Part shown: piece after piece, positions 1 through 64,000 of the stretch
Layout of the letters: the number at the start of each line of letters is the position of its first letter
Position numbering within the stretch: position 1 is the first letter of the stretch
Source of the DNA: Actinomycetes bacterium
GTDB taxonomy: Bacteria > Actinomycetota > Acidimicrobiia > Acidimicrobiales > RAAP-2
Assembly: GCA_021793515.1 (NCBI GenBank)
Contig: JAJYSP010000003.1
Coordinates: forward strand, 1 to 64,000
Direction: 5' to 3'
Length of the DNA stretch: 64,000 nucleotides
The notes under the pieces: model-generated
Database searches by the model: none
What the model was told of the DNA's origin: nothing
The model's input: the letters and a program-made list of their open reading frames with translations, nothing else
Translations under genes and position numbers: made by a program

Positions 1-114
1 AGGGTGAAACGTGTCGCCTTTGGCTTTCGACGGTTTCGCAACTACCGAGTCCGCGCCCTGCTCTACGCCGGCAAGCCCAACTGGGGCCTACTCGCTACCA
101 TCGCACCCCGTTAA
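1..114 (+). CDS. ISL3-family transposase, C-terminal fragment
   Basis: The window opens inside an open frame that ends with TAA at 112-114. The 37 visible residues (starting RVKRVAFGFRRFRNYRVR) match the very C-terminus of ISL3-family transposases, where a 'GFRNFxNYRxRxLL' stretch is typical. This part lies beyond the catalytic DDE core, so activity cannot be judged. The gene is cut by the window edge, so whether it is intact is unknown. It lies about 200 bases upstream of the pilus genes and may mark the boundary of an acquired pilin segment. Confidence 0.75.
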   Translation, partial: RVKRVAFGFRRFRNYRVRALLYAGKPNWGLLATIAPR

Positions 115-127
115 TTTCCGAAGCGCC
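114..127. repeat. Candidate right terminal inverted repeat of the ISL3 element
   Basis: ATTTCCGAAGCGCC begins at the last base of the transposase stop codon. From memory, ISL3 elements often end in GGCTCTTCGGAAAT-like inverted repeats, and this is a near match to the complement. The other end is outside the window, so the pair cannot be checked, and no target duplication can be defined. Confidence 0.35.
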
Positions 128-316
128 TGTTTACTGCAGTAGCTACCGGTACAGGTGGAATCACTGCTTCCGTCAGTTTTGTTGTTATCGACCCGTCATA
201 CTTCGGCTAGATGTCATGTGTATTCGGACCAATGTGCGTAATAATGAGGAAGCGAAAGTCGAATGACATGTGAATCGAATGAACTTCGGAATCGCATTGC
301 ACACAGGGGTTTGGCA

Positions 317-868
317 ATGATCCAGGTATGTAGCGAAACTGGGAGTTCACTCATTTTAGCGATGGTGTTTTTACTTATAGGGACGCTGATTGTGACAACC
401 TTAGCCAGTTGGACAACAAACGATCTGAACAATACGACGGGGTTCAGGAGTGTTGAGACCAATTTGTATGCTGCAGATGGCGCGGCTGAGGTTGCTATTG
501 CTTCTGTTCGTTATACATATCCAACTACTAGTCCTTCAGGTTCGCTTCTATCGGGTTGGCAGTACAGCGGGCCTTGTCCTTCGACGAACCCGATAGAAGT
601 CGATGGGGCATGGGTCGCTGCATGGTGTACGACATCTGTCCCCGAAGCACAATTTAGTCGTCTAGTAAAGATAGATGTTTATGCTGATCCATCTCAAACG
701 CCCCTTGCCATCCAACCATCCGAAAGTTCGGCGATACTGGTAGCTGTGGTCGGATTCAATGACGCTATAGCGCAGTCAGTAAGTCCTCCATATGTTTGTT
801 CGAGGGCCCCGTCGGATTGCGGCAACTCAATGGAGGTTGTCACGTGGCGGGTTCAAGAACAGTCTTGA
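317..868 (+). CDS. PilX-like minor pilus assembly protein
   Basis: A 183-residue protein with a short polar start, then one hydrophobic helix at about residues 9-32 (SLILAMVFLLIGTLIVTTLA), then an extracellular-type domain with several cysteines. This is the layout of PilX/PilW-type minor pilus proteins, which begin with a single helix and lack the canonical GFTLIE cleavage motif. I start at ATG 317 because AGGGG lies about 7 bases upstream; an in-frame ATG at 263 is possible. It lies upstream of the major pilin and pilT, which fits a role in pilus assembly at the cytoplasmic membrane. The codon usage is much more AT-rich than in genes after 2.8 kb. The family assignment rests on architecture only. 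Confidence 0.6.
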   Translation: MIQVCSETGSSLILAMVFLLIGTLIVTTLASWTTNDLNNTTGFRSVETNLYAADGAAEVAIASVRYTYPTTSPSGSLLSGWQYSGPCPSTNPIEVDGAWVAAWCTTSVPEAQFSRLVKIDVYADPSQTPLAIQPSESSAILVAVVGFNDAIAQSVSPPYVCSRAPSDCGNSMEVVTWRVQEQS

Positions 869-1746
869 ATGGTTGGCTCTATTTAATTTGTGGTTAGTGG
901 ATTACTTAACTTGGGACAGAAGCGCATGGCGATCCGGAAGTGTGTTTATTTCTGTCCGGTAGCCCGCAGTCAGAAGAGGTTACTAAGAGATGCGTTATAG
1001 TCCGTGGTACATATATGGAAGTTATTGAAGCAGTAGATTACTGAGTATTATGGGACTTGTATATGTGAATCGTGGAAAAATGGAGTTGGGGACGTCTGCG
1101 GCGCGTTCGTCGATTCGTGCTCCAGCAACATTGCCTTATAGTTGCGAGCTGGTACGCGTGCAGCACAAGTGGTTTCTGGAGTGACGTGATCAGCCCGGTT
1201 GGTTGGTGACCATGTCGTGAGTTCGTCATCATGGTGACACAGATGCTGAGAAACACAGCTGCTGATAACTGGTGGCGGTACTTCGGTGTGAGATATGGTG
1301 AAGTGGACCCGGCTCAGCGAAGTTGATTGCCGTGGCGCTAGTAGCGGAGACTTGACATAGGGCTCTGGGCGAAAGGCACTGTCCGTAAGTGTCGACGTTT
1401 GCGACCTGGGGGCTTAGATCTTCGCTGTTCAGGTCTCCGGCAAGAACGAGTGTCATCTTGCTGGAGACCCTAAAGTAGTGACAATTCCAGGTACTTTCTG
1501 CGCTTCAAGAAACGGGCTGGGTTGTTCATATCTGTCGCTCCGTACATAGCATACGAAGCGTACGCTACGTAGCTTCTTATGCAACGGACCACTAATCGTT
1601 GATTCTGGGAGGAATCCATATTTGCGAGTTCCGTCTTGTTATTTTTCTGTTGCCGAGTTGGCAATGTGTATGATAAAAATAGTTCTTGGCATCGTAGTTT
1701 GCGAGCCGATCGGGGTGGCGGACTCCGACAATGAAAGGTAGAAAAT
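869..1746. other. Long intergenic stretch without a credible gene
   Basis: 878 bases separate the PilX-like gene from the major pilin. Three short minus-strand open frames exist here (64-75 residues), but none shows a recognisable motif, ribosome site or consistent codon bias, and they overlap or abut in different frames. GC content is low by eye compared with the rest of the window. It could hold a decayed gene or a long regulatory leader for the pilin; I cannot support either from the sequence alone. Confidence 0.5.
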
Positions 1747-2343
1747 ATGAGTCGGATGTATCAGAGGCTTCAACGCCAGCGTCACGGTGGCGAAGTTGAA
1801 GGAGGCTTTACTCTTATTGAGCTCCTAATCGTTATTGTCGTCCTGGGCATTCTCGCGGCCATCGTCGTATTTGCCCTGGGTGGCGTTACCGGCAAGAGTA
1901 CCGCTGCTGCGTGTCAGTCCGACGCCAAGACCGTTGGAGTCGCGACTGCAGCTCTGATGGCAGAGAATCCTTCAGTAACCACGCTGACCTCTGCCGGAAC
2001 TGTCGCTGGCGATTGGGAATATGCGTTGACCTCTCTTTCAACGGCTACCGGCGTAGGTGTAACGGGGGGGCCGTTTTTGCAGACGTGGCCAAACTCGTCG
2101 TCTTATACGGTCTCGGTTGCATCAACAGGCTCAACTGCTAATACCATAACGTCCGCTACATCGGGTGGTGTTACGACGTACACCGTAGGCGCGAAGACGC
2201 CAAATGGTGTTAATTACGGTGACGTACTAGTTACCGGTACGGCGGCTGCATCCTCAACAGACCACGCATCTGTGTCCTTCACGTACGATGCAACAGCGAA
2301 CCCAATTGAGGCCTGTAACTTTGCCGTACTTGGCAAGCAGTAA
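1747..2343 (+). CDS. pilA: Type IV major pilin (prepilin)
   Basis: A 198-residue prepilin. A 20-residue, positively charged leader ends in Gly20, followed by FTLIELLIVIVVLGILAAIV. This is the class III/type IVa signal: cleavage after Gly20, N-methylated Phe1 and the conserved Glu5 (residue 25). The hydrophobic helix drives pilus fibre packing. The mature domain is rich in Ser/Thr/Gly/Ala and has two cysteines (56 and 190), the second near the C-terminus as in the disulfide loop of type IVa pilins. The start has GAAAGG about 6 bases upstream. The prepilin peptidase that would process it is encoded at 5309-6094. A strong hairpin follows the stop, separating it from pilT. The coding sequence is AT-richer than the core of the window, as is common for variable surface proteins. 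Confidence 0.92.
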   Translation: MSRMYQRLQRQRHGGEVEGGFTLIELLIVIVVLGILAAIVVFALGGVTGKSTAAACQSDAKTVGVATAALMAENPSVTTLTSAGTVAGDWEYALTSLSTATGVGVTGGPFLQTWPNSSSYTVSVASTGSTANTITSATSGGVTTYTVGAKTPNGVNYGDVLVTGTAAASSTDHASVSFTYDATANPIEACNFAVLGKQ

Positions 2344-2375
2344 TTTGAAGTTTCAAGATTTGATTGTGATCTCTG

Positions 2376-2410
2376 TTTCGGTGCCCGGCGATTTGCGCCG
2401 GGCACCGAAA
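2376..2410. terminator. Perfect 15-bp hairpin between pilin and pilT
   Basis: Arms TTTCGGTGCCCGGCG (2376-2390) and CGCCGGGCACCGAAA (2396-2410) are perfectly complementary around a 5-base ATTTG loop. There is no long T tract, which is usual for high-GC actinobacterial terminators. It lies 33 bases after the pilin stop and 34 bases before pilT, so it probably ends or attenuates the abundant pilin transcript. Confidence 0.8.
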
Positions 2411-2444
2411 TTCGAAGTCGCAGAAGGAATGGGTTAATGGTGAC

Positions 2445-3542
2445 ATGAAGGAAGACTCTTTTGAAGTCATTGACCCTTGGTTACAGATCCTTTGGGATCA
2501 AGGTGGGACAGATCTCCTCGTAGCTGGAGGATCCGCGCCGAGGATACGCGTTAACGGACGATTAGTACCTGTGGAGGGTGCTGCGCCTCTTTCAGCTGAT
2601 GAGGTTTCCGCGATGTCGCTGCCCTTATTGACGGACGGTCAGCGTGAAACGTTTGAGAGTCAAATGGACGTTGATTTCGCGTTCTCGTGGCGAGATCTGG
2701 CTCGGGTTCGAGGAAGTGTTTTTACTCAACGTGGTCAGGCTGCCATGTCTCTTCGGATCATCCCGAGCAAGATTCCGACGTTTGATGAGCTCGGACTACC
2801 ATGGGCTGCTGAATGGGTCGCGAAGCAGCCCCGAGGTTTCGTCCTGGTGACGGGGCCTACTGGCTCTGGCAAGTCGACGACGTTGGCGTCGATCATCGAC
2901 CGTGTGAACGACACGCGTGCCGCGCACATCTTGACGATCGAGGACCCGGTCGAATACGTCCACAATCACAAGATGTCGGCGGTGACGCAACGGGAGATCG
3001 GACTCGACAGCCCGTCGTTCGACCGCGCCCTGCGCTCGGCCCTTCGTGAAGACCCTGATGTGATGCTCATCGGTGAGATGCGCGACATCGACTCGATTCA
3101 GATCGCCCTCACCATGGCTGAGACCGGCCACTTGGTCTTCGCGACGCTGCACACGAACGACGCTGCTCAGGCTATTGACCGAATCATTGACGTCTTTCCG
3201 GCGTGGCGCCAGGAGCAGACGCGTGTCCAGTTGGCCGCGTCACTCAGCGCAATCGTCGCGCAACGTCTCATTCCGAAGATTGGTGGTGGGATGGTCGCAG
3301 CGTTTGAGGTGCTGATCGCGACGAGTCCGGTTCGCAACCTTATCCGAGAAGGTCGTTCCAACCAGTTGACCAACGTGATGTTCACCAACGCCAAAGAGGG
3401 CATGCAGATCCTCGAGTCCGATTTGGCGAAGCTGGTGGTCGATGGCAAGGTAACCTTCGAGGATGCGTTTGCGTCGAGCGCACACCCGAAGGAGTTGACT
3501 CGATCCTTGGAGTTCTTGGGTTATAAAACCGCGAAGGGCTGA
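2445..3542 (+). CDS. pilT: Type IV pilus retraction ATPase PilT
   Basis: A 365-residue cytoplasmic hexameric ATPase that powers pilus retraction (twitching). Visible are an N-terminal PAS-like domain (1-115), Walker A GPTGSGKST (137-145), the Asp box ILTIEDPVEY (about 162-171), Walker B DVMLIGEMRD (205-214) and the His box GHLVFATLHTND (228-239). The length is normal for PilT. PilT rather than PilB is favoured by size and by the absence of the PilB tetracysteine. The start is ATG 2445 with GGTG just upstream. It overlaps the next gene by one base. The first 350 bases have AT-rich codon usage like the pilin genes, and codon use shifts to GC-rich near 2.8 kb, suggesting a recombination joint inside the gene. 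Confidence 0.93.
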   Translation: MKEDSFEVIDPWLQILWDQGGTDLLVAGGSAPRIRVNGRLVPVEGAAPLSADEVSAMSLPLLTDGQRETFESQMDVDFAFSWRDLARVRGSVFTQRGQAAMSLRIIPSKIPTFDELGLPWAAEWVAKQPRGFVLVTGPTGSGKSTTLASIIDRVNDTRAAHILTIEDPVEYVHNHKMSAVTQREIGLDSPSFDRALRSALREDPDVMLIGEMRDIDSIQIALTMAETGHLVFATLHTNDAAQAIDRIIDVFPAWRQEQTRVQLAASLSAIVAQRLIPKIGGGMVAAFEVLIATSPVRNLIREGRSNQLTNVMFTNAKEGMQILESDLAKLVVDGKVTFEDAFASSAHPKELTRSLEFLGYKTAKG

Positions 3543-4252
3543 TGGTCGTGCCGCTTCATCGTGGTCCGGACCTGCCGTACCTGTTAGTGGCCGGGGTGAC
3601 GCCGTGGCGCAGTGGGTGGTTGCTCGCCGGTGCGAAGCATCACGCCGCGACTTTCATGCCCGAGGCGCCGCGTCTCTTTACGACCTTCTTGGACGTGATG
3701 AGTGAACGCCCGGCCTACGCCACCATCGTGGTCAACGCGCCCATCGGCTACCGCGACGAGGTCGGTGATCCACCACGGACGTGTGACCTCGAGGCGCGGT
3801 CGCTCCTTGGGCGACGTGGTTCGACCATCGCTCGCGCGCCGACGCGCGCGAGCCTGCGCGAGGACTCCTTCGCGATGGCCGGTCTCGACGCGACGACCTT
3901 AGTGCGCCTCCATCACTATCGTGAGCTCTACGCCGAGATGTCACCGTTCCGCCAGCGCGTTGTCTACGAGGGTCACCCCGAACTGAGTTTCTATCAGTTG
4001 AACGGTGACGTGCCGTTGCGGTACTCGAAGTTGCGTGAAGAAGGTCGTGAAGAGCGTCGCTCCCTGCTCGAGAAGCGGATCCAGAACGTGCACATGATCC
4101 TCGACGCGGACATCGGCGTGCCCGAGAAACACCTCTACGACGCGGTTGCACTCATGTGGACGGCGCGACGGGTGAACGGCAAAGCCGCGAAGCGAATCCC
4201 CAGCGACGCCGAGTGGGACAGCGAGGGACTGCGCACCGAGTACGTGTACTAG
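3542..4252 (+). CDS. DUF429 family protein (predicted RNase H-like fold)
   Basis: A 236-residue protein resembling the DUF429 family, predicted to have an RNase H-like fold. Visible family features are the 'VVNAPIGYRDE' stretch (about 60-70), where an acidic site follows a hydrophobic strand, the 'RTCDLEARSLLGRRGSTIARAPTR' region (about 79-102) with the conserved RxCDxEAR pattern, and the 'YEGHPELSFYQLNG' stretch. The function is not known experimentally to me. The start codon overlaps the pilT stop (TGATG), so it may be translated with pilT. Its TAG stop is part of the CTAG target of the following IS481 insertion, but the reading frame was not shortened, because the same bases exist on the other side of the element. 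Confidence 0.75.
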   Translation: MVVPLHRGPDLPYLLVAGVTPWRSGWLLAGAKHHAATFMPEAPRLFTTFLDVMSERPAYATIVVNAPIGYRDEVGDPPRTCDLEARSLLGRRGSTIARAPTRASLREDSFAMAGLDATTLVRLHHYRELYAEMSPFRQRVVYEGHPELSFYQLNGDVPLRYSKLREEGREERRSLLEKRIQNVHMILDADIGVPEKHLYDAVALMWTARRVNGKAAKRIPSDAEWDSEGLRTEYVY

Positions 4253-4253
4253 G
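4248..4253. repeat. Left target-site copy of the IS481 insertion
   Basis: ACTAGG directly precedes the left terminal repeat. The copy on the right side (5303-5308) is ACTAGA. This fits the NCTAGN preference and 6-base duplication known for Bordetella IS481, with one base diverged. Confidence 0.65.
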
Positions 4254-5212
4254 TGTGATTCCCTTCAACGTTGTTGACGAGACGTTGGAGCGGGGTCATG
4301 CCCTTGATGGCGGTATGAGGTCTTTGCGCATTGTAGGAGTCGACCCAGGGGCCGAGGGCCGCTGATCGTTCGTCGTTCGATGTGAACAGCGTCTTGTAGG
4401 CGAATTCCTCGAGCAGGGTGCGATTGAACCGCTCCGCTTTCCCGTTGGTCTGGGGTCGGTAGTTCGCGGTGCGCCGGTGGGCGATTCCGAGGGTGCGCAG
4501 CGTGTCCTGAAAGACCTTGGAGGTCCGGTAGTTGCGGGCGTTGTCGGGCCCGCTCGATGCGGACCCCGTGCTCTTCGAAGAATGTCGCTGCGTCCTGAAT
4601 GAACTGCGCGCAGGTCGGGCCCTTCTCATCGGGCAGTGAGCGCACGAACGCCACCCTCGAATGGTCGTCGACGGCCACGTGGAGATAGTCAAACCCGACA
4701 GGGACGGTGTTGAAGTGGTTGCCTCGCTTGATGGCGTCTCGTCCGAGCATCTTCCAGCCGCCGCCGTCCCTGATGCGGCCCAACTTCTTCACGTCGACGT
4801 GGAGTAGCTCTCCGGGGCGCCCTCGTTCGTAGCGCACGACGGTGCGCGTGGGCCGATCGATGAAGCTGAGCCGGTTGACCCCTTCGCGGCGAAGCACGCC
4901 ATAAACAGTGGAACGCGGGCGTCCTAACGCGTAGGCGAGCCGATGCGGTCCGTGCAGCGTGGTCAGCCTGGTCGCCACGATCTGTGCAACCTCGTTGTCG
5001 CCGAGGCGATGCGGACAGCGCCTCGGGGCGGACGAACGGTCCTCGAGGCCACAGCGACCCTCCTCACGGAATCGTCGAAGCCACTTGTAGGCGGTTTGTC
5101 GTGAGGCCCCCATCGCCTTCGCCGCGTCGTGTGGCTTCCAACCGTCAACCACCACCCGGTCCACGAGCAATTGCCTTCCCAGCACGGTGAGTTTTGCCCT
5201 AGCGTGAGCCAT
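4249..5212 (-). pseudogene. IS481-family transposase, frameshifted
   Basis: A DDE transposase of the IS481 family. ATG 5212 follows a strong AAGGAGGG site. The N-terminal helix-turn-helix region contains KPHDAAKAMGASRQTAYKWLRRF. The integrase core starts near HVDVKKLG (first Asp) and continues to the stretch ending EHGVRIER. Near 4546-4551 the frame breaks: the second catalytic Asp (in DNARNYRTSKVFQDTL) and the Glu (in KAERFNRTLLEEF) are read only in another frame. Comparison with the family's usual 'ERVLTDNA' wording suggests loss of about five bases. The C-terminal frame ends in VEGNHT and a TAG that lies outside the terminal repeat, in the target CTAG. This copy should be inactive unless the break is a sequencing error. 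Confidence 0.85.
4254..4278 (+). repeat. IS481 terminal inverted repeat, left
   Basis: Begins TGTGATTCCC and ends GTTGTTGAC. It matches the complement of 5278-5302 at 22 of 25 positions; the three mismatches lie in the middle. Confidence 0.85.
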
Positions 5213-5277
5213 AGGCCCTCCTTGATCTGTTTGGTGTTCTTGGTCGAACCTCAAACAATCAGAAAGGGCCCCTCTCT

Positions 5278-5302
5278 GTCAACAACCTTCACGGGAATCA
5301 CA
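5278..5302 (-). repeat. IS481 terminal inverted repeat, right
   Basis: Begins GTCAACAAC and ends GGGAATCACA, the complement of the left repeat with three central mismatches. Confidence 0.85.
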
Positions 5303-5308
5303 ACTAGA
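5303..5308. repeat. Right target-site copy of the IS481 insertion
   Basis: ACTAGA directly follows the right terminal repeat and pairs with ACTAGG at 4248-4253. The first five bases are identical. The prepilin peptidase stop begins at the next base. Confidence 0.65.
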
Positions 5309-6094
5309 TCAGAAGTGCCACTGGAGGTTCTGGAACGGGGCGAGCAGTTCCGGTCCGGCGAAGATTGCGACGTAAGTGCCGAGTGCGAGGAAGACGCCGT
5401 ACGGGATGGGCTGGCGGCGATTCATTCGTTTCGTCGCGATAAGGGCGATGCCGATGACTACACCGGCGAAGTTGGCGACGAAGAAACCGAGTATGGCGTA
5501 GCCGACGCCGAGCCAGCCGAGACCGAGCCCGAGCACGAGGCTGAGCCGCACGTCACCGAAGCCGAGGGCGCGTGGACTGACGGCGTTCATGGTGAAGAAG
5601 AACACGAACCAGATAGCACTGACGAGCACGGCGACGGCGAGACGGTGCCACTGGCCATGGTCGAGCGCGGTGCCCACGAGCGTGACCACCTGGAGGGCGA
5701 GCACCACGTAGACAATCCGCTTGGGCAAGATGAGGAACTCGCCGTCGATCAGGCCGAGGGCGACGAGCCCCGCGACGAGCACTAGGAGTGCCGGGAGGTC
5801 CGCGCGGTAGCCGACGCGCGCCGCCGTACCGGCAAAGAGGATCGCCGTCGTGAGCTCGATCAACGGGTAACGCGGCGAGATGGGCTCGCCACAGTTTCGA
5901 CAGTGACCGCGAAGGATGAGCCAGGAGAGAACGGGAATGTTGTCCCGGGGCGCGATCGGCTCGCTGCAGCGCGGACAGGTTGATCGAGGTCGCACGATCG
6001 AGAGGTGTCGAGGCACCCGGTAGATGACGACGTTGAGGAACGAGCCCACGATGAGACCGAGTAACGCACAGTAGATGATGAGGATGCTCAACAC
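5309..6094 (-). CDS. pilD: Prepilin leader peptidase / N-methyltransferase
   Basis: A 261-residue polytopic membrane aspartyl protease that cleaves prepilin leaders after Gly and methylates the new N-terminal Phe. The N-terminus has GLIVGSFLNVVIYRVP, followed by the zinc-type pair CPRC (40-43) and CRNC (65-68) that marks bifunctional enzymes. The two catalytic aspartates are in GLIDGE (Asp117) and GFGDV (Asp181). At least six further hydrophobic segments follow. Length is normal. It would process the pilin at 1747-2343. It is transcribed towards pilT and the DUF429 gene, and its stop lies immediately beside the IS481 target. Confidence 0.93.
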   Translation of the reverse strand: MLSILIIYCALLGLIVGSFLNVVIYRVPRHLSIVRPRSTCPRCSEPIAPRDNIPVLSWLILRGHCRNCGEPISPRYPLIELTTAILFAGTAARVGYRADLPALLVLVAGLVALGLIDGEFLILPKRIVYVVLALQVVTLVGTALDHGQWHRLAVAVLVSAIWFVFFFTMNAVSPRALGFGDVRLSLVLGLGLGWLGVGYAILGFFVANFAGVVIGIALIATKRMNRRQPIPYGVFLALGTYVAIFAGPELLAPFQNLQWHF

Positions 6095-6328
6095 GACCTG
6101 TGACCTTCAATCAGCGAAGACGATGATTCGCCACGAGCCGCTGGTACACGGAACTGCCGGTACGGTTTGTCGAGATGGGAACGGCTTTTACGCACGCGTG
6201 ACGCCCTTTAGGCCCGACGGTAGATACACCAAATTCGCAGGTCGCCTCACTATAGTTCGATGTGACCAGCGCGTCGCTCATAGTGCGATGGTGTTTTGGC
6301 GACCACTGGCCGAGGAGAGGATCAGTTC

Positions 6329-9217
6329 TTGGGCAACGTATTGAGTCCGCGGTACCGATACGGTGCGAGTTTTATCGACGAGGCGTCTGGGGTCCGCTTT
6401 GAGGGGCACCACCCGTTCGAGCGACCCGACCTCTGGCAGCGATATCTCGAAGACGCTGAAGGCAAGTATCGAAGTTTCGGCTTCGAAGGCACGTTGCGAC
6501 GCCGCGAGCTCGATGAAGGTCAAGGGGTCCCACTCTTTTTCGTCGGTTTTGCACCCGACGGCGAGCCGGTCGCCGGTTTGCGTTTCCACGGCCCCCTCGA
6601 GAACCGGTGGGGAGCGGCGCTGATCGAGGAGATGGCTGATCTTCCCGAACTCGATGAGATCGGGGCCTTGATCGACAACGAAGCCCGATTCGGCATCATC
6701 GAGGCGAAAGGTGGGTGGGCCAAGGGCGAGGCCGTCCTCGGGGTGCGTCTCGTGGCCACCATCTCGCGCATCATGACACACGCCGCCGTGTGGCTCGGGG
6801 CCGAACGCACGATCGCCGCGGTCTCGGATCTCCTGATCCCCGTCGGGAAGGTTGCCGGTGGCGAAGTACTGAGTCGAAACCACGTCCCGTTCCCCGACGA
6901 GCGCTACCGCACCTACGCGGTCACGTGGCAGCGATCGCGATCGTACGACCTCGCCGACGAGGTAAACCAGCGCGCACTGCGCCTCGAGGCCGAACAGCTG
7001 GCCCGCGGACCACGATCCGATATAGCGCGACCAGTCGATGTCGCCTCGACCCGTACGCACTCATTCCAACCGCTGGTGCTCGACGTCACGACCCGCAGCG
7101 ACCGTGAAGTCCTGCGAATCCTTCGACAAGACCCGTCTCTCCAGGTGGTCGACCGGTTGGAGGACCAGCGGGACCAGTTGACCGAGTTGCGGCCCGCACC
7201 GTCGCCGAATCAGCTGAACGAAGCGCCGCGCTGGGTCTACTACCCGTGGCGGCGCGCGGTCGTGCGGCTGCTCGGACCCCGAACGTTCGCGAAGGTTCGA
7301 TTGGACCGGAACCGGAACAAATTGACGAGTGAGGAGCAGAGCCGATTACGCGGCTTGCGCGTCGGCGTGGTTGGGGCAAGCGCCGGTCATTCCATCGCGC
7401 ACGTCATCGCGATGGAAGGCCTCGCGGGCGAGATCCGTGTCGCCGACTTCGACGCCATTGATCTCACCAACCTCAATCGGATCCCCGCCAGTGTGCTCGA
7501 CCTCGGCGTCAACAAGGCCGTCGTCGCGGCTCGGCGGATCGCCGAGATCGACCCCTATCTTCGGGTGTCGACGTTCACTGAGGGCGTCACGGCTGACAAC
7601 CTCGACCGATTCCTCGATGGCCTCGACGTCGTGATCGAGGAGTGTGACTCGCTGGACATGAAGTTCCTCGTCCGCGAGCACGCGCGCGCCCAACGGATAC
7701 CGGTCCTGATGGAGACGAGTGACCGCGGGGTCCTCGATGTTGAACGCTTCGACCTCGAACCGGGTCGGGCCATCTTCCACGGCATCTTGGGTGACGTCAC
7801 CGCCGAGAAGGTGGCGGGACTCTCGCTCCTAGAGAAGGGGCCTTATCTGTTGAAACTGCTCGGTGCCGATGACGTCTCCGCACGTGGAGCCGTGACCTTC
7901 TTCGAGATCGGCTCCACGATCACGGGTTGGCCTCAGCTCGCGAGTGAGGTGACCCTCGGTGCTGCGACGGTGGCAGCCGCGGTGCGTCGGCTCGGACTCG
8001 GTGGTGCACTGCCGTCGGGGCGGGTTCGATTTGATGTCGAGGAACTACTCGGTGGGCTTGCGCCTGTCGATCTCTCGGTGGACGCCGATATCGACTTGTC
8101 CGCGCCCCCGCCCATTGACCCGGTACCCGAGGACGCCGACGACATCACCCTTATCGTCGATGCCGCACGACGTGCGCCGTCGGGTGGCAACAGCCAGCCG
8201 TGGCGCTTCGAAGCCGACGCCGACGAGGTTCGGTTTTTCCTCGTACCCGAGCGGACCTCGGTGATGGACGTCCGGCATCGCGGGAGCTACGTCGCACTCG
8301 GAGCGGCACTCTTCAATGCACGAGTCGCCGCGGCGTCGCTCCATCGACTCGGCACGGTGAAACTGTTCCCCGAAGGGGCTCCTAGTCATCACGTGGCGAC
8401 GCTGCGACTGGGAACGACGACGGATCAGCAAATCGCACCGCTCTATCCGATCATTCCCGAGCGGATCTCCAACCGCCAACCTGGTCAACCCGCGCCCATC
8501 GAACAAGCAGTCGAGCAGCTGCTCACGCGAGTGGTCGCGGCCGAGGGGGCGACGCTGCACGTTGTCACCGATCGAACACGACTCAATGAAGGGGGCGAGT
8601 TACTCGGTCAGTGCGACCGGCTCCGCTTCCTCATCCCGCAGGTGCACGAGCAGATGCTCGGTGAGTTGAAGTTCCCGGGTCGTGACCCCCTCTATGAGGG
8701 ACTCGACGTTCGCACGCTCGAGATGGACCCGACGAGCATCGCCGCCGTGGGCCTCCTGCGCCGCCCCGAGGTCATGGCGCACCTGGCTGATTGGCGGGCG
8801 GGTCAGATGCTCGGACTTCGAACTCAGTTGATGGTCGGCACGAGTTCGGCGCTGGCGGCGATCACGATCCCTCGAGCCGACCCGCTCTGGTACCTGCGGG
8901 CCGGTTCGGCCATTGAGCGGTTCTGGTTGAGTGCGCAGCAACACGGACTGGCGGTGCAGCCGGTCGCCCCGATCTTCCTCTACGCGACCGACGAATTCGA
9001 TCTGCTCGCCTTGGGTGGTGAACGGCACCTTGACCACATGCACGACCTTCGTGAGCGGTTCGACGCACTCTGGGACCTCGTAGAAGGTGAGACCGTTACG
9101 ATGGTGTTACGGGTGAGCCACGCCCCCGCAGCGAGTGCGCACAGCATCCGCCTCCCGCTGTCCGAGGTGCTCGTTCGCGAGACCGATCTCGCTGATTGTG
9201 GTGAAAATCCGCTCTAA
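6329..9217 (+). CDS. Rv1355c-family fusion: GNAT-like, E1/ThiF-like and nitroreductase domains
   Basis: About 962 residues in three parts. Residues 1-225 look like a GNAT/acyl-amino-acid-synthase-type acyltransferase (EPVAGLRFHGPL; then WLGAERTIAAVSDLLIPVG and VPFPDERYRTYAV near the end). Residues about 335-560 are an E1/ThiF-type adenylating Rossmann domain: GVVGASAG, ADFDAIDLTNLNRI (the DxDxxxxxNLNR ATP site), GVNKA and VVIEECDS. I see no catalytic Cys or CxxC zinc pairs. Residues about 600-930 are an Acg-like nitroreductase with the FMN motif APSGGNSQPWRF. The E1-nitroreductase part resembles M. tuberculosis Rv1355c ('MoeY'), and the next gene resembles its neighbour Rv1354c, so the pairing is conserved. 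I favour TTG 6329, 8 bases after GAGGAGAGG; TTG 6296 is also open. The substrate is unknown. Confidence 0.75.
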   Translation: MGNVLSPRYRYGASFIDEASGVRFEGHHPFERPDLWQRYLEDAEGKYRSFGFEGTLRRRELDEGQGVPLFFVGFAPDGEPVAGLRFHGPLENRWGAALIEEMADLPELDEIGALIDNEARFGIIEAKGGWAKGEAVLGVRLVATISRIMTHAAVWLGAERTIAAVSDLLIPVGKVAGGEVLSRNHVPFPDERYRTYAVTWQRSRSYDLADEVNQRALRLEAEQLARGPRSDIARPVDVASTRTHSFQPLVLDVTTRSDREVLRILRQDPSLQVVDRLEDQRDQLTELRPAPSPNQLNEAPRWVYYPWRRAVVRLLGPRTFAKVRLDRNRNKLTSEEQSRLRGLRVGVVGASAGHSIAHVIAMEGLAGEIRVADFDAIDLTNLNRIPASVLDLGVNKAVVAARRIAEIDPYLRVSTFTEGVTADNLDRFLDGLDVVIEECDSLDMKFLVREHARAQRIPVLMETSDRGVLDVERFDLEPGRAIFHGILGDVTAEKVAGLSLLEKGPYLLKLLGADDVSARGAVTFFEIGSTITGWPQLASEVTLGAATVAAAVRRLGLGGALPSGRVRFDVEELLGGLAPVDLSVDADIDLSAPPPIDPVPEDADDITLIVDAARRAPSGGNSQPWRFEADADEVRFFLVPERTSVMDVRHRGSYVALGAALFNARVAAASLHRLGTVKLFPEGAPSHHVATLRLGTTTDQQIAPLYPIIPERISNRQPGQPAPIEQAVEQLLTRVVAAEGATLHVVTDRTRLNEGGELLGQCDRLRFLIPQVHEQMLGELKFPGRDPLYEGLDVRTLEMDPTSIAAVGLLRRPEVMAHLADWRAGQMLGLRTQLMVGTSSALAAITIPRADPLWYLRAGSAIERFWLSAQQHGLAVQPVAPIFLYATDEFDLLALGGERHLDHMHDLRERFDALWDLVEGETVTMVLRVSHAPAASAHSIRLPLSEVLVRETDLADCGENPL

Positions 9218-9237
9218 ATCACGTCGAAAAATATTTC

Positions 9238-9266
9238 TTGCCTAATTCATCGCGCCGTCGTACGAT
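9238..9266 (+). promoter_or_regulatory. Predicted sigma-70 promoter of the GAF-GGDEF-EAL gene
   Basis: TTGCCT (9238-9243) and TACGAT (9261-9266) are separated by exactly 17 bases. The predicted transcript start is near 9273, leaving a leader of about 75 bases before ATG 9349. This gives the c-di-GMP gene its own promoter in an otherwise short gap. Confidence 0.6.
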
Positions 9267-9348
9267 TAACGGGATGGGCTCGTGCTGGTCACGGGCTGAA
9301 TCGGGTACGAGCGACAGTCTGCGCTGTCATGAGGGACTAGGGCAATCC

Positions 9349-11652
9349 ATGAGCAGTACCGTCGACTCCTATCTAGAGCGGGCCCGCAATGAGGCCCGGC
9401 TCGTCGTCGAATCGCTCGTGCATGTCGTCGCGGGCACCGAGGTCGTGGCCGTCTTCGCCGGTGAGAACACCGTGATTCCAGATTTCGAGATGGAGCCGAT
9501 GATCACGGCGGGGGCCGAAGATGCCTACGCGGCGATCATCGAACGCGTCCGTGTAGCGCTGCGAGACGGTGGTTCGATGGGGGCGATCACGTGTGACGTT
9601 TTCGGCGTCGAGTGGGGTGCGCTCGTCGAACCGATCGCGAACGAAAATGGGCGGGCCATCGGTGCGTTGGTGGTTGCACGTCACGGTCGGACGTGGTCCA
9701 AGCGGGAACGCTCGGTCGTCACGGCCTTCGCGAGTTTGTTGTCGCACATCGCCACCCTCGCGGTGCGTGAGCGCGTCCTCTTGCACCAACAGCGACTGGA
9801 CGAACTCGTGGCGAGCGTCGCGGAACACCTCATGCCCGCGACGGCGACGACACGACACGAAGTCTTGCAGTGGACGATTCGGGCGCTGGGCGAGTTTCTC
9901 GGCTCCGACGTTGCCCTCATGCGACGGAACGACCACGTTCGCGGACTCAGCATCTTTGAGGCCGAGTGGCCGGTACGTGAGAACATCCCCGATCCCGACC
10001 CGCTCGGCGAGGTGCCGTTTGACGCTGACCCGATCTTCGCGGCCACCCGCGACCTGAAAGCCCCGTATCTCACGGGCATTGCCGATGACGCCGACGACGA
10101 GTACAAGCAGCACATCGAAGAGGTCGCCGGCCCCACGCCCGCCGCCGGAGCCGCCGTCCCACTGTTGATGGGTGACACGACCTGGGGCGTGATCGGCTTC
10201 ATCCACTTTCAGAACCACGCGTGGGTCCCCGCCGAGATCAACGCGCTGCAAGCCGTCGCGTCGATGCTCGTCCAACTCCAAGCCCGGATCGACGCCGAAG
10301 AGCGGATCATTTTCAACGCGAATCACGACGAGTTGACGGGCCTGCCAAACCGGCGCGCACTGATTTCCGAGCTCAAGACGCGTCTCGCTAATCGCCGTGA
10401 CACCGCGGTCATGGTGATCGACCTTGACCGGTTCAAGGTCATGAATGACTACCTCGGTCACGTCAACGGCGACCGGCTTCTCGTCACAATGGCGGACCGG
10501 ATTCAGACGAGTATCCGCGCTGGGGACTTTGCCGCGCGACTCGGTGGTGACGAGTTCGTCTTCCTCGTGGACCGAGCGCGCAGTGAGATGGAGGCGCTCG
10601 CTAGTGCCTATCGGATCCTTGAGGTCATCTCCCAACCAGTCGAGATCGCGGGCCAGGTCATGAACCACACGGCGAGCGTCGGTATCGCGCTCTCCCAACC
10701 GGGCGCGAGTGCGGTCGAAATGCTCGGTCGGGCCGACGCCGCGATGTACACCGCGAAGTCACGTGGTCGGAATCGGGCGGTGGTGTTCGATCTGGACCTC
10801 CACCTCGCCATCGACGAACGGTCCCAGACGGAACTGATGCTGCGCGAGGCGATCGACACCGGTGGGCTACGCCTGCACTTCCAACCCGAGGTCGACCTCC
10901 AGAGCGGGAAATTGCTCGCCGTTGAGTCACTCGTTCGCTGGCAGCACCCGACCCGTGGTCTGCTCGTCGCCTCGGACTTCATCACCGTGGCCGAGGAAAC
11001 GGGGCTGGTCTCCACGCTCGGTCGCTGGGTCTTCGCCGAGGCCTGTCGTCAACTCAGCGCGTGGGGTCACGAGTATCCGAACCTCGACTTCACGGTCCGC
11101 GTCAACATGTCACCAGCCGACTTCAAGGTCGGCGATCTCGTTGAATTCGTGGAGGGCTGTCTCACTCGATTCGACGTGCCCGGCAATCGGTTGTGCGTGG
11201 AGATCACGGAATACGCGGTCGTGGACGACCCCGAACAGACCGCGCGGATCCTTCGGGGGTTCCAGGCGCTCGGTATCGAGATCGCCCTCGACGACTTTGG
11301 CACGGGGTTTGCCTCGATGACCGAATTGAAGAATCTGCCCGTCGACTTCTTGAAGTTGGACATGAGCTTCGTGCGCGGCATCAGTAACGACCCCTTCGAT
11401 CACGCCATCGTGGACGCAATCATTCGACTCGGCAAGGCCCTCGGTAAAGAGATCATCGCTGAAGGGGTTGAAACGCGTGTCATCGTCGAGCGGCTGCTGG
11501 AGCTCGGCTGTCACCGAGGCCAAGGTTTCCTGATCTCGAAGCCGGTCGCGTCGGTTGATCTCGGTCAACTACTACGCGCCGGGTCGACTCCCCAGTCACT
11601 GTTACGGGTTGGCGGTGCGGTAGATCCGGCGTGGGAGATCCAGCCATGGTGA
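9349..11652 (+). CDS. GAF-GAF-GGDEF-EAL cyclic-di-GMP cyclase/phosphodiesterase (Rv1354c-like)
   Basis: A 767-residue cytoplasmic protein. Two GAF-like sensor domains occupy about 1-330. A GGDEF diguanylate cyclase follows, with RLGGDEFVF at about 396-404 and an RxxD inhibitory site (RAGD) five residues before it. The EAL phosphodiesterase has the signature as ESL (about 525) and keeps the metal and base residues visible as NMSP, VEITEY, ALDDFGTG, LKLD, AEGVE and GQGF. Both catalytic sites look complete, so it may make or break c-di-GMP depending on GAF ligands. I choose ATG 9349, because the upstream in-frame extension is not coding-like and overlaps the promoter. It follows the E1/nitroreductase fusion as in mycobacteria and overlaps the next gene. 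Confidence 0.9.
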   Translation: MSSTVDSYLERARNEARLVVESLVHVVAGTEVVAVFAGENTVIPDFEMEPMITAGAEDAYAAIIERVRVALRDGGSMGAITCDVFGVEWGALVEPIANENGRAIGALVVARHGRTWSKRERSVVTAFASLLSHIATLAVRERVLLHQQRLDELVASVAEHLMPATATTRHEVLQWTIRALGEFLGSDVALMRRNDHVRGLSIFEAEWPVRENIPDPDPLGEVPFDADPIFAATRDLKAPYLTGIADDADDEYKQHIEEVAGPTPAAGAAVPLLMGDTTWGVIGFIHFQNHAWVPAEINALQAVASMLVQLQARIDAEERIIFNANHDELTGLPNRRALISELKTRLANRRDTAVMVIDLDRFKVMNDYLGHVNGDRLLVTMADRIQTSIRAGDFAARLGGDEFVFLVDRARSEMEALASAYRILEVISQPVEIAGQVMNHTASVGIALSQPGASAVEMLGRADAAMYTAKSRGRNRAVVFDLDLHLAIDERSQTELMLREAIDTGGLRLHFQPEVDLQSGKLLAVESLVRWQHPTRGLLVASDFITVAEETGLVSTLGRWVFAEACRQLSAWGHEYPNLDFTVRVNMSPADFKVGDLVEFVEGCLTRFDVPGNRLCVEITEYAVVDDPEQTARILRGFQALGIEIALDDFGTGFASMTELKNLPVDFLKLDMSFVRGISNDPFDHAIVDAIIRLGKALGKEIIAEGVETRVIVERLLELGCHRGQGFLISKPVASVDLGQLLRAGSTPQSLLRVGGAVDPAWEIQPW

Positions 11653-12467
11653 GTTCACTCGAGAGCCCTCCGGTTGATCGCGTGGTCACCGAGGCCGACT
11701 ACGAACCATGGCTCTTTCAAACTATGTTGGCCGAACTGTCGGACGGCGAGTTGGGGATCGGCTTCATCTATTCCCTGTTGGACCGACTCGCAGCGCGACA
11801 TGGGCTGCGTGACGTCGTTGTGGTGTTGAGCCACGAATCTTTCGGCACGCAAAGTTTCCGTCTCGGTGGTCGTCCGGTCTCGAGTTCCATGGCTGCACGC
11901 TTAGGCAACAGCTCGGGTGTGCACTGCGAACCCGACATCGTGCCAGCCCACGAGGCCGACGCCGTGCGAACGGCGTGTCAGCTCGCGCTCACGCTTCACC
12001 TAGCCCGTTTCAGCGCTGGTCATGATCCCCTCACGAACATCTCGAATCGGCGAAGCTTCGACTCGGCGTTGCGGGTGGCGGCGGCGCGAAGCGCCCGCTA
12101 CGGCTGGTCGTTCACACTGGTGATGCTCGACCTCAACGACTTCAAAGCGGTGAACGATCGTGCGGGTCACGCGTTCGGTGACTACCTCTTGCGTCAGTTC
12201 GGCTTCGCACTGCGTCGTTCGGTGCGCAACGGCGATACGGCGGCTCGACTCGGCGGCGATGAGTTCGCCGTCATCTTGTCCAACGCCGAGGGAGTCGAAG
12301 CATCCGGTTTCGTGGACCGACTCCGGATGCAGCTCAAGGCCGCCGACGACCTGGTGGAGTTCACGACGGGCGTGGCTTCCTCCCCGCGTGATTCCACCGA
12401 CCCCACCGAACTGTTTCGCATTGCCGACGAACGGCTCTATGAGAAGAAAGGCGCGGGCCACTCATGA
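11646..12467 (+). CDS. GGDEF diguanylate cyclase
   Basis: A 273-residue protein with an N-terminal region of about 125 residues of unknown fold and a C-terminal GGDEF domain: DPLTNISNRRSFD, LVMLDLNDFKAVND, and RLGGDEFAVI with RNGD (RxxD I-site) five residues upstream. It should synthesise c-di-GMP and be subject to product inhibition. ATG 11646 overlaps the end of the preceding GAF-GGDEF-EAL gene by 7 bases, and its stop overlaps the next gene's ATG, so three genes are translationally coupled. No transmembrane segment is seen; the N-terminal sensor is unrecognised. Confidence 0.88.
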   Translation: MVSSLESPPVDRVVTEADYEPWLFQTMLAELSDGELGIGFIYSLLDRLAARHGLRDVVVVLSHESFGTQSFRLGGRPVSSSMAARLGNSSGVHCEPDIVPAHEADAVRTACQLALTLHLARFSAGHDPLTNISNRRSFDSALRVAAARSARYGWSFTLVMLDLNDFKAVNDRAGHAFGDYLLRQFGFALRRSVRNGDTAARLGGDEFAVILSNAEGVEASGFVDRLRMQLKAADDLVEFTTGVASSPRDSTDPTELFRIADERLYEKKGAGHS

Positions 12468-13057
12468 CGTCGCGGATCGAAGAGGACTTCGAACTCGAAC
12501 TTCGCAGCCTGCCCGGTGTGTTGAACGTATCGGTGTCGCGTCGTGACGACGGATCAGTGGACGTGGTGACCCTACTCGTCTACGGACTGAACACGAGTGA
12601 GACCCAGGGCGTCGCATCACAGATCGCGAGCCTCTACTTCCCCGACGCGAGGATCGAGGTCGAGGATGCGAACAACGTGTTGACGCCGACGACCATCGAG
12701 GGTGCGCGGGTGATCCTGACGAAGGCACTCTGTGATGATGGGACGGGGGCTTGTGAAGTCGAGCTGAGCCATCGCGGTCGAGTCGGTCACGGTGGATCAC
12801 GGAGCGGACCGCTGATCGGCGGTGCCGAGGCGACGCTCATTGCCTTGCGTGACCTCGGCTATGAGTTCCCATTCTCGTTGACCTCGGTGACCAATGTGCC
12901 CGCGGCGAAGAACTGGCCGGTAATCGTCACGGTGCGGGCATTCGCGGACGGTAGCGAGCGCTTCGGCATCGCCCAAGCACCCGACGATGTGGTCGCCGCC
13001 GCCAAGGCGACGCTCGACGCGCTGAACCGGTTCCCGATCTCGCAGCGGACTCGCTAA
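12464..13057 (+). CDS. Conserved protein of unknown function coupled to the cyclase gene
   Basis: I do not recognise this 197-residue protein. Residues 1-70 read like a small alpha/beta domain. Residues about 80-190 contain CEVELSHRGRVGHGG, GGAEATLIALRDLG and VTVRAFADGSERFGIAQAPDDVVAAAKATLDAL, which is reminiscent of the LeuA-type regulatory (dimerisation) fold, but this is a weak impression. It is soluble, with no signal peptide. ATG 12464 overlaps the stop of the GGDEF gene (ATGA), implying stoichiometric production with the cyclase. A role as partner or effector of that cyclase is inference from position. Confidence 0.7.
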   Translation: MTSRIEEDFELELRSLPGVLNVSVSRRDDGSVDVVTLLVYGLNTSETQGVASQIASLYFPDARIEVEDANNVLTPTTIEGARVILTKALCDDGTGACEVELSHRGRVGHGGSRSGPLIGGAEATLIALRDLGYEFPFSLTSVTNVPAAKNWPVIVTVRAFADGSERFGIAQAPDDVVAAAKATLDALNRFPISQRTR

Positions 13058-13076
13058 CTCCCCGTAGTGGTCAAAC

Positions 13077-14606
13077 ATGGGAGATAGTGCACGCGAGAAC
13101 CGTCCATCGTTGCGGGGTGCCACCCTGATGGAGATCCGGTTGCGGCCCCTCATGGGGTTCGCGGGAATCCTGGTTGCTATCGCGGTGTTCATCGGCGTCG
13201 TCGCATTGCTCGGAGGTGTCGTTGTCGGTGACTCATCCGCAACGCTCTATTCGACGTGGGCGATTGAACATGGACAGTTCGCGTGTGCTTACGCACCATT
13301 TACGCACCTCGCACAGATCCCACTGATTGCGAGACCTGATACGAATATCACGCCGTTCTATCCGCTGGTGTCAGGAGCAATTGCCGCGCTGGCAGGTCTG
13401 GGTCACCAGTACCCACTCTCGTCGGCATCACTCGGGCCGAATTGCTCACACGCGTACCTCTCCATTTTCCATTGGTCAGTGTCGTCGGGGGTCGCCATAC
13501 GCACGTTGCAGATCGGATACTTCGCGGGGGTCGTGCTCCTTTTCGGTGCCGACTTGCTCCTGCGGGCGAGTGGACGAGGACGGCGACTCGTTGAGCCGGT
13601 GACGCTCGTCGTCATTGCCACCTTGGCTCCCGTGCTCGCGGCGTTGGTTCAGTACTTCCACCCACAAGACCTCATGGCGATGGGGCTGGCGTTGGGCGGG
13701 GTAGCGGCAGTGTTACGCGAGCGATGGCTGCTCGCGGGTGTATTGATTGGGCTCGCCGTAGTGACGCAGCAGTACACATTGCTCATTTTGGCGGCGGCGT
13801 TCTTTGTTGTTCCGTCGCGCGGCCGGTGGCGATTCAGTATCGCCGTCGTCCTCGCGGTGGTGCTCATCGATGTGCCGTTCTTGATAGCGAGTTCGGGTCG
13901 AGCCATTCATGCGATCGTGAACGGTTCGGCGCCGTCCTTCGGAGGGACCGTGCTCTGGGAGTTGCACGTACCCGCCTTCCCGCTTTTTCTACTTGCGCGT
14001 ATTCTTCCGATCGCCATTGCCGCGATACTTGGATGGTACGTTCATCGACGTAGTGGTGATCAGACGCTCGACCCAATCATGATGGTGTCGCTCATCGGTA
14101 CGGCGGTTGGTGTGAGGTTGGTCTTCGAGGTCAATCTCTGGGGTTACTACTTCATGGCGCTGGCCGTCAGCTTGGTCTTACTTGAAGCGGTTCGGGGGCA
14201 CGTGCGCGTCTACGTCGTGGGCTGGATCCTGGCGTTGACGATGGCGTTCGACCCGATACCGGGCGTTCTTCAGTCCAATGTCCGCGCTAGCGACATTTAC
14301 GCGCAGTTGGACCTCGCCAAGATCGTGGTCGGCGCGGTAGCCCTGTACGTACTCGTCTCGCTGGTGCGCCGACGAGTCCGCTGGTTCTGGATCGGTTGGG
14401 TGATTGTCTGCGCCCTTGCGTTTGTTCATATACCCGGCATCGATGTCCTCCAACACCACCCGTGGCCCCGATGGCTGTGGCAGATTCTGTTCGTGCCGAG
14501 CGGACTTGTGCTGGTTGCCCAGCCACTGGCGGCGGCGATGCGCGCGTCGCGGCGGAGCACCGCGTACGCGGTCGAGCCAGTGCCCGAGGCGCCGGTGGCA
14601 CCTTAA
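13077..14606 (+). CDS. Polytopic membrane protein, possibly a GT-C-type glycosyltransferase
   Basis: A 509-residue integral membrane protein with roughly ten or more hydrophobic segments, the first at about 24-52. A periplasmic-type loop follows, with several aromatic residues and two cysteines. The alternation of long loops and helices resembles GT87/mannosyltransferase-like GT-C proteins, but I see no diagnostic DD/DE loop motif, so the substrate is unknown. An alternative start is ATG 13128 (MEIRLRP), with GGGG about 10 bases upstream. It sits 19 bases after the coupled unknown protein and may belong to the same transcript. GC content is slightly lower than in its neighbours. Confidence 0.65.
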   Translation: MGDSARENRPSLRGATLMEIRLRPLMGFAGILVAIAVFIGVVALLGGVVVGDSSATLYSTWAIEHGQFACAYAPFTHLAQIPLIARPDTNITPFYPLVSGAIAALAGLGHQYPLSSASLGPNCSHAYLSIFHWSVSSGVAIRTLQIGYFAGVVLLFGADLLLRASGRGRRLVEPVTLVVIATLAPVLAALVQYFHPQDLMAMGLALGGVAAVLRERWLLAGVLIGLAVVTQQYTLLILAAAFFVVPSRGRWRFSIAVVLAVVLIDVPFLIASSGRAIHAIVNGSAPSFGGTVLWELHVPAFPLFLLARILPIAIAAILGWYVHRRSGDQTLDPIMMVSLIGTAVGVRLVFEVNLWGYYFMALAVSLVLLEAVRGHVRVYVVGWILALTMAFDPIPGVLQSNVRASDIYAQLDLAKIVVGAVALYVLVSLVRRRVRWFWIGWVIVCALAFVHIPGIDVLQHHPWPRWLWQILFVPSGLVLVAQPLAAAMRASRRSTAYAVEPVPEAPVAP

Positions 14607-14632
14607 GTCCCCTGATAATCGCGGTCGGAGCA

Positions 14633-14661
14633 TTGCGGACGATGACCCGCCCAACTACGCT
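14633..14661 (+). promoter_or_regulatory. Predicted promoter of the first HD-GYP gene
   Basis: TTGCGG (14633-14638) and TACGCT (14656-14661) with a 17-base spacer, about 32 bases before the GTG start of the PAS-GAF-HD-GYP gene. Confidence 0.55.
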
Positions 14662-14693
14662 GAGGGCACGATGATCGAACGGGGGAAGTTGTC

Positions 14694-16220
14694 GTGTCCG
14701 ACGCCGAGGTTCCGTTGACGCTCGAGTCGGCGTTGCTCGAGAGTGACTTCATGGGCGCGACGGGAACCGCCTTCATCCTGCGTGACGCCATCGGACGAGT
14801 CGTCGACTGCAACGCCCGTGCCGAACGGCTCTTCGAGTCCACGCGCGAGGACTTGATGAGCGATGACCCGCTACGTATTACCTGGAATCCCGTGCACGAA
14901 GACGGCACGAACTTCACCCTCGAGGAGCTGCCGTCGGTTGCTGCGTTGCGCACCGGCGATCCGATCTACGGCGTGATCCAAGGGATCCAGCTCCCCAACG
15001 GCGAGCAGCGGTGGTTTACCGTCAACGCGTACCCCGTGATCCGAAACGGCGAAGTCCGAGGCGTGTTGCTCGCGTACCTCGACGCGACCGAGCGGGTGCG
15101 TCGGGGCCACGTGGTCTCGATGTTGCTCGACCTCAACCGACTGCGCACGGAGGTGGTCAGCGAGGCCGACGCGTTGCGACATCTCTGCACCTCACTCGTG
15201 GCCACGGGGCAGTTTGCACTCGTGTGGGTGGGCGTCGCGCAGGAGGGACCCGAGTACCGCGTCGACATCGTCGAGTCGGCGGGTGACCAGACCTACATCT
15301 CGGAGAACATGGTGTCGTGGTCGAGTTCGCGGTCGAACGGTCTCGGTCCCGTCGGCACCGCGATCCGTAGTTCAGCCACGATCGTCACCAACGATCTGAT
15401 CACGGCCGCGCAGATGGGCCCCTGGCGTGAGCGGGTCGTTCGCCACGGTCTGCGCTCGTCGGTGTCCATCCCATTTCGACCGAGTGGCAAGCGGGCGGTC
15501 CTCGCGGTCTACTCGCGCCACAGCAACGCGTTCGATGATCTCACGGTGTCGGGCCTCGAGAACATTGCGCACGAAGTCGAGCGCGTGATCGCGCACGGTA
15601 CGTCAGCCTATGAGCTGGCCGCCGCGCTCTCGGGGACGCTGGCGGCCCTCGCCCGTATCACCGAAGCGCGCGACCCCTACACCGCGGGCCATCAGTCACG
15701 GGTTGGTTCGCTCGCCGCAACCATCGCGCATCGACTCGATCTCGACGACGAACTCGTCGAGCGTATTCGAGAGGCCGGCGCGGTGCACGACGTCGGCAAG
15801 GTCGCGCTGTCCTCGGAGATACTCATCAAGCCGAGTCGACTCACCGACCTCGAATATCGGATGGTCCAGCGTCACAGCCTCATCGGCTACCAGATCCTCT
15901 CGACGGCGTCGCTCCCCTGGCCGATCCCCGAGGTGGCGTTGCAACACCACGAACGGCTCAACGGATCGGGCTACCCCAACGCCCTCGCGGGCGACGACAT
16001 CATCCTGCCCGCGCGCATCGTCGCCGTGGCCGACGTCGTCGAGGCGATGTCCAACCATCGGCCTTACCGTCCGGCCAAGGGCGTCGAGCAAGCACTCGAG
16101 TTCGTGACCTCGAACGCGGGGACGCTCTTTGACGCCGAGGTCGTGCGACACTGCCGGCAACTCTTCGAGGACGGGTTCGAGTTCGACCCGCATCAGCCGG
16201 GGTCAATCTTTACTATCTAA
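14694..16220 (+). CDS. PAS-GAF-HD-GYP cyclic-di-GMP phosphodiesterase (1)
   Basis: A 508-residue cytoplasmic protein. A PAS domain (about 15-135; IGRVVDCNARAERLFES, then RWFTVNAYPVI) is followed by GAF (about 145-300) and HD-GYP (about 310-500). HD-GYP residues seen are DPYTAGHQSRVG, the catalytic VHDVGK (about 362-367), QHHERLNGSGYP and ARIVAVADVVEAMSNHRPYRP. The substitution in HHE-x-L-N-G-S-GYP (N for the usual D) is mild. It should hydrolyse c-di-GMP, mainly to GMP. The start is GTG 14694, with GGGGGAAG about 6 bases upstream. It has its own promoter and is a paralog of the genes at 16306 and 53641. Confidence 0.88.
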   Translation: MSDAEVPLTLESALLESDFMGATGTAFILRDAIGRVVDCNARAERLFESTREDLMSDDPLRITWNPVHEDGTNFTLEELPSVAALRTGDPIYGVIQGIQLPNGEQRWFTVNAYPVIRNGEVRGVLLAYLDATERVRRGHVVSMLLDLNRLRTEVVSEADALRHLCTSLVATGQFALVWVGVAQEGPEYRVDIVESAGDQTYISENMVSWSSSRSNGLGPVGTAIRSSATIVTNDLITAAQMGPWRERVVRHGLRSSVSIPFRPSGKRAVLAVYSRHSNAFDDLTVSGLENIAHEVERVIAHGTSAYELAAALSGTLAALARITEARDPYTAGHQSRVGSLAATIAHRLDLDDELVERIREAGAVHDVGKVALSSEILIKPSRLTDLEYRMVQRHSLIGYQILSTASLPWPIPEVALQHHERLNGSGYPNALAGDDIILPARIVAVADVVEAMSNHRPYRPAKGVEQALEFVTSNAGTLFDAEVVRHCRQLFEDGFEFDPHQPGSIFTI

Positions 16221-16224
16221 GTGC

Positions 16225-16253
16225 TTGACCAGGTACGAAGGACCCATTAGGTT
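16225..16253 (+). promoter_or_regulatory. Predicted promoter of the second HD-GYP gene
   Basis: TTGACC (16225-16230) and TAGGTT (16248-16253) separated by 17 bases. It begins 5 bases after the stop of the preceding HD-GYP gene and 50 bases before ATG 16306. Confidence 0.55.
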
Positions 16254-16305
16254 GGCGGGGGCACCAGAGGCCACGCCACGGGTGGTTTCACGAGTCGGGG
16301 TGAAC

Positions 16306-17796
16306 ATGACGCTCTCAGGGGATAGACCGAGCCCGTTGCGCTCGCTGCGCTACCTCGACGCGTTCCTCGATTCGACGGTGATCGGCTTCGCCTACTTCGA
16401 AGACGGCGTGGTGCGCGACTGTAACGAGGCCATTGCCCGTCTACTCCACACAACCGTCGACCAGCTCGTCGGCTTGGACGTGTTGAGCGGCATGCTCCAG
16501 GCACCCAACAACGAAGTTCCCTTCTACATCGAGAATCCTGAAGACCTCGCTGGTTTGGACATCGACACGGCGCAGACGGACGTCGTGGTCGGCGTCAATT
16601 TCGCGGACAAGCCGCGGCGCTGGCTCTCGATTGACACCTACCCCGTGCCCGAGCTCGGTCACCGGGGTGGCGTCATCGCGTCGTTCGACGACGTCACCCG
16701 GGAATTTCGTCGCGAACGGATGTTGCGGCTCTTCTACGAGGTGAGCAGCACGATCGCCGTCGCCGAAGACGTCGACGAGGCGCTGAACAGCCTCGTCGAA
16801 GGACTTTGCTCGATCGGCGGCTACCAAACGGCGTGGATAACCTTCGAGACCGGTGACCCGGACGGACGGCTCGAGATCGCTCACCGAGCGGGGGCCGTCG
16901 GCTACCTCGACGGGCTCGAACTCACCGCGGACCCGATGTCGGGCCGTGGCCCAACGGGACGATCCCTGCGTGAACAGCAGGTCCAGGTCGTCCAGCACGT
17001 CGCTGGTGATGATGACCTGTCGCCCTGGCACGATCGCGCGAAGTCCTACGGGATCGATTCGATCGTCGCGCTGCCGTTCGCGATCGGTGATCGGCGGGCC
17101 GTCGTGAGTGTCGCGGACCACGATATCTTCGTCTTTGACGACGAGACGATCCTCGAGCTGCGGGGACTGCTCGGTGAGGTCGAGATGCTCATCGCGCGCG
17201 TGAGGGCCGTGACGGACCTGCGTCGTTCACTCGAAGGCACCGTTGCGGCGATGACTCGGATCACCGAGATCCGCGACCCCTACACCGCGGGTCACCAGAT
17301 GCGCGTCAGCGCACTCAGCCGGGCGATGGCCACTTGGCTCGGACTCGACGAGGAACTGGTCGAGGTGATCGCGAAGAGTGCGGCGTTGCACGATCTCGGC
17401 AAGATCGTCGTGCCCGCTGAGATCCTCGGACGTCCCGGCAAGCTCAGCGCGCTCGAGATGGAGGCGGTCCAGCGTCACTGCGTCGTCGGCGCCGAAGTCT
17501 TGAAGGAGTCATCGCTCTCGGCGGAGTTCGTCGACGTCGCGCGTCACCACCACGAGCGACTTGACGGCTCAGGCTACCCCGACGGTCTTCGGGATGGCGA
17601 GATCTCGTTACCCGCTCGCATCGTTGCGGTGGCTGATGTCTTTGAGGCGATGACCCATCACCGACCGCACCGCCCGCGCTTCAGCGTCGACGAGGCGCTC
17701 GCCGAGCTCGTCGCGGGTGCCGGGATCCGCTACGACTCGGGTGTGGTCGAGGCCTGCGGTGCGGTGCTCGCCTCGGGGTTCGACGTCGACGGCTGA
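16306..17796 (+). CDS. PAS-GAF-HD-GYP cyclic-di-GMP phosphodiesterase (2)
   Basis: A 496-residue paralog of the preceding gene. PAS (about 20-140) begins DAFLDSTVIGFAYFEDG, then GAF (about 150-300; EDVDEALNSLVEGLCSIGGY), then HD-GYP with DPYTAGHQMRVS, catalytic LHDLGK (about 361-366), RHHHERLDGSGYPDGL and AVADVFEAMTHHRPHRP. All metal ligands expected in HD-GYP enzymes are in place. I start at ATG 16306, which follows GGGG and lies after the promoter; the frame is open further upstream, but that part overlaps the previous gene. Its last 67 bases overlap the end of the minus-strand GGDEF-EAL gene. Confidence 0.88.
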   Translation: MTLSGDRPSPLRSLRYLDAFLDSTVIGFAYFEDGVVRDCNEAIARLLHTTVDQLVGLDVLSGMLQAPNNEVPFYIENPEDLAGLDIDTAQTDVVVGVNFADKPRRWLSIDTYPVPELGHRGGVIASFDDVTREFRRERMLRLFYEVSSTIAVAEDVDEALNSLVEGLCSIGGYQTAWITFETGDPDGRLEIAHRAGAVGYLDGLELTADPMSGRGPTGRSLREQQVQVVQHVAGDDDLSPWHDRAKSYGIDSIVALPFAIGDRRAVVSVADHDIFVFDDETILELRGLLGEVEMLIARVRAVTDLRRSLEGTVAAMTRITEIRDPYTAGHQMRVSALSRAMATWLGLDEELVEVIAKSAALHDLGKIVVPAEILGRPGKLSALEMEAVQRHCVVGAEVLKESSLSAEFVDVARHHHERLDGSGYPDGLRDGEISLPARIVAVADVFEAMTHHRPHRPRFSVDEALAELVAGAGIRYDSGVVEACGAVLASGFDVDG

Positions 17797-19865
17797 GTGG
17801 GCCAGTGCGCCTTGCCGAGTAAGGGGGCCGTGTCGTCGGCCGGGACGGCCCGAGAGAAGAAGAAACCCTGGCTAAGCCGACAGCCCGCGTCGCGCAGACG
17901 ATCGAACTGGTCGATCGTCTCAACCCCTTCAGCCACCACCGACACACCGTGCTGCTCACCGAGGGCCACGATGAACGCGACGAGGGCTTCGTTGTAGCCA
18001 ATGCCGTGCGTGGGGCGCACGAAGGACTGATCGATCTTGACGAACTGGAGCTGGAGGTTCATCAGGTAGGCGAGGGAGGAGAGGCCCGAGCCGAACTGGT
18101 CGATCGCGACGCCGACGCCGAGTTCGGCGAGTTCAGCGATGATCGACGCTGACCGGTTCGGGTCTTGAAGTGCGACGTGCTCGGCGACCTCGAGCACGAG
18201 TCGGCTCGCCGCGAGTCCGCTGGCGCGAAGCGCCGCGACGACCACGGTCGTTAGGTCATCGTCATAGAACTGGCGGGCCGAGAGGTTGACGGTGACGTAG
18301 GGGGCCGCAGGGTCGGTCCACGTCGCCGCCGTGCGAGTTGCTTCAGTCAGCGCGAATGCGCCGAGGTCACCAATGAGGTCGCTCGATTCAGCGAGACCGA
18401 GGAACTCGGCGGGTCCGACCCAACCGCGGGTCGGGTGGTTCCAGCGCATAAGGGCCTCGAAGCCGACGACGAGGGAACTGGTGTCATCGACGATCGGTTG
18501 ATAGTGCATGACGATCTCACCGGCCTCGAGCGCCTGACGCAGCTCCTGGAGCTGCTCGAACCGGCCCATCGCGTGTTGACGCAGTGACGGCGAGAAGATG
18601 GCGTACCGTCCGCGACCGAGTCGTTTGGCCTCGTAGAGGGCGAGGTCGGCCTCCTCGATGATCGGCGAGTCGATGGGGGTGTCCGCGCTCCAGATCGCGA
18701 CGCCAACGCTCGCGTACTGCCGGATCTCGATACCGAGGATGACGAAGGGTTCCTCGAGCGCGGCGAGCAGCCGCTCGGCGACGTGGTTGATTTGTTCGGC
18801 CTGTCGCACACCCTCGACGAGATAGAGGAACTCGTCGCCCCCGAAGCGACTGAGGGTATCGGCGGTGCGGGCGACCTCGTCGAGCCGACGCGCCACACCG
18901 ATCAGCAACTGGTCGCCGATGACGTGACCGTGGGTGTCGTTGACGACTTTGAAGTCATCGAGGTCGAGCATGAGCACCGCGCCGTATCCGCCGTGACGGG
19001 TGACTTTGGCGCGAGCCTGGCCGAGTCGATCCTCGATGAGGGTCCGGTTCGCGAGGCCCGTGAGCGGGTCGTGCAGCGCTTGGTGCGCGAGCTGGGCGGT
19101 GAGCAGACGCTCCTCGGTGATGTCGCGTTCGCTGATCACGCTGTAGAGCAAGTTGCCGTCGTCGTCGTAGGTGGCCGAGCGCGAGACCTCGACGACGATC
19201 ACCCGACCGTCACGGTGCAGGTAGCGCTTGACGTAGCGGTCGCGGCTCGTCTCGTGGCCCTGTACCCGTTGATGGGAACTCTCCGTGACGCCGAAGTCCA
19301 CGGGGTAGGTGAAGTGCTGGGAGTCGCGTCCGACGAGTTCGTCAATCGATCGTCCCAGGAGCTCACAGAAGGCAGGGTTGGCCGCCACGATCCGATCCTC
19401 GGCGTCGGTGAAGGTCATCGGCGACATCGCGGTCTCGAACGCCAGTTGAAACTTGAGGGCTGAGTCGTCCCGCTCAGCCTCGACACGACGCAACGCGGAG
19501 AGGTCGCGCACCGCGGCGAGCGAGCACTGTTCGCCACCCCACTCGATGGTCGACAGCGCGATGTCCACCGTGATCCGGCGCCCGTCGTGGTTCACGAGGG
19601 CGATATCGAGGTGCCCACCGTTACGCCGTTCCATCCCTCGCGCAAGAAAGTCTGCGGCGAGGTCGTGGTGGCGCAACCGGTCCTCCTCGGGTATGAGCCG
19701 GTCAATGGAACTTCCGACCAGGTCTAGGACTTCGTAGCCGGCCATATAGCCGAAGGCGTTGTTCACCGCGCGTATGACACCGCTCTGGTCGATCACAAGC
19801 ACACCGTCCGGCATTGCGTTGAGGATGTACTGCCACGAAGTTGTCGCGTCCACGAAGTGGTCCAC
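17730..19865 (-). CDS. PAS-PAS-GGDEF-EAL cyclic-di-GMP enzyme (1)
   Basis: About 711 residues. Two PAS domains (about 5-130 and 140-265; MPDGVLVIDQSG and MSPMTFTDAEDRI), GGDEF with RFGGDEFLY (about 340-348) and RTAD (RxxD I-site) upstream, then EAL with FEALMRW (about 468-474), VNLSARQF, VLEVAEH, AIDQFGSG, VKIDQSF, AEGVE and SQGFFFS. The second metal Asp of the DDFG motif is Gln here (AIDQFGSG), so phosphodiesterase activity may be reduced. The start is GTG 19865, after AAGGGCAGG; upstream in-frame sequence is the antisense of the next gene. The 3' end overlaps the convergent HD-GYP gene by 67 bases. Confidence 0.86.
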   Translation of the reverse strand: MDHFVDATTSWQYILNAMPDGVLVIDQSGVIRAVNNAFGYMAGYEVLDLVGSSIDRLIPEEDRLRHHDLAADFLARGMERRNGGHLDIALVNHDGRRITVDIALSTIEWGGEQCSLAAVRDLSALRRVEAERDDSALKFQLAFETAMSPMTFTDAEDRIVAANPAFCELLGRSIDELVGRDSQHFTYPVDFGVTESSHQRVQGHETSRDRYVKRYLHRDGRVIVVEVSRSATYDDDGNLLYSVISERDITEERLLTAQLAHQALHDPLTGLANRTLIEDRLGQARAKVTRHGGYGAVLMLDLDDFKVVNDTHGHVIGDQLLIGVARRLDEVARTADTLSRFGGDEFLYLVEGVRQAEQINHVAERLLAALEEPFVILGIEIRQYASVGVAIWSADTPIDSPIIEEADLALYEAKRLGRGRYAIFSPSLRQHAMGRFEQLQELRQALEAGEIVMHYQPIVDDTSSLVVGFEALMRWNHPTRGWVGPAEFLGLAESSDLIGDLGAFALTEATRTAATWTDPAAPYVTVNLSARQFYDDDLTTVVVAALRASGLAASRLVLEVAEHVALQDPNRSASIIAELAELGVGVAIDQFGSGLSSLAYLMNLQLQFVKIDQSFVRPTHGIGYNEALVAFIVALGEQHGVSVVAEGVETIDQFDRLRDAGCRLSQGFFFSRAVPADDTAPLLGKAHWPTQPSTSNPEASTAPQASTTPES

Positions 19866-19947
19866 TACCTGCCCTTGTTGGTCGCCGCGCCACTGGTAAA
19901 AAGCCCGCCCGCTCAAGCGTAGTCTCGTCAGTCTCGCCCGGGGAGGC

Positions 19948-22900
19948 TCAGGTCTTCGAAATTGCTGTGATCCTCGAGAGCCGCTCCCGGGGCCGCGTAG
20001 CCAGCTGCGCAAAGACCTCATCCTCAGGCACGGGCGGCGAGAGCAGGAACCCCTGGACCAACTGACAGCCGAGCGCGCGCAACTGCGCCAGCTGTTCGGT
20101 GGTCTCGACACCCTCGGCGAGCATCGTGACCCCGAGATCCTGACCGAGGGCGAATACGGCGTCGAGGACGACGTCGTGGTTCGGTCGCTCACCGAGGGAG
20201 TGGACGAAGGATCGGTCGATCTTGACCATCTGGGGATTCAGTTCGGCGAGGCTTGAGAGGGATGTGTGACCAGTCCCGAAGTCGTCAAGCGCCGCACCCA
20301 CCCCGATGGCGCGGAGGCGCTCGATGATCGAGATCGTCTTGGCGAGGTCGGCCGAGGCAATCGCCTCGGTGATCTCGAGTACCAGTCGTGACGGCGCCAG
20401 GCCGACCTCGGCTAGCACGTCGGCCACGAGCGGGACGAGTTCGGGACTTCGAAACTGCACCGCCGACAGGTTGATCGACACGTAGCACTGGTCGCCGTAG
20501 GAGCCGTCGACGCCCCACGATGCGGCCGCTCGCACGGCCTCACGGATGGCGAAGTCCCCGAGGCTATAGATGAGGTCGCTTTGCTCGGCGATCGGGATGA
20601 AGACCGACGGCGGGATCGAACCCTCACGTGATGAGTTCCAGCGCATTAGTGCCTCGAACCCGACGACCTGGTAGGTCGGTAGGGCGATGATCGGCTGGAA
20701 GTGCATCGCAACCTCGCTCGAGCGAAGGGCGTGACTGAGCGACTGGGCGAGCGTAAATCGCTGGACGGCCGAGGCGAGCATCGCCGGTTGGAAGATCTCG
20801 TAGTGGCCACGACGATTACGTTTGGCCTCGTACATGGCGGTGTCGGCGCGTTTGATGCACTCGGCGCCATCGAGGGAGCCGTCGCTGTACAGCGCGACGC
20901 CGATGGTTGCGCGTTGCTCGATAGTCAGACCATCGAGCGAGAACGGTTCGTCGAGCACGTGCAGGAGCCGGTCGGCGATGGCCGCGGCCTCGTCGGGGCT
21001 GGTGAGACCTTCGGCGAGGTAGAGGAACTCGTCGCCGCCGACGCGCCCGAGGGTGTCGATGGAGCGCGAGACGAGCTCGAATCGTCGAGCCACACCAACG
21101 AGCAGTTGATCGCCGATGTGGTGTCCGTAAGTGTCGTTCACACCCTTGAAGTCGTCGAGGTCGATCAGCAGCACGGCGCCGTGGCCCCCGTTGCGTATGA
21201 GCCGTTCCCGGGCTTGTCCCAGGCGGTCCTCGAAGAGCGCGCGGTTGGCCAGACCCGTCAACGGGTCGTGCAGCGCTCGGTGCAGGAGCTGCTCGGACAA
21301 CTGGCGCTCCTCGGTGATGTCGCGTTCCGAGGCGATGAAGTACAGGATCGCGCCGTCGTCGCCGCGAACGGGCGTCTTGAGGACCTCGACGACGACGGTC
21401 TGACCCGTTCGGTGAATGAATCGCTTGGTGTACTTGATCTGCTCGACTTCACCGGTCACGAGACGGCGTCGGGCGTCGTGGGCCGTACCTCGGTCGTCGG
21501 GGTGTGTGAACCAGGCGGAATCGCGCCCGACCAGCTCGTCACGGCTTCGGCCGACCAGGTCAACGAAGGCGTCGTTGACGTCGAGCAACACGTCGTCGAG
21601 CCCGACGAAGACCATCGGTGCCATGTTCTCGCTGAAGGCCAGCCGAAAGCGCCGTTCCGACTCAGCCAGCGCCGATTCGGCCCTTGCCAGTGCGTCGTAG
21701 GCGTCACGCGCCACGTCGAGCGCGTCGCGCGTTTCGGTGACCGCCGACACGTGGGCGAGACCGAGTTCGAGCTCATGGACGAGCTCTTCGAGGTCGAGCA
21801 TGATTGCCGCGTCGATGCCGTCAGCTCGGTCGTGGAACACGCTCACCGCGTACGCCGAACCTCGCACACGCAAGGCGACCGCGGCCGCACTGCGCAGTCC
21901 GAGGCGTTCGGCGTAGTCGTGCCACGCCGGACTTCCGTGCTCGGAGGCGCCGTAGAACACCGCTGAACCGGAGGTGATCGCTTCGACGCCCGGTCCGTCG
22001 CGCGGATCGGGCCACTGGTCGGTCGCGGTCGGCGGCGCTACCACGCGTGTCTCGGTCGTCGAGCCGTAGGACACGAGGCGATATCCGCCGAGGTCTACGA
22101 GCAGTTGACAGAACTGACCGAGAAGTTCCGACTCGTCGGTGGCCACGATGGCCAATCGGCGCACGTGGCTCAGCATGGCCGTCGAGCGCTCACGTCGCCG
22201 GCGCTCGGTGCTGTCCAGGACCGAGACGATGAACCGGCGGATACTCCCGTCGCTCGCCCGTACCGTTGACGCGGTGACGTCGACTTCGACGACGCGCCCC
22301 GTGGCGTGGACGTAGCGTTTGGCGAAGCGTACGGCATCGAGTTCACCCGCGATGAGTCGGGCGTGAGCGTGCTCGGTGAGGTCGAGGTCGTCGGGGTGGG
22401 TGAACTCTCGGGTTCGGCGTCCGACGAGATCGAGTCGTGCAATGCCCACGAGTCGGGCGAAGGCGTCATTGGCGACGGTGATCACGTCGTGATGGTCGGT
22501 GAAGAACATGGGCGCCATCGTGTGTTCGAAGGCCATCCGGTAGTCCGCCTCGTGTTCGGCGAGCAGGGATACGGCGGCCATCTTGAGCGCGCGAGTCGGC
22601 GATGGTGGCGCCAGGGAGTCATCAATGATCGACACGGCGGCGACCACCATATTCTCGCCCTCCACGCGCACGGGGGAGAGGGCAATCCCCACGGGGAATG
22701 TCCTTCCGTCATGGTGTCGCAACTGATGGCTGTGGTCGCTCATGAGCCGGGGTGTGGGGGACTCCTGATAGCGAGCGCGGTGGGCGGCGTGCGCCTCGCG
22801 CTGATCATCGGGAACGAGTCGCTCGATTGAGGTACCGACGAGTTCGTCGGCCGCGTAGCCAGCGAGGGTGGCGACGGTGTCACTGACGTAGCCGATGATG

Positions 22901-22977
22901 CCGTGGGCGTCAACGATGATGATGTCGTCTGGGAGTACGTCGCGTAGTTGTCGCCACTCGTTGGACTGGTTCAGCAT
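19948..22977 (-). CDS. Multi-PAS GGDEF-EAL cyclic-di-GMP enzyme (2)
   Basis: A 1,009-residue cytoplasmic protein: PAS (about 8-125), PAS (about 145-265), a GAF-like region (about 275-410), a third PAS (about 440-565), GGDEF with RVGGDEFLY (about 644-652) and RSID as I-site, and EAL with FEALMRW (about 772-778). EAL residues NLSAVQF, VLEITEA, ALDDFGTG, VKIDRSF, AEGVE and QGFLLSPP are all present, so both activities are plausible. The ATG start at 22977 gives MLNQSNEW. It lies 82 bases upstream of the related PAS-GGDEF-EAL gene, which shares wording across the third PAS, GGDEF and EAL parts, so the pair probably arose by tandem duplication. Confidence 0.88.
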   Translation of the reverse strand: MLNQSNEWRQLRDVLPDDIIIVDAHGIIGYVSDTVATLAGYAADELVGTSIERLVPDDQREAHAAHRARYQESPTPRLMSDHSHQLRHHDGRTFPVGIALSPVRVEGENMVVAAVSIIDDSLAPPSPTRALKMAAVSLLAEHEADYRMAFEHTMAPMFFTDHHDVITVANDAFARLVGIARLDLVGRRTREFTHPDDLDLTEHAHARLIAGELDAVRFAKRYVHATGRVVEVDVTASTVRASDGSIRRFIVSVLDSTERRRRERSTAMLSHVRRLAIVATDESELLGQFCQLLVDLGGYRLVSYGSTTETRVVAPPTATDQWPDPRDGPGVEAITSGSAVFYGASEHGSPAWHDYAERLGLRSAAAVALRVRGSAYAVSVFHDRADGIDAAIMLDLEELVHELELGLAHVSAVTETRDALDVARDAYDALARAESALAESERRFRLAFSENMAPMVFVGLDDVLLDVNDAFVDLVGRSRDELVGRDSAWFTHPDDRGTAHDARRRLVTGEVEQIKYTKRFIHRTGQTVVVEVLKTPVRGDDGAILYFIASERDITEERQLSEQLLHRALHDPLTGLANRALFEDRLGQARERLIRNGGHGAVLLIDLDDFKGVNDTYGHHIGDQLLVGVARRFELVSRSIDTLGRVGGDEFLYLAEGLTSPDEAAAIADRLLHVLDEPFSLDGLTIEQRATIGVALYSDGSLDGAECIKRADTAMYEAKRNRRGHYEIFQPAMLASAVQRFTLAQSLSHALRSSEVAMHFQPIIALPTYQVVGFEALMRWNSSREGSIPPSVFIPIAEQSDLIYSLGDFAIREAVRAAASWGVDGSYGDQCYVSINLSAVQFRSPELVPLVADVLAEVGLAPSRLVLEITEAIASADLAKTISIIERLRAIGVGAALDDFGTGHTSLSSLAELNPQMVKIDRSFVHSLGERPNHDVVLDAVFALGQDLGVTMLAEGVETTEQLAQLRALGCQLVQGFLLSPPVPEDEVFAQLATRPRERLSRITAISKT

Positions 22978-23063
22978 GTCTCCCGCGGTTCATGTCCCCG
23001 TTTACCCAGGCGTTCGCATCATATGCCTGGTCCAGGGGGAGAAAACCCGAATGTGATTTCGAT

Positions 23064-24275
23064 TTACGATGGCCCGCCGTCGAGCCAGTGGAGGAACGAG
23101 TCCAGCGCTTCATTCCAACGTTGCGGCTCCTCAAAGTAGGGAGAATGTCCCGCACCGGACACTTCGACGACACGGGCGTCGGGTAGCAGATCAGCGAGTG
23201 AGCGAATCACGGCCGGGGCGAACAGCTGATCGTGGTCGCCCACGATCAGGAGCGATGGCATGGTGAGCTGTGCCGCCTCGTTCTCGCCGTAGGTCACGTC
23301 GAGCAGTCGCATGATCACGGTGTCGGGATCCGCGGTACCCATACGCCCCAGTGACTGGTAGAGATGGGCGAGTTCGGGTGAACGGGCGCTGAACGCCTCG
23401 CCGAGGGCCGGGTGGTCGCCGAGCACGTCGCGCAGGGGTGCGCGTGGGCGAACGCGGTCACGCTGGGCGAGCAGCCGATCGGTCGTGAAGCCGCCGGTTG
23501 AATCGGTGAGCACGAGTGATCGCGCGAGGTGCGGTCGCGCGAGGGCGGCTGCGACAACGGTCCAACCGCCCATTGACTGGCCGACGAGGTCAGCCCGGTC
23601 GATGCCGATGGCGTCAAGTACCGCCAGCAAGTCGCCACTCGCGACGAGTGGGCCCGTTTGGTCGCCGCGGTCACTGGAGCGGCCATAACCGCGGTGGTCC
23701 CACGTGATGACGAGTCGCTCGGCGGCGAAGTGAGCGACCTGTTGGAACCAGCTCGCGTGGTTGCCACCGGCGCCGTGGCAGAGTACGAGGGGCGTTAGTT
23801 CGCTCGACTCGTCGCCGACGACCTCGTAGTAGAGATGCTCGCCGTCGTGCTCGACGAAGCCCGTGCGCCGCGCCGGGGCGGCGGCGTTTGTTGCGCGGTG
23901 GGCGTAGGCGACGCACTGCATTTCCACACGCGCGCCGAGCGCGAGATCGACCCCGCCCACAGTGATCCGCGCTGGCGGTGGGCCGTCGAAGTAGCGCTCG
24001 TAGACCTCGTTCATGGCGGCGAAATCGTCGAGGTCCGCGAGGTACACCGAGACCGACGCCACGTCGTCCCAGCCACAGTCGGCCGCGGCGAGGATGGTGG
24101 TGAGATTGGTGAGCGTTTGGTCGATCTCGGCCGCGAGCCCGCCGGTGACGAGCGCGCCACTGGCGTCGGTGCCGAGCGTGCCCGAGACGTACACGTAGTC
24201 GCCGGCACGCGTCGCGTGGGCGAACTGGGTTAGGCGGTGCACGCCGGGGACAACTACTCGCTGAACAGGGGCCAT
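23064..24275 (-). CDS. RidA-like / alpha/beta-hydrolase fusion protein
   Basis: A 403-residue cytoplasmic fusion. Residues 1-128 are a RidA/YjgF (Rid) domain: GDYVYVSGTLGTD, the ILAAADCGWDDVASVSVYLADLDD helix-strand unit, and PARITVGGVDLALGARVEM, where the Arg after PA is the position of the Rid active-site Arg. Residues about 137-400 are an alpha/beta hydrolase: CHGAGGN (oxyanion), WDHRGYGRSS, nucleophile Ser in GQSMGGW (about 235), an Asp in VGDHDQLF, and His in GAGHSPYF. In the Rut pyrimidine pathway these two activities are separate proteins (RutC and RutD) acting on aminoacrylate, so the fusion suggests a related imine/enamine or carbamate-like substrate. No rutA or rutB is nearby. The stand-alone 3-oxoadipate lactonase family is the closest alternative for the hydrolase part. 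Confidence 0.82.
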   Translation of the reverse strand: MAPVQRVVVPGVHRLTQFAHATRAGDYVYVSGTLGTDASGALVTGGLAAEIDQTLTNLTTILAAADCGWDDVASVSVYLADLDDFAAMNEVYERYFDGPPPARITVGGVDLALGARVEMQCVAYAHRATNAAAPARRTGFVEHDGEHLYYEVVGDESSELTPLVLCHGAGGNHASWFQQVAHFAAERLVITWDHRGYGRSSDRGDQTGPLVASGDLLAVLDAIGIDRADLVGQSMGGWTVVAAALARPHLARSLVLTDSTGGFTTDRLLAQRDRVRPRAPLRDVLGDHPALGEAFSARSPELAHLYQSLGRMGTADPDTVIMRLLDVTYGENEAAQLTMPSLLIVGDHDQLFAPAVIRSLADLLPDARVVEVSGAGHSPYFEEPQRWNEALDSFLHWLDGGPS

Positions 24276-24354
24276 GGCTCATCCTGACACGTGCGCGGAC
24301 TCGCTGTGACGGTAAGTTTCAGTCGTGGCCGGACAAAACTGGGTGGAGGTCGCA

Positions 24355-24885
24355 ATGAAACGGGTAACGAGGTCAGTGCTAGTGGCGGTCGCAGTGACCG
24401 GAATGTTCGGATTCGGGTTCACCGCACCCCTCGGCGCGGCGGGTGCGCGGGTCACGAGCGCCAACTGTCAGCCGTCCCAGCTGCGCGTCTCGGTGGCGCA
24501 GTCCGAGGGGGCGGCCGGGACCATCTACTACCCGATCGTTTTTGCCAACCGAGGTGGCGCGTGCTGGATCTGGGGCGTGCCGGGTGTCCAGCCCGTGGTC
24601 GGGGCGAAGCGTCACCCACAGGGCCCGCGCGCCACGAACGAGAGCGTCGGTCAGATGCCCGCTCGTCACCTCCTGGGTCACGATGCGGCTGTGAGCGTCG
24701 GCTACGGCGTCGCCGAGAGTGGCAACTACCCGGCTGCGACGTGTCGGGCTCGCAACGCGAGCGGCGTGATCGTGACCCTGGCACCGTTCATCCGCCCGAC
24801 GTATCTCGCACTTCGGATCTCGGTCTGTACGCGCCTCGCGAGCACCCACACCCGGTTACTCGTTGCCGGTCGAACGGGAGCCTGA
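24355..24885 (+). CDS. Secreted DUF4232-like protein
   Basis: A 176-residue exported protein. The N-terminus MKRVTRSVLVAVAVTGMFGFGF is a Sec signal peptide with cleavage likely after an AGA-type site near residue 35. The remainder has four to six cysteines in the DUF4232 pattern (ANCQPSQLRVS, GGACWIWG, CRARN, SVCTRL) seen in many actinobacterial secreted proteins of unknown role. ATG 24355 follows GGAGG at good distance, so I prefer it over GTG 24325. Its stop codon overlaps the -35 box of the next gene. Confidence 0.72.
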   Translation: MKRVTRSVLVAVAVTGMFGFGFTAPLGAAGARVTSANCQPSQLRVSVAQSEGAAGTIYYPIVFANRGGACWIWGVPGVQPVVGAKRHPQGPRATNESVGQMPARHLLGHDAAVSVGYGVAESGNYPAATCRARNASGVIVTLAPFIRPTYLALRISVCTRLASTHTRLLVAGRTGA

Positions 24886-24910
24886 CACGTACCGTCGCGC
24901 GACGTACCAT
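24882..24910 (+). promoter_or_regulatory. Predicted promoter of the acyl-CoA block with palindromic spacer
   Basis: CTGACA (24882-24887) and TACCAT (24905-24910) with a 17-base spacer. The spacer contains a perfect 12-base palindrome CGTCGCGCGACG (24893-24904), well placed for a repressor to block RNA polymerase. Confidence 0.5.
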
Positions 24911-24945
24911 CGGACCAGGCTTCGAAACGGTCGAAAGGTGGGGCA

Positions 24946-26646
24946 ATGGTTACTCCAACAGACGAGTTCCGCGCGGCGCGCGACACCCTCTTAGCACTAC
25001 GACGTGACTACGACGAGGCGCGAACCCGATTCGTCTGGCCGCGGCCCGCCACCTTCAACTTCGCCATTGACTGGTTCGACACGGTGCTCGCGAGCGAGAA
25101 CCCCGACGCGGTGGCGCTGCGCATCATCGAGGACGACGGCTCGGTCGGGTCTTACAGCTTCTCGACGATGGCGCGCCGCTCGAGTCAGGTGGCGAACTGG
25201 CTGGCCGGGCTCGGCGTGCGCCGCGGGACGCGGGTGCTCGCGTTGCTCGGTAACCAGGTCGAACTGTGGGAGACGACCCTCGCCGTGATGAAGCTCGGTG
25301 CCGTGCTAATCCCCGCGACGACGCTGCTCACCGCAGAGGACCTGCGCGACCGGATCACCCGGGCGAACGCCGGCGCCGTCATCGCGCGCAGCGAGATCGC
25401 CCCGCGCTTCGCCGAGATCGCCGGCGACTACGTACGCGTGAGCGTCGGTGAGCCGCAGCCGGGCTGGCGTGACTACGCCGACAGCGCGGACGCGGATCGA
25501 CAGTTCAGCGCCGGTGGGCCCACCGGCGCCGACGACCCGCTGCTCATCTACTTCACCTCGGGCACGACGGCGCTGCCGAAGATGGTCCAGCACACCCAGA
25601 CGAGTTACCCGATCGGGCACCTCTCGACGATGTACTGGATCGGCATCCAGCCCGGGGACGTGCACCTCAACGTCTCGAGCCCCGGCTGGGCCAAGCACGC
25701 GTGGTCGTGCGTCTTCGCGCCGTGGATCGCCGGTGCGACGATCTGTATCTACAACTACTCGCGCTTCGACGCGCGCGCGATGCTTGACGTGTTGCGCGAC
25801 TCGAAGGTGACGACGTTCTGCGCGCCGCCGACGGTCTGGCGCATGCTGATCCAACAGGACCTCACGGCGTGGAAGACGTCGCTGCGCGAGCTCGCGAGCG
25901 CTGGCGAGCCGCTCAACGCCGAAGTGATCGAATCGGTAGAGCGCACGTGGGGGATCACTATCCGCGACGGGTTCGGCCAGACCGAGACGACCGTCCAGAT
26001 CGGCAACCCGCCGGGACAGCAGTTGAAAGCGGGCTCGATGGGCCGACCGATCCCCGGCTACCGGATCGAGCTCGTCGACCCGTTGACCGGCGAGGTCGGC
26101 GACGACGGCGAGATCTGCGTCGCACTGGACGTCGAGCGCCCCGTCGGACTGATGGCGGGCTATCAGAACTCGACGGGACCCGACGACGAGCGCAACGCGA
26201 CGGCCTTCGCCGGCGGCCGGTACCACACCGGGGACATCGCGCACCGCGATGAGGATGGTTACATAACCTACGTCGGACGTGCCGACGACGTCTTCAAGGC
26301 GAGCGACTACCGAATCAGCCCCTTCGAGCTCGAGAGCGTGCTCATCGAGCACCCCGCCGTCGCCGAGGCTGCAGTCGTGCCGGCACCCGACGAGCTGCGT
26401 CTCGCGGTGCCCAAGGCCTACGTCAGCCTCGTCGCGGGCTACAAGCCGAGCCGTGAACTCGCCGGGGAGATCCTCGCCTACGCGAAGGAGCACCTCGCCC
26501 CCTACAAGCGAGTTCGTCGCCTCGAGTTCGCCGAGCTGCCCAAGACCATCAGCGGCAAGATCCGACGAGTCGATCTTCGTAACGCCGAGAGCGACCGTGG
26601 CGCTGAACGCGCGTCGAGCGAATACCGCGAGGAAGACTTCGCCTGA
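24946..26646 (+). CDS. AMP-forming acyl-CoA synthetase (acetyl-/medium-chain type)
   Basis: A 566-residue adenylating enzyme that activates a carboxylic acid to its CoA thioester. Motifs seen: the P-loop YFTSGTTALPKM (about 200-211), APPTVWRML, DGFGQTETT (A5), the hinge YHTGD and DEDGYITYVGRADD (A7/A8), and the C-terminal catalytic Lys in LPKTISGKIRR. Wording such as SPGWAKHAWSC resembles the ACSM/medium-chain or butyryl-CoA synthetase group rather than Acs proper. The start is ATG 24946 with GAAAGGTGGGG upstream. It heads a block with hydroxyacyl-CoA and acyl-CoA dehydrogenases, so it probably feeds short or medium-chain acids into beta-oxidation. The true substrate cannot be read from sequence. 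Confidence 0.88.
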   Translation: MVTPTDEFRAARDTLLALRRDYDEARTRFVWPRPATFNFAIDWFDTVLASENPDAVALRIIEDDGSVGSYSFSTMARRSSQVANWLAGLGVRRGTRVLALLGNQVELWETTLAVMKLGAVLIPATTLLTAEDLRDRITRANAGAVIARSEIAPRFAEIAGDYVRVSVGEPQPGWRDYADSADADRQFSAGGPTGADDPLLIYFTSGTTALPKMVQHTQTSYPIGHLSTMYWIGIQPGDVHLNVSSPGWAKHAWSCVFAPWIAGATICIYNYSRFDARAMLDVLRDSKVTTFCAPPTVWRMLIQQDLTAWKTSLRELASAGEPLNAEVIESVERTWGITIRDGFGQTETTVQIGNPPGQQLKAGSMGRPIPGYRIELVDPLTGEVGDDGEICVALDVERPVGLMAGYQNSTGPDDERNATAFAGGRYHTGDIAHRDEDGYITYVGRADDVFKASDYRISPFELESVLIEHPAVAEAAVVPAPDELRLAVPKAYVSLVAGYKPSRELAGEILAYAKEHLAPYKRVRRLEFAELPKTISGKIRRVDLRNAESDRGAERASSEYREEDFA

Positions 26647-26745
26647 ACTGATGACGGACCCCGATTGATGGTGGTCGTGCACGGGTGGCGTTCGCTGGCG
26701 CCGCGCGGGTGTGATCATCCCCCGGGTCATTGAGAGGACGGTGCA

Positions 26746-27636
26746 ATGAGCGCAATCGAACGCGTGAGCGTTGTCGGCGCCGGCGCGATGGGGTCCCAGA
26801 TCGCCCTCGTATGCGCGTTGGCGGGTCTGCCGACGAAGCTCTACGACGTGAACGACGCGGCCATTGAGAAAGCGACGACCTCGCTGCAGGCCTGGCTCGA
26901 ACGTTCGGTCAGAAAGGGTCGCCTGACCACGGCGGAGCGCGACGCTGCCTGGGCTCGACTGCAGTTCGACCAGGACCTCGCGAGCGCCGTGGCCGACGCC
27001 GACCTCGTCATCGAGGCGGTCGTTGAGAAGCTCGAGGTGAAGCGTTCGCTGCTTGAGGAGCTCGGTCGCCTCACGGTGCCCGAGGCACTGCTCAGCAGTA
27101 ATACGTCGAGTTTTGTCCCCTCGCGACTCGCCGACGCGACCGGCCGACCGGCGCAGTTCGCCAACCTGCACTTTTTCAATCCGGCACTGGTGATGGCGTG
27201 CGTGGAGGTCGTGCGCGGTCCTGAGACCGCCGACGCGACCGTGGCGGCCATGATGGACTTCACCAAGCGGATTGGCAAGTCCCCCGTGCTGCTCGAAAAG
27301 GAGATCCCCGGCTTTATCGCGAACCGAATTCTGAACGCGGTGCGCGACGAGGCGATCTACCTGCTCGAGAACGGATACGCCAGCGTGTCCTCGATTGACA
27401 CGGCCTGTCGCACCGCGCTTGGCTACCCCATGGGGCCCTTCGAACTGATGGACCTTACGGGCATCGACATCGGGTATTACACCAAGCTCGGCCGATTCGC
27501 CGAGACCGGCGATCCGACAGACAAGCCAAGCGCCACCGTGACCGCGCTCGTCGAGCGCGGCGACCTCGGACGCAAGACGGGTCGCGGCTTCTATGCCTAC
27601 GACGGTGAGGGCAAGAAGATTGAGGAGGCTACATGA
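26746..27636 (+). CDS. 3-hydroxyacyl-CoA dehydrogenase (3-hydroxybutyryl-CoA type)
   Basis: A 296-residue NAD(P)-dependent enzyme oxidising 3-hydroxyacyl-CoA to 3-ketoacyl-CoA (or the reverse). The Rossmann motif VVGAGAMGSQIA is at 8-19, SNTSSFVPSRLA follows (about 117-128), then the catalytic His in LHFFNPALVMACVEVV, and EIPGFIANRILNAVRDEA in the C-terminal domain; GRKTGRGFYAY closes the fold. Length matches PaaH/Hbd-type stand-alone enzymes. AGAGGACGG lies before ATG 26746. Its end overlaps the acyl-CoA dehydrogenase start (ATGA), so the two are coupled. Confidence 0.92.
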   Translation: MSAIERVSVVGAGAMGSQIALVCALAGLPTKLYDVNDAAIEKATTSLQAWLERSVRKGRLTTAERDAAWARLQFDQDLASAVADADLVIEAVVEKLEVKRSLLEELGRLTVPEALLSSNTSSFVPSRLADATGRPAQFANLHFFNPALVMACVEVVRGPETADATVAAMMDFTKRIGKSPVLLEKEIPGFIANRILNAVRDEAIYLLENGYASVSSIDTACRTALGYPMGPFELMDLTGIDIGYYTKLGRFAETGDPTDKPSATVTALVERGDLGRKTGRGFYAYDGEGKKIEEAT

Positions 27637-28784
27637 ACCTCTCGCTCAACGATGAGCAGCGTGCTTTTCAGAAGGCGGCCCGGGACTTCCTCGAGCACGA
27701 GGTCATCCCGTATCGCGTCGAGTGGGACCGGCGTGAGTCGGTGGACCTCGCCATCGTGCCCAAACTCGGCGAGTTGGGCTTCTTCGGACTGACCATCCCC
27801 GAGCAGTACGGGGGGATCGGTGGCGACTACATCACCTACAGCCTCGGCATGGAGGAGCTCGGTCGCGCCGACTCCTCGGTGCGCGGCATCGTCTCAGTCT
27901 CGATGGGTCTGGTGGGCAAGGTCATCCTCTCGCACGGGACCGAGGAACAGAAACAGCAGTGGTTGCCCGGTATCGCAACGGGACGTCTGATAGGCTGCTT
28001 CGGGCTCACCGAACCCGACACCGGCTCGGACGCGGCGAGTTTGAGTACGCGCGCCGTGAAGAGCGGCAGCGACTACCTCATCAGCGGTCAGAAGATGTTC
28101 ATCACCAACGGCATGTGGGCCGACGTGTGTCTCGTCTTCGCGCGCACCGGTGGCCCGGGGCCGAAGGGTGTCTCGGCGTTTCTCGTGCCCACCGACAGCC
28201 CCGGATTCGAACGCCGTGAGATCAAAGGCAAGCTGGGTCTTCGCGGTCAGACGACGGCCGAGCTCTTCCTCACCGACGTGCGCGTGCCCGAGAGAGCACG
28301 TCTGGGCGATGAGGGGGAGGGCTTCAGCATCGCCATGCACTCCCTCGACAAGGGTCGGATGTCCGTGGGGGCTGGCTGCGTCGGCATCATCCAGGGTTGC
28401 CTCGAGGCGGTGATCGACTACTCGAAGGAACGTAAGCAGTTCGGTCGCTCACTGGCCTCGTTCCAGATGATCCAGGACATGATCGCTGACATGGCCGTCG
28501 AGGCGGACGCCGCGCGGCTGCTGGTCTGGCGCGCCGCCGACCTGATCGAGCGCGAGCAGCCCTTCGGTGTCGAAGCCTCCAAGGCCAAGTACTACGCCAG
28601 CGAGGCGGCGGTACGCGCGGCCAACAACGCCATTCAGATCTTCGGGGGCTACGGCTACGTGGACGAGTACCCGGTCCAGAAGTACATGCGCGATGCTCGT
28701 GTCATGACCCTCTACGAGGGAACCAGCCAGATCCAGAAGCTGCTCATCGGTCGCGACGTGACGGGTGTGAGTGCCTTCCTCTGA
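27633..28784 (+). CDS. Acyl-CoA dehydrogenase
   Basis: A 383-residue FAD-dependent dehydrogenase forming trans-2-enoyl-CoA. Family signatures seen are GCFGLTEPDTGSDA (about 128-141), the KMFITNG flavin region, GGYGYVDEYPVQKYMRDA, and the catalytic-base Glu in TLYEGTSQIQKL near the C-terminus, as in short/medium-chain and butyryl-CoA enzymes. The start ATG overlaps the preceding dehydrogenase stop. Electrons would pass to an electron-transfer flavoprotein not encoded here. Together with the upstream synthetase and hydroxyacyl-CoA dehydrogenase this covers all beta-oxidation steps except hydratase and thiolase. Confidence 0.92.
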   Translation: MNLSLNDEQRAFQKAARDFLEHEVIPYRVEWDRRESVDLAIVPKLGELGFFGLTIPEQYGGIGGDYITYSLGMEELGRADSSVRGIVSVSMGLVGKVILSHGTEEQKQQWLPGIATGRLIGCFGLTEPDTGSDAASLSTRAVKSGSDYLISGQKMFITNGMWADVCLVFARTGGPGPKGVSAFLVPTDSPGFERREIKGKLGLRGQTTAELFLTDVRVPERARLGDEGEGFSIAMHSLDKGRMSVGAGCVGIIQGCLEAVIDYSKERKQFGRSLASFQMIQDMIADMAVEADAARLLVWRAADLIEREQPFGVEASKAKYYASEAAVRAANNAIQIFGGYGYVDEYPVQKYMRDARVMTLYEGTSQIQKLLIGRDVTGVSAFL

Positions 28785-28995
28785 TCCCGACGAGACCGTG
28801 GTGCCTACGGACCACGTCGTGGGAAGTTCGCGACCGTCGTTGGCTCGACGGTTCGCTCGCGGTGCTGGCGCGGAGCCCAGCCCTGAGATGGGTGGCGGCG
28901 CGGTGTACGTGCGGTGTGCGAAGCGCGTCGCCGGGCCAGCCATTGAGAGACGCGGTGCGCGTCTCGCGTCTCGATCGTGGTCGTAGGACGCAGTC

Positions 28996-29835
28996 ATGGA
29001 CGAAGGAGCGAATGTGAACGACACGCAAACATCGAGCGACCGCGGGGCCTGGCGAACCGACCACTTCACCGATCGGACGGTCTTCATCACCGGGGGCACG
29101 AGCGGTTCGGGACTTCGAGCGGCGGAGCGTTTCCTCGCGGCCGGGGCGAACGTCGTCATCAACGGGCGTACCCGGGATCGCGGCGAACAGGCCAGTGAGC
29201 GCTTGCGCGCCATCTCGCCGCGGGTTCTGTTCATCCAGGCCGACGGTGGACAGTACGACGAGATTGCGGCTGCGCTCGATGAGGCGGCCGCGCACTTCGG
29301 CGGCATCGACGTGCTGGTGAGTGCCGGTGCCTCCGAGGGTGCCTCACCCAAGCCCTTCGTCGAGATGACCTCGAGTGAGGTCGTCTCGGGACTGACGACG
29401 CTCTTCGCCGCACGAATCCTGCCACTGCACGCGGCGCTCCCGCATCTGCGACAGCGGCCCGGGGCCAGCGCGGTGTTGCTCACGACCGACGCCGGACGGT
29501 CCGCGACGACGGGGGAGTCGGTCATCGGTGCGTACGCCGCTGCGGTCATCCAGATGACCAAGTCGCTCGCGAGGGAACTCGCTCGCGAGCGGATCAGAGT
29601 CAACGCCGTCTCGATGACTCTCACGGAGGACACGTTGACCTGGGACAGCATCTTTGCGAGCGAGAGCTTCGAGCGCAAGGTCTTCGTCAAGGCTGCGGCT
29701 CGGTTCCCATTCGGCGCGCCACCCCAGGCGGCCGACGTCGCGGCGGCGATCGTGTTCCTTGCCTCAAGCGCCGCTGAGCAGATCACGGGTCAGACCCTCA
29801 GCGTCAACGGGGGCCTCTCCTTCGGTGGCTGGTAG
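28996..29835 (+). CDS. SDR-family protein with altered catalytic motif
   Basis: A 279-residue short-chain dehydrogenase/reductase-like protein. The cofactor motif TGGTSGSG (about 33-40) and the C-terminal ITGQTLSVNGG are normal. The active site is not: where classical SDRs have YxxxK, this has YAAAV (in GAYAAAVIQMTKSLA), so the catalytic Lys is missing, and the Ser strand reads LLTTDAGRS. It may use another residue, bind nucleotide without catalysis, or act on an easier reaction. A possible internal start is GTG 29014. It lies between acyl-CoA dehydrogenase and carboxyltransferase genes, which suggests acyl-CoA or keto-acid metabolism. Confidence 0.8.
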   Translation: MDEGANVNDTQTSSDRGAWRTDHFTDRTVFITGGTSGSGLRAAERFLAAGANVVINGRTRDRGEQASERLRAISPRVLFIQADGGQYDEIAAALDEAAAHFGGIDVLVSAGASEGASPKPFVEMTSSEVVSGLTTLFAARILPLHAALPHLRQRPGASAVLLTTDAGRSATTGESVIGAYAAAVIQMTKSLARELARERIRVNAVSMTLTEDTLTWDSIFASESFERKVFVKAAARFPFGAPPQAADVAAAIVFLASSAAEQITGQTLSVNGGLSFGGW

Positions 29836-29974
29836 GACCGACGGATGCGAGGTCTCGAGACCGAGTCGGGTTTACTGCGCGGTAAGCGAAGGGCCTACCG
29901 GACACCAGTGATTCTGGCGCCTGCTCATTGGCACCGCGCGTGCCTCGGCCGTCGGCCGCTCGGACCACCCGTGC

Positions 29975-29980
29975 CATAAT
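29975..29980 (+). promoter_or_regulatory. Candidate -10 box of a leaderless carboxyltransferase transcript
   Basis: CATAAT ends 8 bases before ATG 29989 and no Shine-Dalgarno sequence lies in between, which is the spacing expected for a leaderless mRNA. A convincing -35 box is not seen. Confidence 0.35.
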
Positions 29981-29988
29981 GGACTCCC

Positions 29989-31854
29989 ATGTCGGTCACC
30001 CCTGAGCCCGACGGCTCCTCTCCGTTCGACGAGCTCGACGCCACGCTCTACGGGGAGGGCTACCCAATGGGTCTGCCCGTCTTCGAAGAGCCCGTCGAGG
30101 CGCACCTGCGCAACCGGCGAACGGTGAACAGTCCGTCCCAGTTACTCCTGCTTCAAGAGCTCGTTCACTTCAAGGCCAGCCACGGGCGCTGGCACCTCGC
30201 CAAGGATCTCGTCGGGCTGGTGCGTCGCGGACACGGCAACGAGAAGGACGAGTCGTACTTCGACAAGCTCGGTCGTGAGTCCAAGCGTGGCAAGAGCGAG
30301 TCGTCGACCTACGGACTCGCGACCATCGACGGGCGCCCCGTCGTGCTCTACGCGATGAACTGGGACTTCTTTGCGGGCTCACTCGGCGTGATCTCGGGCG
30401 AGGCCTTCCAGGCGGCCGCGGACCTCGCAATCGCCAAGCACCTCCCGCTCGTCTCGGTCTACGCCTCGAGCGGGGTGCGCCAGCACGAGAACTTCGCCGG
30501 ACTCACCCAGATGACCCGCATGGTCGAGGCCATCCGGCTCTACAAGGAGAAGGTCGATCTGCCCCACGTGGCGGTGCTGCTCGGCAACGTCTGGGGCGGC
30601 GTCTCGGCGAGCGCCGTGCCCAACGCCGACCTCATTCTCGCGACCTCGGGCACGAACTTCGGCTTCGCCGGACCCAACGTGATCGAAGCCTTCGAGGGCA
30701 TCGCGGTGCCGAGTGACTCTCAGAGTGCCGAGACCAACCTGCTCGATCGCAACATCGACGTGGTGCTCGCCGACGTGGCCGAGCTCGTGTGGTATCTCGG
30801 TGCTGTCTACGCCACGACCGCAGCGCCCGAGCGACACAAGGAGCTCACCAAGGAGACCGAGCCGCTCGTGCGCAATCTCACGGCGCTCAACCAGCGCCGG
30901 GTCTACGCCTTCGGCGCCGCGGGCATCCACGGACCGCGCTTCGACGACATCACCGGCACGCCCGACCTCGTGCCGGCCGCCGTGCGCCCCCCGACATCGA
31001 GTGACCGCGCCGACGCCCTGCTCGAGCAGTACCAGGACCTCATCGCCGACGCGAACCGCGTCGACCTCGAGTTCATCGCGCAGTACGGCTTCACCGACGC
31101 GATCGCGCTTTATAACCACATCCAAGAGGCCGATGTGCGCCGCTACCCCGCGATCGTGGCCGCCTTCGCAAAGCTGGGCACTCAGCCCTTCGTCATTCTC
31201 GGCACCCAGCCCTCCTACCAGCGATACGGCGACTCGGTGATGAAGCGTCCGGCGAACCCTGGCCCCGAGGACTTCGCGCACCTCGCGCGCGTGCTCGAAG
31301 TGGGCGCTCGCCTCGGACTGCCGGCCCTGTTCGTGACCGACACCCTTGGGGCGAAGCCCACCCTCGAGAGCGAGCGGCGCGGTCAGTCCCGTCTCATCGC
31401 GCGATCGATCCTGCGCGGCATCGACTACCCGAGGCCCGTCATCTCACTGGTCGCGGGCGCACTCGGCAGCGGCGGGGGTCTCGCGACGACACCCATGGCC
31501 GACCACGTCGTCATGCTCGACAAGGCCATGGCCTACGTCGCCGAGCCGCGCTCGGCGGCCTCGATCCTCTATAAGACGCCCGAACCCACCCGCGAGCAGG
31601 TGAAGATGACGCTGGCCACCATGCGCTCGACTGCCCAGGACCAGTTGGATCTCGGCCTGATCGACGAGGTCATCCCCGAGGACCCGAACCCGTTCATCAC
31701 CGTCGAGCGGATCCACCGCTCGCTCCTGAAGACTTACGTCGAACTGTCCGCACTCTCGGAGCGAAAGCTACGTGCCCGCCGACACGAGCGGATCCGCGGC
31801 CTGCGGGCCTTTGACATCGTCCAAGAGGTCCCCACCGGCGCTGAGGACGAGTAG
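29989..31854 (+). CDS. Fused acetyl-CoA carboxylase carboxyltransferase (beta-alpha)
   Basis: A 621-residue carboxyltransferase that joins the AccD-like half (about 60-290) to the AccA-like half (about 340-610). Crotonase-type CoA and oxyanion regions are seen twice: VVLYAMNWDFFAGSLGVISGE and PLVSVYASSGVRQ in the first half, and FVTDTLGAKPTLESERRGQS and LVAGALGSGGGLA in the second. The N-terminal CxxC...CxxC zinc ribbon of bacterial AccD is absent. Biotin carboxylase and carrier protein are not in the window. The product would transfer CO2 from biotin to acetyl-CoA or another short acyl-CoA. Its stop directly abuts the stop of the convergent lipoprotein gene. Confidence 0.82.
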   Translation: MSVTPEPDGSSPFDELDATLYGEGYPMGLPVFEEPVEAHLRNRRTVNSPSQLLLLQELVHFKASHGRWHLAKDLVGLVRRGHGNEKDESYFDKLGRESKRGKSESSTYGLATIDGRPVVLYAMNWDFFAGSLGVISGEAFQAAADLAIAKHLPLVSVYASSGVRQHENFAGLTQMTRMVEAIRLYKEKVDLPHVAVLLGNVWGGVSASAVPNADLILATSGTNFGFAGPNVIEAFEGIAVPSDSQSAETNLLDRNIDVVLADVAELVWYLGAVYATTAAPERHKELTKETEPLVRNLTALNQRRVYAFGAAGIHGPRFDDITGTPDLVPAAVRPPTSSDRADALLEQYQDLIADANRVDLEFIAQYGFTDAIALYNHIQEADVRRYPAIVAAFAKLGTQPFVILGTQPSYQRYGDSVMKRPANPGPEDFAHLARVLEVGARLGLPALFVTDTLGAKPTLESERRGQSRLIARSILRGIDYPRPVISLVAGALGSGGGLATTPMADHVVMLDKAMAYVAEPRSAASILYKTPEPTREQVKMTLATMRSTAQDQLDLGLIDEVIPEDPNPFITVERIHRSLLKTYVELSALSERKLRARRHERIRGLRAFDIVQEVPTGAEDE

Positions 31855-33012
31855 TTATCCGGCCGACGCGGGTGTCACTGGTGTCGCGACCATCGGCGCC
31901 GTGTTGGGGTAGATCTCGACCCAGGTGCGACCGGGGGCGAGGTCGATCGGGTGACCGCTGCGAGTGAGGAACACCGTCGGCGTGCCCGCGGCGCCGGCTG
32001 ACCAGGTGCCCGCGATCATCCGTCCGTTGCGCAGGATGTAGGCGTTGCCGTGGTTGTCGATGATGTGGGACTCGGCCTCGAGGCCACCCTGGCTGTTCTC
32101 GACCCACGGCCCGTAGGTGATCGAAACATCCTGGATGATCACGTTCTGGGCCTGGTTCTGGACGCCGTCGGTGAGCACGTCGGGCTGGATGTTCGGTGCG
32201 CTCGCGCTGCCGACGTTGTAGAAGCGCAGCCACGTACCCGTGCCGGGGTTCCAACGCCAGTAGATGTCCGAGGTGCCCGACCAGTCCAGGTGGACCTGAC
32301 TCACCGACTCGCCGGCCGGGACCAACTTCGAGTAGGTGAAGATCGGTGCCGGGGCCTTCGCGGGTGCGCTGATCGCCGACCAGATCGCCTGGGTGGTCGT
32401 GTAAGTGTCATAGGGCGCGTAGCGTCCGGGCGGATTCTCCTCGAGGGTCGGGTGCGTGCCGAGGTCGACGTTCACGAGTGAGGATGCGTTGATCGTCTGG
32501 AGCACCGGGATGATGCCGCCCACGTGGACGAAGAGCGGGTGGCCGAGCTGGCTGAGCATCTGGACGTCAGTCCACCGCGCTGAGCGGATCGGTCCGACGA
32601 GGCTGGGCGCATTGCGGCACTGGAACACCGCGGCGTAGCGGGTGATCGAGCCCTCGACCTGCTCTTCGAAGATGATGTCGGCGTAATCGAGGCCGCTCTG
32701 GGGTCGAGCCTCGGCCGGCGCGGGCCCCAGGGAGTAGTTGTCGACCTTCATGGCGATGGCTGGGCGTTGGGGCACAACATTGCCCGGAGCTGGTGTGCCC
32801 GTGAGCGGGCAGAGCGCGACGGCGACGGGCTTGACCGTCGTGGACGTGGTGGTCGTCGTCGCCTTGGGCGCGGGGGAACTGCCGCACGCGGCGAGCAGCA
32901 GCCCGGCTAGGGCCAGTACGACGACGCCACGAACTGCCCGAGTCGGTCGCCGCCATCGCGGCGGCTTCTTCGTGTCGAACGAGCGAGCGTGAGCGGAGCG
33001 TTCGGTTGGCAC
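31855..33012 (-). CDS. DUF3048 lipoprotein (YerB-like)
   Basis: A 385-residue exported lipoprotein. A long basic N-terminus is followed by VRGVVVLALAGLLLAAC, a lipobox with Cys at about residue 43, then a Thr-rich linker and a DUF3048 domain: CPLTGTPAPG, RPAIAMKVDNY, PQSGLDYADIIFEEQVEGSITRYAAVF, GPIRSAR and a C-terminal GRTWVEIYP. The family's role at the cell surface is unknown to me. The start is GTG 33012; the n-region is long, so an internal start is possible but no good codon with a ribosome site is evident. It is monocistronic and convergent with the carboxyltransferase gene. Confidence 0.85.
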   Translation of the reverse strand: MPTERSAHARSFDTKKPPRWRRPTRAVRGVVVLALAGLLLAACGSSPAPKATTTTTSTTVKPVAVALCPLTGTPAPGNVVPQRPAIAMKVDNYSLGPAPAEARPQSGLDYADIIFEEQVEGSITRYAAVFQCRNAPSLVGPIRSARWTDVQMLSQLGHPLFVHVGGIIPVLQTINASSLVNVDLGTHPTLEENPPGRYAPYDTYTTTQAIWSAISAPAKAPAPIFTYSKLVPAGESVSQVHLDWSGTSDIYWRWNPGTGTWLRFYNVGSASAPNIQPDVLTDGVQNQAQNVIIQDVSITYGPWVENSQGGLEAESHIIDNHGNAYILRNGRMIAGTWSAGAAGTPTVFLTRSGHPIDLAPGRTWVEIYPNTAPMVATPVTPASAG

Positions 33013-33074
33013 GCCTCGATTCTCGCATGCGCACGGTGCAAACGAGTGGCACGCGGTCGTGGCACCTTGTGCGA

Positions 33075-34010
33075 TCAGGCCCGCGAATGCCGTGCGCGCA
33101 ACGTCGTGCGCACGATTCGTCCTTCACCCAAGGTCGTGAGAACGATCGCCAGGATCGCGACGCTGGTGGTGGCCACCACCGGCATGGACGTGAGTGCCGC
33201 TTCGGTCGACGCGTGCGTGTTGAGAAGGGCTGGATCACCAATCGCGACCGATCCGATCCACGTGATGATGGCCGCGACCGCTACGGACGCGCACGTCGCC
33301 ACCGCGACGGCGAGACGTACTTCGATGGTGAGCAGTCGCGGTGAGAGCTCGGTCGCGTCGATGGTGCGTCGTACGGTGTCAACGGTCAAGAGGACGGTCA
33401 CCGCGGTTACCGCCGCCCAGGTGAGGAAGGTCGCGCCATAGAGGGCGTTGGTGCCGTTGCGCGCCGCGGGGGTGAGATGGTGCGCCCACCGCGCGAGGAC
33501 GAGTAGGCCCACGCTCGAGAGGCCACCGGCCAGGGCGGTTCGCCAGACGGATCGACGGATCACCGACCACCCACCGCGGTGCAGGAATCGAGAGACCGAC
33601 GTCGTGACCAACACGGCGCCGAGGAAAACCAGCACGGTGGCGGAGGCCACCGCGATCTCGGCGATGCGGTACGCGATGGTGGGTACGGCGCGGGCGTGCG
33701 GCGAGATCGTCGTGGCAAAGTGTTCCGCGAGCTTCGTGAAGCCAGCCGTCCCGATGAGGAGGAACGCCCACGAGTAGAGCACGGTCAGCGCCCCGGAACG
33801 AAGCGCGACCTCGGTCTGGGCTGAGTCCCCAGCGAGTCCGCCGTGGCGTAAACGTTCTCCGAGGGCCGCGCGAGCGACATCACGGTAGATGTGCCAGGTC
33901 AAACGACCCCCACTGAGCTCGTCGTCGAGCATGGTGCTGAACTCATCCCCGTAGCGGGCTCGCCACGCCGCGGGGTACCACCGTATGAGACGTTCGATGT
34001 CGCGGCGCAT
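33075..34010 (-). CDS. Membrane protein coupled to a PadR regulator
   Basis: A 311-residue membrane protein. It begins with LIRWYPAAWRARYGDEFSTMLDDEL, the 'WYPxxWRxRYGxE' opening typical of actinobacterial membrane proteins found next to PadR regulators, and then has about six hydrophobic segments. No catalytic motif is seen. Its ATG overlaps the stop of the upstream padR gene by one base, so the two are co-translated and the membrane protein is probably the regulated target. It may act as an anti-sigma-like or stress-sensing component, but this is inference. Confidence 0.78.
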   Translation of the reverse strand: MRRDIERLIRWYPAAWRARYGDEFSTMLDDELSGGRLTWHIYRDVARAALGERLRHGGLAGDSAQTEVALRSGALTVLYSWAFLLIGTAGFTKLAEHFATTISPHARAVPTIAYRIAEIAVASATVLVFLGAVLVTTSVSRFLHRGGWSVIRRSVWRTALAGGLSSVGLLVLARWAHHLTPAARNGTNALYGATFLTWAAVTAVTVLLTVDTVRRTIDATELSPRLLTIEVRLAVAVATCASVAVAAIITWIGSVAIGDPALLNTHASTEAALTSMPVVATTSVAILAIVLTTLGEGRIVRTTLRARHSRA

Positions 34011-34342
34011 CAGTGACCCGTCGCGATGGTGAGACGGGCAGCGCCGACGTCCGCGAGGCGTCGCATGGAGGAGACCACGTCGGCGAGGGCCACCGATCCC
34101 GCGGGGGTCATGCGGTAGGGTCGCCGACGGTCCTCGGTCGCCAGTGGTTCAATGAGTCCCTGTTCCTCGAGTCGTGCTATCGCCCCGTAGAGGGTGCCGG
34201 GGCCGAGGTCCACGTTGGCGAATCGGCGGATGTCCTTTAAGAGGGCGTGACCGTGTTTGGGGCCATCGGCGAGACTCGTCAGAATCAATACCGCGGGGCT
34301 GTTTTCGGGACGCCAGGACCGGGTGATGCGAGTAGTGGCCAT
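34010..34342 (-). CDS. PadR-family transcriptional regulator
   Basis: A 110-residue winged-helix repressor: SPAVLILTSLADGPKHGHALLKDI, GPGTLYGAIARLEEQGLIEPLATEDRRRPYRMTPAG (residues about 14-85), the classic PadR N-terminal domain with a short C-terminal helix. A perfect 11-base inverted repeat lies 8 bases upstream of its ATG and overlaps the predicted -10, so autorepression is likely. No ribosome site precedes the ATG; the transcript is probably leaderless. It is coupled to the membrane protein at 33075. Confidence 0.92.
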   Translation of the reverse strand: MATTRITRSWRPENSPAVLILTSLADGPKHGHALLKDIRRFANVDLGPGTLYGAIARLEEQGLIEPLATEDRRRPYRMTPAGSVALADVVSSMRRLADVGAARLTIATGH

Positions 34343-34349
34343 GGACCGA

Positions 34350-34374
34350 CACTACTACGTGCGACGTAGTAGTG
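34350..34374. promoter_or_regulatory. Predicted PadR operator overlapping a leaderless promoter
   Basis: Perfect inverted repeat: CACTACTACGT (34350-34360), spacer GCG, ACGTAGTAGTG (34364-34374). On the minus strand TAGTGT (34354-34349) is a fitting -10 box 6 bases before the padR ATG, with TTCCCA as a weak -35. The repeat therefore covers the promoter core. Confidence 0.7.
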
Positions 34375-34442
34375 GGAAGCGAGCTCGCGGTCACACCGTT
34401 CAGTAGGGTTGCGATTGGGTACCAATTGTGAAGGGGGATGAG

Positions 34443-34862
34443 ATGTTCAAGGGATTCAAGAATTTTCTCATGCAGGGCGATTTGATCGTCATTGCCGTCG
34501 GTCTGGTCGTCGCGACCGCCTTCTCCACGCTGATCAAGGCTTTCACTGATTCGATCATCACGCCACTCGTCAGTGCTATCGAGGGCTCGTCGTCATCATC
34601 ACCGGGTCTGGGCTGGACGGTCAACGGACAGTTCGTCGACGTGGGCACGTTCATCTCGGCCATCGTGTATTTCATCATCTTCATGGTGGTCATCTACTTC
34701 GTGCTCGTCGTCCCCTATCGCACGTACATGCGTAAGACGGGTAGGGAGGTCTTCTCGGGTCCGAAGCCCGCCGCACCGGTCAAGACCTGCCCGAAGTGCC
34801 TCTCGGCGGACCTGCCGGTGGCTGCGACCAAGTGCAAGTACTGCGGGAGCGACGTCGCGTAA
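34443..34862 (+). CDS. mscL: Large-conductance mechanosensitive channel with C-terminal zinc ribbon
   Basis: A 139-residue MscL. The N-terminal FKGFKNFLMQGDLIVIAVGLVVATAFSTLIKAF forms the amphipathic helix and pore-lining TM1; TM2 is FISAIVYFIIFMVVIYFVLVVP (about 65-86). It acts as an osmotic emergency valve in the cytoplasmic membrane. In place of the usual charged C-terminal helical bundle, it ends in a CPKC...CKYC zinc-ribbon module (about 114-137). ATG 34443 follows AGGGGGATGAG, a strong ribosome site; GTG 34428 is less likely. It is divergent from padR with about 70 bases between the operator and the start. Confidence 0.92.
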   Translation: MFKGFKNFLMQGDLIVIAVGLVVATAFSTLIKAFTDSIITPLVSAIEGSSSSSPGLGWTVNGQFVDVGTFISAIVYFIIFMVVIYFVLVVPYRTYMRKTGREVFSGPKPAAPVKTCPKCLSADLPVAATKCKYCGSDVA

Positions 34863-35065
34863 GACTCGCTCAAGAACTGCACTTTCTGGGTGTGCGATCA
34901 AGGATGGAACGTCTCGAATGCCTTATGTCGCGCCGCCGCGAACGAGTCCCGCCGGTGGTGGGGGCCGGACTTAGGTTTTTCAGTCGTCTTCGTTCGTAAC
35001 GAAGCGACGTGGATTACGCCTTCGACCCAGGGCTACTGACAGGTCGTCGCCATATACTGCCGCTC

Positions 35066-35518
35066 ATGGCGATACTTTTCTGGCTGGTCATCCTGCTGGT
35101 CTGTATTTTCGCCGAGATCCACACCCAAGCGTTCGTCGCCGTATTCGTCGCCGTTGGATCGATCGTCGCCTTCTTCCTGGCGTTGGCGAGCGTGCCCTTC
35201 GCGGTTGAAGCGGTCGTCTTCGTCGTCGTGACGGCGATCACGCTGTTCACCTTGCGTCCAAGCGTCATGCGACGTTTCGCCCGCACCGAGGTCGTCGACC
35301 TCACGATCCCCGTCGCGGGAAGCCTCGCGAACCAGACCGGCTTCGTCGAAGACGTGGTCGGTGACGAGGGCCACCCGGGCCGCGTGAAGATTCGCGGCGA
35401 ATCGTGGCGCGCGGTGACCGAGCGATCCGAGCCGATCGCGAGCGGCGTGCGCATCATCGTCGTCAAGTCCTACGGCACGACCCTCTGGGTCGAACCGACC
35501 GATGCGGCGAAGGATTAG
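35066..35518 (+). CDS. NfeD-like membrane protein
   Basis: A 150-residue NfeD-family protein: two to three hydrophobic helices (about 2-75; AILFWLVILLVCIFAEIHTQAFVAVFVAVGSIVAFFLALA) and a C-terminal OB-fold (about 95-145; GSLANQTGFVEDVVGDEGHPGRVKIRGESWRA). NfeD proteins work with SPFH/stomatin proteins in membrane microdomains. The partner is the convergent gene directly downstream. I prefer ATG 35066 (MAILFW), because the upstream extension is not hydrophobic and has no ribosome site; the distance to any site is unclear. Confidence 0.82.
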   Translation: MAILFWLVILLVCIFAEIHTQAFVAVFVAVGSIVAFFLALASVPFAVEAVVFVVVTAITLFTLRPSVMRRFARTEVVDLTIPVAGSLANQTGFVEDVVGDEGHPGRVKIRGESWRAVTERSEPIASGVRIIVVKSYGTTLWVEPTDAAKD

Positions 35519-36456
35519 ACGCCCGGCGTCGTCGTGGCGCCTGGCACCTCGCTCATCACGCTCTTGATTGCCTGGACGGCACCGAGCAACGCGGCGCTCT
35601 CGGCGGGGATGATGAGCTTGGTGTTCTCACTCGCGGCGAATTTCGACAGGGTGTCGAGCTGGAGGATCGCGATAAGTGACGGGCTCGGGTCCTGCTGGGC
35701 GATAGCGGCGTAGACCGAGGTGATGGCCTGGGCGCGTCCCTCGGCTTCGAGGATGAGGGCTTGGCGCTGGCCCTCGGCGCGCAGGATTGCCGACTGCTGG
35801 GCCCCCTCGGCCTCTTTGATGGCGGCTTGGCGCTGGCCGTCGGCGACGTTGACGGCAGACTGTTGCTGACCCTCTGACTCGAGGATCCGGGCGCGCTTCT
35901 CTTGGTCGGCTTGCTTCTGGAGGGCCATGGCCTGGAGGATCTGCTCGGGAGGGGTGATCTCGAGCACTTCGACGCGGTTGATCCGCACCCCCCATTTGTC
36001 GGTTGCCTCCTCCATCTGGGTCTGCAGGAGTGTGCCGATCCGCTCACGTTGGGAGAACGCTTCGTCGAGCGTGATGCTCCCAAAGACCGCGCGCACCGAG
36101 GTGCGTGCGAGGTTGTCGACACTCACCAGATAGTCCGAGTTGGTGAACAGTGCGAGTCGCACGTCGACGACCTGGCTAAAGATGGTCGCGTTCACGATCA
36201 CCGCGACATTGTCGCGCGTGATGACCTGCTGGCGGTCGCCGGTGCGTGGCGTCTCGCGCACGTCGACGATGCGCATCTGCTCGATGAAGGGGAAGATGAA
36301 GGTGAGACCGGGGTTCTTGATGTCCTTGAACTCGCCGAATCGGGTGACGACACCTTCGTAGCCCTGCTGGACGATCCGGACCGACTTGACGATCGTGGCG
36401 ATTACCAGCAAAACGATTACCGCAGCGATGACCGCGAGGACGATGCCCATGACCAT
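35515..36456 (-). CDS. SPFH/Band 7 (stomatin-like, QmcA-type) protein
   Basis: About 313 residues. An N-terminal membrane anchor (VMGIVLAVIAAVIVLLVIATIV) is followed by the SPFH domain: VRIVQQGYEGVVTRFGEFKDI, NPGLTFIFPF, the VDVRETPRTGDRQQVITRDNVAVIVN segment and the coiled, Ala/Glu/Gln-rich stretch (about 190-260), ending in the LSKFAASENTKLIIPAE motif. Such proteins form large membrane rings and organise microdomains. GGGAGG precedes ATG 36456 by 4 bases and ATG 36450 by 10; ATG 36468 is upstream of that site. The stop overlaps the stop of the NfeD gene by two bases, an unusual tail-to-tail arrangement for this pair. Confidence 0.9.
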   Translation of the reverse strand: MVMGIVLAVIAAVIVLLVIATIVKSVRIVQQGYEGVVTRFGEFKDIKNPGLTFIFPFIEQMRIVDVRETPRTGDRQQVITRDNVAVIVNATIFSQVVDVRLALFTNSDYLVSVDNLARTSVRAVFGSITLDEAFSQRERIGTLLQTQMEEATDKWGVRINRVEVLEITPPEQILQAMALQKQADQEKRARILESEGQQQSAVNVADGQRQAAIKEAEGAQQSAILRAEGQRQALILEAEGRAQAITSVYAAIAQQDPSPSLIAILQLDTLSKFAASENTKLIIPAESAALLGAVQAIKSVMSEVPGATTTPGV

Positions 36457-36564
36457 AAGGCCTCCCATGCGACGGCGTCGATTCTCGAACGTGGCCGCTA
36501 CGCCGGAGTCTACGGTCGCGCGCGCGGCCGTGTCCCGATATCGAACCCGCTGGTCAATCGGTGA

Positions 36565-38586
36565 TTACTTCGCGCTTACAGTTTTCGGCGCCTCGGTGAG
36601 GTGGTGGGCCTCGATGCTGACCCGCCCGCGCCCACCGGTGAGGCGGCGAAGGTCGAGACCGTAGCGCACGAGCTCGGCTTCGGGGACGTGGGCGACGATG
36701 ACGACGTCGCCGTCCTCGGACTGGTCGGTGCCGATGACGCGCCCGCGCCGGCTCGAGAGGTCCGTGAGGACGTCACCGAGGTACTCGGCCGGTACCGTCG
36801 CGGTGACCGCCATGATCCGCTCGAGCAGGGCGCAACCGGCCTGCTCGAGCGCGGCTCGAAGCGCCAACGAGCCCGCCGTCTCGAAGGCGGCCTCAGAGGA
36901 GTCCACACTGTGGGACTTGCCGTCAAAGAGCGTTGCGCGCACGCCGACCACGGGCTGGCCGTTAGGCCCGCCGTGGGCCATGGCGCGCTCGATGCCGTTG
37001 CGCACGGCCCCGATGTACTGGCGTGGCACTGCGCCACCGACCACGGCGTCGACGAACTCGAAGGTCGTCATCGGGTCGAGCGGCTCGACGGTCACGTTCA
37101 CCACGGCGTACTGGCCGTGGCCCCCGGTCTGCTTCTTCAAACGTCCCTCGACCGTCGCCGGGGCGAGAATCGTCTCGTAGAGCGGAACCGGCGGGGGAGC
37201 GGTCGTGAGCTCGAGGTTGAACCGTCGACGCAGACGCTCGAGGGTCACCTGCAGGTGCATCTCACCCATCACGTCGGCAACCAGGTGGCGCGAGATCGGG
37301 TCGTGGCGCACGCGCAGTGCGGTGTCCTCTTCGGTGAGCCGGTGCAGCGCCGTAGAAATCTTCTCGTCGTCGCTCGCGGCCCCCATGATCGCCACCGACA
37401 TCGCGGGCGTGTGTGGCGCAACGAGAGTGGGCTGGAGGTTCCGACCTCGCTTGGCGAGGATGTCACCGACGAGGACATGGTTCAACTTGGCGACCGCCAC
37501 GACGTCGCCGGTGACGGCGACGTCGATCGGGGTCATCTTGGCTCCGACGAGGTAGCCCATCCCGTGGATCCGCTCGTCGGTCTGGGTGCGCGTGTTCGTG
37601 AGCACGGTGTCACTGCGCAAGGTGCCCGCGACCACCTCGAAGACGACGATGCGTCCGACGTAAGGGTCGACGATGACCTTGAAGGCGCGCAGCACCACGT
37701 CCGACTCGGGGTCGCGCTCGAGCATGACAGGCTCGCCGTTCTCGAGGGCGGGGATCGGACGGCTCTCGGCGATCTCGTCGAGCAGGGTCGTGAGGCGGTC
37801 GACGCCGATTGCTCGCACCGCCGAGCCGAGCACGACCGGTACGACACGACCTTGTGCCATCAAGTGACCGAGTGTCGTCTCGAGCTCGTCGAGTTCGGGC
37901 TCCTCGCCCTCGAGGTACTGTTCGGTCAGTCGGTCGTCGCCCACGACGATCGCCTCGAGCAGGCTCGCGCGCACGCGCTGTTCGAGTTCGGCCAGTCCAT
38001 CGGGGACCGGTCCGTGCGCGGCCTTGCCGTCGCTGTAGTGCAGGGCCTCGTTCGTGAGGAGGTCGACGACGCCGCTGAACGCGGGTCCCTCGCCGATCGG
38101 TAACTCCACGGGGGCGAGGGACGGCCCGACGAGGTGCTCAAGGGCAGCGAGGGTCGTCTCGAAGTTGGCGCGTTCAGCGTCAAGGGCGTTCACGAACACG
38201 ACGACCGGCACGCCCGCCTCGCGAGCGAGTCGCCAGAGCACGATCGTGTCGTTCTGCACGGCGTCCACGGCCGTGACGACGAGGACCGCCACGTCGGCGA
38301 CGTCGAGCGCGCGCTCGACCTCGCCGTAGAAGTCGACGAGTCCAGGTGTGTCGAGCAGGGTGAGCTTGTCGTCACCGATCCAGACGGGGGCCATGGCGAT
38401 CGCGAGGGACGTCTGGTGGCGACGTTCCTCGGGGTCGGTGCCACAGACCGTCGTCCCTTCCTCGATCCGTCCGGGACGCACGAGCCCACCGGTCGCGACG
38501 AGCATCGCCTCGAGCAGTGTCGTCTTTCCGACGCCGCTTCGTCCGAGTAGCGCTACGGTACGGGCCTTGGGGTGGCGAGTGGCCAT
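36565..38586 (-). CDS. Elongation factor G-like GTPase (EF-G2)
   Basis: About 673 residues, an EF-G paralog of the actinobacterial EF-G2 (FusA2) type. G1 GRSGVGKTTL (about 14-23), GTTVCGTDPEERRHQTS (switch region), G3 DTPGLVDF, then G4 as VNALD in place of the NKxD consensus. Domains II-V follow, with GDVVAVAKL, GEMHLQV, the GHGQYAVVNVTVEP domain IV region and C-terminal RRGRVIGTDQ. EF-G2 proteins do not replace EF-G in translocation; their role is unclear. The start is ATG 38586 (MATRHPKA); a longer frame exists but is not supported. No partner genes are adjacent. Confidence 0.88.
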   Translation of the reverse strand: MATRHPKARTVALLGRSGVGKTTLLEAMLVATGGLVRPGRIEEGTTVCGTDPEERRHQTSLAIAMAPVWIGDDKLTLLDTPGLVDFYGEVERALDVADVAVLVVTAVDAVQNDTIVLWRLAREAGVPVVVFVNALDAERANFETTLAALEHLVGPSLAPVELPIGEGPAFSGVVDLLTNEALHYSDGKAAHGPVPDGLAELEQRVRASLLEAIVVGDDRLTEQYLEGEEPELDELETTLGHLMAQGRVVPVVLGSAVRAIGVDRLTTLLDEIAESRPIPALENGEPVMLERDPESDVVLRAFKVIVDPYVGRIVVFEVVAGTLRSDTVLTNTRTQTDERIHGMGYLVGAKMTPIDVAVTGDVVAVAKLNHVLVGDILAKRGRNLQPTLVAPHTPAMSVAIMGAASDDEKISTALHRLTEEDTALRVRHDPISRHLVADVMGEMHLQVTLERLRRRFNLELTTAPPPVPLYETILAPATVEGRLKKQTGGHGQYAVVNVTVEPLDPMTTFEFVDAVVGGAVPRQYIGAVRNGIERAMAHGGPNGQPVVGVRATLFDGKSHSVDSSEAAFETAGSLALRAALEQAGCALLERIMAVTATVPAEYLGDVLTDLSSRRGRVIGTDQSEDGDVVIVAHVPEAELVRYGLDLRRLTGGRGRVSIEAHHLTEAPKTVSAK

Positions 38587-38811
38587 GACACCTCGATTCG
38601 TCGAGTCTCTCGGACTCAACGTAGTCCTCACGTCGAGGGCGCGTCACCTGAAACGCGCAAGGATCTCGACGTTGCATCGTCGCCCGTTGGCACTGATGGC
38701 GTCCGGCGAGAATCGAGCGTGCCCTGCGGGCCCACCCGCCATGGCCGCCGCGCGACCGGAGTGGACCAGCGAAATCGGTCTCGGTGTCAAAAGACCCGCT
38801 ACCATTCGCCC

Positions 38812-39183
38812 ATGACATCGCTCCTCGGACTTCGCACGGTTATCTACCCCACGGAGGACCTCGCCGCGTCGGCGGCGTGGTGGACGAATTTTCTCGGCTT
38901 CGAGCCGTACTTCAACGAGGAGTTCTACGTCGGCTTCGACGTCGCGGGCTACGAGCTCGGATTGATCCCGAGTGAGGAGGGCGGCGACGCGCACACCTAC
39001 TGGGGCGTGGACGATGTGCGGGCCGCCATCGATCAGGCCCTCGAAGAAGGCGCCGCACTCGAAGAGGACGCGAACGACGTCGGCGAGGGGATCATCGTCG
39101 GCGCCGTGATTACGCCGGACGGCTCCTACGTCGGCTTCATCGAGAACCCGCACTTCGGCGACGCGTCACCCGACGAGGAGTAA
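38812..39183 (+). CDS. VOC/glyoxalase-fold protein
   Basis: A 123-residue vicinal-oxygen-chelate fold protein: LRTVIYPTEDLAASAAWWTNFLGFEPYF begins the first beta-alpha-beta unit, with YVGFDVAGYELGLIP and the YWGVDDVRAAIDQALEEGAAL unit and a final DGSYVGFIENPHF. It may be an uncharacterised dioxygenase- or glyoxalase-like enzyme or binding protein; metal ligands are not clear. TACCAT (38800-38805) lies 6 bases before the ATG with no ribosome site, so the mRNA may be leaderless. Confidence 0.85.
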   Translation: MTSLLGLRTVIYPTEDLAASAAWWTNFLGFEPYFNEEFYVGFDVAGYELGLIPSEEGGDAHTYWGVDDVRAAIDQALEEGAALEEDANDVGEGIIVGAVITPDGSYVGFIENPHFGDASPDEE

Positions 39184-39193
39184 ACGTCGTTCT

Positions 39194-39709
39194 CTACATC
39201 GTTGGTGGCGTTTCCGCACTCGGCGTGAACGCGCCGCCCGAGACGCCGAGTCGTTCGCCAATCGCCGTGACGTGGGCGTGAAGTTCGTCGAGTAGATCAG
39301 TGTTTCGCTTCACCTCTTCCGTGAGTTCGGTGTTCTCCTTCAGCAATGCCTTGATGTCGTCGGTGTTGGTCGCTGTGTGGACGGCGACCTCGGAAGCGAT
39401 GGAGTCGGCGCGCTTGGCCGCGATCAAGAGTGCCGCCGCCTGGACTCCGGCCATCATCGACAAGAAGAGGTTCAACAGGATGTAGGGGTAGGGGTCGAAG
39501 GCTCGGTGGTGCAGGATCCGCTGGAACAGAACAGTGTTGGTCAGCGCCCAGGCGATCATCACCGCGAAGAAGGCGAAGACGAACGGCCAGGAGCCCATCG
39601 CGTTGCGCATTCGGTCGGCTGCCCGCTCGCCGCGTGACAGCTGGTCCCCGGACCTGACGCCGGGGTGCTTGTGCCAATGGGTCTGCCAGCCGGTCTTCAC
39701 GGGTGCCAT
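39194..39709 (-). CDS. DUF1003 membrane protein
   Basis: A 171-residue protein of the DUF1003 family: SRGERAADRMRNAMGSWPFVFAFFAVMIAWALTN at about 24-57, FDPYPYILLNLFLSMMAGVQAAALLIAAKR at about 69-98, then a coiled-coil-prone helix (about 105-155). The 'GSWxFI...WxxxN' and 'FDPYPFILLNLxLS' strings are diagnostic. Function is unknown; some relatives lie beside metal transport genes. Here an NRAMP gene is divergent, which fits that association. I start at ATG 39709 (MAPVKTGW); sequence upstream in the frame is not coding-like. Confidence 0.88.
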   Translation of the reverse strand: MAPVKTGWQTHWHKHPGVRSGDQLSRGERAADRMRNAMGSWPFVFAFFAVMIAWALTNTVLFQRILHHRAFDPYPYILLNLFLSMMAGVQAAALLIAAKRADSIASEVAVHTATNTDDIKALLKENTELTEEVKRNTDLLDELHAHVTAIGERLGVSGGAFTPSAETPPTM

Positions 39710-39806
39710 CGTGACACACCACGAAGGTCTCGTCGCGCCGCCCTCCTTGCGACCGGCTGCGGTACAACAGAATTTGGGACTGACGGCCCTTGACGATGTC
39801 GTGCCA

Positions 39807-41168
39807 ATGTGCCAGTCTGCTCGGATCGAGAGCCACCAGCAGCCGGTGGGGGGAGACGTCGTCGTACGACGAGCGGTGGTCGCTGCCCGGACACCGGTGG
39901 TCGTCGAGCGCGACGTCGAACGTCGTCCGTCGAACCGCCGCCGCTGGCTCATGGTTGTGGCGACTCTCATAGGACCCGGCATGCTCGTCATGCTCGCCGA
40001 TACCGACGCGGGGAGTGTCATCACCGCGGCCCAGTCCGGCGCGCTCTACCGCTTCGGGTTCGTGCTGCCCGAGCTGCTGCTCATCCCGATCCTCTACGTC
40101 GTCCAGGAGATCACGGTGCGCGTGGGTCTTTCGACCGGTAAGGGGCACGGGGCGCTCATCCGCGAGTACTTCGGCGCTCCGTGGGCCTACACCGCCGCGG
40201 TGACCCTGCTCGTGGCGTGCGCCGGCGCGCTCGTGACTGAGTTCGCCGGGATCGCCGGGGTCGGTCTGCTCGTCGGGCTGCCCAAGGCCGCGACCGTCGG
40301 CGCGGCCGCAATCGGGCTCACGGCGCTCATCATCTTCGGTCGGTATCGCCGCATCGAGGCCATCGGCATCGTCGTCGGGGCCCTCGAGCTGCTCTTCGTG
40401 GTCGCTGCCGTGAAGGCGCATCCGGACGTCTCAGCACTCGCGCGTTCGCTCACCGGCAACTGGACGTTCAGCCACGGCTACGGCACGTTGCTCGCGGCCA
40501 CGGTCGGCGCAGTAATCATGCCCTGGATGATCTTCTACCAGCAAGAGGCGGTGATTGACAAAGGGTATCGCGAGCGCGGACGCGCCGGCCTCGCTGACGC
40601 GCGCACCAACACCTTCATCGGGGCTGTCGTGACCCAGCTGATCATGATCGCCATCGTGGTCGTGACTGGCGCGACGCTCGGGACGTTGCACGAGGGTCAT
40701 CCCTTGAATGACATCGGGGCGATCGCCACGGCGCTCACCCCCTTTCTCGGTCATCGCGACGCCGTCGTGCTGTTCGGCCTGGGCATGGTGGGGGCGTCGG
40801 TCGTCGCCGCCCTCGTCGTGTCAGTCGCCGGCGCCTGGGGCATCGCCGAGGTCTTCGGATGGCAGCACAGCCTGAACGACCGTCCAGCATCGGCGCCAGG
40901 TTTCTACAGCGTGGCGGTGGCTGGCATCGTGGTGAGCGCACTGGCGGTGGTGGTCGCGACCAACCTGGTCGGCCTCGCCGTGGACGTAGAGGTGATGAAC
41001 GCTGCGCTGTTGCCGGTCGTGCTCACCTTCCTCGTGCTCCTCGAGCGACGTCTCCCCGCGCCGGTGCGCATGCGCGGTACCCGGCGTGTGGTCGCCTACA
41101 GCTTGATCGCGCTCGTCATCGGCGTGGGATTCATCACGATCGCCTCGGTCATCCACGTCGCGATCTGA
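39807..41168 (+). CDS. NRAMP-family metal ion transporter, divergent type
   Basis: About 453 residues with about eleven membrane helices, LeuT fold. The helix-1 metal motif, DPGN in classical Mn/Fe transporters, reads DTDAGS (in MLADTDAGSVITAAQSG), and the helix-6 motif, MPHN/APHN, reads IMPWMIFYQQE. The family helix TGKGHGALIREYFG is present. Such changes occur in NRAMP relatives that carry other ions, for example Mg2+, so the substrate is not assured to be Mn2+ or Fe2+. The start is uncertain: ATG 39807 or GTG 39801 gives a cytoplasmic tail of about 50 residues. The DUF1003 gene is divergent and may be functionally linked. Confidence 0.8.
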   Translation: MCQSARIESHQQPVGGDVVVRRAVVAARTPVVVERDVERRPSNRRRWLMVVATLIGPGMLVMLADTDAGSVITAAQSGALYRFGFVLPELLLIPILYVVQEITVRVGLSTGKGHGALIREYFGAPWAYTAAVTLLVACAGALVTEFAGIAGVGLLVGLPKAATVGAAAIGLTALIIFGRYRRIEAIGIVVGALELLFVVAAVKAHPDVSALARSLTGNWTFSHGYGTLLAATVGAVIMPWMIFYQQEAVIDKGYRERGRAGLADARTNTFIGAVVTQLIMIAIVVVTGATLGTLHEGHPLNDIGAIATALTPFLGHRDAVVLFGLGMVGASVVAALVVSVAGAWGIAEVFGWQHSLNDRPASAPGFYSVAVAGIVVSALAVVVATNLVGLAVDVEVMNAALLPVVLTFLVLLERRLPAPVRMRGTRRVVAYSLIALVIGVGFITIASVIHVAI

Positions 41169-41181
41169 CCGACTCGGTGGG

Positions 41182-42210
41182 TCACTGGGTGGCGACGTCG
41201 CGCCAGAGGTCAATGTCGCCCTCCACTGCGTGGCGGTCGATGGTGGCGAGCTCCTCGGCGCTGAACTCGAGGTAGTCGAGCGCGTCGAGGTTGTCGTCGA
41301 GTTGGGCGACGCTGCTCGCCCCGATCAGCGCCGAGGTCACCCGCGGGTCGCGCAACGTCCAGGCGATCGCCATCTGGGCGAGGGTCTGACCGCGCTCCGC
41401 GGCGACGTCGGCGAGAACGCGCACGTGGGCGAGGTTCGACTCGCTCAACATCGAGGTGGGTAGCGAGCCCGACTTCGCGGCCCGTGACCCCTCGGGCACG
41501 CCGTTCAGGTAGCGGTTCGTGAGGAGACCCTGGGCGAGGGGGGAGAAGGCGATGCACCCGACGCCCTCGGCACCGAGCACGTCGAGCAGTGCGTCCTCGA
41601 TCCATCGGTTGAGCATCGAGTAGGAGGGCTGGTGGATCAAGAGCGGCGTGCCGAGTCGCTCCAGGATCGCGATCGCCTCGAGCGTGCGACTCGCGGAGTA
41701 GGAGGAGATGCCCACGTAGAGGGCCTTGCCCTGGCGCACCGCGTGATCGAGCGCGCCCATCGTCTCCTCGAGTGGGGTCGTGGCGTCGAAGTGGTGGTGG
41801 TAGAAGATGTCCACGTAGTCGAGCCCGAGGCGCTTGAGGCTCTGGTCGAGGCTCGATAGGAGGTACTTGCGCGAGCCGAGGTCGCCGTAGGGGCCGGGCC
41901 ACATGTCCCAGCCGGCCTTGGTGGAGATGACGAGCTCGTCGCGCAGTCCCGAGAAGTCCTCGCGCAGGATGCGACCGAAGTTGGTCTCGGCGCTGCCGTA
42001 GGGGGGGCCGTAGTTGTTCGCGAGGTCGAAGTGGGTCACCCCGTGGTCAAAGGCCCGCCGCAGGATGGCGCGTTGGTCGTCGATGGGTCGGTCGTCGCCG
42101 AAGTTCTGCCAGAGGCCGAGCGAGATCGCCGGCAGGGCGAGTCCACTCGTGCCACTGCGGCGATACGGCATCGAGTCGTAACGGGTCGGGGAGGGCTGAT
42201 AGGCGTGCAT
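41182..42210 (-). CDS. Aldo/keto reductase (YghZ / glyceraldehyde-3-phosphate reductase group)
   Basis: A 342-residue NADPH-dependent TIM-barrel reductase. Motifs: SGLALPAISLGLWQNFGDD, the Asp/Tyr of the tetrad in HFDLANNYGPPYGSAE, Lys in STKAGWDMWPGPYGDLGSRKYL, His in YVDIFYHHHFD, and the C-terminal cofactor strand SALIGASSVAQLDDNLDAL. The 'GWDMWPGPYG' stretch is typical of the YghZ/Gpr group, which reduces L-glyceraldehyde-3-phosphate and other aldehydes. The start is ATG 42210; the frame is open for 1.7 kb further upstream, but that is antisense to sulfite reductase. Confidence 0.9.
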   Translation of the reverse strand: MHAYQPSPTRYDSMPYRRSGTSGLALPAISLGLWQNFGDDRPIDDQRAILRRAFDHGVTHFDLANNYGPPYGSAETNFGRILREDFSGLRDELVISTKAGWDMWPGPYGDLGSRKYLLSSLDQSLKRLGLDYVDIFYHHHFDATTPLEETMGALDHAVRQGKALYVGISSYSASRTLEAIAILERLGTPLLIHQPSYSMLNRWIEDALLDVLGAEGVGCIAFSPLAQGLLTNRYLNGVPEGSRAAKSGSLPTSMLSESNLAHVRVLADVAAERGQTLAQMAIAWTLRDPRVTSALIGASSVAQLDDNLDALDYLEFSAEELATIDRHAVEGDIDLWRDVATQ

Positions 42211-42257
42211 GGGGCCAGCGTAGCGACGACGGCGCGGAAAGTCCGTGGTGGGGGGCC

Positions 42258-42289
42258 TTGCGTAATACCTGACTAAGTTAATAAGATTT
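42258..42289 (+). promoter_or_regulatory. Sulfite reductase promoter with Rrf2/IscR-like operator
   Basis: TTGCGT (42258-42263) and TAAGAT (42282-42287) form a promoter with an 18-base spacer, in an AT-rich island. The segment 42265-42289, which begins ATACCTGACTAAGTTA, fits the remembered E. coli IscR type-1 consensus at 20 of 25 positions, with a strong left half and a weak right half. It fills the spacer and the -10, so binding of an Rrf2-type regulator would block transcription. Confidence 0.5.
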
Positions 42290-42321
42290 CTAGTAATTAA
42301 CCGGACGACCCGAAGGACGAC

Positions 42322-43980
42322 ATGACCGTCACCCAGCCCACCAGTTCGCCCGTCGAAACGATCAAGGCGGCGAGCGACCTGCTGCGCGGCGCCCTCGCGA
42401 CCGAGCTCGCCGCCCCCGAGGCGAACGTCTCGGCGGACTCCGAACAGTTGCTCAAGTTCCACGGCGTCTACGCCCAGGACGACCGCGACCAGCGCCGGGC
42501 CCGCTCGCTCGCCGGCGAGTCCCTCGCCTACAGCTTCATGATCCGCGTCGCGATCCCCGGTGGCCGCCTGACGACGGCCCAGTGGCTGGCGCTCGACGCC
42601 GTCGCCGACGACGTCGCCGACGGCTCGATCCGACTCACCACTCGCCAGGCGGTCCAGTTCCACGGCGTCGCGAAGTTCGACCTGCGCACGGTGGCGACGA
42701 CGCTGCACGGGCACCTGCTCACGTCCTTCGCCGCCTGCGGCGACGTGGTTCGCAACACCGTCACCTGCCCCGAACTCGCTCTCGACGGGGCGAGTGACAC
42801 GCGCTGCGACGTGGCCACGCGCATCGCGCGGGCCTTCAAGCCCGCGACGCGCGCCCACTTCGAGATCTTCGTCGACGGCACGCTCGCCGTCTCGGGCGGC
42901 GACGTCGAGCACGACTTCTACGGTGAGACCTATCTGCCGCGCAAGTTCAAGATCGCGATCGCGAACCCGGGCGAGAACTGCGTGGACGTCTACGCCCAGG
43001 ACCTCGGACTCGTCCCGGCCACCCACCCCGAGGTCGGCGACGGGTTCGTCGTGCTGGTGGGCGGCGGGCTCGGCCGCTCCTACGCCCAAGAGGACACCTT
43101 CGCCCGGCTCGCCGAGCCGCTCACCTTCGTCACCCACGACGAGGTCATCGAGCTCATCGGTGCGGTCGTTGACACCTACCGCGATCTTGGGGACCGCAGC
43201 AACCGGCGCCGGGCGCGGCTGAAGTACGTCGTCGCCGACGGCGGGATTGCGAGTTTCGCGAAAGAGGTGTCGCGTCGCTACGGACCACTGCGGGCGCCGA
43301 TCGCCATCGACCTCGCCGCGGCCGACGACCACCTGGGCTGGCGCGAGCAGCAGGACGGGCGCTGGCGCCTCGGGATCCGCGTCGGCGCGGGACGCGTGCG
43401 CGACGTCGCCGAGGGACGCGGACTGCGTAGCGCGCTTCGTGAGGTACTCGACGGACGTGACCTCACCCTCGTTGTTACGGCCCAGCAAGACCTCATCGTC
43501 GCGGGCGTCGCCCCCGACGACCGGGCCGCCATCGACCAGGTGCTGAAGCGACACGGCGTGCGCAGCCTCACTGAGCTCGGTGCGGTCGAGCGCACGGCGC
43601 TTGCCTGCCCGGCGCTTCCCACCTGCGGCCAGGCGCTCGCCGAGGCCGAGCGGGTGCTGCCCAACGTCGTCGACGCCGTCCAGGGTGAGGTCGACCGGCT
43701 CGGTGGCACGCGGCGCATCCAACTGCGCATGACGGGCTGTCCGAACGGGTGCGCTCGCCCCGCGGTCGCCGAGGTCGGCGTCGTCGGGCGCACCAAGAGC
43801 ACCTATGACGTCTACCTCGGGGGCGGACCGCGCGGCGATCGGCTCGCGCGCGTCGTGCGCGAGAAGGTGAAGCTCGACGACCTCCCCGAGGTGCTGCGCC
43901 CTCACCTCGAGCGCTGGCGCGACGAGGGTCGCGAGGGCGAGTCCTTCGGTGACTTCTTCGATCGGGTCACGCCGTCGTGA
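42322..43980 (+). CDS. Assimilatory sulfite (or nitrite) reductase, siroheme/[4Fe-4S]
   Basis: A 552-residue ferredoxin-type sulfite/nitrite reductase. The siroheme/substrate basic residues lie in IRLTTRQAVQFHGV (about 92-105) and in the NVTC-like RNTVTCPELA region. The four cluster ligands are in ACPALPTCG (Cys about 429 and 435) and GCPNGCARP (Cys about 472 and 476); the last bridges siroheme. Sulfite rather than nitrite is favoured by the siroheme genes that follow and by the Rrf2-like promoter site, but nitrite cannot be excluded. The start is ATG 42322 after GAAGGACG. The end overlaps cobA by 4 bases. It supplies sulfide for cysteine synthesis. Confidence 0.88.
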   Translation: MTVTQPTSSPVETIKAASDLLRGALATELAAPEANVSADSEQLLKFHGVYAQDDRDQRRARSLAGESLAYSFMIRVAIPGGRLTTAQWLALDAVADDVADGSIRLTTRQAVQFHGVAKFDLRTVATTLHGHLLTSFAACGDVVRNTVTCPELALDGASDTRCDVATRIARAFKPATRAHFEIFVDGTLAVSGGDVEHDFYGETYLPRKFKIAIANPGENCVDVYAQDLGLVPATHPEVGDGFVVLVGGGLGRSYAQEDTFARLAEPLTFVTHDEVIELIGAVVDTYRDLGDRSNRRRARLKYVVADGGIASFAKEVSRRYGPLRAPIAIDLAAADDHLGWREQQDGRWRLGIRVGAGRVRDVAEGRGLRSALREVLDGRDLTLVVTAQQDLIVAGVAPDDRAAIDQVLKRHGVRSLTELGAVERTALACPALPTCGQALAEAERVLPNVVDAVQGEVDRLGGTRRIQLRMTGCPNGCARPAVAEVGVVGRTKSTYDVYLGGGPRGDRLARVVREKVKLDDLPEVLRPHLERWRDEGREGESFGDFFDRVTPS

Positions 43981-44690
43981 CGGTCTTCCTCGTGGGGGCG
44001 GGACCTGGTAGCGCCGACCTCTTGACGCTGCGCGCGCTGCGCACCCTCGAGCGCGCCGAGGTCGTCGTGCACGACCGGCTCATCGGCGCCGAGATCCTCG
44101 CGCTCGTCCCGTCCTCGGCCGAGGTCTACGACGTCGGTAAGACGCCCGGCGGCCCCGACAACCAGGACGCGATCAACGAGTTGCTCGTGCGCTACGGGCG
44201 CACCGGGCGCACCGTCGTGCGCCTGAAGGGCGGCGATCCCTTCGTCTTCGGGCGCGGCGGCGAGGAGCTCGCGGTGCTCGCGGGTGCCGGGATCGACTGG
44301 GCGGTCGTGCCCGGGATCACCTCGGCCTTCGCCGCGCCGCTCGCCGCGGGGATCCCCGTCACGCATCGGGGCTCGTCCTGTGGGGTCGTGGTGGTGAGTG
44401 CTCGGGGCTGTGAGCGCGACCCCGAACTCGCACGTCTCGCCGCGGCCGGGCTGACGATCGTGATCCTCATGGGGGTCGCGCGACGCGGCGCGATCGCGGC
44501 CGAGCTGATCGAGGGCGGGCTCGATCCCGCGACGCCGGTCGCGGTGGTGGAGAGCGCCTCTACGCCCGAGGAACGCGTCCAACGCGCCACGGTGGGCGAG
44601 CTTCCCGCGATGACGGTGACGTCCCCGGCGGTCATCGTCATTGGTGCGGTGGCGGCCCTCGACCTCGTCGGTGGGACGGCGTCGCGATGA
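43977..44690 (+). CDS. cobA: Uroporphyrinogen-III C-methyltransferase
   Basis: A 237-residue SAM-dependent methylase making precorrin-2 from uroporphyrinogen III. Seen: VFLVGAGPGSADLLTLRALR (the N-terminal GAGPGDPxLLT motif), VVVHDRLI, VVRLKGGDPFVFGRGGEE (substrate/SAM loop), VVPGITSAFAAPLAAGIPVTHRG and ILMGV. Length is that of stand-alone CobA/SUMT rather than CysG. GTG 43977 overlaps the sulfite reductase stop, and its end overlaps the next gene, so siroheme is made in step with the apoenzyme. Confidence 0.94.
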   Translation: MTVFLVGAGPGSADLLTLRALRTLERAEVVVHDRLIGAEILALVPSSAEVYDVGKTPGGPDNQDAINELLVRYGRTGRTVVRLKGGDPFVFGRGGEELAVLAGAGIDWAVVPGITSAFAAPLAAGIPVTHRGSSCGVVVVSARGCERDPELARLAAAGLTIVILMGVARRGAIAAELIEGGLDPATPVAVVESASTPEERVQRATVGELPAMTVTSPAVIVIGAVAALDLVGGTASR

Positions 44691-45268
44691 TGCTCCCGGT
44701 GGCCCTGGACCTCGCGGGCCGTCCGGTCACGGTGATCGGGGCTGGCGCGGTCGGCGCGCGAAAGGTCGCCCAGCTGATCGAGGTCGGCGCGGTCGTCACG
44801 GTCATCGCCGAGGCGGTGCGCGCACCGCTGCCGAGTGGGGTCGCCACGGTGCGGGTCCGCCGCTACCAACCCGGCGACCTCGCCGGGGCAGTGCTCGTCG
44901 TCGCCGCGACCGGCGACCCCGCGGTTGACGACGAGATCGTCGTCGAGGCGACCTCGCGTGGCCAACTGCTCAACGTCGTTGACGACCCGTCGCGCTGCTC
45001 GTTCTATTTCACCGCGCTGCACCGCGACGGCGACGTCGTGGTCTCGGTGTCGACCTCGGGGTCGTCACCGGCCCTCGCGAGCTGGCTGCGCGACCGCATC
45101 GCGGCGAACCTGCCCCGTGGTCTTGGTGCGCTCGCGAGCCAGCTCGCGGCACTTCGCGAGGCGCGTCACCGCGACGGGGCGAGCACCGAAGGTCTCGCGT
45201 GGCGCAACTGGATCGACGCGTGGAGCCGCGGGGACGTGTTAACGGGACCGGACGATCTAGAGACCTGA
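44687..45268 (+). CDS. Precorrin-2 dehydrogenase / sirohydrochlorin ferrochelatase (Met8-like)
   Basis: A 193-residue protein equal to the N-terminal part of CysG or to Met8/SirC: ALDLAGRPVTVIGAGAVGARKVAQLIEVGAVVTVIA (Rossmann NAD site, 6-41), LVVAATGDPAVDD, NVVDDPSRCSFYFTALHRDGDVVVSVSTSGSSPALASWLRDRI. The Asp in the 'NVVDDP' stretch corresponds to the catalytic Asp of Met8. It oxidises precorrin-2 to sirohydrochlorin and probably inserts iron to give siroheme. The ATG overlaps the cobA stop by 4 bases. Its 3' end overlaps the convergent reductase gene by 12 bases. Confidence 0.9.
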   Translation: MMLPVALDLAGRPVTVIGAGAVGARKVAQLIEVGAVVTVIAEAVRAPLPSGVATVRVRRYQPGDLAGAVLVVAATGDPAVDDEIVVEATSRGQLLNVVDDPSRCSFYFTALHRDGDVVVSVSTSGSSPALASWLRDRIAANLPRGLGALASQLAALREARHRDGASTEGLAWRNWIDAWSRGDVLTGPDDLET

Positions 45269-46153
45269 GAGGCGCCGGATGGGACGAGCGAGCGCGGCGT
45301 TGTCGTCGGACCCGTGGCCCTGCGCGATGACGCCGTCCTCGAAGGTCGCCGCGAGCGCGGTGACCGGTAGGACGGCCCCGACGGACTTGGCGAGTTCGAG
45401 GCCGATGCCGAGGTCCTTGCGGTGTAGTTCGATCTTGAAGCCGATCGGGTAGTCGTCGTCGATCATCCGTTGGGCGCGATTCGAGAGGACCCACGAGCCC
45501 GCGGCCCCGCCCTCGAGGGCACCGATGACCTTTTCGGCGTCGAGGCCGGCCTTCAGGGCCAGGACCACGCCCTCGGCGACGCCGAGGTAGGTGCCCGCGA
45601 GGATGACCTGGTTGATGGCCTTAGCCCACTGGCCGGCCCCGACCGGTCCGAGGTGGGTGATCGCGCGGCCCATGGCGTGCAGGACGCCATCGGCGCGCGC
45701 CACGTCGGCCTCGGACCCGCCGACGAGGATCGTGAGTGTCGCGAGGCGCGCACCTTCCGAGCCGCCGGTGACGGGCGCGTCGATGAGCGCGATCCCGCGC
45801 TCGGCGAGACGCGCGGCGAACTCGGTCACCTTGGTCGGGCTGATCGTCGAGCAGTCGATCACGAGCGAGCCCGGTGCGAGACCCGCGGCGAGGCCCATCT
45901 CGCCAAAGAGCACCGACTCCACCTGGGGCGAGTCGGTGAGACAGGTGACAACGACGTCACATGCCGCGCCAAGTTCGGCGGCGCTCGACGCCTCGGTCGC
46001 ACCGAGTGCGATGAGGTCGCCGGCCCGCCCGGGGGTCCGGTTCCAGATGGTGAGGGAAAAGCCCGCTCGGGCGAGGTTGGCCGCCATGTGGACGCCCATG
46101 GTGCCCAGTCCGGCGAAGCCGATCCGTTCACTCGGTGATGGTTGCGTGGTCAT
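45257..46153 (-). CDS. Tartronate semialdehyde reductase-type beta-hydroxyacid dehydrogenase
   Basis: A 298-residue NAD(P)-dependent dehydrogenase of the 3-hydroxyisobutyrate/GarR family: IGFAGLGTMGVHMAANLARAGF (Rossmann), DAPVTGGSEGARLATLTILVGG (substrate motif DAPVSGG), GPVGAGQWAKAINQVILAG with the catalytic Lys, and KDLGIGLELAKS. In this context it most likely reduces tartronate semialdehyde to glycerate after the aldolase step. Its ATG overlaps the stop of the upstream aldolase gene, so both are coupled. Other beta-hydroxyacids cannot be excluded from sequence alone. Confidence 0.85.
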   Translation of the reverse strand: MTTQPSPSERIGFAGLGTMGVHMAANLARAGFSLTIWNRTPGRAGDLIALGATEASSAAELGAACDVVVTCLTDSPQVESVLFGEMGLAAGLAPGSLVIDCSTISPTKVTEFAARLAERGIALIDAPVTGGSEGARLATLTILVGGSEADVARADGVLHAMGRAITHLGPVGAGQWAKAINQVILAGTYLGVAEGVVLALKAGLDAEKVIGALEGGAAGSWVLSNRAQRMIDDDYPIGFKIELHRKDLGIGLELAKSVGAVLPVTALAATFEDGVIAQGHGSDDNAALARPIRRLSGL

Positions 46154-46911
46154 GCTTGCTCCTTGTCGTCGAGGTGGGCGGCCCGCATCGCGGCCGAACG
46201 TAGGAGGGCCGAGTCCGAGGCGACGGCCACGAACGAGAAGCCGTGGTCGTGGTACCAGGCGGTGGTGGCCGGGTCGCCGGCGAGGATGCCCGCGGCCTTG
46301 CCGGCGTCGCGCGCGGCGGCCACGACCCGTTCGAGGGCGGCGCGGAACGGGGCCGACTCCAGTTGGCCCGCTACGCCCAGTGAGGTCGAGAGGTCACTAG
46401 GACCAATGAAGAGCACGTCGACGCCGTCGATCGCGGCGATGGCCTCGACCTGCTCGAGCGCGGCGGTGGACTCGATCTGGACGATGCCGAGAATCGAGTC
46501 GTTGACCTCGCCGGTGCTACGGGTATCGCCACCGAAGGAGCGGGCCCGGTTGTAGCCCGCGACGCCGCGGTCACCGCGCGGCGGGTACCAGAGGTGTCGG
46601 ACCGCGCGCTCGACCTCCTCGGGGGTGTCGAGCCGTGGGAACATCACCCCGTGCGCGCCCAGGTCGAGCACGTGGCCGACACGGATCCGTTCACTCGACT
46701 CGACGCGCGCCACGACCGGCACGCCGTGGGCGGCGCCGGCGAGGATCTGGCCGACGAGACCCTCCTCGCCGCCCGCGCCGTGCTCGAGGTCCACGAGCAG
46801 CCAGTCGAAGCCGCTGAGCGCGCAGACCTCGGCGGCGAGGGCCGAGCCGAGGTTGAGGAAGGTGCCTCGGGTGGGCAGGTCGCTACGGACCCGCTCGATG
46901 AAGGTGGCCAT
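46150..46911 (-). CDS. HpcH/HpaI-family aldolase (5-keto-4-deoxy-glucarate aldolase type)
   Basis: A 253-residue class-II aldolase. Motifs: FDWLLVDLEHGAGGEE (general base His and Asp), VARVESSERIRVGHVLDLGAHGVMFPRLDTPEEVERAV, RGDRGVAGYNRA, VQIESTAALEQVEAIAAIDGVDVLFIGPSDLSTSLG (metal Glu and Asp). It would cleave 2-keto-3-deoxy sugar acids; with glucarate dehydratase next door, 5-keto-4-deoxy-D-glucarate to pyruvate and tartronate semialdehyde is the best guess. ATG 46911 has GAAAGGAT upstream. It leads a two-gene minus-strand operon, divergent from glucarate dehydratase. Confidence 0.88.
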   Translation of the reverse strand: MATFIERVRSDLPTRGTFLNLGSALAAEVCALSGFDWLLVDLEHGAGGEEGLVGQILAGAAHGVPVVARVESSERIRVGHVLDLGAHGVMFPRLDTPEEVERAVRHLWYPPRGDRGVAGYNRARSFGGDTRSTGEVNDSILGIVQIESTAALEQVEAIAAIDGVDVLFIGPSDLSTSLGVAGQLESAPFRAALERVVAAARDAGKAAGILAGDPATTAWYHDHGFSFVAVASDSALLRSAAMRAAHLDDKEQA

Positions 46912-46960
46912 GGCATCCTTTCGTCGGCGCCGGTGGCGGTGGACGCGGCGGTGCGGTTCA

Positions 46961-46970
46961 AGGTTAACCT
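46961..46970. promoter_or_regulatory. Palindrome in the divergent aldarate promoter region
   Basis: AGGTTAACCT is a perfect 10-base palindrome midway between the divergent aldolase and glucarate dehydratase starts, in an otherwise GC-rich stretch. It is a candidate operator for a pathway regulator that is not encoded in the window. Confidence 0.35.
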
Positions 46971-47012
46971 CGGAGACCGGGCGTGAAACGAGCGTCGCGA
47001 GGGAGGTGTCCG

Positions 47013-48278
47013 ATGTCGATGAGTCGAATCGTCTCGATTGCAGTCACGCCGGTCGCCTTCGCCGATCCGCCACTGCTCAACGCCGTGGGGGTGCACGAGC
47101 CCTTCGCGATCCGCGCGGTCCTCGAGGTCACGACCGAGGACGGCATCGTCGGGCTCGGTGAGACCTACGGCGATGAGGGCCATCTCGAACGCCTCGCGCG
47201 CGTCGCTGCGAACCTGGTGGGCGTGGACGTCTTTGACACGAGCGAGGTCGCCCGTCGCTGTACCACGACGCTCTCGGGATCGGTCGGGGCCGACCGTCAC
47301 GGCCTCACCGGCCACATCACCGCGACCGGCACCGCGCTTCGGGTGTACTCGAGCTTCGAGGTGGCCTGCCTCGACGCACAGGGCAAGCTCCTCGATCGTC
47401 CGGTGTCGGACCTGCTCGGCGGCGCGGTGCGTACCCACGTTCCCTACTCGGCCTACCTCTTCTATAAGTGGGCGGCCCACCCCGGCGCGGCACCCGACCG
47501 CTACGGAGAGGCGCTCGACCCCGCGGGCATCGTCGAGCAGGCGCGCGCGATGCTCGTGACCTACGGCTTCAGCGCGATCAAGCTCAAGGGCGGGGTCTTC
47601 TCGCCGCGCGAGGAGATCGACGCGGTGCTCGCACTGCGCGACGCCTTCCCCACGCTGCCGCTGCGGCTCGACCCAAACGCGGCCTGGACGGTGCCCACGT
47701 CGATCGAAGTCGGCCACGAGCTCGACGGCGTGCTCGAGTACTTAGAGGACCCCACGCCCACGATCCCCGGCATGGCCGCGGTCGCGCGCGAAGTCCCCAT
47801 GCCGCTCGCGACCAACATGTGCGTCGTGGGCTTCGAGGACATCGCCCAGGCGGTGGCCGAGGGCGCGGTCTCGGTCATCCTCTCGGACCACCACTACTGG
47901 GGCGGGCTGCGCGAGTCCCAGTCGCTGGCGCGCATCTGCTCGACCTTTGACCTCGGGCTGTCGATGCACTCGAACTCACACTTGGGGATCAGCCTGGCCG
48001 CGATGACCCACCTCGCGAGCGCGGTGCCGAACCTCACGTACGCGCTCGACACCCACTGGCCCTGGAAGAACGAGGACGTGATCGTGCCCGGCGTGCTCGA
48101 CTTCGTCGACGGGGCCGTTGCGGTGCCCACGGGCCCCGGCCTTGGCGTCGAGCTCGACCGTGACGCGCTCGCGCGACTGCACGAGCAGTACCTCACGTGC
48201 GGCATTCGCGAGCGCAACGACTCGCGCTACCGCCAGTCCATCGAACCCGACTACGACCCGAAGGTGCCGCGCTGGTGA
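47013..48278 (+). CDS. Glucarate dehydratase-like enolase-superfamily enzyme
   Basis: A 421-residue member of the enolase superfamily, glucarate dehydratase type. Seen: the capping domain opening IVSIAVTPVAFADPPLLNAVGVHEPFAIR, the KxK acid/base pair in SAIKLKGGVF, metal ligands in RLDPNAAW, LEDPTPTIPGM and LATNMCVVGFED, the SDHHYWGG strand, and the His-Asp-type HSNSHLGISLAAMTHLA and YALDTHWPWK. It removes water from D-glucarate (or a related aldarate) to give 5-keto-4-deoxyglucarate. ATG 47013 is preceded by GGGAGG; an earlier in-frame ATG at 46983 is less likely. Its stop overlaps the GTG of the next gene. Confidence 0.9.
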   Translation: MSMSRIVSIAVTPVAFADPPLLNAVGVHEPFAIRAVLEVTTEDGIVGLGETYGDEGHLERLARVAANLVGVDVFDTSEVARRCTTTLSGSVGADRHGLTGHITATGTALRVYSSFEVACLDAQGKLLDRPVSDLLGGAVRTHVPYSAYLFYKWAAHPGAAPDRYGEALDPAGIVEQARAMLVTYGFSAIKLKGGVFSPREEIDAVLALRDAFPTLPLRLDPNAAWTVPTSIEVGHELDGVLEYLEDPTPTIPGMAAVAREVPMPLATNMCVVGFEDIAQAVAEGAVSVILSDHHYWGGLRESQSLARICSTFDLGLSMHSNSHLGISLAAMTHLASAVPNLTYALDTHWPWKNEDVIVPGVLDFVDGAVAVPTGPGLGVELDRDALARLHEQYLTCGIRERNDSRYRQSIEPDYDPKVPRW

Positions 48279-49429
48279 TCGTCGGCTACGCCTACCCCTG
48301 GGACTTCGAGGGCGATCCCGCGGCCGCCCCGCGCGCGGCCGAGCTGGGCTGTGACGCCGTCGCACTGGCCGCGACCTACCACTCGAGTCGCACGGTGAGC
48401 CCCTTACACCCCACGAGGCGCGTCGTCGAGGTGTCGACCTCGGCCGCCTACGTCGCGCTACGACCCGAGGCGTGGCGGGGCCACCGGTTGGTGCCGTCGC
48501 CCCCGAGCTGGCCGGGCGGCGAGACCGCCTTTGACACGGCCGCGCACGCCCTGCGCGAAGCGGGCCTCGACGTCGCGGCGTGGATCGTGGTGACCCACCA
48601 CGACGAGCTCGGACTGGCCAACCCCGACCTGGTGGTGCGAAACGCCTACGGCGACCCCTACTCCTACGCGCTCTGTCCGAGCTCACCCGAGGTGCGCGAG
48701 TACGCGTGCACCCTCGTGAGCGAGGTCGCCGTGGCGAGCGGCGTCGATCGGGTCGTGCTCGAGGCCTGCGGGCCGATGGGGTTCGCCCACTCCGGGGTGC
48801 ACGACAAGGTCGAGTACGCCGGCTTTGACGCCGTGGCGCGCGACCTGCTCTCGATTTGCTGCTGCTCGTCGTGCGCGGGGGCCTTCGCCGCCAACGGGCT
48901 CGACGTACGCGACGTCGCCCAGCGGATCCGAGCGGGACTGCGCGACGCGGTGGGCTCCTTCGATGAGGCCTTTGACACCGAGATGGCGCGGGCCGTGCGC
49001 GCGACGCGCGCCGAGATCGGGGCGTCGCTGCAGCGCGCCGTGCTCGACGCGGTCGACGCGGTTCGCCCCGAGGTCGCGGTCACCATCCACGGCTCACGCA
49101 CCCCCGGAGCGACGGGCTCGTTCCCCGAAGTTGGCAGCGAGGTCCTCGAGCGCGTCACGGCGGTGGTCGCGAATGCCTGGGACGCGGCGAACGCACTCGA
49201 GGAGATCACCGCGCTCGCCGGCGCCGCGTCCGAGGGGACCCGGCTCGGGGCCTACCTGCGCCTCGACCGCGGCTGGGATGAGCCGGTGATCGAGCCGCGC
49301 GTCGCGCAGTATCGCGGCGCCGGGGTCAACGAGTGGCACCTCTATCACCTCGGGCTGCTGTCGGTAACGGGACTCGCGACGATGCGTCGGGTCATCGAGG
49401 CCGCCCGCACCGCCGAGGGGTCACGGTGA
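48275..49429 (+). CDS. Unrecognised TIM-barrel-like protein in the aldarate cluster
   Basis: I cannot assign this 384-residue protein. It is soluble without a signal peptide. Alternating strands and helices (VIVGYAYPWDFEG, AAELGCDAVALAATYHSSRTVSPLHPTR, GLDVAAWIVVTHHDE, RVVLEACGPMGFAH, VAVTIHGSRTP) suggest a beta/alpha barrel. A cysteine cluster LLSICCCSSCAGAFAANGLD (about 190-209) resembles the 'CxCxxC...G.D' segment of some glycoside-hydrolase-like barrels. It starts at GTG 48275, overlapping the glucarate dehydratase stop, and its stop overlaps the uronate dehydrogenase start, so it is locked into this pathway's operon. Candidate roles are release of uronates from glycosides or lactone/isomer handling; both are inference. 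Confidence 0.65.
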   Translation: MIVGYAYPWDFEGDPAAAPRAAELGCDAVALAATYHSSRTVSPLHPTRRVVEVSTSAAYVALRPEAWRGHRLVPSPPSWPGGETAFDTAAHALREAGLDVAAWIVVTHHDELGLANPDLVVRNAYGDPYSYALCPSSPEVREYACTLVSEVAVASGVDRVVLEACGPMGFAHSGVHDKVEYAGFDAVARDLLSICCCSSCAGAFAANGLDVRDVAQRIRAGLRDAVGSFDEAFDTEMARAVRATRAEIGASLQRAVLDAVDAVRPEVAVTIHGSRTPGATGSFPEVGSEVLERVTAVVANAWDAANALEEITALAGAASEGTRLGAYLRLDRGWDEPVIEPRVAQYRGAGVNEWHLYHLGLLSVTGLATMRRVIEAARTAEGSR

Positions 49430-50238
49430 CCGAGACGGTACTGATCACGGGGTCGGCCGGTGCGATCGGCCGACACCTTCGCCGCACACTGCGCCGTGAC
49501 GGACGGCACCTGGTGCTCGTCGACATCGCCGAGCAGGCCGGGCTCGAGGCCGGCGAGGACGCCGAGATCGTGACGGCGTCCTTCACCGACGCCGGGGCCA
49601 TCGGCGAGGCCTGTGATGGCGTGGACGCGGTCATCCACCTCGGTGGGCTCTCGACGGCCGGGTACGACTTCGCTGACTACCTCGAGGTGAACATCGAGGG
49701 GACCCGCCAGGTGTTCGAGGCCGCGCGCCAGCGGGGCGTTGGACGCGTCGTCTTTGCGAGCAGCCACCACGCCGTTGGCTTCCACCCGAACACCCCGGGT
49801 TCGGTCGTGCCCGACTACCTCTTCGCGCGTCCCGACAGCTTCTACGGCGTCTCCAAGGTGGCCGGCGAGGCGCTCGCGAGCCTCTACCACGACCGCTACG
49901 GCCTCGACGTGATCTGTGTGCGCATCGGCTCGTACCGCGAGGTGCCGACCGACCAGCGCACCCTGTGGAACTGGCTGTCACCGGGGGACTGCACGCGACT
50001 GTTCGAGGCGACGCTGCGAGCGACCGCACCGGGCTTTCGGGTCGTGTGGGGCGTCTCGGCGAACACGCGTCGCATCGCCTCGCTCGATGAGGCCCGCCTG
50101 ATCGGCTACGAGCCCGTGGACGACGCCGAGGACTACGTCGATGCGGTCTCACCCGAGCCCGAGCCCTGGGACCGAATCGGTGGGCTCTACAGCGAGTCGA
50201 CGATCGACGACCCGCGGGGCTCGAGCACCGCGACGTAG
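49426..50238 (+). CDS. udh: Uronate dehydrogenase-like NAD-dependent epimerase/dehydratase-family enzyme
   Basis: A 270-residue SDR of the extended type. Seen: LITGSAGAIGRHLRRTLRRDG (NAD site), VDAVIHLGGLSTAG, VVFASSHHAVGFHPN (substrate Ser/His as in uronate dehydrogenases), catalytic YGVSK, CVRIGSYREVPTDQRTLWNWLSPGDCTRLF. The last string is typical of Udh, which oxidises D-glucuronate or D-galacturonate to the aldaro-lactone. GTG 49426 follows GAGGGG and overlaps the preceding stop (GTGA). The 3' end overlaps the convergent glycerate kinase gene by 52 bases. It provides the substrate for the glucarate dehydratase two genes upstream. Confidence 0.85.
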   Translation: MTETVLITGSAGAIGRHLRRTLRRDGRHLVLVDIAEQAGLEAGEDAEIVTASFTDAGAIGEACDGVDAVIHLGGLSTAGYDFADYLEVNIEGTRQVFEAARQRGVGRVVFASSHHAVGFHPNTPGSVVPDYLFARPDSFYGVSKVAGEALASLYHDRYGLDVICVRIGSYREVPTDQRTLWNWLSPGDCTRLFEATLRATAPGFRVVWGVSANTRRIASLDEARLIGYEPVDDAEDYVDAVSPEPEPWDRIGGLYSESTIDDPRGSSTAT

Positions 50239-51476
50239 AGGTCACAGAGGTTCCAGCCCGTGTGCCCGCCTTCGATCAGCTGGCCGAGCGCGGCGAGTCC
50301 GCGGTGGCTGTCGTTGTCGGCCTTGATCGCGGCCCAGTCGAGTCCGGCTTCGTTCACCCGAGCGAGAGTCGCGGCGTCGACCCAGGCGCCCGCGACGCCC
50401 TCGACGTAGTCGCGGCCGTCCGAGGAGCGCGCTACGAAGCTCGCCGGCTCGCCGAGCGCGGCGAGCACCGGCGCCATCGTCCAGGCGAGCTCCTGACACC
50501 GTCCCCCGATCCCAGAACCACGCACGTGGACGGTGACCTCGCCGACGCCGAGCACGCAGTGTTGCCCGTGACGCGAGGTGAGGTCGTCGAGCACGGCGGC
50601 AAAACGGGCGGCGAGGTTGTCGACGTCGCCCTGGAGCGACGCGCCGAGGGAGTGGACCTCGTAACCGAGGGCGGCCGCGCGCGCCGTCGCGTGTTCGAGC
50701 AAGAGGGCGGGGTCAGCCACCACGCGGTTCTCGTGGTGGGTGGTGACCGGACGCTGCATCACCGCACGTCGACGCAACGTCGCCGCCTCGATGCGCGCGG
50801 CGAGCGGCCCAGTGGGTATCGCGACGCGCTCGAGCAGTTCGGCGACCTCGCTGGATGACGGCGTGAACTCATAGGTGAGCCCGGACGCGACCCAGGGGGC
50901 GCCCGAGACGACGTTGTCGACCATGATGAGCGTGCGCGAGCGCGGCGTCGTGACCTCGCGCAAGACCGCGCCCCCCGCGATCATCGAGGTGGCCGCGCGC
51001 AGCCGGTTGAGGGTCGTGATGTCGACCCCGGCGCCGAGCGCCGCGCGCCAGAGCTCGGCGAGCCCGTCGAGGCCGAGCGGGTCCGCGGGCCACGCGCATA
51101 GGCTCGAGGCGCCCCCCGACACGAGCACGAGCGTGAGCTCGGCTTCGGTCGGCTCGCGCAGGAACGCGACCAGGCGATGGGCGGCCGCGAGACTGCCGGC
51201 ACCGGGCACGGGATGCTCGCCCACGACCACGGCGTCATCGTCGGGCCGGCGCGCGGCGCCGCTCGCGTCGCTGATGATCAGGTGTCGCTTCACCCGTGTG
51301 CCGAGCGCGGACCTCGCGGCGTCACTCATCTCGCCGGCCGCCTTACCGATCGCGACGAGGTCAACGCTCGACTCGGCCACGTCGGCGAGTGCCGTCGCCA
51401 CCTGGTTGGTGAGGTCGAGGGTCTCCAGCCACGAGGCGGCGACTTCGAGCGCGTCGGTCGTCGGGCTAGACGTCAC
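50187..51476 (-). CDS. Glycerate 2-kinase (DUF4147/MOFRL family)
   Basis: A 429-residue kinase forming 2-phosphoglycerate from glycerate. Seen: VDLVAIGKAAGEMSDAA, VGEHPVPGAGSLAAAHRLVAFL, LVLVSGGASSLCAWPADPLGLDGL, LNRLRAATSMIAGG, MVDNVVSGAPWVASG, and the C-terminal MOFRL domain with LGVGEVTVHVRGSGIGGRCQELAW, SSDGRDYVEGVAGAWVD and NDSHRGL. I choose GTG 51476, which follows AACAGGAGC at good spacing; an upstream in-frame ATG (51503) lies inside a palindromic operator. It completes the uronate pathway by returning the product to glycolysis. Confidence 0.92.
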   Translation of the reverse strand: MTSSPTTDALEVAASWLETLDLTNQVATALADVAESSVDLVAIGKAAGEMSDAARSALGTRVKRHLIISDASGAARRPDDDAVVVGEHPVPGAGSLAAAHRLVAFLREPTEAELTLVLVSGGASSLCAWPADPLGLDGLAELWRAALGAGVDITTLNRLRAATSMIAGGAVLREVTTPRSRTLIMVDNVVSGAPWVASGLTYEFTPSSSEVAELLERVAIPTGPLAARIEAATLRRRAVMQRPVTTHHENRVVADPALLLEHATARAAALGYEVHSLGASLQGDVDNLAARFAAVLDDLTSRHGQHCVLGVGEVTVHVRGSGIGGRCQELAWTMAPVLAALGEPASFVARSSDGRDYVEGVAGAWVDAATLARVNEAGLDWAAIKADNDSHRGLAALGQLIEGGHTGWNLCDLYVAVLEPRGSSIVDSL

Positions 51477-51489
51477 GTGGCTCCTGTTC

Positions 51490-51509
51490 GTAGGTTTGCG
51501 CAAATCTAC
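51490..51509. promoter_or_regulatory. LacI-type palindromic operator candidate upstream of glycerate kinase
   Basis: GTAGGTTTGCGCAAATCTAC is a 20-base dyad with one mismatched pair around a perfect TTTGCGCAAA core. Even-length palindromes with a central CG are typical LacI-family sites. It lies 13 bases upstream of the glycerate kinase GTG and about 120 bases upstream of the divergent aldehyde dehydrogenase, so one regulator could control both. Confidence 0.55.
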
Positions 51510-51631
51510 CTACTCGGCGGTTACCCCGCGGTTCACCCCGGGTCGCGTGGGCTGTGTCGAGCACGAGGAAATCGAAGTAGAAATGGGGTAGGCGTCACGG
51601 TTGACGTCACGATTCCAGAAGGGAAAGAACA

Positions 51632-52996
51632 ATGTCGTTCACCGCGATCAATCCAGCCACCGAAGAGGTGATCGCCTCCTACGAGGCGCACACACCCGAG
51701 CAGATCGAGGCGGCCCTCGCCGCGTCGGTCAGCGCCTTCAAGAGCTGGCGCAACACGCCGTTCAAGGACCGCGGCGAACTGATGGTGCGCGCCGCCCAGC
51801 TGCTCGAGGACGAGCTCGACACCGCTGCAGCGATGCTGACCGCCGAGATGGGCAAGACCTTCACCTCCGCCAAGGGCGAGGTGATGAAGTGCGCGACCAC
51901 GATGCGCTACTACGCCGAGCACGCCGAGTCGCTGCTCAGTGAGGAGATCATCGCCTCCCCGGCCACGCGCAGCGGCATCCGCTACGAGCCGCTCGGCACG
52001 GTGCTCGCGGTGATGCCGTGGAACTTCGCGCTCTGGCAGGCGGTGCGCTTCGCCGCGCCGTCGATGATGGCCGGCAACGTCGGCATCTTGAAGCACGCCC
52101 ACAACGTGCCCGGCTCGGCGCTCTACCTCGAGGGCCTCTTCCTGCGCGCGGGCTTCCCGACCGGGGTCTTCGCCAACCTCTTCCTCGGTCACCGCGAGCT
52201 GGCCGACATGATCGCCGACGACCGGGTCGCCGCGGTGACCCTCACCGGTTCCGAGATCGCCGGCAAGATCGTCGGCGCCCAGGCGGGCGCGTACTTAAAG
52301 AAGTGCGTGCTCGAACTCGGTGGCTCAGACGCCTTCATCGTCGCGAGCTCGGCTGACATGGCGCGCACGGTGCCGATGGCGGTCACCGCGCGGGTCCAGA
52401 ACAACGGGCAGAGCTGCATCGCCGCCAAGCGCTTCATCGTCGTCGAGGAGCGAGCCGAGGAGTTCATCGACGCGTTCGCCAAGGCCATGAGCGAAGTCGT
52501 CGTCGGTGACCCGATGGACCCCAAGACGGTCGTCGGCCCGATGGTCAACGCTGAGCAACGCGAGCTGCTCCACGCCCAGGTCCAGGACTCGCTCGACAAG
52601 GGCGCGGTCCTTCGCACCGGTGGCGTTATCCCCGAGGGGCGCGGCTTCTACTACCCGCCGACGGTCCTTACGAACGTGCCGCACGACTCGCGCGCCGGCG
52701 CTGAGGAGCTCTTCGGGCCCGTCGCGGTCGTCGAGGTCGTGAAGAACCTCGCCGAGGCGATCGAGTTCGCCAACTCCTCGCCGTGGGGCCTCGGCGGCTC
52801 GATCTGGGCGACTGACCCGCGCGAGATCGAGCAGGCGATCGCCGGGGTCGAGGCCGGGATGGTCTTTGCCAACGCGATCGTCGCCTCCACCCCTGAGCTG
52901 CCCTTCGGTGGCATCAAGCGCTCCGGTTACGGGCGTGAGCTGTCGGCCCAGGGCATCCGCGAGTTCACGAACGTGAAGACGTTTTACATCGCCTAA
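51632..52996 (+). CDS. Aldehyde dehydrogenase (succinate-semialdehyde dehydrogenase-like)
   Basis: A 454-residue NAD(P)-dependent aldehyde dehydrogenase. Seen: INPATEEVIASY, PLGTVLAVMPWNFALWQ, FTGS-type TLTGSEIAGKIVG, catalytic Glu in LELGGSDAFIV, catalytic Cys in NNGQSCIAAKRFIV (about 267), ELFGPVAVVEVV, and PFGGIKRSGYGRELSAQGIREFTNVKT. Wording matches the GabD/succinate-semialdehyde group found in mycobacteria. ATG 51632 follows AGAAGGGAAAG. It is divergent from glycerate kinase and may share its operator. An aldarate-derived semialdehyde is an alternative substrate suggested by location. Confidence 0.88.
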   Translation: MSFTAINPATEEVIASYEAHTPEQIEAALAASVSAFKSWRNTPFKDRGELMVRAAQLLEDELDTAAAMLTAEMGKTFTSAKGEVMKCATTMRYYAEHAESLLSEEIIASPATRSGIRYEPLGTVLAVMPWNFALWQAVRFAAPSMMAGNVGILKHAHNVPGSALYLEGLFLRAGFPTGVFANLFLGHRELADMIADDRVAAVTLTGSEIAGKIVGAQAGAYLKKCVLELGGSDAFIVASSADMARTVPMAVTARVQNNGQSCIAAKRFIVVEERAEEFIDAFAKAMSEVVVGDPMDPKTVVGPMVNAEQRELLHAQVQDSLDKGAVLRTGGVIPEGRGFYYPPTVLTNVPHDSRAGAEELFGPVAVVEVVKNLAEAIEFANSSPWGLGGSIWATDPREIEQAIAGVEAGMVFANAIVASTPELPFGGIKRSGYGRELSAQGIREFTNVKTFYIA

Positions 52997-53001
52997 CGGA
53001 T

Positions 53002-53021
53002 CGGTCGCTTCGACGCGACCG
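53002..53021. terminator. First hairpin after the aldehyde dehydrogenase gene
   Basis: CGGTCGC (53002-53008) pairs with GCGACCG (53015-53021) around a 6-base loop, 5 bases after the stop codon. It is the upstream member of a tandem pair. Confidence 0.45.
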
Positions 53022-53037
53022 CATCGGTAGTGAACGT

Positions 53038-53063
53038 CGCGCTGGCACGTGAGTGCCAGCGCG
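53038..53063. terminator. Rho-independent-like terminator after the aldehyde dehydrogenase gene
   Basis: Perfect 11-base stem CGCGCTGGCAC / GTGCCAGCGCG with a GTGA tetraloop, followed by the T-rich TCGTTCGTCT. It is well placed to end the aldehyde dehydrogenase transcript. Confidence 0.75.
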
Positions 53064-53157
53064 TCGTTCGTCTATCGGGCGTGTCGCGACCACGATGCGC
53101 CTCGGCTCTCGCGACAGAGCCCGTCGTCCCACTGGTGGGACGGACCGAAAACGTCGA

Positions 53158-53511
53158 TCAACCCGCCCGCGGGATGCTCGCGGCCACGGCCTCGGGATCG
53201 GCGCAACCCACGATCCACTCGTCGTAGGGCTGGTCGCGCAGCGAGACGCGCACCCCGCGCGGGGTGTCGTGGTGCACCGCCGCGAAGATCGTGCGACGCA
53301 CCCCGTGGACCGAGGCGACCTCGATGACCCGCGGGATGCGCGTGCCGGCGCGTAGTCCGACGATGTCGGCCGCGCCGTGGGCGTCATCGAGTACCTCCAC
53401 GCCGGTGATCGCGGTGAGTGGCGCGCGAAGATCACCGTGGATGCCCTCGACCTTCTCGGCGCTCGTGAGTCGAAGGGTCAGATCGGTTGCACCGATCACC
53501 AATTCGGCCAT
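53158..53511 (-). CDS. Small PH-like-domain protein of unknown function
   Basis: A 117-residue soluble protein: AELVIGATDLTLRLTSAEKVEGIHGDLRAPLTAITGVEVLDDAHGA, then GTRIPRVIEVASVHGVRRTIFAAVHHDTPRGVRVSL and EWIVGCADPEAVAASI. The succession of strands with 'I.GVEV..DA' and a final helix matches small bacterial PH-like domains. Function is unknown. ATG 53511 follows GGGAGGTT. It is divergent from the HD-GYP gene and isolated from other genes. Confidence 0.72.
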   Translation of the reverse strand: MAELVIGATDLTLRLTSAEKVEGIHGDLRAPLTAITGVEVLDDAHGAADIVGLRAGTRIPRVIEVASVHGVRRTIFAAVHHDTPRGVRVSLRDQPYDEWIVGCADPEAVAASIPRAG

Positions 53512-53640
53512 GACAACCTCCCGTGATGGCCCCGACGTCCGAGTGTAGGCGGGGCCGGCGCCGCTCGCGGAATTCAGACGCGCCCGATGTGCCCACCGTA
53601 TGCTGCACTCATTGGCCGGTTCGACTGACGAGGGGGGCTC

Positions 53641-55160
53641 ATGAGCGAGTTTCACGCCAGCGATCGGTTCGATGGTCGCCTACGCTCATTGTTGAGCGAG
53701 AGCGAGTTCCTCGCGACGACGTCGGTCGGTGTCGTGCTCTTCGACAAACGCGGCGTGATCGTCGACTGCAACGAATCCGTGGTGCAGCTCATCGGGGGCA
53801 CGCGTGAGACGTTGATCGGTCGAACCGCGTTCGACGACGACTGGGACGCGGTGAACCGGGAGGGCAAGCCCTTCGGTCCCGCCGACATCCCCGGCGCGCG
53901 CACGGCCGAGACGGGTGAGCCGACGGCGAACGCGATCATGGGCGTGAACGTCGCCGACGGGACACGTCGGTGGTTCACCGTCGACGTCTGCGCGGCCGTG
54001 GTTGACGGTTCCATCAAGGGTGTCATCTCGTCGTACTTCGACCTCACCGAGCAGGTCGTTCGTGAACGGTTCCTCGAACTGCTGACCGAGGTCCAACGCG
54101 CCACGACGGTCGCGTCCGACGCAAACGCGTTTCTCGCGAGCGCCTGTCACGCCTTCGTCTCGGTCGGCGGCTACGGGCTCACGTCAATCGCGCGGCGAAG
54201 TCCCGACCGGTCCCATCTCGAGATCGTCGCGCGGGCCGGGACCACGGACGTCGTGGACGACCACGTCACCGCTGGCGTGCGCGCCGACGCGGATGACGAC
54301 CCCGTCGTCGGCGCCATCGACACCGGGCTCGTTCAGGTGCGCCTCGACGTCAGTGATGACGGGGCCGGGTGGCGACGCGTCCTGGCTCGGTCGGGCCTGC
54401 GCTCGGTGGTGGCCATTCCGCTCGTGCTCGACCAGCAACCGAGTTGTCTCGTGGTCGCGTCGCGCCACCGCTTCGAGTTCAGCGAGCGCATCGTCGAGGG
54501 TCTCGTGCATATCGCGAATGGGATCGAGTTCGGCGCCGCGCACGTCGCCTCGATGAACCAACTCGAACGCTCGCTCGACGGCACGATCGCCGCCCTTGCG
54601 CGCATGACTGAGAACCGCGACCCCTACACCGCGGGCCACCAGTTGGGCGTGGGTCGTCTCGGTGAGGCCATCGCCCGCGAACTCGGCCTCGACGACGCGA
54701 TTGCGCGGCTGATCCGCCAGAGCGGCGTCGTGCACGATATCGGCAAGATCTCGATACCCGCCGAGATCCTCACGCGGCCAGGTCGGCTGAACGAGTTGGA
54801 GTACACGCTGATCAAGAAGCACCCCGAGGTCGGCGCCGACATCCTCACCGAGGCGTCGCTGCCGTGGCCGATCGCCGAGGTCGCCCACCAGCACCACGAG
54901 CGGGTCGACGGCTCGGGCTACCCCGACGGGCTCGTCGGCACGGCCATCTCGCTGCCAGCGCGCATCATTGCCGTCGCCGACGTCATCGAGGCGATGACCA
55001 CCACCGCCCGTATCGCGCGGGGCTCGGCCTCGAGGTCGCCCTCGACGAGGTGCGAAGCGGCGCGGGACGGCTCTACGACGCCGACGTCGTCGAGGCCTGT
55101 CTCGCCGTCTTCGCCTCGGGCTACGTCTTGGCCTCCAACTTCGGGTTTGCGCCGGCGTAA
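53641..55160 (+). pseudogene. PAS-GAF-HD-GYP cyclic-di-GMP phosphodiesterase (3), frameshifted near its end
   Basis: A third paralog of the HD-GYP genes at 14.7 and 16.3 kb. PAS (about 20-145), GAF (about 155-300) and HD-GYP are all present with DPYTAGHQLGVG, catalytic VHDIGK, QHHERVDGSGYPDGL and AVADVIEAMTT. Then, where both paralogs read HRPxRP, a single C is missing at about 55002-55003. The normal ending (HRPYRAGLGLEVALDEV ... SNFGFAPA, stop at 55158-55160) is in another frame. As written, translation would run on to 55890, antisense to the potassium channel gene. Loss of one base in a C run is a common sequencing error, but a real mutation is possible. The start is ATG 53641 with GAGGGGGG just upstream. 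Confidence 0.85.
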
Positions 55161-55164
55161 GATT

Positions 55165-56157
55165 TCATTGACCCGCGGCGAAGTCCGTGAGCGTGGCGAG
55201 TTGGGCCTCGGTGCCCACGCCGATCAGCACGTCGCCGGCCGACATCGTCGCCTCGGGTGGCGGGTTGGTGATGAAGCTGCCGTCGGGACGACGGATGGCG
55301 AGCACGAGCACGCCGGTGTGGTCGTGCAGCCGTGCCGAGCGCAGGGTCTCGCCGGCCAGGCGCGAGTCGGGCGCGATGATCGACTCGCTGAGTCGGAACT
55401 GCAAGCTGCCGTCGTGCATGACCACGTCCACGAAGTCCACGACGTGGGGTTGGGTCACGAAGGAGGCCATACGGTCGCCGCCGAGCTGCTGGGGATTGAC
55501 GACGCGGTCAGCCCCGGCCCGCTGGAGCTTCAGCTCCGAGGACTGGCTGCGGGCGCGTGCGATGATCTGCACGTCGGACTTCAGCGACTTGCTCGCGACC
55601 GTGACGTAGAGGTTGTCCGCGTCGGTGTCGAGGGCGGCGACCACGGTTGCGGCCCGCTCGATGCCCGCGCGGATGAGCACGTCGTCGTCGGTCACGTCCC
55701 CGACCACCGTCGGGTAGGGGAGCTCGGCCAGACGCTCACCGTCTCGGTCGACGACGACCACGTCGCGCCCGGCATTGGTGAGGAACCGTGCGACCTCGCT
55801 ACCGACGCGGCCCCAGCCGCAGACGATCACGTGGTGGTTCATTCGCGCGATGGTACGTTCCACTTTGTTTCTCCTCACTCGACTGCGTAGGTGGCCGTCG
55901 ACGAACAGTTCGAGGACGACCGAGAAGGCGTAGAGCGCCGTGCCCACGCCCACCAGCATCAAGAAGATCGCGAAGACCTTGTCGCCGGTGTCGAGCGGGT
56001 GCGGTGTCGAAAAGCCCAGCGTGGTGACCGTCGAGACGGTCATGAAGACGCTGTCGAGGGGCGAGTACCTGAGGGCGAGGAACCCGACGACGCCGATCAC
56101 GAGCACGAGGGCGAGCGCCAACAGGGCCACTCGCACGCGCCGGAACGGATCACCCAT
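55165..56157 (-). CDS. Potassium channel-like protein with RCK (TrkA-N/TrkA-C) domains
   Basis: A 330-residue two-helix channel: TM1 (about 10-29), a pore helix and filter, TM2 (about 60-83), then an RCK Rossmann domain (HVIVCGWGRVGSEVARFL, about 108-125; VVVDRDGERLAELPYPTVVGDVTDDDVL) and a TrkA-C domain (about 245-328). The filter reads TVTTLGFST where potassium channels have TTVGYGD, so selectivity may differ. It controls membrane potential or osmotic balance, gated by ligands on the RCK ring. The start is ATG 56157. The gene end lies 4 bases from the frameshifted HD-GYP gene end. Confidence 0.85.
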   Translation of the reverse strand: MGDPFRRVRVALLALALVLVIGVVGFLALRYSPLDSVFMTVSTVTTLGFSTPHPLDTGDKVFAIFLMLVGVGTALYAFSVVLELFVDGHLRSRVRRNKVERTIARMNHHVIVCGWGRVGSEVARFLTNAGRDVVVVDRDGERLAELPYPTVVGDVTDDDVLIRAGIERAATVVAALDTDADNLYVTVASKSLKSDVQIIARARSQSSELKLQRAGADRVVNPQQLGGDRMASFVTQPHVVDFVDVVMHDGSLQFRLSESIIAPDSRLAGETLRSARLHDHTGVLVLAIRRPDGSFITNPPPEATMSAGDVLIGVGTEAQLATLTDFAAGQ

Positions 56158-56196
56158 GGTCGGAGCCTACCGACGGCTCCGACGCGAAGCCGGTGG

Positions 56197-58416
56197 CTAC
56201 TCGACCAGGCAGTGCACGAAGAGTGAGGCCGCGTCGCCCGTGCCGATCGTCTCGGCGCCGTGGATCAGCGTCTCGAGGCCGGGGTAGGCGCGGTTGAACG
56301 CTTCGGCGAACTTGAGGTACTCGACGATGCGCGAATTAAAGCGCTCACCGGGCACGAGCAGGGGGATCCCCGGCGGGTAGGGCGTGAGCAGCACCGCGGT
56401 CGCGCGTCCGTCGAGCTCGGCGACGGGGACCGCTTCGACCTGGCGACGCGTCATGGCCGCCCAGGCGTCACTCGGCAGCATGGCGGCCGTGACCGGGGCT
56501 ACGTAGGTGTCGGTGGTGAGCCGCGCGACGTCGCGGGCGCGGTAGAACTCGTGGATGCCCTGACAGAGGTCGGCGAGGCCGACCCCCGCGTAGCGCGCGG
56601 TCGCGTAGTGGCTCATCACCTGGCCAACGGGCAGGTTGTTGTCGTAGGCGTCCTTGAAGCGGCGCAGCTGGGTGATGAGGGTGTTCCAGCGGCCCCGGGT
56701 CGCCCCGATGGTGAAGAGCGCGAGGAACGAGTAGAGGCCGGTCTTCTCCACGATGACCCCGTGTTCGGCGAGGTAGCGCGTGAGTACGGCCGCGGGCACG
56801 CCGCGCTCGGCGAAGCTGCCGGTGAGGTCGAGCCCCGGGGTCATGACCGTGACCTTCAAGGGGTCGAGCATGGTGAAGCTCGACTGCACGTCATGAAAGC
56901 CGTGCCAGTCGACGTCGGGCTCGATCTCCCAGTCGGGTCGCTCGCCGATCCCCTGGCGAAGCGGCGTGTCTGGCCCCCAGACCGAGAACCACCAGCTGTC
57001 CTCGAGCTCCTCTGCGATGCGGATGATCGCGCGACGAAACTCCAGGGCCTCGGTGAGGGCCTCTTCGACGAGCGCGGTGCCGCCGGGCCGGTCCATCATC
57101 GAGGCCGCGACGTCACAGGACGCGATGATCGCGTACTGGGGCGACGTCGAAGTGTGCATGAGGAAGGCCTCGTTGAAGATCTGCTGGTCGAGGTGCTCGG
57201 TCGTGGACTCCTGGACGAGGATCTGGCTCGCTTGGGAGAGCCCCGCGAGCAGCTTGTGGGTCGACTGGGTCGCAAAGACCAACGACGACGCACAGCGCGC
57301 CCGGTCCCGCCCGATGGCGTGCATACCCCGGTAGAAGTCGTGGAACGTCGCGTGGGGCAACCACGCCTCGTCGAAGTGGAGCACGTCGATCTCACCGTCG
57401 AGCAGCTCCTTGATGGCGTCGACGTTGTAGATGATCCCGTCGTAGGTGCTCTGGGTGAGCGCGAGCATGCGCGGGGTGACTGACTTATCGGCGATGAACG
57501 GGTTCGCCTCGATCTTCTCGCGGATGCTCACCATGGTGAACTCGTGTCGCGGGATCGGCCCGATGATCCCGGCCTGGTTGCGCGTCGGGGTGAGGAAGAT
57601 CGGGATCGCCCCGGTGAGGATGATCGCGTGCAGCACCGACTTGTGGCAGTTGCGGTCCACGACCACGACGTCGCCCGGGCTCACCATCGCGTTCCACACG
57701 ATCTTGTTGGACGTCGAGGTCCCGTTGGTCACGAAGTAGAGGTGGTCCGCCGAGAAGATCCGCGCCGCGTTGCGCTCGGCGTCAAAGACCGGACCGGTGT
57801 GGTCGAGCAGCTGGCCGAGGTCCTCGACCGCGTTGCAGACGTCGGCGCGCAGCATGTTCTCGCCGAAGAACTGGTGGAACATCGTGCCCACCGGGCTCTT
57901 TAAGAACGCGGCCCCACCCGAGTGGCCCGGAGCGTGCCAGGAGTTGGCGCCGCTGTCGACGTAGGCGGTGAGGGCGGCGAAGAACGGGGGCGCGATTGAC
58001 TCGAGGTAGGTCCGCGCGGCGTGGGCGACGCCGCGCGCGACGTAGTCGTCGGTCTCTTCGACGGTGTTCACGAAGCCGTTGACGTCCTTTAAGACCGCGA
58101 GGGGAATCGAGGTCGCCGTGATCCGTCCGGCGAAGAGGTAGATGGGCACGGTCGCGTTCTTTGCGCGCACGGCCTCGACGAACTCGACCGCGCGGGCCTG
58201 GTCGAGCTCGTCGGTCTCGTCGTCGGTCGCGCAGTAGACGAAGGCGCTCACGCGACTCGAGAGGTCCGCGAGGGTGGTCGCGTCGGCGGTGTTGCTGCGG
58301 CGAAGCACCGTGAGACCGGTGCGCTCGATCGCGGTGGCGAGCCCGTCGACGGGCGAGTCGAGGTGGGCGACTCGCACGGGGTCCTCGATGAGCAGGACGG
58401 GGAAGTTGACGTTCAT
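56197..58416 (-). CDS. Class-I Orn/Lys/Arg decarboxylase (PLP fold type I)
   Basis: A 739-residue enzyme of the AdiA/CadA/SpeC type: an N-terminal flavodoxin/receiver-like wing domain (about 1-125), the PLP core with NSWHAPGHSGGAAFLKSPVG, VTNGTSTSNKIV, LHFDEAWLPHATFH, the Schiff-base Lys in FATQSTHKLLAGLSQASQI (about 390), and the C-terminal domain with YPPGIPLLVPGER. It decarboxylates a basic amino acid; sequence cannot decide among ornithine, lysine and arginine. The ATG overlaps the stop of a CtlX-type citrulline hydrolase gene (ATGA), which would supply ornithine and so favours putrescine formation. An Lrp/AsnC regulator is divergent from this pair. Confidence 0.9.
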   Translation of the reverse strand: MNVNFPVLLIEDPVRVAHLDSPVDGLATAIERTGLTVLRRSNTADATTLADLSSRVSAFVYCATDDETDELDQARAVEFVEAVRAKNATVPIYLFAGRITATSIPLAVLKDVNGFVNTVEETDDYVARGVAHAARTYLESIAPPFFAALTAYVDSGANSWHAPGHSGGAAFLKSPVGTMFHQFFGENMLRADVCNAVEDLGQLLDHTGPVFDAERNAARIFSADHLYFVTNGTSTSNKIVWNAMVSPGDVVVVDRNCHKSVLHAIILTGAIPIFLTPTRNQAGIIGPIPRHEFTMVSIREKIEANPFIADKSVTPRMLALTQSTYDGIIYNVDAIKELLDGEIDVLHFDEAWLPHATFHDFYRGMHAIGRDRARCASSLVFATQSTHKLLAGLSQASQILVQESTTEHLDQQIFNEAFLMHTSTSPQYAIIASCDVAASMMDRPGGTALVEEALTEALEFRRAIIRIAEELEDSWWFSVWGPDTPLRQGIGERPDWEIEPDVDWHGFHDVQSSFTMLDPLKVTVMTPGLDLTGSFAERGVPAAVLTRYLAEHGVIVEKTGLYSFLALFTIGATRGRWNTLITQLRRFKDAYDNNLPVGQVMSHYATARYAGVGLADLCQGIHEFYRARDVARLTTDTYVAPVTAAMLPSDAWAAMTRRQVEAVPVAELDGRATAVLLTPYPPGIPLLVPGERFNSRIVEYLKFAEAFNRAYPGLETLIHGAETIGTGDAASLFVHCLVE

Positions 58417-59477
58417 AGGGTGACCTCGACTCGTGGGGTTGACGCGGTGACGACGGGGGTATGGACGGTGCGTTCGACGGGACGGTCACGTCGCGCGAGG
58501 TGCAGGCCCGCGACCATGCACCGTATCGAACCACCCGCGAGCTCGATCGTAGGGACATCGAGCGCGAGCAGCGAGGCGGACGCCGCGATCCGTGCGGCGT
58601 GGGCGTCCCCGAGGGCTCGTCGGGCCCGTTCGGAGAGGGCGAGCACGCGCCCGTCGCGGCCGGTGAGCTCGATGGCGTTGGCCGCGAAGTCGCGAACTTG
58701 GAAGGCGCTGAGCTCGAGTACCGTGCGCCCGGAGGACTCGAGGCGCTCGCGAATGGTGGTCCGCTGTCGCGGGTCACGGATGCTCGAGAGTCCGACGAGG
58801 GCGAAGTCGGTTCCAATCGACAGCATGACGTTGGTGTGATAGATCGCACGACCCGATTCGTCCAGTGCGTCAAAGACCACCGGCTCGTACCCGAGGTGTT
58901 CGCAGAACCGTCGAACGGCGACCTCGCTCGTGCGCGCCGATCGCGCGGCGTAGGCGACGCCGTGGACGTGGTCCAGGACCAGCGAGCCGGTCCCCTCCAG
59001 ATAGACCCCCGAACGCTCGAGTCCCGAGAAGTCGAGGACGTCGTGGACGCGGTAGTGCGCGTCGAGTGTCGCGAGCACGTCGCGCCGTCGCTCGCGCCGC
59101 CGGTTTACGGCGAGCATCGGGAAGAGGGCGACGTGTCCGTTCGCGTGCGTCGAGAACCAGTTGTTCGGAAAGACCGAGTCGGGGGTCGACCAGCCGCGGT
59201 CCTCGAAGAGGTGCACGGTCACGCCCGCCGCCGCGAGGGCGCGCGCGACGCCGGTCGCCTCGGCGTAGGCGCGCGACGCGAGCGTTCCCGCGTCGGCGTC
59301 GGCGCTCGCCTGGAATGCGTTGTCGGCGCGGGTCTGCTCGTTGGGACGGAAGTGGTGCGGTCGGATGAGCACGACGGCACTCGGTGATTGGGCGAACTGT
59401 TCGATCGTGGCGCCTCCTCGGTGCGACCTGCCGCGTGGCGACGTGGCCAAGCATAAAAGTGGCCGACCGTCACGCAC
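58413..59477 (-). CDS. CtlX-type amidinotransferase-fold hydrolase (citrulline hydrolase-like)
   Basis: Up to 354 residues, pentein fold. Seen: SAVVLIRPHHFRPNEQTRADNAFQ, the substrate/Asp loop DSVFPNNWFSTHANGHVALFPM, LEGTGSLVLDH, catalytic His in YHTNVMLSIGTDFALVGL, and the catalytic Cys in GGSIRCMVAGLHLAR near the C-terminus. This is the CtlX group, reported to hydrolyse citrulline to ornithine; dimethylarginine hydrolases are the alternative. The start is unclear: GTG 59477 is the longest option, but the best ribosome site (GAGGAGG, 59413-59419) is followed only by ACG (59408) or ATC (59405). It is translationally coupled to the decarboxylase. Confidence 0.8.
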   Translation of the reverse strand: MRDGRPLLCLATSPRGRSHRGGATIEQFAQSPSAVVLIRPHHFRPNEQTRADNAFQASADADAGTLASRAYAEATGVARALAAAGVTVHLFEDRGWSTPDSVFPNNWFSTHANGHVALFPMLAVNRRRERRRDVLATLDAHYRVHDVLDFSGLERSGVYLEGTGSLVLDHVHGVAYAARSARTSEVAVRRFCEHLGYEPVVFDALDESGRAIYHTNVMLSIGTDFALVGLSSIRDPRQRTTIRERLESSGRTVLELSAFQVRDFAANAIELTGRDGRVLALSERARRALGDAHAARIAASASLLALDVPTIELAGGSIRCMVAGLHLARRDRPVERTVHTPVVTASTPRVEVTL

Positions 59478-59510
59478 AATGATAGAAAACTACAAATTAT
59501 GAGGCCTACG

Positions 59511-59540
59511 TGACCAAAAGTTACTGGGTTGCTCTACACT
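59511..59540 (+). promoter_or_regulatory. Predicted leaderless promoter of the Lrp/AsnC gene
   Basis: TACACT (59535-59540) ends 7 bases before ATG 59548, and TGACCA (59511-59516) lies 18 bases upstream of it. No ribosome site is present, which fits a leaderless mRNA. The AT-rich 70-base gap is shared with the divergent CtlX gene and may hold Lrp sites. Confidence 0.5.
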
Positions 59541-59547
59541 TTGTTGC

Positions 59548-59973
59548 ATGCACGATCTCGACGCGCTCGACCGAGCGTTGATCGGACTGTTGCGCGCCGA
59601 CGGCCGCGCCCCGGTCTCGCGACTGGCCGAGGCATTGGGTGTCTCGCGCGGCACGGTCCAGAACCGGTTGGACCGACTGGTCGACGACGGCGTGATCGTC
59701 GGCTTCACGGTGCGGCTGCGCGAGGACGTGGACGACGACGTGGTGCGCGCGATGATGGTGATCCGCCTCGTGGGCCAGTCGACGACGGCGGTCGTGCGCC
59801 AGCTACGCGGGATGCCCGAGGTGCGAGCCGTGCACACGACGAACGGGGCGTGGGACCTCATGGCCGAGATAGCCGTTGCGTCCCTACCCGACCTCGATCG
59901 TGTCTTGAGCGCGATCCGCTCGATCCACGGGATCGAGAACAGCGAGACGAGCATCCTGCTCACCTCGGTCTGA
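59548..59973 (+). CDS. Lrp/AsnC-family transcriptional regulator
   Basis: A 141-residue regulator: winged helix-turn-helix (about 3-50; LDALDRALIGLLRADGRAPVSRLAEALGVSRGTVQNRLDRLVDDGVI) and a RAM ligand-binding domain (about 65-138; VRAMMVIRLVGQSTTAVVRQL, EVRAVHTTNGAWDLMAEIAV). Such proteins sense amino acids as dimers to octamers. It is divergent from the CtlX/decarboxylase pair and upstream of lysA, so arginine, ornithine or lysine is a likely effector. The start is ATG 59548, apparently leaderless. Confidence 0.92.
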   Translation: MHDLDALDRALIGLLRADGRAPVSRLAEALGVSRGTVQNRLDRLVDDGVIVGFTVRLREDVDDDVVRAMMVIRLVGQSTTAVVRQLRGMPEVRAVHTTNGAWDLMAEIAVASLPDLDRVLSAIRSIHGIENSETSILLTSV

Positions 59974-60067
59974 TCCGAGGTCGCGTCGACGTCGACCACG
60001 ACAACGACGCGAAGCCCACCGTTGCGCGCGGTAGCGTCGTGCCCGATAGCGCCGTCTGGGAGGGCCG

Positions 60068-61342
60068 ATGACCATCGACGAACGTGCCAACACCGATGGG
60101 AACGCGATTGAAGACCTCATGCCACCGGGAACGAGGGTCGTGGACGGGCGCCTCGTGCTCGGCGGTCGGTACGCCAGTGAGCTCGCCGACACCTTCGACA
60201 CCCCGGCCCTGATCATCGACGAGGCGGCGCTACGGGCCCGCGCGCGACGCTACGCCGACGGCCTGCGCTCGCGTTGGCCCAACTCGCGCGTCGTGTGGGC
60301 GTCTAAGTCGCTGCCCTGCACCGCGATCTACCGAATCATGGGTGCGGAGGGTCTCGGCGTCGACGTCGCCGGCGGTGGCGAGCTCGTGATGGCCCTAGCC
60401 GGTGGCGTCGATCCGGCCCGCCTTGTCCTGCACGGCAACGCAAAGACCGACACCGAACTCACAATGGCTCTCGAGGCCGGCGTCGGGACCATCGTGATCG
60501 ACAACCTCGACGACGTTGCGCGCCTCGAGCGTTTGGCGACCCGTGAGCAGGGCGTGCTGATCCGGGTGATCCCCGACGTCGAGACGGCGACCCACGACGC
60601 GATCGCGACCGGACACCAGAACTCGAAGTTCGGGCTCTCGATCCCCGAGGCGCGCACCCTGATCGACCGACTTCGCGGGAGCGCCCGCCTGCGACTCGAC
60701 GGGCTCCACGCGCACATCGGTTCACAGATCCTCGACGTCGAGCCGTTCGCGCGGGCCGTCGAGGCGATCGCCACGCTCGGATCGTTCGACGTCTACGACC
60801 TCGGGGGCGGGCTCGGGGCCCGCTACACCTACGACGACCACCCGCCGTCGATCGAGGCGTATCTCGATACGCTCACCGACGCGGCTCGTGCGTTCCTGCC
60901 CGCGAGCGCACGACTCCTCATCGAACCCGGCCGCTCGATGATCGCCGAGACCGGAGTCACGATCTATCGGGTGGTGTCGGTCAAGCGCGGCGCCTCGCGA
61001 ACCTTCGTCGCCGTCGACGGTGGTATGGGCGACAACCTCGAAGTCTCGCTCTACGGTCAGCGCTTCGAGGCGACGATGGCCGATCGGGTGGGTGGCGGCG
61101 ACGACTACACGGTGGTCGGACGGCACTGTGAGTCGGGTGACCAGTTGATCGACTCGGTCCCGCTCGTCGAGCCGGCCGTCGGTGATGTGCTCGCCGTCGC
61201 GGTGACCGGTGCCTACTGCCTGACCATGGCGAACAACTACAACGGCGCGCTGCGACCACCGATTGTGCTGGTGAAGGACGGCGAGGCCCGTCTCGCGCTG
61301 CGCCGCGAGAGCTACGACGACCTGCTTCGCCGAGACGCGTGA
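60068..61342 (+). CDS. lysA: Diaminopimelate decarboxylase
   Basis: A 424-residue PLP enzyme (alanine-racemase-type barrel) producing L-lysine from meso-diaminopimelate. Seen: FDTPALIIDEAALRARARRY, PLP Lys in VVWASKSLPCTAIYRI (about 82), GVDVAGGGELVMAL, HIGSQILDVEPF, YDLGGGLGARY, LIEPGRSMIAETG, and the cross-subunit Cys in RHCESGDQLIDSVPL, followed by GAYCLTMANNYNG. The HCESGD string supports LysA over ornithine/arginine decarboxylases of the same fold. ATG 60068 follows GGGAGGG. It lies 94 bases after the Lrp/AsnC gene on the same strand. Confidence 0.93.
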   Translation: MTIDERANTDGNAIEDLMPPGTRVVDGRLVLGGRYASELADTFDTPALIIDEAALRARARRYADGLRSRWPNSRVVWASKSLPCTAIYRIMGAEGLGVDVAGGGELVMALAGGVDPARLVLHGNAKTDTELTMALEAGVGTIVIDNLDDVARLERLATREQGVLIRVIPDVETATHDAIATGHQNSKFGLSIPEARTLIDRLRGSARLRLDGLHAHIGSQILDVEPFARAVEAIATLGSFDVYDLGGGLGARYTYDDHPPSIEAYLDTLTDAARAFLPASARLLIEPGRSMIAETGVTIYRVVSVKRGASRTFVAVDGGMGDNLEVSLYGQRFEATMADRVGGGDDYTVVGRHCESGDQLIDSVPLVEPAVGDVLAVAVTGAYCLTMANNYNGALRPPIVLVKDGEARLALRRESYDDLLRRDA

Positions 61343-61367
61343 ACCGCTACCCCGGCGCCTCGTCGGG

Positions 61368-62603
61368 TCAGTCGTCGTCGCGCTCGCCGGGTAGCGGCAC
61401 GCGTCTGAACCAGGCCCAAAGCGTGAGGTCATAGAGCACCTTGATCGAACCGGCGACCGCGAACGGGAGGCCGAGGGAGTTCCCCGAGAGCGCCGACGCG
61501 ACCGGCGGGCCGAACGGTCGAGTCACGTAGCGCGCGGTGTTCGTGTAGGCCGCGGCGGGGGTCCGCTCGTCGGGTTCGACCAGGTTCATGACGTAGGCCT
61601 GGCGCGTCGGCACGTCCATCTGGGAGAGCGAGGCTCGGGCGATCAAGAGGATGATCGCGACCGTGAGGTTGGGTGAGAAGGCGACGGCGATCACCAAGAG
61701 GTTCGAGGGCAGGTGGCTAAAGACCATCGTCGCGAGCAGACCGAAGCGTTTCGCGAGGGCGCTCGCGGCGAGGAACGAGAACGTCTGGAAGGCGCCGAGG
61801 AAGAAGAACAGGGCGCCGATGGTCTCGGTCGACGCGTGAAAGCGCGTGTGAAGCCAGTAGCCGACGAACACCGAGACCGTGAGTCCGCCCGCGAAGGAGT
61901 CGAGGGCGAACAGCGCCGCGAGACGACGCACCACCGAGGTCGAGTTGACCAGGCGACCACGGACCGCTCCTCGACCCGGTGCCTCGACGCCCACGCTTAG
62001 GGACCGTGCGACCAGTGCGCCGCCCACCGCGATCGGCACGAAGACGAGGAACAGGGCCGCGGGTGGTCCCCCAGCGCCGCCGATAGCCCACTGCGCGAGC
62101 CCGGCTGCGAGGGCCCCCAGTGAACCACTCGCCGCCGCGACCGCGTTGTAGCGGCCGAAGTTACGCGTGCGAGTGGTGGAGCGACGCTCCGCGGCGATCA
62201 TCGCCTGCTCGAGTGAGGTGAAGGGGCCGGACTCGATGACCTCGACCGAGAGCGACCCCGTGAGCCCGCCGAGCACGAGTAACCAGATGTTCGCCGTGAC
62301 GGCGAAGATGATCCCGGTCACACCGAGCAGGAGAAAGAGCAGCGCGTACGACCGTCGCCGTCCGATCCGGTCGGCGAAGCGTCCGACGGCGAGCGAGGTG
62401 ATCGCGATGCCCGCGAGCATCGCGCCGAGCACGAGGCCGACCTGCCAGCGAGACAGGCCACGATCGGCGAGCGAGGTCGCGAGCAGGACCGTGGCGAAGC
62501 CGTAGGCCGCCGCGCGCAGCCCCTGGGCCACGTAGATCTTGGTGGTGTCGCTCACGACGGCATCGGTGGCGCTCGGTTCGGCGCCGGTTGCGGGCACGGT
62601 CAC
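61368..62603 (-). CDS. MFS transporter
   Basis: A 411-residue major facilitator protein with about 12 helices. The loop 2-3 motif is GRFADRIGRRRSYALLF (about 68-84), typical of the superfamily's GxxxDRxGRR. Other segments include GLSRWQVGLVLGAMLAGIAIT and the second-half FALDSFAGGLTVSVFVGYWLHTRF. Substrate is unknown; relatives are annotated as multidrug-type exporters. I start at GTG 62603, which overlaps the stop of the upstream permease gene (GTGA); the frame is open further upstream but there it is antisense-like to that gene. Confidence 0.85.
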   Translation of the reverse strand: MTVPATGAEPSATDAVVSDTTKIYVAQGLRAAAYGFATVLLATSLADRGLSRWQVGLVLGAMLAGIAITSLAVGRFADRIGRRRSYALLFLLLGVTGIIFAVTANIWLLVLGGLTGSLSVEVIESGPFTSLEQAMIAAERRSTTRTRNFGRYNAVAAASGSLGALAAGLAQWAIGGAGGPPAALFLVFVPIAVGGALVARSLSVGVEAPGRGAVRGRLVNSTSVVRRLAALFALDSFAGGLTVSVFVGYWLHTRFHASTETIGALFFFLGAFQTFSFLAASALAKRFGLLATMVFSHLPSNLLVIAVAFSPNLTVAIILLIARASLSQMDVPTRQAYVMNLVEPDERTPAAAYTNTARYVTRPFGPPVASALSGNSLGLPFAVAGSIKVLYDLTLWAWFRRVPLPGERDDD

Positions 62604-63724
62604 GAACCCGGGTGCGTGGACTCCCAGAACTCCTTCACGGTCGCGTGGATCGCCGCGGCGACCGGAACGGCGAGCACGACCCCGACGAAGCCCCCGAAGA
62701 GTCCGCCGATCCACGCCCCGATCTCGGCGCCCATGATGATCGAGAGGAAGATCATCAGCGGGTTCACGTTCACGGTCTTAGCCATCACGATGGGGTTGAG
62801 CACGTGGTTCTGGATCAGGGTGTAGGCGAGAAAGACGATCAGGGTGATGACACCGGCGGTCGGCGAGTAGATCGCGGCGAAGAGCACCGTCGGGAACCCC
62901 GCGAGCGCGCCGCCGATCTGGGGCAGGAAGTCCACGAGCAGCACCCAGAGTGCGAAGAGCATGGGGTAGGGCACGCCGAGCGAGACGAGCGTGATGAAGA
63001 CGACGACGGCCCCGAGGAACGAGGTCAAGAACCCTCCGAGCAGGTAACCCAGTGAGGCGCGGGCGATGACCGCGCCGAGGCGCTCGGCGCGCGGCCGGTT
63101 GCGATCCGAGAGCAGCGCCATGAACCCGAAGTGCAGCTTGGGCGCCTCGACGAGCAGCAGCACGATGTAGAAGAACATCGTGACGAGCATGAAGGTCGTC
63201 GTGATCGCGCCGCGCCCGAGGGCGAGCACCGGGCGCGACAGACCCCTGGCGAAGTTCGTCAACTTGTCGGTGTTGTGGGTGATCCAGTGCTGGACGTGGT
63301 ACTGGCGAAACAGGTGCCCGAGCCAGCCGTGGCCGGCTTCGGCCTGACGGATGTAGCCGGGCAGCGCGTTGGCGAGGTTGGTGAGGCCGTTGACGAGCGG
63401 GTACCCGAAGGCGACCGCGAGCCCGGAGAAGGCGATGAGCGCGACCACCATCACGACGGTGACCGCGTAGCCCCGGCGGCGCACGCCGTGGCGCATCAGC
63501 CACTGGACGACCGGGTTCAACAACATGGCGATGAAGCTGCCGACGACGAGCGTGAGCAGGATCGCCTTCAGGTGGAAGAGGATCTGGCCGAGCGCGTAGA
63601 CGCCGACGATGACCCCGACGGTGGCGAGGATCGTCGCGAGCGGCACGCTCGCACTGCGCGCGCTCGCAAAGAGCCGTCCACGGCGCGTCTCGGCCTCGCG
63701 CGGGTCACGCGCCTCGTCGGTCAC
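62600..63724 (-). CDS. AI-2E-family transporter (PerM/YdiK type)
   Basis: About 374 residues from GTG 63724; a TTG at 63811 would add 29 mainly basic residues. It has eight or so helices: PLATILATVGVIVGVYALGQILFHLKAILLTLVVGSFIAMLLNPVVQWL at the start, and family strings LLVDFLPQIGGALAGFPTVLFA, LIQNHVLNPIVMAKTVNVNPLMIFLSIIMGAEIGAWIGGLFG and VPVAAAIHATVKEF. The family contains proposed autoinducer-2 exporters and Na+/H+ antiporters; the substrate is unknown here. It is coupled to the MFS gene. Confidence 0.85.
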   Translation of the reverse strand: MTDEARDPREAETRRGRLFASARSASVPLATILATVGVIVGVYALGQILFHLKAILLTLVVGSFIAMLLNPVVQWLMRHGVRRRGYAVTVVMVVALIAFSGLAVAFGYPLVNGLTNLANALPGYIRQAEAGHGWLGHLFRQYHVQHWITHNTDKLTNFARGLSRPVLALGRGAITTTFMLVTMFFYIVLLLVEAPKLHFGFMALLSDRNRPRAERLGAVIARASLGYLLGGFLTSFLGAVVVFITLVSLGVPYPMLFALWVLLVDFLPQIGGALAGFPTVLFAAIYSPTAGVITLIVFLAYTLIQNHVLNPIVMAKTVNVNPLMIFLSIIMGAEIGAWIGGLFGGFVGVVLAVPVAAAIHATVKEFWESTHPGS

Positions 63725-63811
63725 GGTCGCGGCGGCGTCGCGCGTACCCGCTGGGCACTCGTGGGGTCGTCGAGGCTCACGCGGCCAACTTATCCGAGCG
63801 CGGCGCGTCAA

Positions 63812-64000
63812 CTGGGCCTTCGCGGTTCCAAACGTGCACGATCACGTCACGGCTCGCGGAGTGCTAGTAATGCCGGTGGTGCCGGAGGAACGAGAGGTGG
63901 GTCCGTGACCATCGGGGGGACGAGGCGCGCACGCGCGGGCGTTCGCCGTGGTGCGGGGTCGTCTTGCGTTCTTCGACCTGCGGGCGCGTCGCCCGGGTCG
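63812..64000. other. Right-edge region without a supported gene
   Basis: 189 bases to the window end. A plus-strand gene may begin at GTG 63905, preceded by GAGGTGGG, because the frame stays open to the edge, but only 32 residues (VTIGGTRRARAG...) are visible and they show no motif. Confidence 0.3.

Follow-up and report, generated by a model that had tools for sequence, protein, structure and literature searches.

The 64,000-nucleotide stretch analysed here (the window; contig JAJYSP010000003.1 of an Actinomycetes bacterium of the order Acidimicrobiales) encodes on its reverse strand a protein in which a RidA-like domain is joined to an alpha/beta hydrolase. Such a gene raises two questions: whether the fusion is genuine and, if so, what the two halves accomplish together. 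An earlier note, made from the letters of the sequence, saw in it an echo of RutC and RutD of the Rut pyrimidine pathway, in which it had the two folds handle one reactive intermediate, and suggested substrate channelling in an unknown degradation route. The fusion and its active-site residues stood up to analysis; the shared RutC/RutD intermediate, the kinship with Rut and the dedicated degradation route did not.

Domain architecture and active sites

The fusion gene is an uninterrupted single frame of 403 residues (Table 1), and both domains exceeded their Pfam cut-offs within this one chain, as had been claimed. Ribonuc_L-PSP (PF01042) matched residues 16-124 with 96.1 bits (cut-off 27.3) and Abhydrolase_1 (PF00561) matched residues 162-384 with 107.5 bits (cut-off 25.8). 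AlphaFold modelled both domains with confidence (pTM 0.74, mean pLDDT 92.3); inside the chain, confidence was lowest in the linker (block 121-130, pLDDT 78) and in hydrolase residues 271-290. Since the linker varies in both length and sequence among the relatives of a 25-row alignment, it speaks for a loose tether between the domains. The protein is probably cytosolic. A promoter and terminator scan gave nothing exceeding chance.

Table 1. Position of the fusion gene, its domains and its active-site residues in the window.
Feature	Positions	Strand	Basis or remark
Fusion gene, complete, stop codon included	23064..24275	-	RidA-alpha/beta hydrolase, 403 aa; orthologues found
Rid (Ribonuc_L-PSP) domain, residues 16-124	23904..24230	-	Pfam PF01042; model strands and helices
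Linker, residues 125-135	23871..23903	-	Alignment of relatives; pLDDT drop
Alpha/beta hydrolase domain, residues 136-397	23085..23870	-	Pfam PF00561; VIA-align structure matches
R103, Rid arginine	23967..23969	-	Kept in 24/25 rows
E118, Rid glutamate	23922..23924	-	Kept in 21/25 rows
N89, Rid asparagine	24009..24011	-	Kept in 21/25 rows
S234, nucleophile in GQSMGG	23574..23576	-	Kept in 25/25 rows
D349, catalytic acid	23229..23231	-	Kept in 25/25 rows
H377, catalytic histidine	23145..23147	-	Kept in 25/25 rows

Active-site residues were compared in 25 rows, namely the window, 23 fused loci and L057. We take R103, E118, N89 and F18 to be the counterparts of Arg105, Glu120, Asn88 and Tyr17 of enteric RidA, going by the alignment of the sequence around them. 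The phenylalanine at the tyrosine position recurs in 21 of the 25 rows. In passages of PMC4433059, the arginine is described as required for imine hydrolysis by Rid proteins and phenylalanine as a conservative replacement for the tyrosine. By residue check, the arginine and glutamate expected of deaminating Rid subfamilies are both present, and R103, E118 and N89 are jointly retained in all 19 intact fusions. The hydrolase half belongs to the alpha/beta hydrolase superfamily by its PF00561 match and its Ser-Asp-His triad. The active-site residues were thus in place in both halves, as the earlier note had it.

Distribution of the fusion

Eighty-two loci were examined (80 from the search plus L008 and L009), and both domains lay in a single frame in 23 of them. 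L008 and L009 were taken as the same genomes as L040 and L039, respectively, because their hydrolase rows are identical. The fusion thus occurs in 21 further genomes, 22 with that of the window, of which three have a degenerate Rid half and 19, the window's included, are intact. Most fused copies come from metagenomic Acidimicrobiia; one (L051) belongs to the isolate Acidithrix ferrooxidans, and two records bear the titles Myxococcota (L054) and delta proteobacterium (L058). Within the genus of the window the fusion is patchy, with a full-length match in 2 of 36 congeners. A class-wide search of 296 genomes gave 15 matches at 1e-45, and both domains were spanned only in the genome of the window and in G264, which we regard as the same record as Acidithrix ferrooxidans from a match at the same contig place. 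At 1e-50, the hydrolase found matches in 17 of 377 myxococcal genomes; in two it was fused, in one it belonged to a coupled pair and in 14 no Rid adjoined it within the roughly 1.5 kb inspected on each side. None of the plasmid records matched both domains, and three matched the hydrolase only.

Both halves are under purifying selection: against L037, L038, L040 and L039, the window's gene has a pN/pS of 0.26-0.42 in its Rid half and of 0.24-0.34 in its hydrolase half. The idea that a sequencing error, a faulty assembly or the loss of a stop joined two genes artificially has one observation in its favour, a relative (L062) with the two halves in separate overlapping frames. However, 22 distinct genomes, drawn from many assemblies and including the Acidithrix isolate, have the frame open, and selection acts on either side of the join, so the chance of an artefact is practically negligible. 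The lost stop was accordingly rejected on the fused orthologues in independent assemblies, and the absence from relatives that the earlier note had envisaged did not materialise. The fusion is genuine and recurs in related bacteria.

It is a new domain architecture built from known families. A literature search, judged by titles and the beginnings of abstracts, found no paper describing a RidA-hydrolase fusion. Rid-Rid fusions and a step for detecting other fusions are mentioned in the available passages of PMC4433059, from which a hydrolase fusion is absent.

Relation to known families

The Rid half has in common with the RidA/YjgF/UK114 family (PF01042; TIGR00004) the fold and the site arginine, glutamate and asparagine. 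It differs in its fusion to a hydrolase, in forming its own lineage in the Rid tree and in its TIGR00004 score, 91.2 bits against a cut-off of 106.25.

The Rut pathway places the same two superfamilies side by side, in RutC and RutD, but here they form a single chain in a genome where RutA has no match over cut-off (best 19.6 bits against 498.3 across the whole genome; as a control, two of 14 genomes scored above this cut-off). The earlier statement that no other rut genes lie nearby therefore holds as far as tested. An echo of RutC and RutD in the sequences themselves was not borne out, and identity with either was ruled out: 51.2 bits for RutC (TIGR03610; cut-off 169.1) and 69.8 bits for RutD (TIGR03611; cut-off 238.5). 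Nor do the two Rut proteins appear to share an intermediate, since RutC is described in passages of PMC8113886 as deaminating 3-aminoacrylate and RutD is modelled there as helping carbamate break down, with neither strictly needed.

The best NCBIfam hits of the hydrolase half were the 3-oxoadipate enol-lactonase PcaD and PcaD-PcaC fusions; in the latter the partner is carboxymuconolactone decarboxylase instead of Rid. Identity with PcaD (TIGR02427) was excluded at 96.5 bits against a cut-off of 255.85. The top sequence match among solved structures was the Est816-type N-acyl homoserine lactonase/esterase 5egn (E 3.4e-20), which is only 26% identical and has no Rid domain. VIA-align gave Z 29.8 for esterase 4uhd, 29.2 for enol-lactonase 2xua and 28.4 for 5egn, rows within 1 Z being ties. 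By its modelled fold, the hydrolase half groups with small esterases and lactonases of an ordinary kind. Hydrolase chains dominated these structure searches, which barely covered the Rid half.

Evolutionary history

The 22 actinobacterial fused rows grouped with L057 in a single clade of the hydrolase tree (100/100). Its sister clade (97/93), mostly Myxococcota, comprised one fused, one paired and five lone hydrolases, and L058 was placed elsewhere. In most rows of the tree (51 of 83), the hydrolase has no Rid partner. Two Rhodococcus records of this tree, L072 and L083, are labelled Cyanobacteriota, an evident label slip.

In the Rid tree, which rests on few columns, a 99/94 branch splits the 22 fused Rid domains (19 intact, three degenerate) and the Rid of L062 from all others, i.e., from 37 free-standing RidA and seven Rhodococcus/Nocardioides Rid proteins. 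By this split, the fused Rid domains seem to be a single lineage, some members of which lost the Rid half later. Indeed, E118, N89 and the SG loop are missing from L052, L055 and L056, and L057 has no Rid half left; all four retain the hydrolase, in the genomic position that the window's gene occupies. In the degenerate group, pN/pS was 0.44-0.52 for the Rid half, computed on the Rid segment alone without the frame upstream of the domain, and 0.29-0.44 for the hydrolase.

The likely starting point is seen in the myxococcal locus L062, a single metagenomic record in which rid and hydrolase are separate genes and the Rid stop TGA overlaps the hydrolase start GTG as GTGA. Genes that are translationally coupled are expected to overlap in this way, and the fusion probably arose from such a rid-hydrolase pair.

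Genomic neighbourhood and the proposed degradation route

Close relatives share the neighbours of the window's gene, including a PAS-GGDEF-EAL protein, an acyl-CoA synthetase, a DUF4232 protein and more genes of the run. Outside this close group the neighbours vary: FGGY kinase with Fic, a luciferase-like monooxygenase with dienelactone hydrolase, PTS proteins with TetR, and elsewhere RecG, TIR, enoyl-CoA hydratase or an aquaporin-type channel. Across the fusion loci compared there was no constant neighbour that would name a substrate. Because the neighbours vary, there is no support for a dedicated degradation operon, and the degradation route proposed earlier loses its footing with a gene that has no constant partners.

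Two loci had suggested a link to hydantoins. At L043, the fusion is preceded (4277-9796) by HyuA, HyuB, an isochorismatase-type hydrolase and DUF429. The best NCBIfam hits of this run were caprolactamase subunits, at under half of the cut-off. The other is L075 of Rhodococcus erythropolis, described below. Since Hydantoinase_B is missing from 12 of the 22 genomes examined, that of the window included, the link is not general and was dropped.

In Rhodococcus and Nocardioides, a Rid gene directly follows a hydrolase of another branch at all seven such loci. The same two families thus adjoin as in the fusion, but at these loci, L075 and L081 among them, they are separate genes in the opposite order, and both come from other branches than the halves of the fusion. 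At L075, the one annotated Rhodococcus locus, an IclR regulator, the hydrolase and the Rid gene face away from an NMT1/THI5-type ABC transporter whose binding protein has the pyrimidine-binding protein 3ix1 as its nearest solved relative (E 5.5e-12), and HyuA-HyuB-NmrA (hydantoinase A and B) lie further off. The segment 5632-11236 of L075 is perhaps an uncharacterised locus for uptake and breakdown of an N-compound.

The fusion as a possible substitute for RidA

No second Rid-family match was found in the window's genome (G000), G002, G343 or G345, and the second matches in G347, G348 and G355 were weak (46-53 bits). With a line for a strong match at 60 bits, set after the list had been seen, a second strong Rid match is missing in 7 of the 19 intact-fusion genomes and present in 12. 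Free-standing RidA occurs in 21 of 23 unfused congeners versus one of three fused ones, a suggestive, not significant pattern (Fisher p 0.052, 26 genomes). Where the Rid half is degenerate or lost, three of four genomes keep a free-standing Rid and G359 has none. The fusion may therefore act as the general RidA in genomes where it is the sole strong Rid protein.

In three congeners (G003, G019, G026), the free-standing RidA gene adjoins an IscA/HesB-like gene and glutamine synthetase genes; the names were read by eye, and the glutamine synthetase of G003 and G026 was also recovered via PF00120. In G000, G002 and G343, the HesB neighbour of this block was not found, and the adjacent glutamine synthetase was unmatched in a search run without a positive control; each of these genomes has one other copy. 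The missing HesB-RidA-glutamine synthetase block may be a real deletion or a gap of binning or assembly in these metagenome-assembled genomes.

Proposed function and competing explanations

The best explanation, to which we give a probability of about 0.45, is a stand-alone bifunctional enzyme with two working active sites, whose Rid half deaminates an enamine or imine that is perhaps the product of the hydrolase. The sequences show one chain with two intact domains, conserved vertically, and the fusion probably acts as a two-step enzyme. The hydrolase half would attack an ester, lactone or amide through S234-H377-D349, and the Rid half, presumably trimeric like other Rid proteins, would use R103 and E118 to hydrolyse an enamine or imine, yielding ammonia and a carbonyl compound. 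The two steps would be linked most economically if the hydrolase released the enamine, from an N-acyl enamine for instance, and the Rid domain cleared it before PLP enzymes were damaged or the pathway slowed down. Acetamidomethylene succinate hydrolase provides a precedent for enamide cleavage; a literature search for this enzyme returned nothing. We infer the hand-over from hydrolase to Rid not from chemistry but from the fusion itself, the coupled pair and the independent pairing in Rhodococcus. In support of the bifunctional enzyme, both catalytic sets are retained in 19 distinct fused genomes, the window's included. Purifying selection on both halves, the separate lineage of the fused Rid domains, the GTGA overlap in L062, the seven hydrolase-Rid loci of Rhodococcus and Nocardioides and the seven intact-fusion genomes with no second strong Rid match count in its favour as well. 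Passages of PMC7688666 place rid and N-formylmaleamate deformylase genes in the nicotine cluster of strain S33, and in passages of PMC9537276 a RidA-family protein is essential in the chitin-acid pathway, with no role known. A fusion by itself is no proof of channelling, as noted in part of PMC4921024.

Against the bifunctional enzyme stand the lone hydrolases, in 51 of 83 tree rows and 14 of 17 matching myxococcal genomes, from which it follows that the hydrolase does not need Rid, and the four loci where the Rid half decayed or vanished beside a remaining hydrolase. A further strong Rid protein in 12 of the 19 intact-fusion genomes and neighbours too variable to name a substrate also weigh against it. 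The losses of the Rid half, together with the triad kept in every row, the raised pN/pS of the Rid half in the degenerate group and the typically trimeric state of Rid proteins (passages of PMC4433059), favour the hydrolase as the actual enzyme and Rid mainly as a trimerising or ligand-sensing module, whose chemistry is being lost in some lineages. We nevertheless consider this unlikely, although deserving of serious attention, given the joint retention of R103, E118 and N89 in every intact fusion and a Rid pN/pS among close relatives about as low as that of the hydrolase. Rather less likely are two independent housekeeping functions, RidA repair of 2-aminoacrylate and an unrelated esterase, joined for co-expression only. 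The fusion as the only Rid match in four genomes, the skewed occurrence of free-standing RidA (p 0.052) and the varying neighbours would all fit. Against this reading, the fused Rid is a separate lineage and not a relocated housekeeping RidA, a separate reversed pairing exists in Rhodococcus, and gaps in the metagenome assemblies could account for the RidA block not found in G000, G002 and G343. An enzyme of a dedicated degradation pathway with channelling, acting on a hydantoin, lactam or pyrimidine-like substrate, is very improbable: the L043 run and the hydantoinase genes, transporter and 3ix1-like binding protein of L075 would suit it, but Hydantoinase_B is missing from more than half of the genomes and the remaining contexts have nothing in common.

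A more specific form of the bifunctional enzyme, which we put forward tentatively and hold to be somewhat doubtful, is a single-chain hydrolase-deaminase that cuts an enamide or enol-type ester and hands the enamine, as it forms, over to a Rid site of that same trimer, pre-empting the damage of its own reactive product. Such a partnership would have been reached at least twice: in Acidimicrobiia and Myxococcota by fusion or GTGA coupling, and in Rhodococcus and Nocardioides by a gene pair in reverse order. Rid proteins occur almost everywhere, and most of their subfamilies have no known substrate. By Rosetta-stone logic, the conserved fusion and the independent gene pairing hint that ester or amide hydrolysis, and not PLP enzymes or amine oxidases, is the source of some Rid substrates. 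The fusion, which the cultured Acidithrix ferrooxidans also carries, is a single cloneable protein on which both activities could be tried.

Other genes of the window

A 621-aa protein at 29989-31854 (+) has an AccD-like half followed by an AccA-like half of the acetyl-CoA carboxylase carboxyltransferase type; it reaches no curated NCBIfam cut-off, and relatives occur in 7 of 26 loci. Downstream of the fusion, 17730-22977 (-) encodes a tandem pair of PAS-GGDEF-EAL-type proteins, the nearer one with three PAS matches and the second assigned by eye from its translation. The DUF4232 protein at 24325-24885 (+) is divergent from the fusion gene and 49 bases off, and it too has relatives in 7 of 26 fusion loci.

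Follow-up and report, generated by a model that had tools for sequence, protein, structure and literature searches.

A predicted Rrf2-type operator upstream of sulfite reductase and a probable sulfur regulon in the Acidimicrobiales

The Sulfite Reductase Operon and Its Upstream Region

The stretch of DNA analyzed here (the window) spans 64 kb and belongs to a 2.38-Mb draft genome from the order Acidimicrobiales. Its forward strand carries a sulfite reductase gene (nirA) followed by a uroporphyrinogen-III methyltransferase-like (SUMT-like) gene and then a met8-like gene, with overlaps between consecutive open reading frames (ORFs). The first ORF, 42322-43980, scored 608 bits against the PRK13504 equivalog model (cut-off 457), and an operator-like palindrome lies 33 bases upstream of it. 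The features of the locus are as follows:

42258..42263, + strand: putative −35 element TTGCGT, weak; read from the sequence, with TTGCTA or TTGCGA similarly spaced in some relatives
42265..42289, + strand: predicted Rrf2/IscR-type-1-like operator, imperfect palindrome ATACCTGACTAAGTTAATAAGATTT, center 42277; from consensus match, same-genus conservation, symmetry and a profile match (E 2.3e-6 in its own genome)
42282..42287, + strand: putative −10 element TAAGAT, within the right half of the operator; TA(A/G)G(A/G)T is kept in relatives
42312..42316, + strand: putative ribosome-binding site GAAGG, read from the sequence
42322..43980, + strand: assimilatory sulfite reductase hemoprotein, nirA/sir type, 552 aa; Pfam NIR_SIR 7e-49, NCBIfam PRK13504
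43977..44690, + strand: uroporphyrinogen-III methyltransferase-like (siroheme) gene, overlapping nirA; TP_methylase 2e-49
44687..45268, + strand: siroheme synthase N-domain-like gene, Met8/CysG type; NAD_binding_7 and Sirohm_synth_M

An earlier note on this DNA had described a 20-of-25 fit to the IscR type-1 consensus, located between the −35 and −10 elements of the promoter. The fit was borne out: positions 42265-42289 are identical to the consensus ATASYYGACTRWWWYAGTCRRSTAT, which we verified in its published form (PMC3899308), at 20 of 25 positions (80%), as compared with 68 and 76% for Pseudomonas IscR sites (PMC3899308). The location stood in part, in that the site covers the spacer and the placement is plausible, although its right half overlaps the −10 element and a sigma-70 scan reported no promoter 5′ of sulfite reductase. 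The −35 and −10 boxes, drawn by eye with an 18-base spacer between them, are thus a plausible assignment for which conservation is the support.

No other place in the 64-kb window reached 19 or more matches to the IscR consensus, and a first-order Markov simulation gave 0.05 expected places per 64 kb with at least 20 of 25. For the left half, ATACCTGACTAAGTTA, shuffles predicted 0.01 matches at three or fewer mismatches; one was observed, with 0 mismatches. The window site is symmetric at 8 of 12 pairs, and over 79 sites the mean was 5.7 of 12 pairs vs. 3.6 ± 0.17 in within-site shuffles. In both site sets, symmetry was highest at the IscR type-1 center among all centers tried, and the site of one relative (G016, ATACCTGACTAAATCAGTAAGGTAT) matches the IscR consensus at 24 of 25 positions. 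From the consensus match and the fixed-center palindrome, we predict that 42265-42289 is an operator of the Rrf2 type (IscR type-1 class).

Sulfite reductase orthologs were detected in 29 of the 61 genomes of the order. Every same-genus gene with an upstream region available carries the block AATNCNTGACTAAN4-5TAAGATTTA, with variable flanks; nothing else argues as strongly for a functional block as this conservation, which extends over 24 same-genus sulfite reductase promoters. Four same-genus genomes (G001, G004, G032, and G033) lack both nirA and an operator detectable in our profile scans (R1 and R2, below), despite having both of the Rrf2 types described below. In the nirA promoters of G030, G021, and G027 (L015, L016, and L018, respectively), the first half-site is followed ~31 bases downstream by another, inverted one (TAGTCAGGTA or TAGTCATTTA), which suggests two dimers or an extended operator.

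Distribution of Sites Across the Acidimicrobiales

A profile trained on the 24 nirA sites (R1, sequence-only) returned exactly two matches in the window's own genome, one at nirA (E 2e-6) and one at G000:C43:7309 (E 0.002); the suf genes of this genome (G000:C31:40979-44196) were not among them. The second match is:

G000:C43:7309-7339: second predicted operator of the genome, 31 bases 5′ of the start of a DUF4395 gene that adjoins a TauE/SafE gene

At this second site only 3 of 12 pairs are symmetric, a point against the preferred reading given below. Because its −10-like TAGGAT is so near the ATG, the DUF4395 transcript is probably leaderless.

Over the 61 genomes, R1 gave 52 matches outside known nirA loci, three of which were nirA promoters at contig ends, leaving 49. 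Directly adjoining sulfur-related genes were 44 of these 49, a tally in which DUF4395, nitroreductase, and carbonic anhydrase are counted as sulfur-related through association, without proven function. DUF4395 accounted for 15 of the 44 and was the commonest regulon member besides nirA, followed by rhodanese with a divergent nitroreductase (8), sulfite reductase or siroheme genes (5), MetY (4), CysH/CysD (3), carbonic anhydrase (3), sulfate-type substrate-binding proteins (SBPs; 2), SQR-like proteins (2), a ThiS-like protein (1), and a CitMHS-type permease (1). One of the remaining five matches adjoins a YceI-like gene and four adjoin nothing recognized. The rhodanese-domain and nitroreductase-like genes are arranged divergently around one common operator in eight genomes (L134, L137, L138, L140, L149, L156, L160, and L164).

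A broader profile (R2) was applied to 20 of the 61 genomes, picked for their scarcity of R1 matches, and yielded 26 weak matches, two of which (L303 and L305) also belong to the R2 training set. Sulfur genes adjoined 23 of the 26, namely Sir, CysH, ATP-sulfurylase, CysK-like, TauE, rhodanese, MetY, and DUF4395. Two weak operator-like R2 sites precede peroxiredoxin (AhpC/TSA) genes in two families (L316 in G055 and L326 in G039). When R2 was run on 119 genomes of the phylum, matches outside the order were weak only (E 0.03 or worse) and were taken as background. None of the annotated matches in any genome searched (61 with R1, 20 with R2) lay at suf genes. Because matches occur at sulfur genes and none at suf, the controlled process would be sulfur assimilation rather than Fe-S assembly, and we conclude from the sequence evidence that the order-wide Acidimicrobiales regulon is real and probably undescribed.

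The conserved block might instead be the promoter of an alternative sigma factor, given the conserved TAAGAT-like hexamer in its right half and the fixed distance of ~31 bases that separates it from the start codon of DUF4395 genes in the genus. A promoter of this kind is hard to reconcile, however, with a block that is palindromic about one fixed center, that occurs in either orientation with ~20 to 150 bases between it and the start codon, and that in one relative approaches the IscR consensus to within a single position; we regard this explanation as highly improbable. An operator read by an Rrf2 protein remains our preferred reading of the block.

Candidate Regulators

Three proteins of the window's own genome scored above the Rrf2 cut-off. 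The first, type A (G000:C30:85453-85899), scored 129.8 bits against PF02082 (cut-off 30) and 113.8 bits against TIGR00738 (cut-off 73.3), and its best-scoring models are IscR-like. Its scores against the curated IscR (94.6 bits, cut-off 207.6) and CymR (75.3 bits, cut-off 195) equivalogs fell below both cut-offs, so it was filed as neither. Almost every one of the 61 genomes of the order encodes type A, at 68 to 99% identity; G022 and G024, both incomplete, have weaker matches only. By this protein, the nearest named relatives are Acidimicrobiaceae and Acidimicrobiales metagenome assemblies, many of them named for bog or palsa, and the named isolate Ferrithrix thermotolerans.

The recognition helix of type A, RTGLPQPYLEQILL, is invariant in 80 relatives (L223-L302) and is IscR/CymR-like (PYLEQIL). 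It keeps the Glu corresponding to IscR E43, the recognition-helix residue that guards type-1 binding (PMC3899308). Also invariant over the 80 relatives are D8, H97, C102, H104, E105, and C108. The cluster ligands of IscR are C92, C98, C104, and H107 (PMC3899308), a set that type A does not reproduce, having H97, C102, and C108 instead. In Streptomyces coelicolor NsrR, the partner subunit contributes Asp8 as a cluster ligand (PMC5411485). Type A may thus possess something resembling an Rrf2 cofactor site, with the unusual replacement of the first Cys by His.

These residues bear on the idea that the regulator is an IscR-like protein of Fe-S homeostasis, which would control nirA as a consumer of [4Fe-4S] and siroheme. 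The IscR type-1 half sites agree with it, as does the resemblance of the invariant D8, H97, C102, and C108 to Rrf2 cluster ligands. Type A is nonetheless without the Cys-Cys-Cys-His set of IscR, most regulon members are not Fe-S proteins, and suf genes are missing from the annotated matches of every genome searched; we consider Fe-S homeostasis an improbable function.

The assignment of type A to the sites draws on co-occurrence. Type A was the sole Rrf2 protein detected in six genomes (G047, G048, G049, G050, G052, and G057), as judged by protein searches at E 1e-6 in a collection made up largely of incomplete drafts. Sites occur in each of the six, adjoining sulfur genes in five and the CitMHS-type permease gene in G047. 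Any Rrf2 protein that reads the site in these genomes would be type A. Counting against type A, its gene does not lie within any sulfur gene neighborhood in the window's genome, and G001, G004, G032, and G033 have the protein but no detectable site. There is also no sign of autoregulation, since no operator site precedes the start of the type A gene.

The second protein, type B (G000:C31:32219-32674), contains no cysteines and scored 106.1 bits against PF02082 (cut-off 30), 102.3 bits against TIGR00738 (cut-off 73.3), and 76.3 bits against the curated CymR equivalog (below its cut-off of 195). We take it to be Rv1287/CymR-like. Most of the genus has it, as do roughly half of the remaining families and other members of the phylum. 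Type B could bind the operator in place of type A or along with it, and its surroundings speak for this: in other families it adjoins genes for sulfate/sulfonate SBPs, Sir, CysH, CysD, or DUF4395, and the motif separates type B from a sulfonate-type SBP gene in G043, lies 5′ of a DUF4395-type B gene pair in G045, and is found a short way upstream of type B and CysD in G076. Furthermore, a role in sulfur regulation is proposed for a Rhodococcus Rrf2 protein whose annotation names it a regulator of sulfate adenylyltransferase (PMC8557817). Against these points, at least six site-carrying genomes lack type B, its recognition helix in the window's genus is FLGAIL, whereas most other families have FLENIL and IscR has YLEQ, and the upstream regions read at 18 type B loci outside the class held no comparable site next to the gene. 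Type B as the sole regulator was at first favored by its neighborhood and was dropped since genomes without it carry sites; a role in place of or alongside type A seems to us unlikely, and both proteins may bind related sites.

The third protein (L003 1489-2409, G000:C27 near 162250) has three cysteines, is fused to a Polyketide_cyc2 (SRPBCC-like) domain, and adjoins a flavodoxin/FAD oxidoreductase-like gene. This Rrf2-SRPBCC fusion (G000:C27:162250) was rejected as the regulator; its relatives occur in only some site-carrying genomes.

The earlier note had proposed that an Fe-S- or cysteine-sensing Rrf2 regulator controls sulfite reduction in this lineage, and had called for an Rrf2 gene in the genome and for similar motifs before suf, cys, or other sulfur genes. 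With three clear Rrf2 proteins, a second site in the same genome (at DUF4395), and many sites at sulfur genes of relatives, control of sulfite reduction by an Rrf2 protein gains support at the level of sequence. The motif does precede cys-type genes (CysH/CysD) in relatives but no suf genes. Regulon content thus favors control of sulfur assimilation, and the Fe-S side of the sensing proposal found no counterpart at suf.

We consider it fairly probable that the site is the operator of a dimeric Rrf2 protein, most likely type A, within an order-wide regulon of sulfur acquisition and reduction. A type A dimer would sit on the palindrome, spanning the promoter spacer and the −10 element, and under sulfur sufficiency the bound regulator would bar RNA polymerase from the nirA-SUMT-met8 operon. 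When the supply of sulfur, cysteine, or cofactor falls short, type A would lose its ligand or cofactor and leave, freeing the promoter. The regulon would encompass sulfite reductase, CysH/CysD, ATP-sulfurylase, siroheme genes, and sulfate/sulfonate transport, and further TauE/SafE, rhodanese, MetY, and DUF4395. More tentatively, and at less than even odds, type A might be an order-specific Rrf2 protein whose new ligand set (D8, H97, C102, and C108) carries a metal or Fe-S cofactor, which has kept type-1 recognition while being wired to sulfur assimilation and not to Fe-S assembly, and in which cofactor occupancy reports sulfur supply.

Relation to Known Rrf2 Systems and Significance

The proposed system shares with IscR of Escherichia coli and Pseudomonas a 25-bp palindrome that has the same center and half-site (ATACCTGACTAA) and overlaps promoter elements, and type A has the Rrf2 fold and retains the conserved Glu in a YLEQ recognition helix. 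It differs from IscR in that sites occur at sulfur-assimilation genes rather than isc/suf, in the lack of visible autoregulation, and in a possible H-C-C ligand set instead of C-C-C-H. CymR, the Rrf2 repressor of cysteine metabolism in Bacillus and Staphylococcus, works with CysK. The likeness to CymR is one of regulon content (sulfur genes at 44 of 49 and 23 of 26 matches) and of the YLEQ helix, whereas types A and B both score below the curated CymR cut-off and belong to another phylum.

In family and neighborhood, type B, though probably not type A, resembles the Rhodococcus/Rv1287-like sulfur regulator proposed for Actinomycetota; outside the class, no similar motif was seen beside type B in Actinomycetota. 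The Rhodococcus study proposes the role and, in its available text, gives no binding site (PMC8557817). NsrR and RsrR of Streptomyces are likewise Rrf2 proteins, and D8 is common to NsrR and type A, but they answer NO or redox signals and have other regulons. RsrR class 1 sites are 11-3-11 repeats, and its class 2 targets are half-site-like (PMC5015018).

Literature searches on Rv1287, or on Rrf2 together with Acidimicrobiales, turned up no article linking such a protein to sulfur regulation, nor did the literature searched describe any sulfur regulator for the Acidimicrobiales, a large order, for the most part uncultured, that is common in peat, in permafrost, and at acid mine sites. For this order the site yields an operator, a list of regulon members, and a candidate protein, and it ties poorly known genes, such as DUF4395 and the rhodanese/nitroreductase pair, to sulfur metabolism. 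On our preferred reading, it would also be a case of IscR-like DNA recognition uncoupled from Fe-S assembly.
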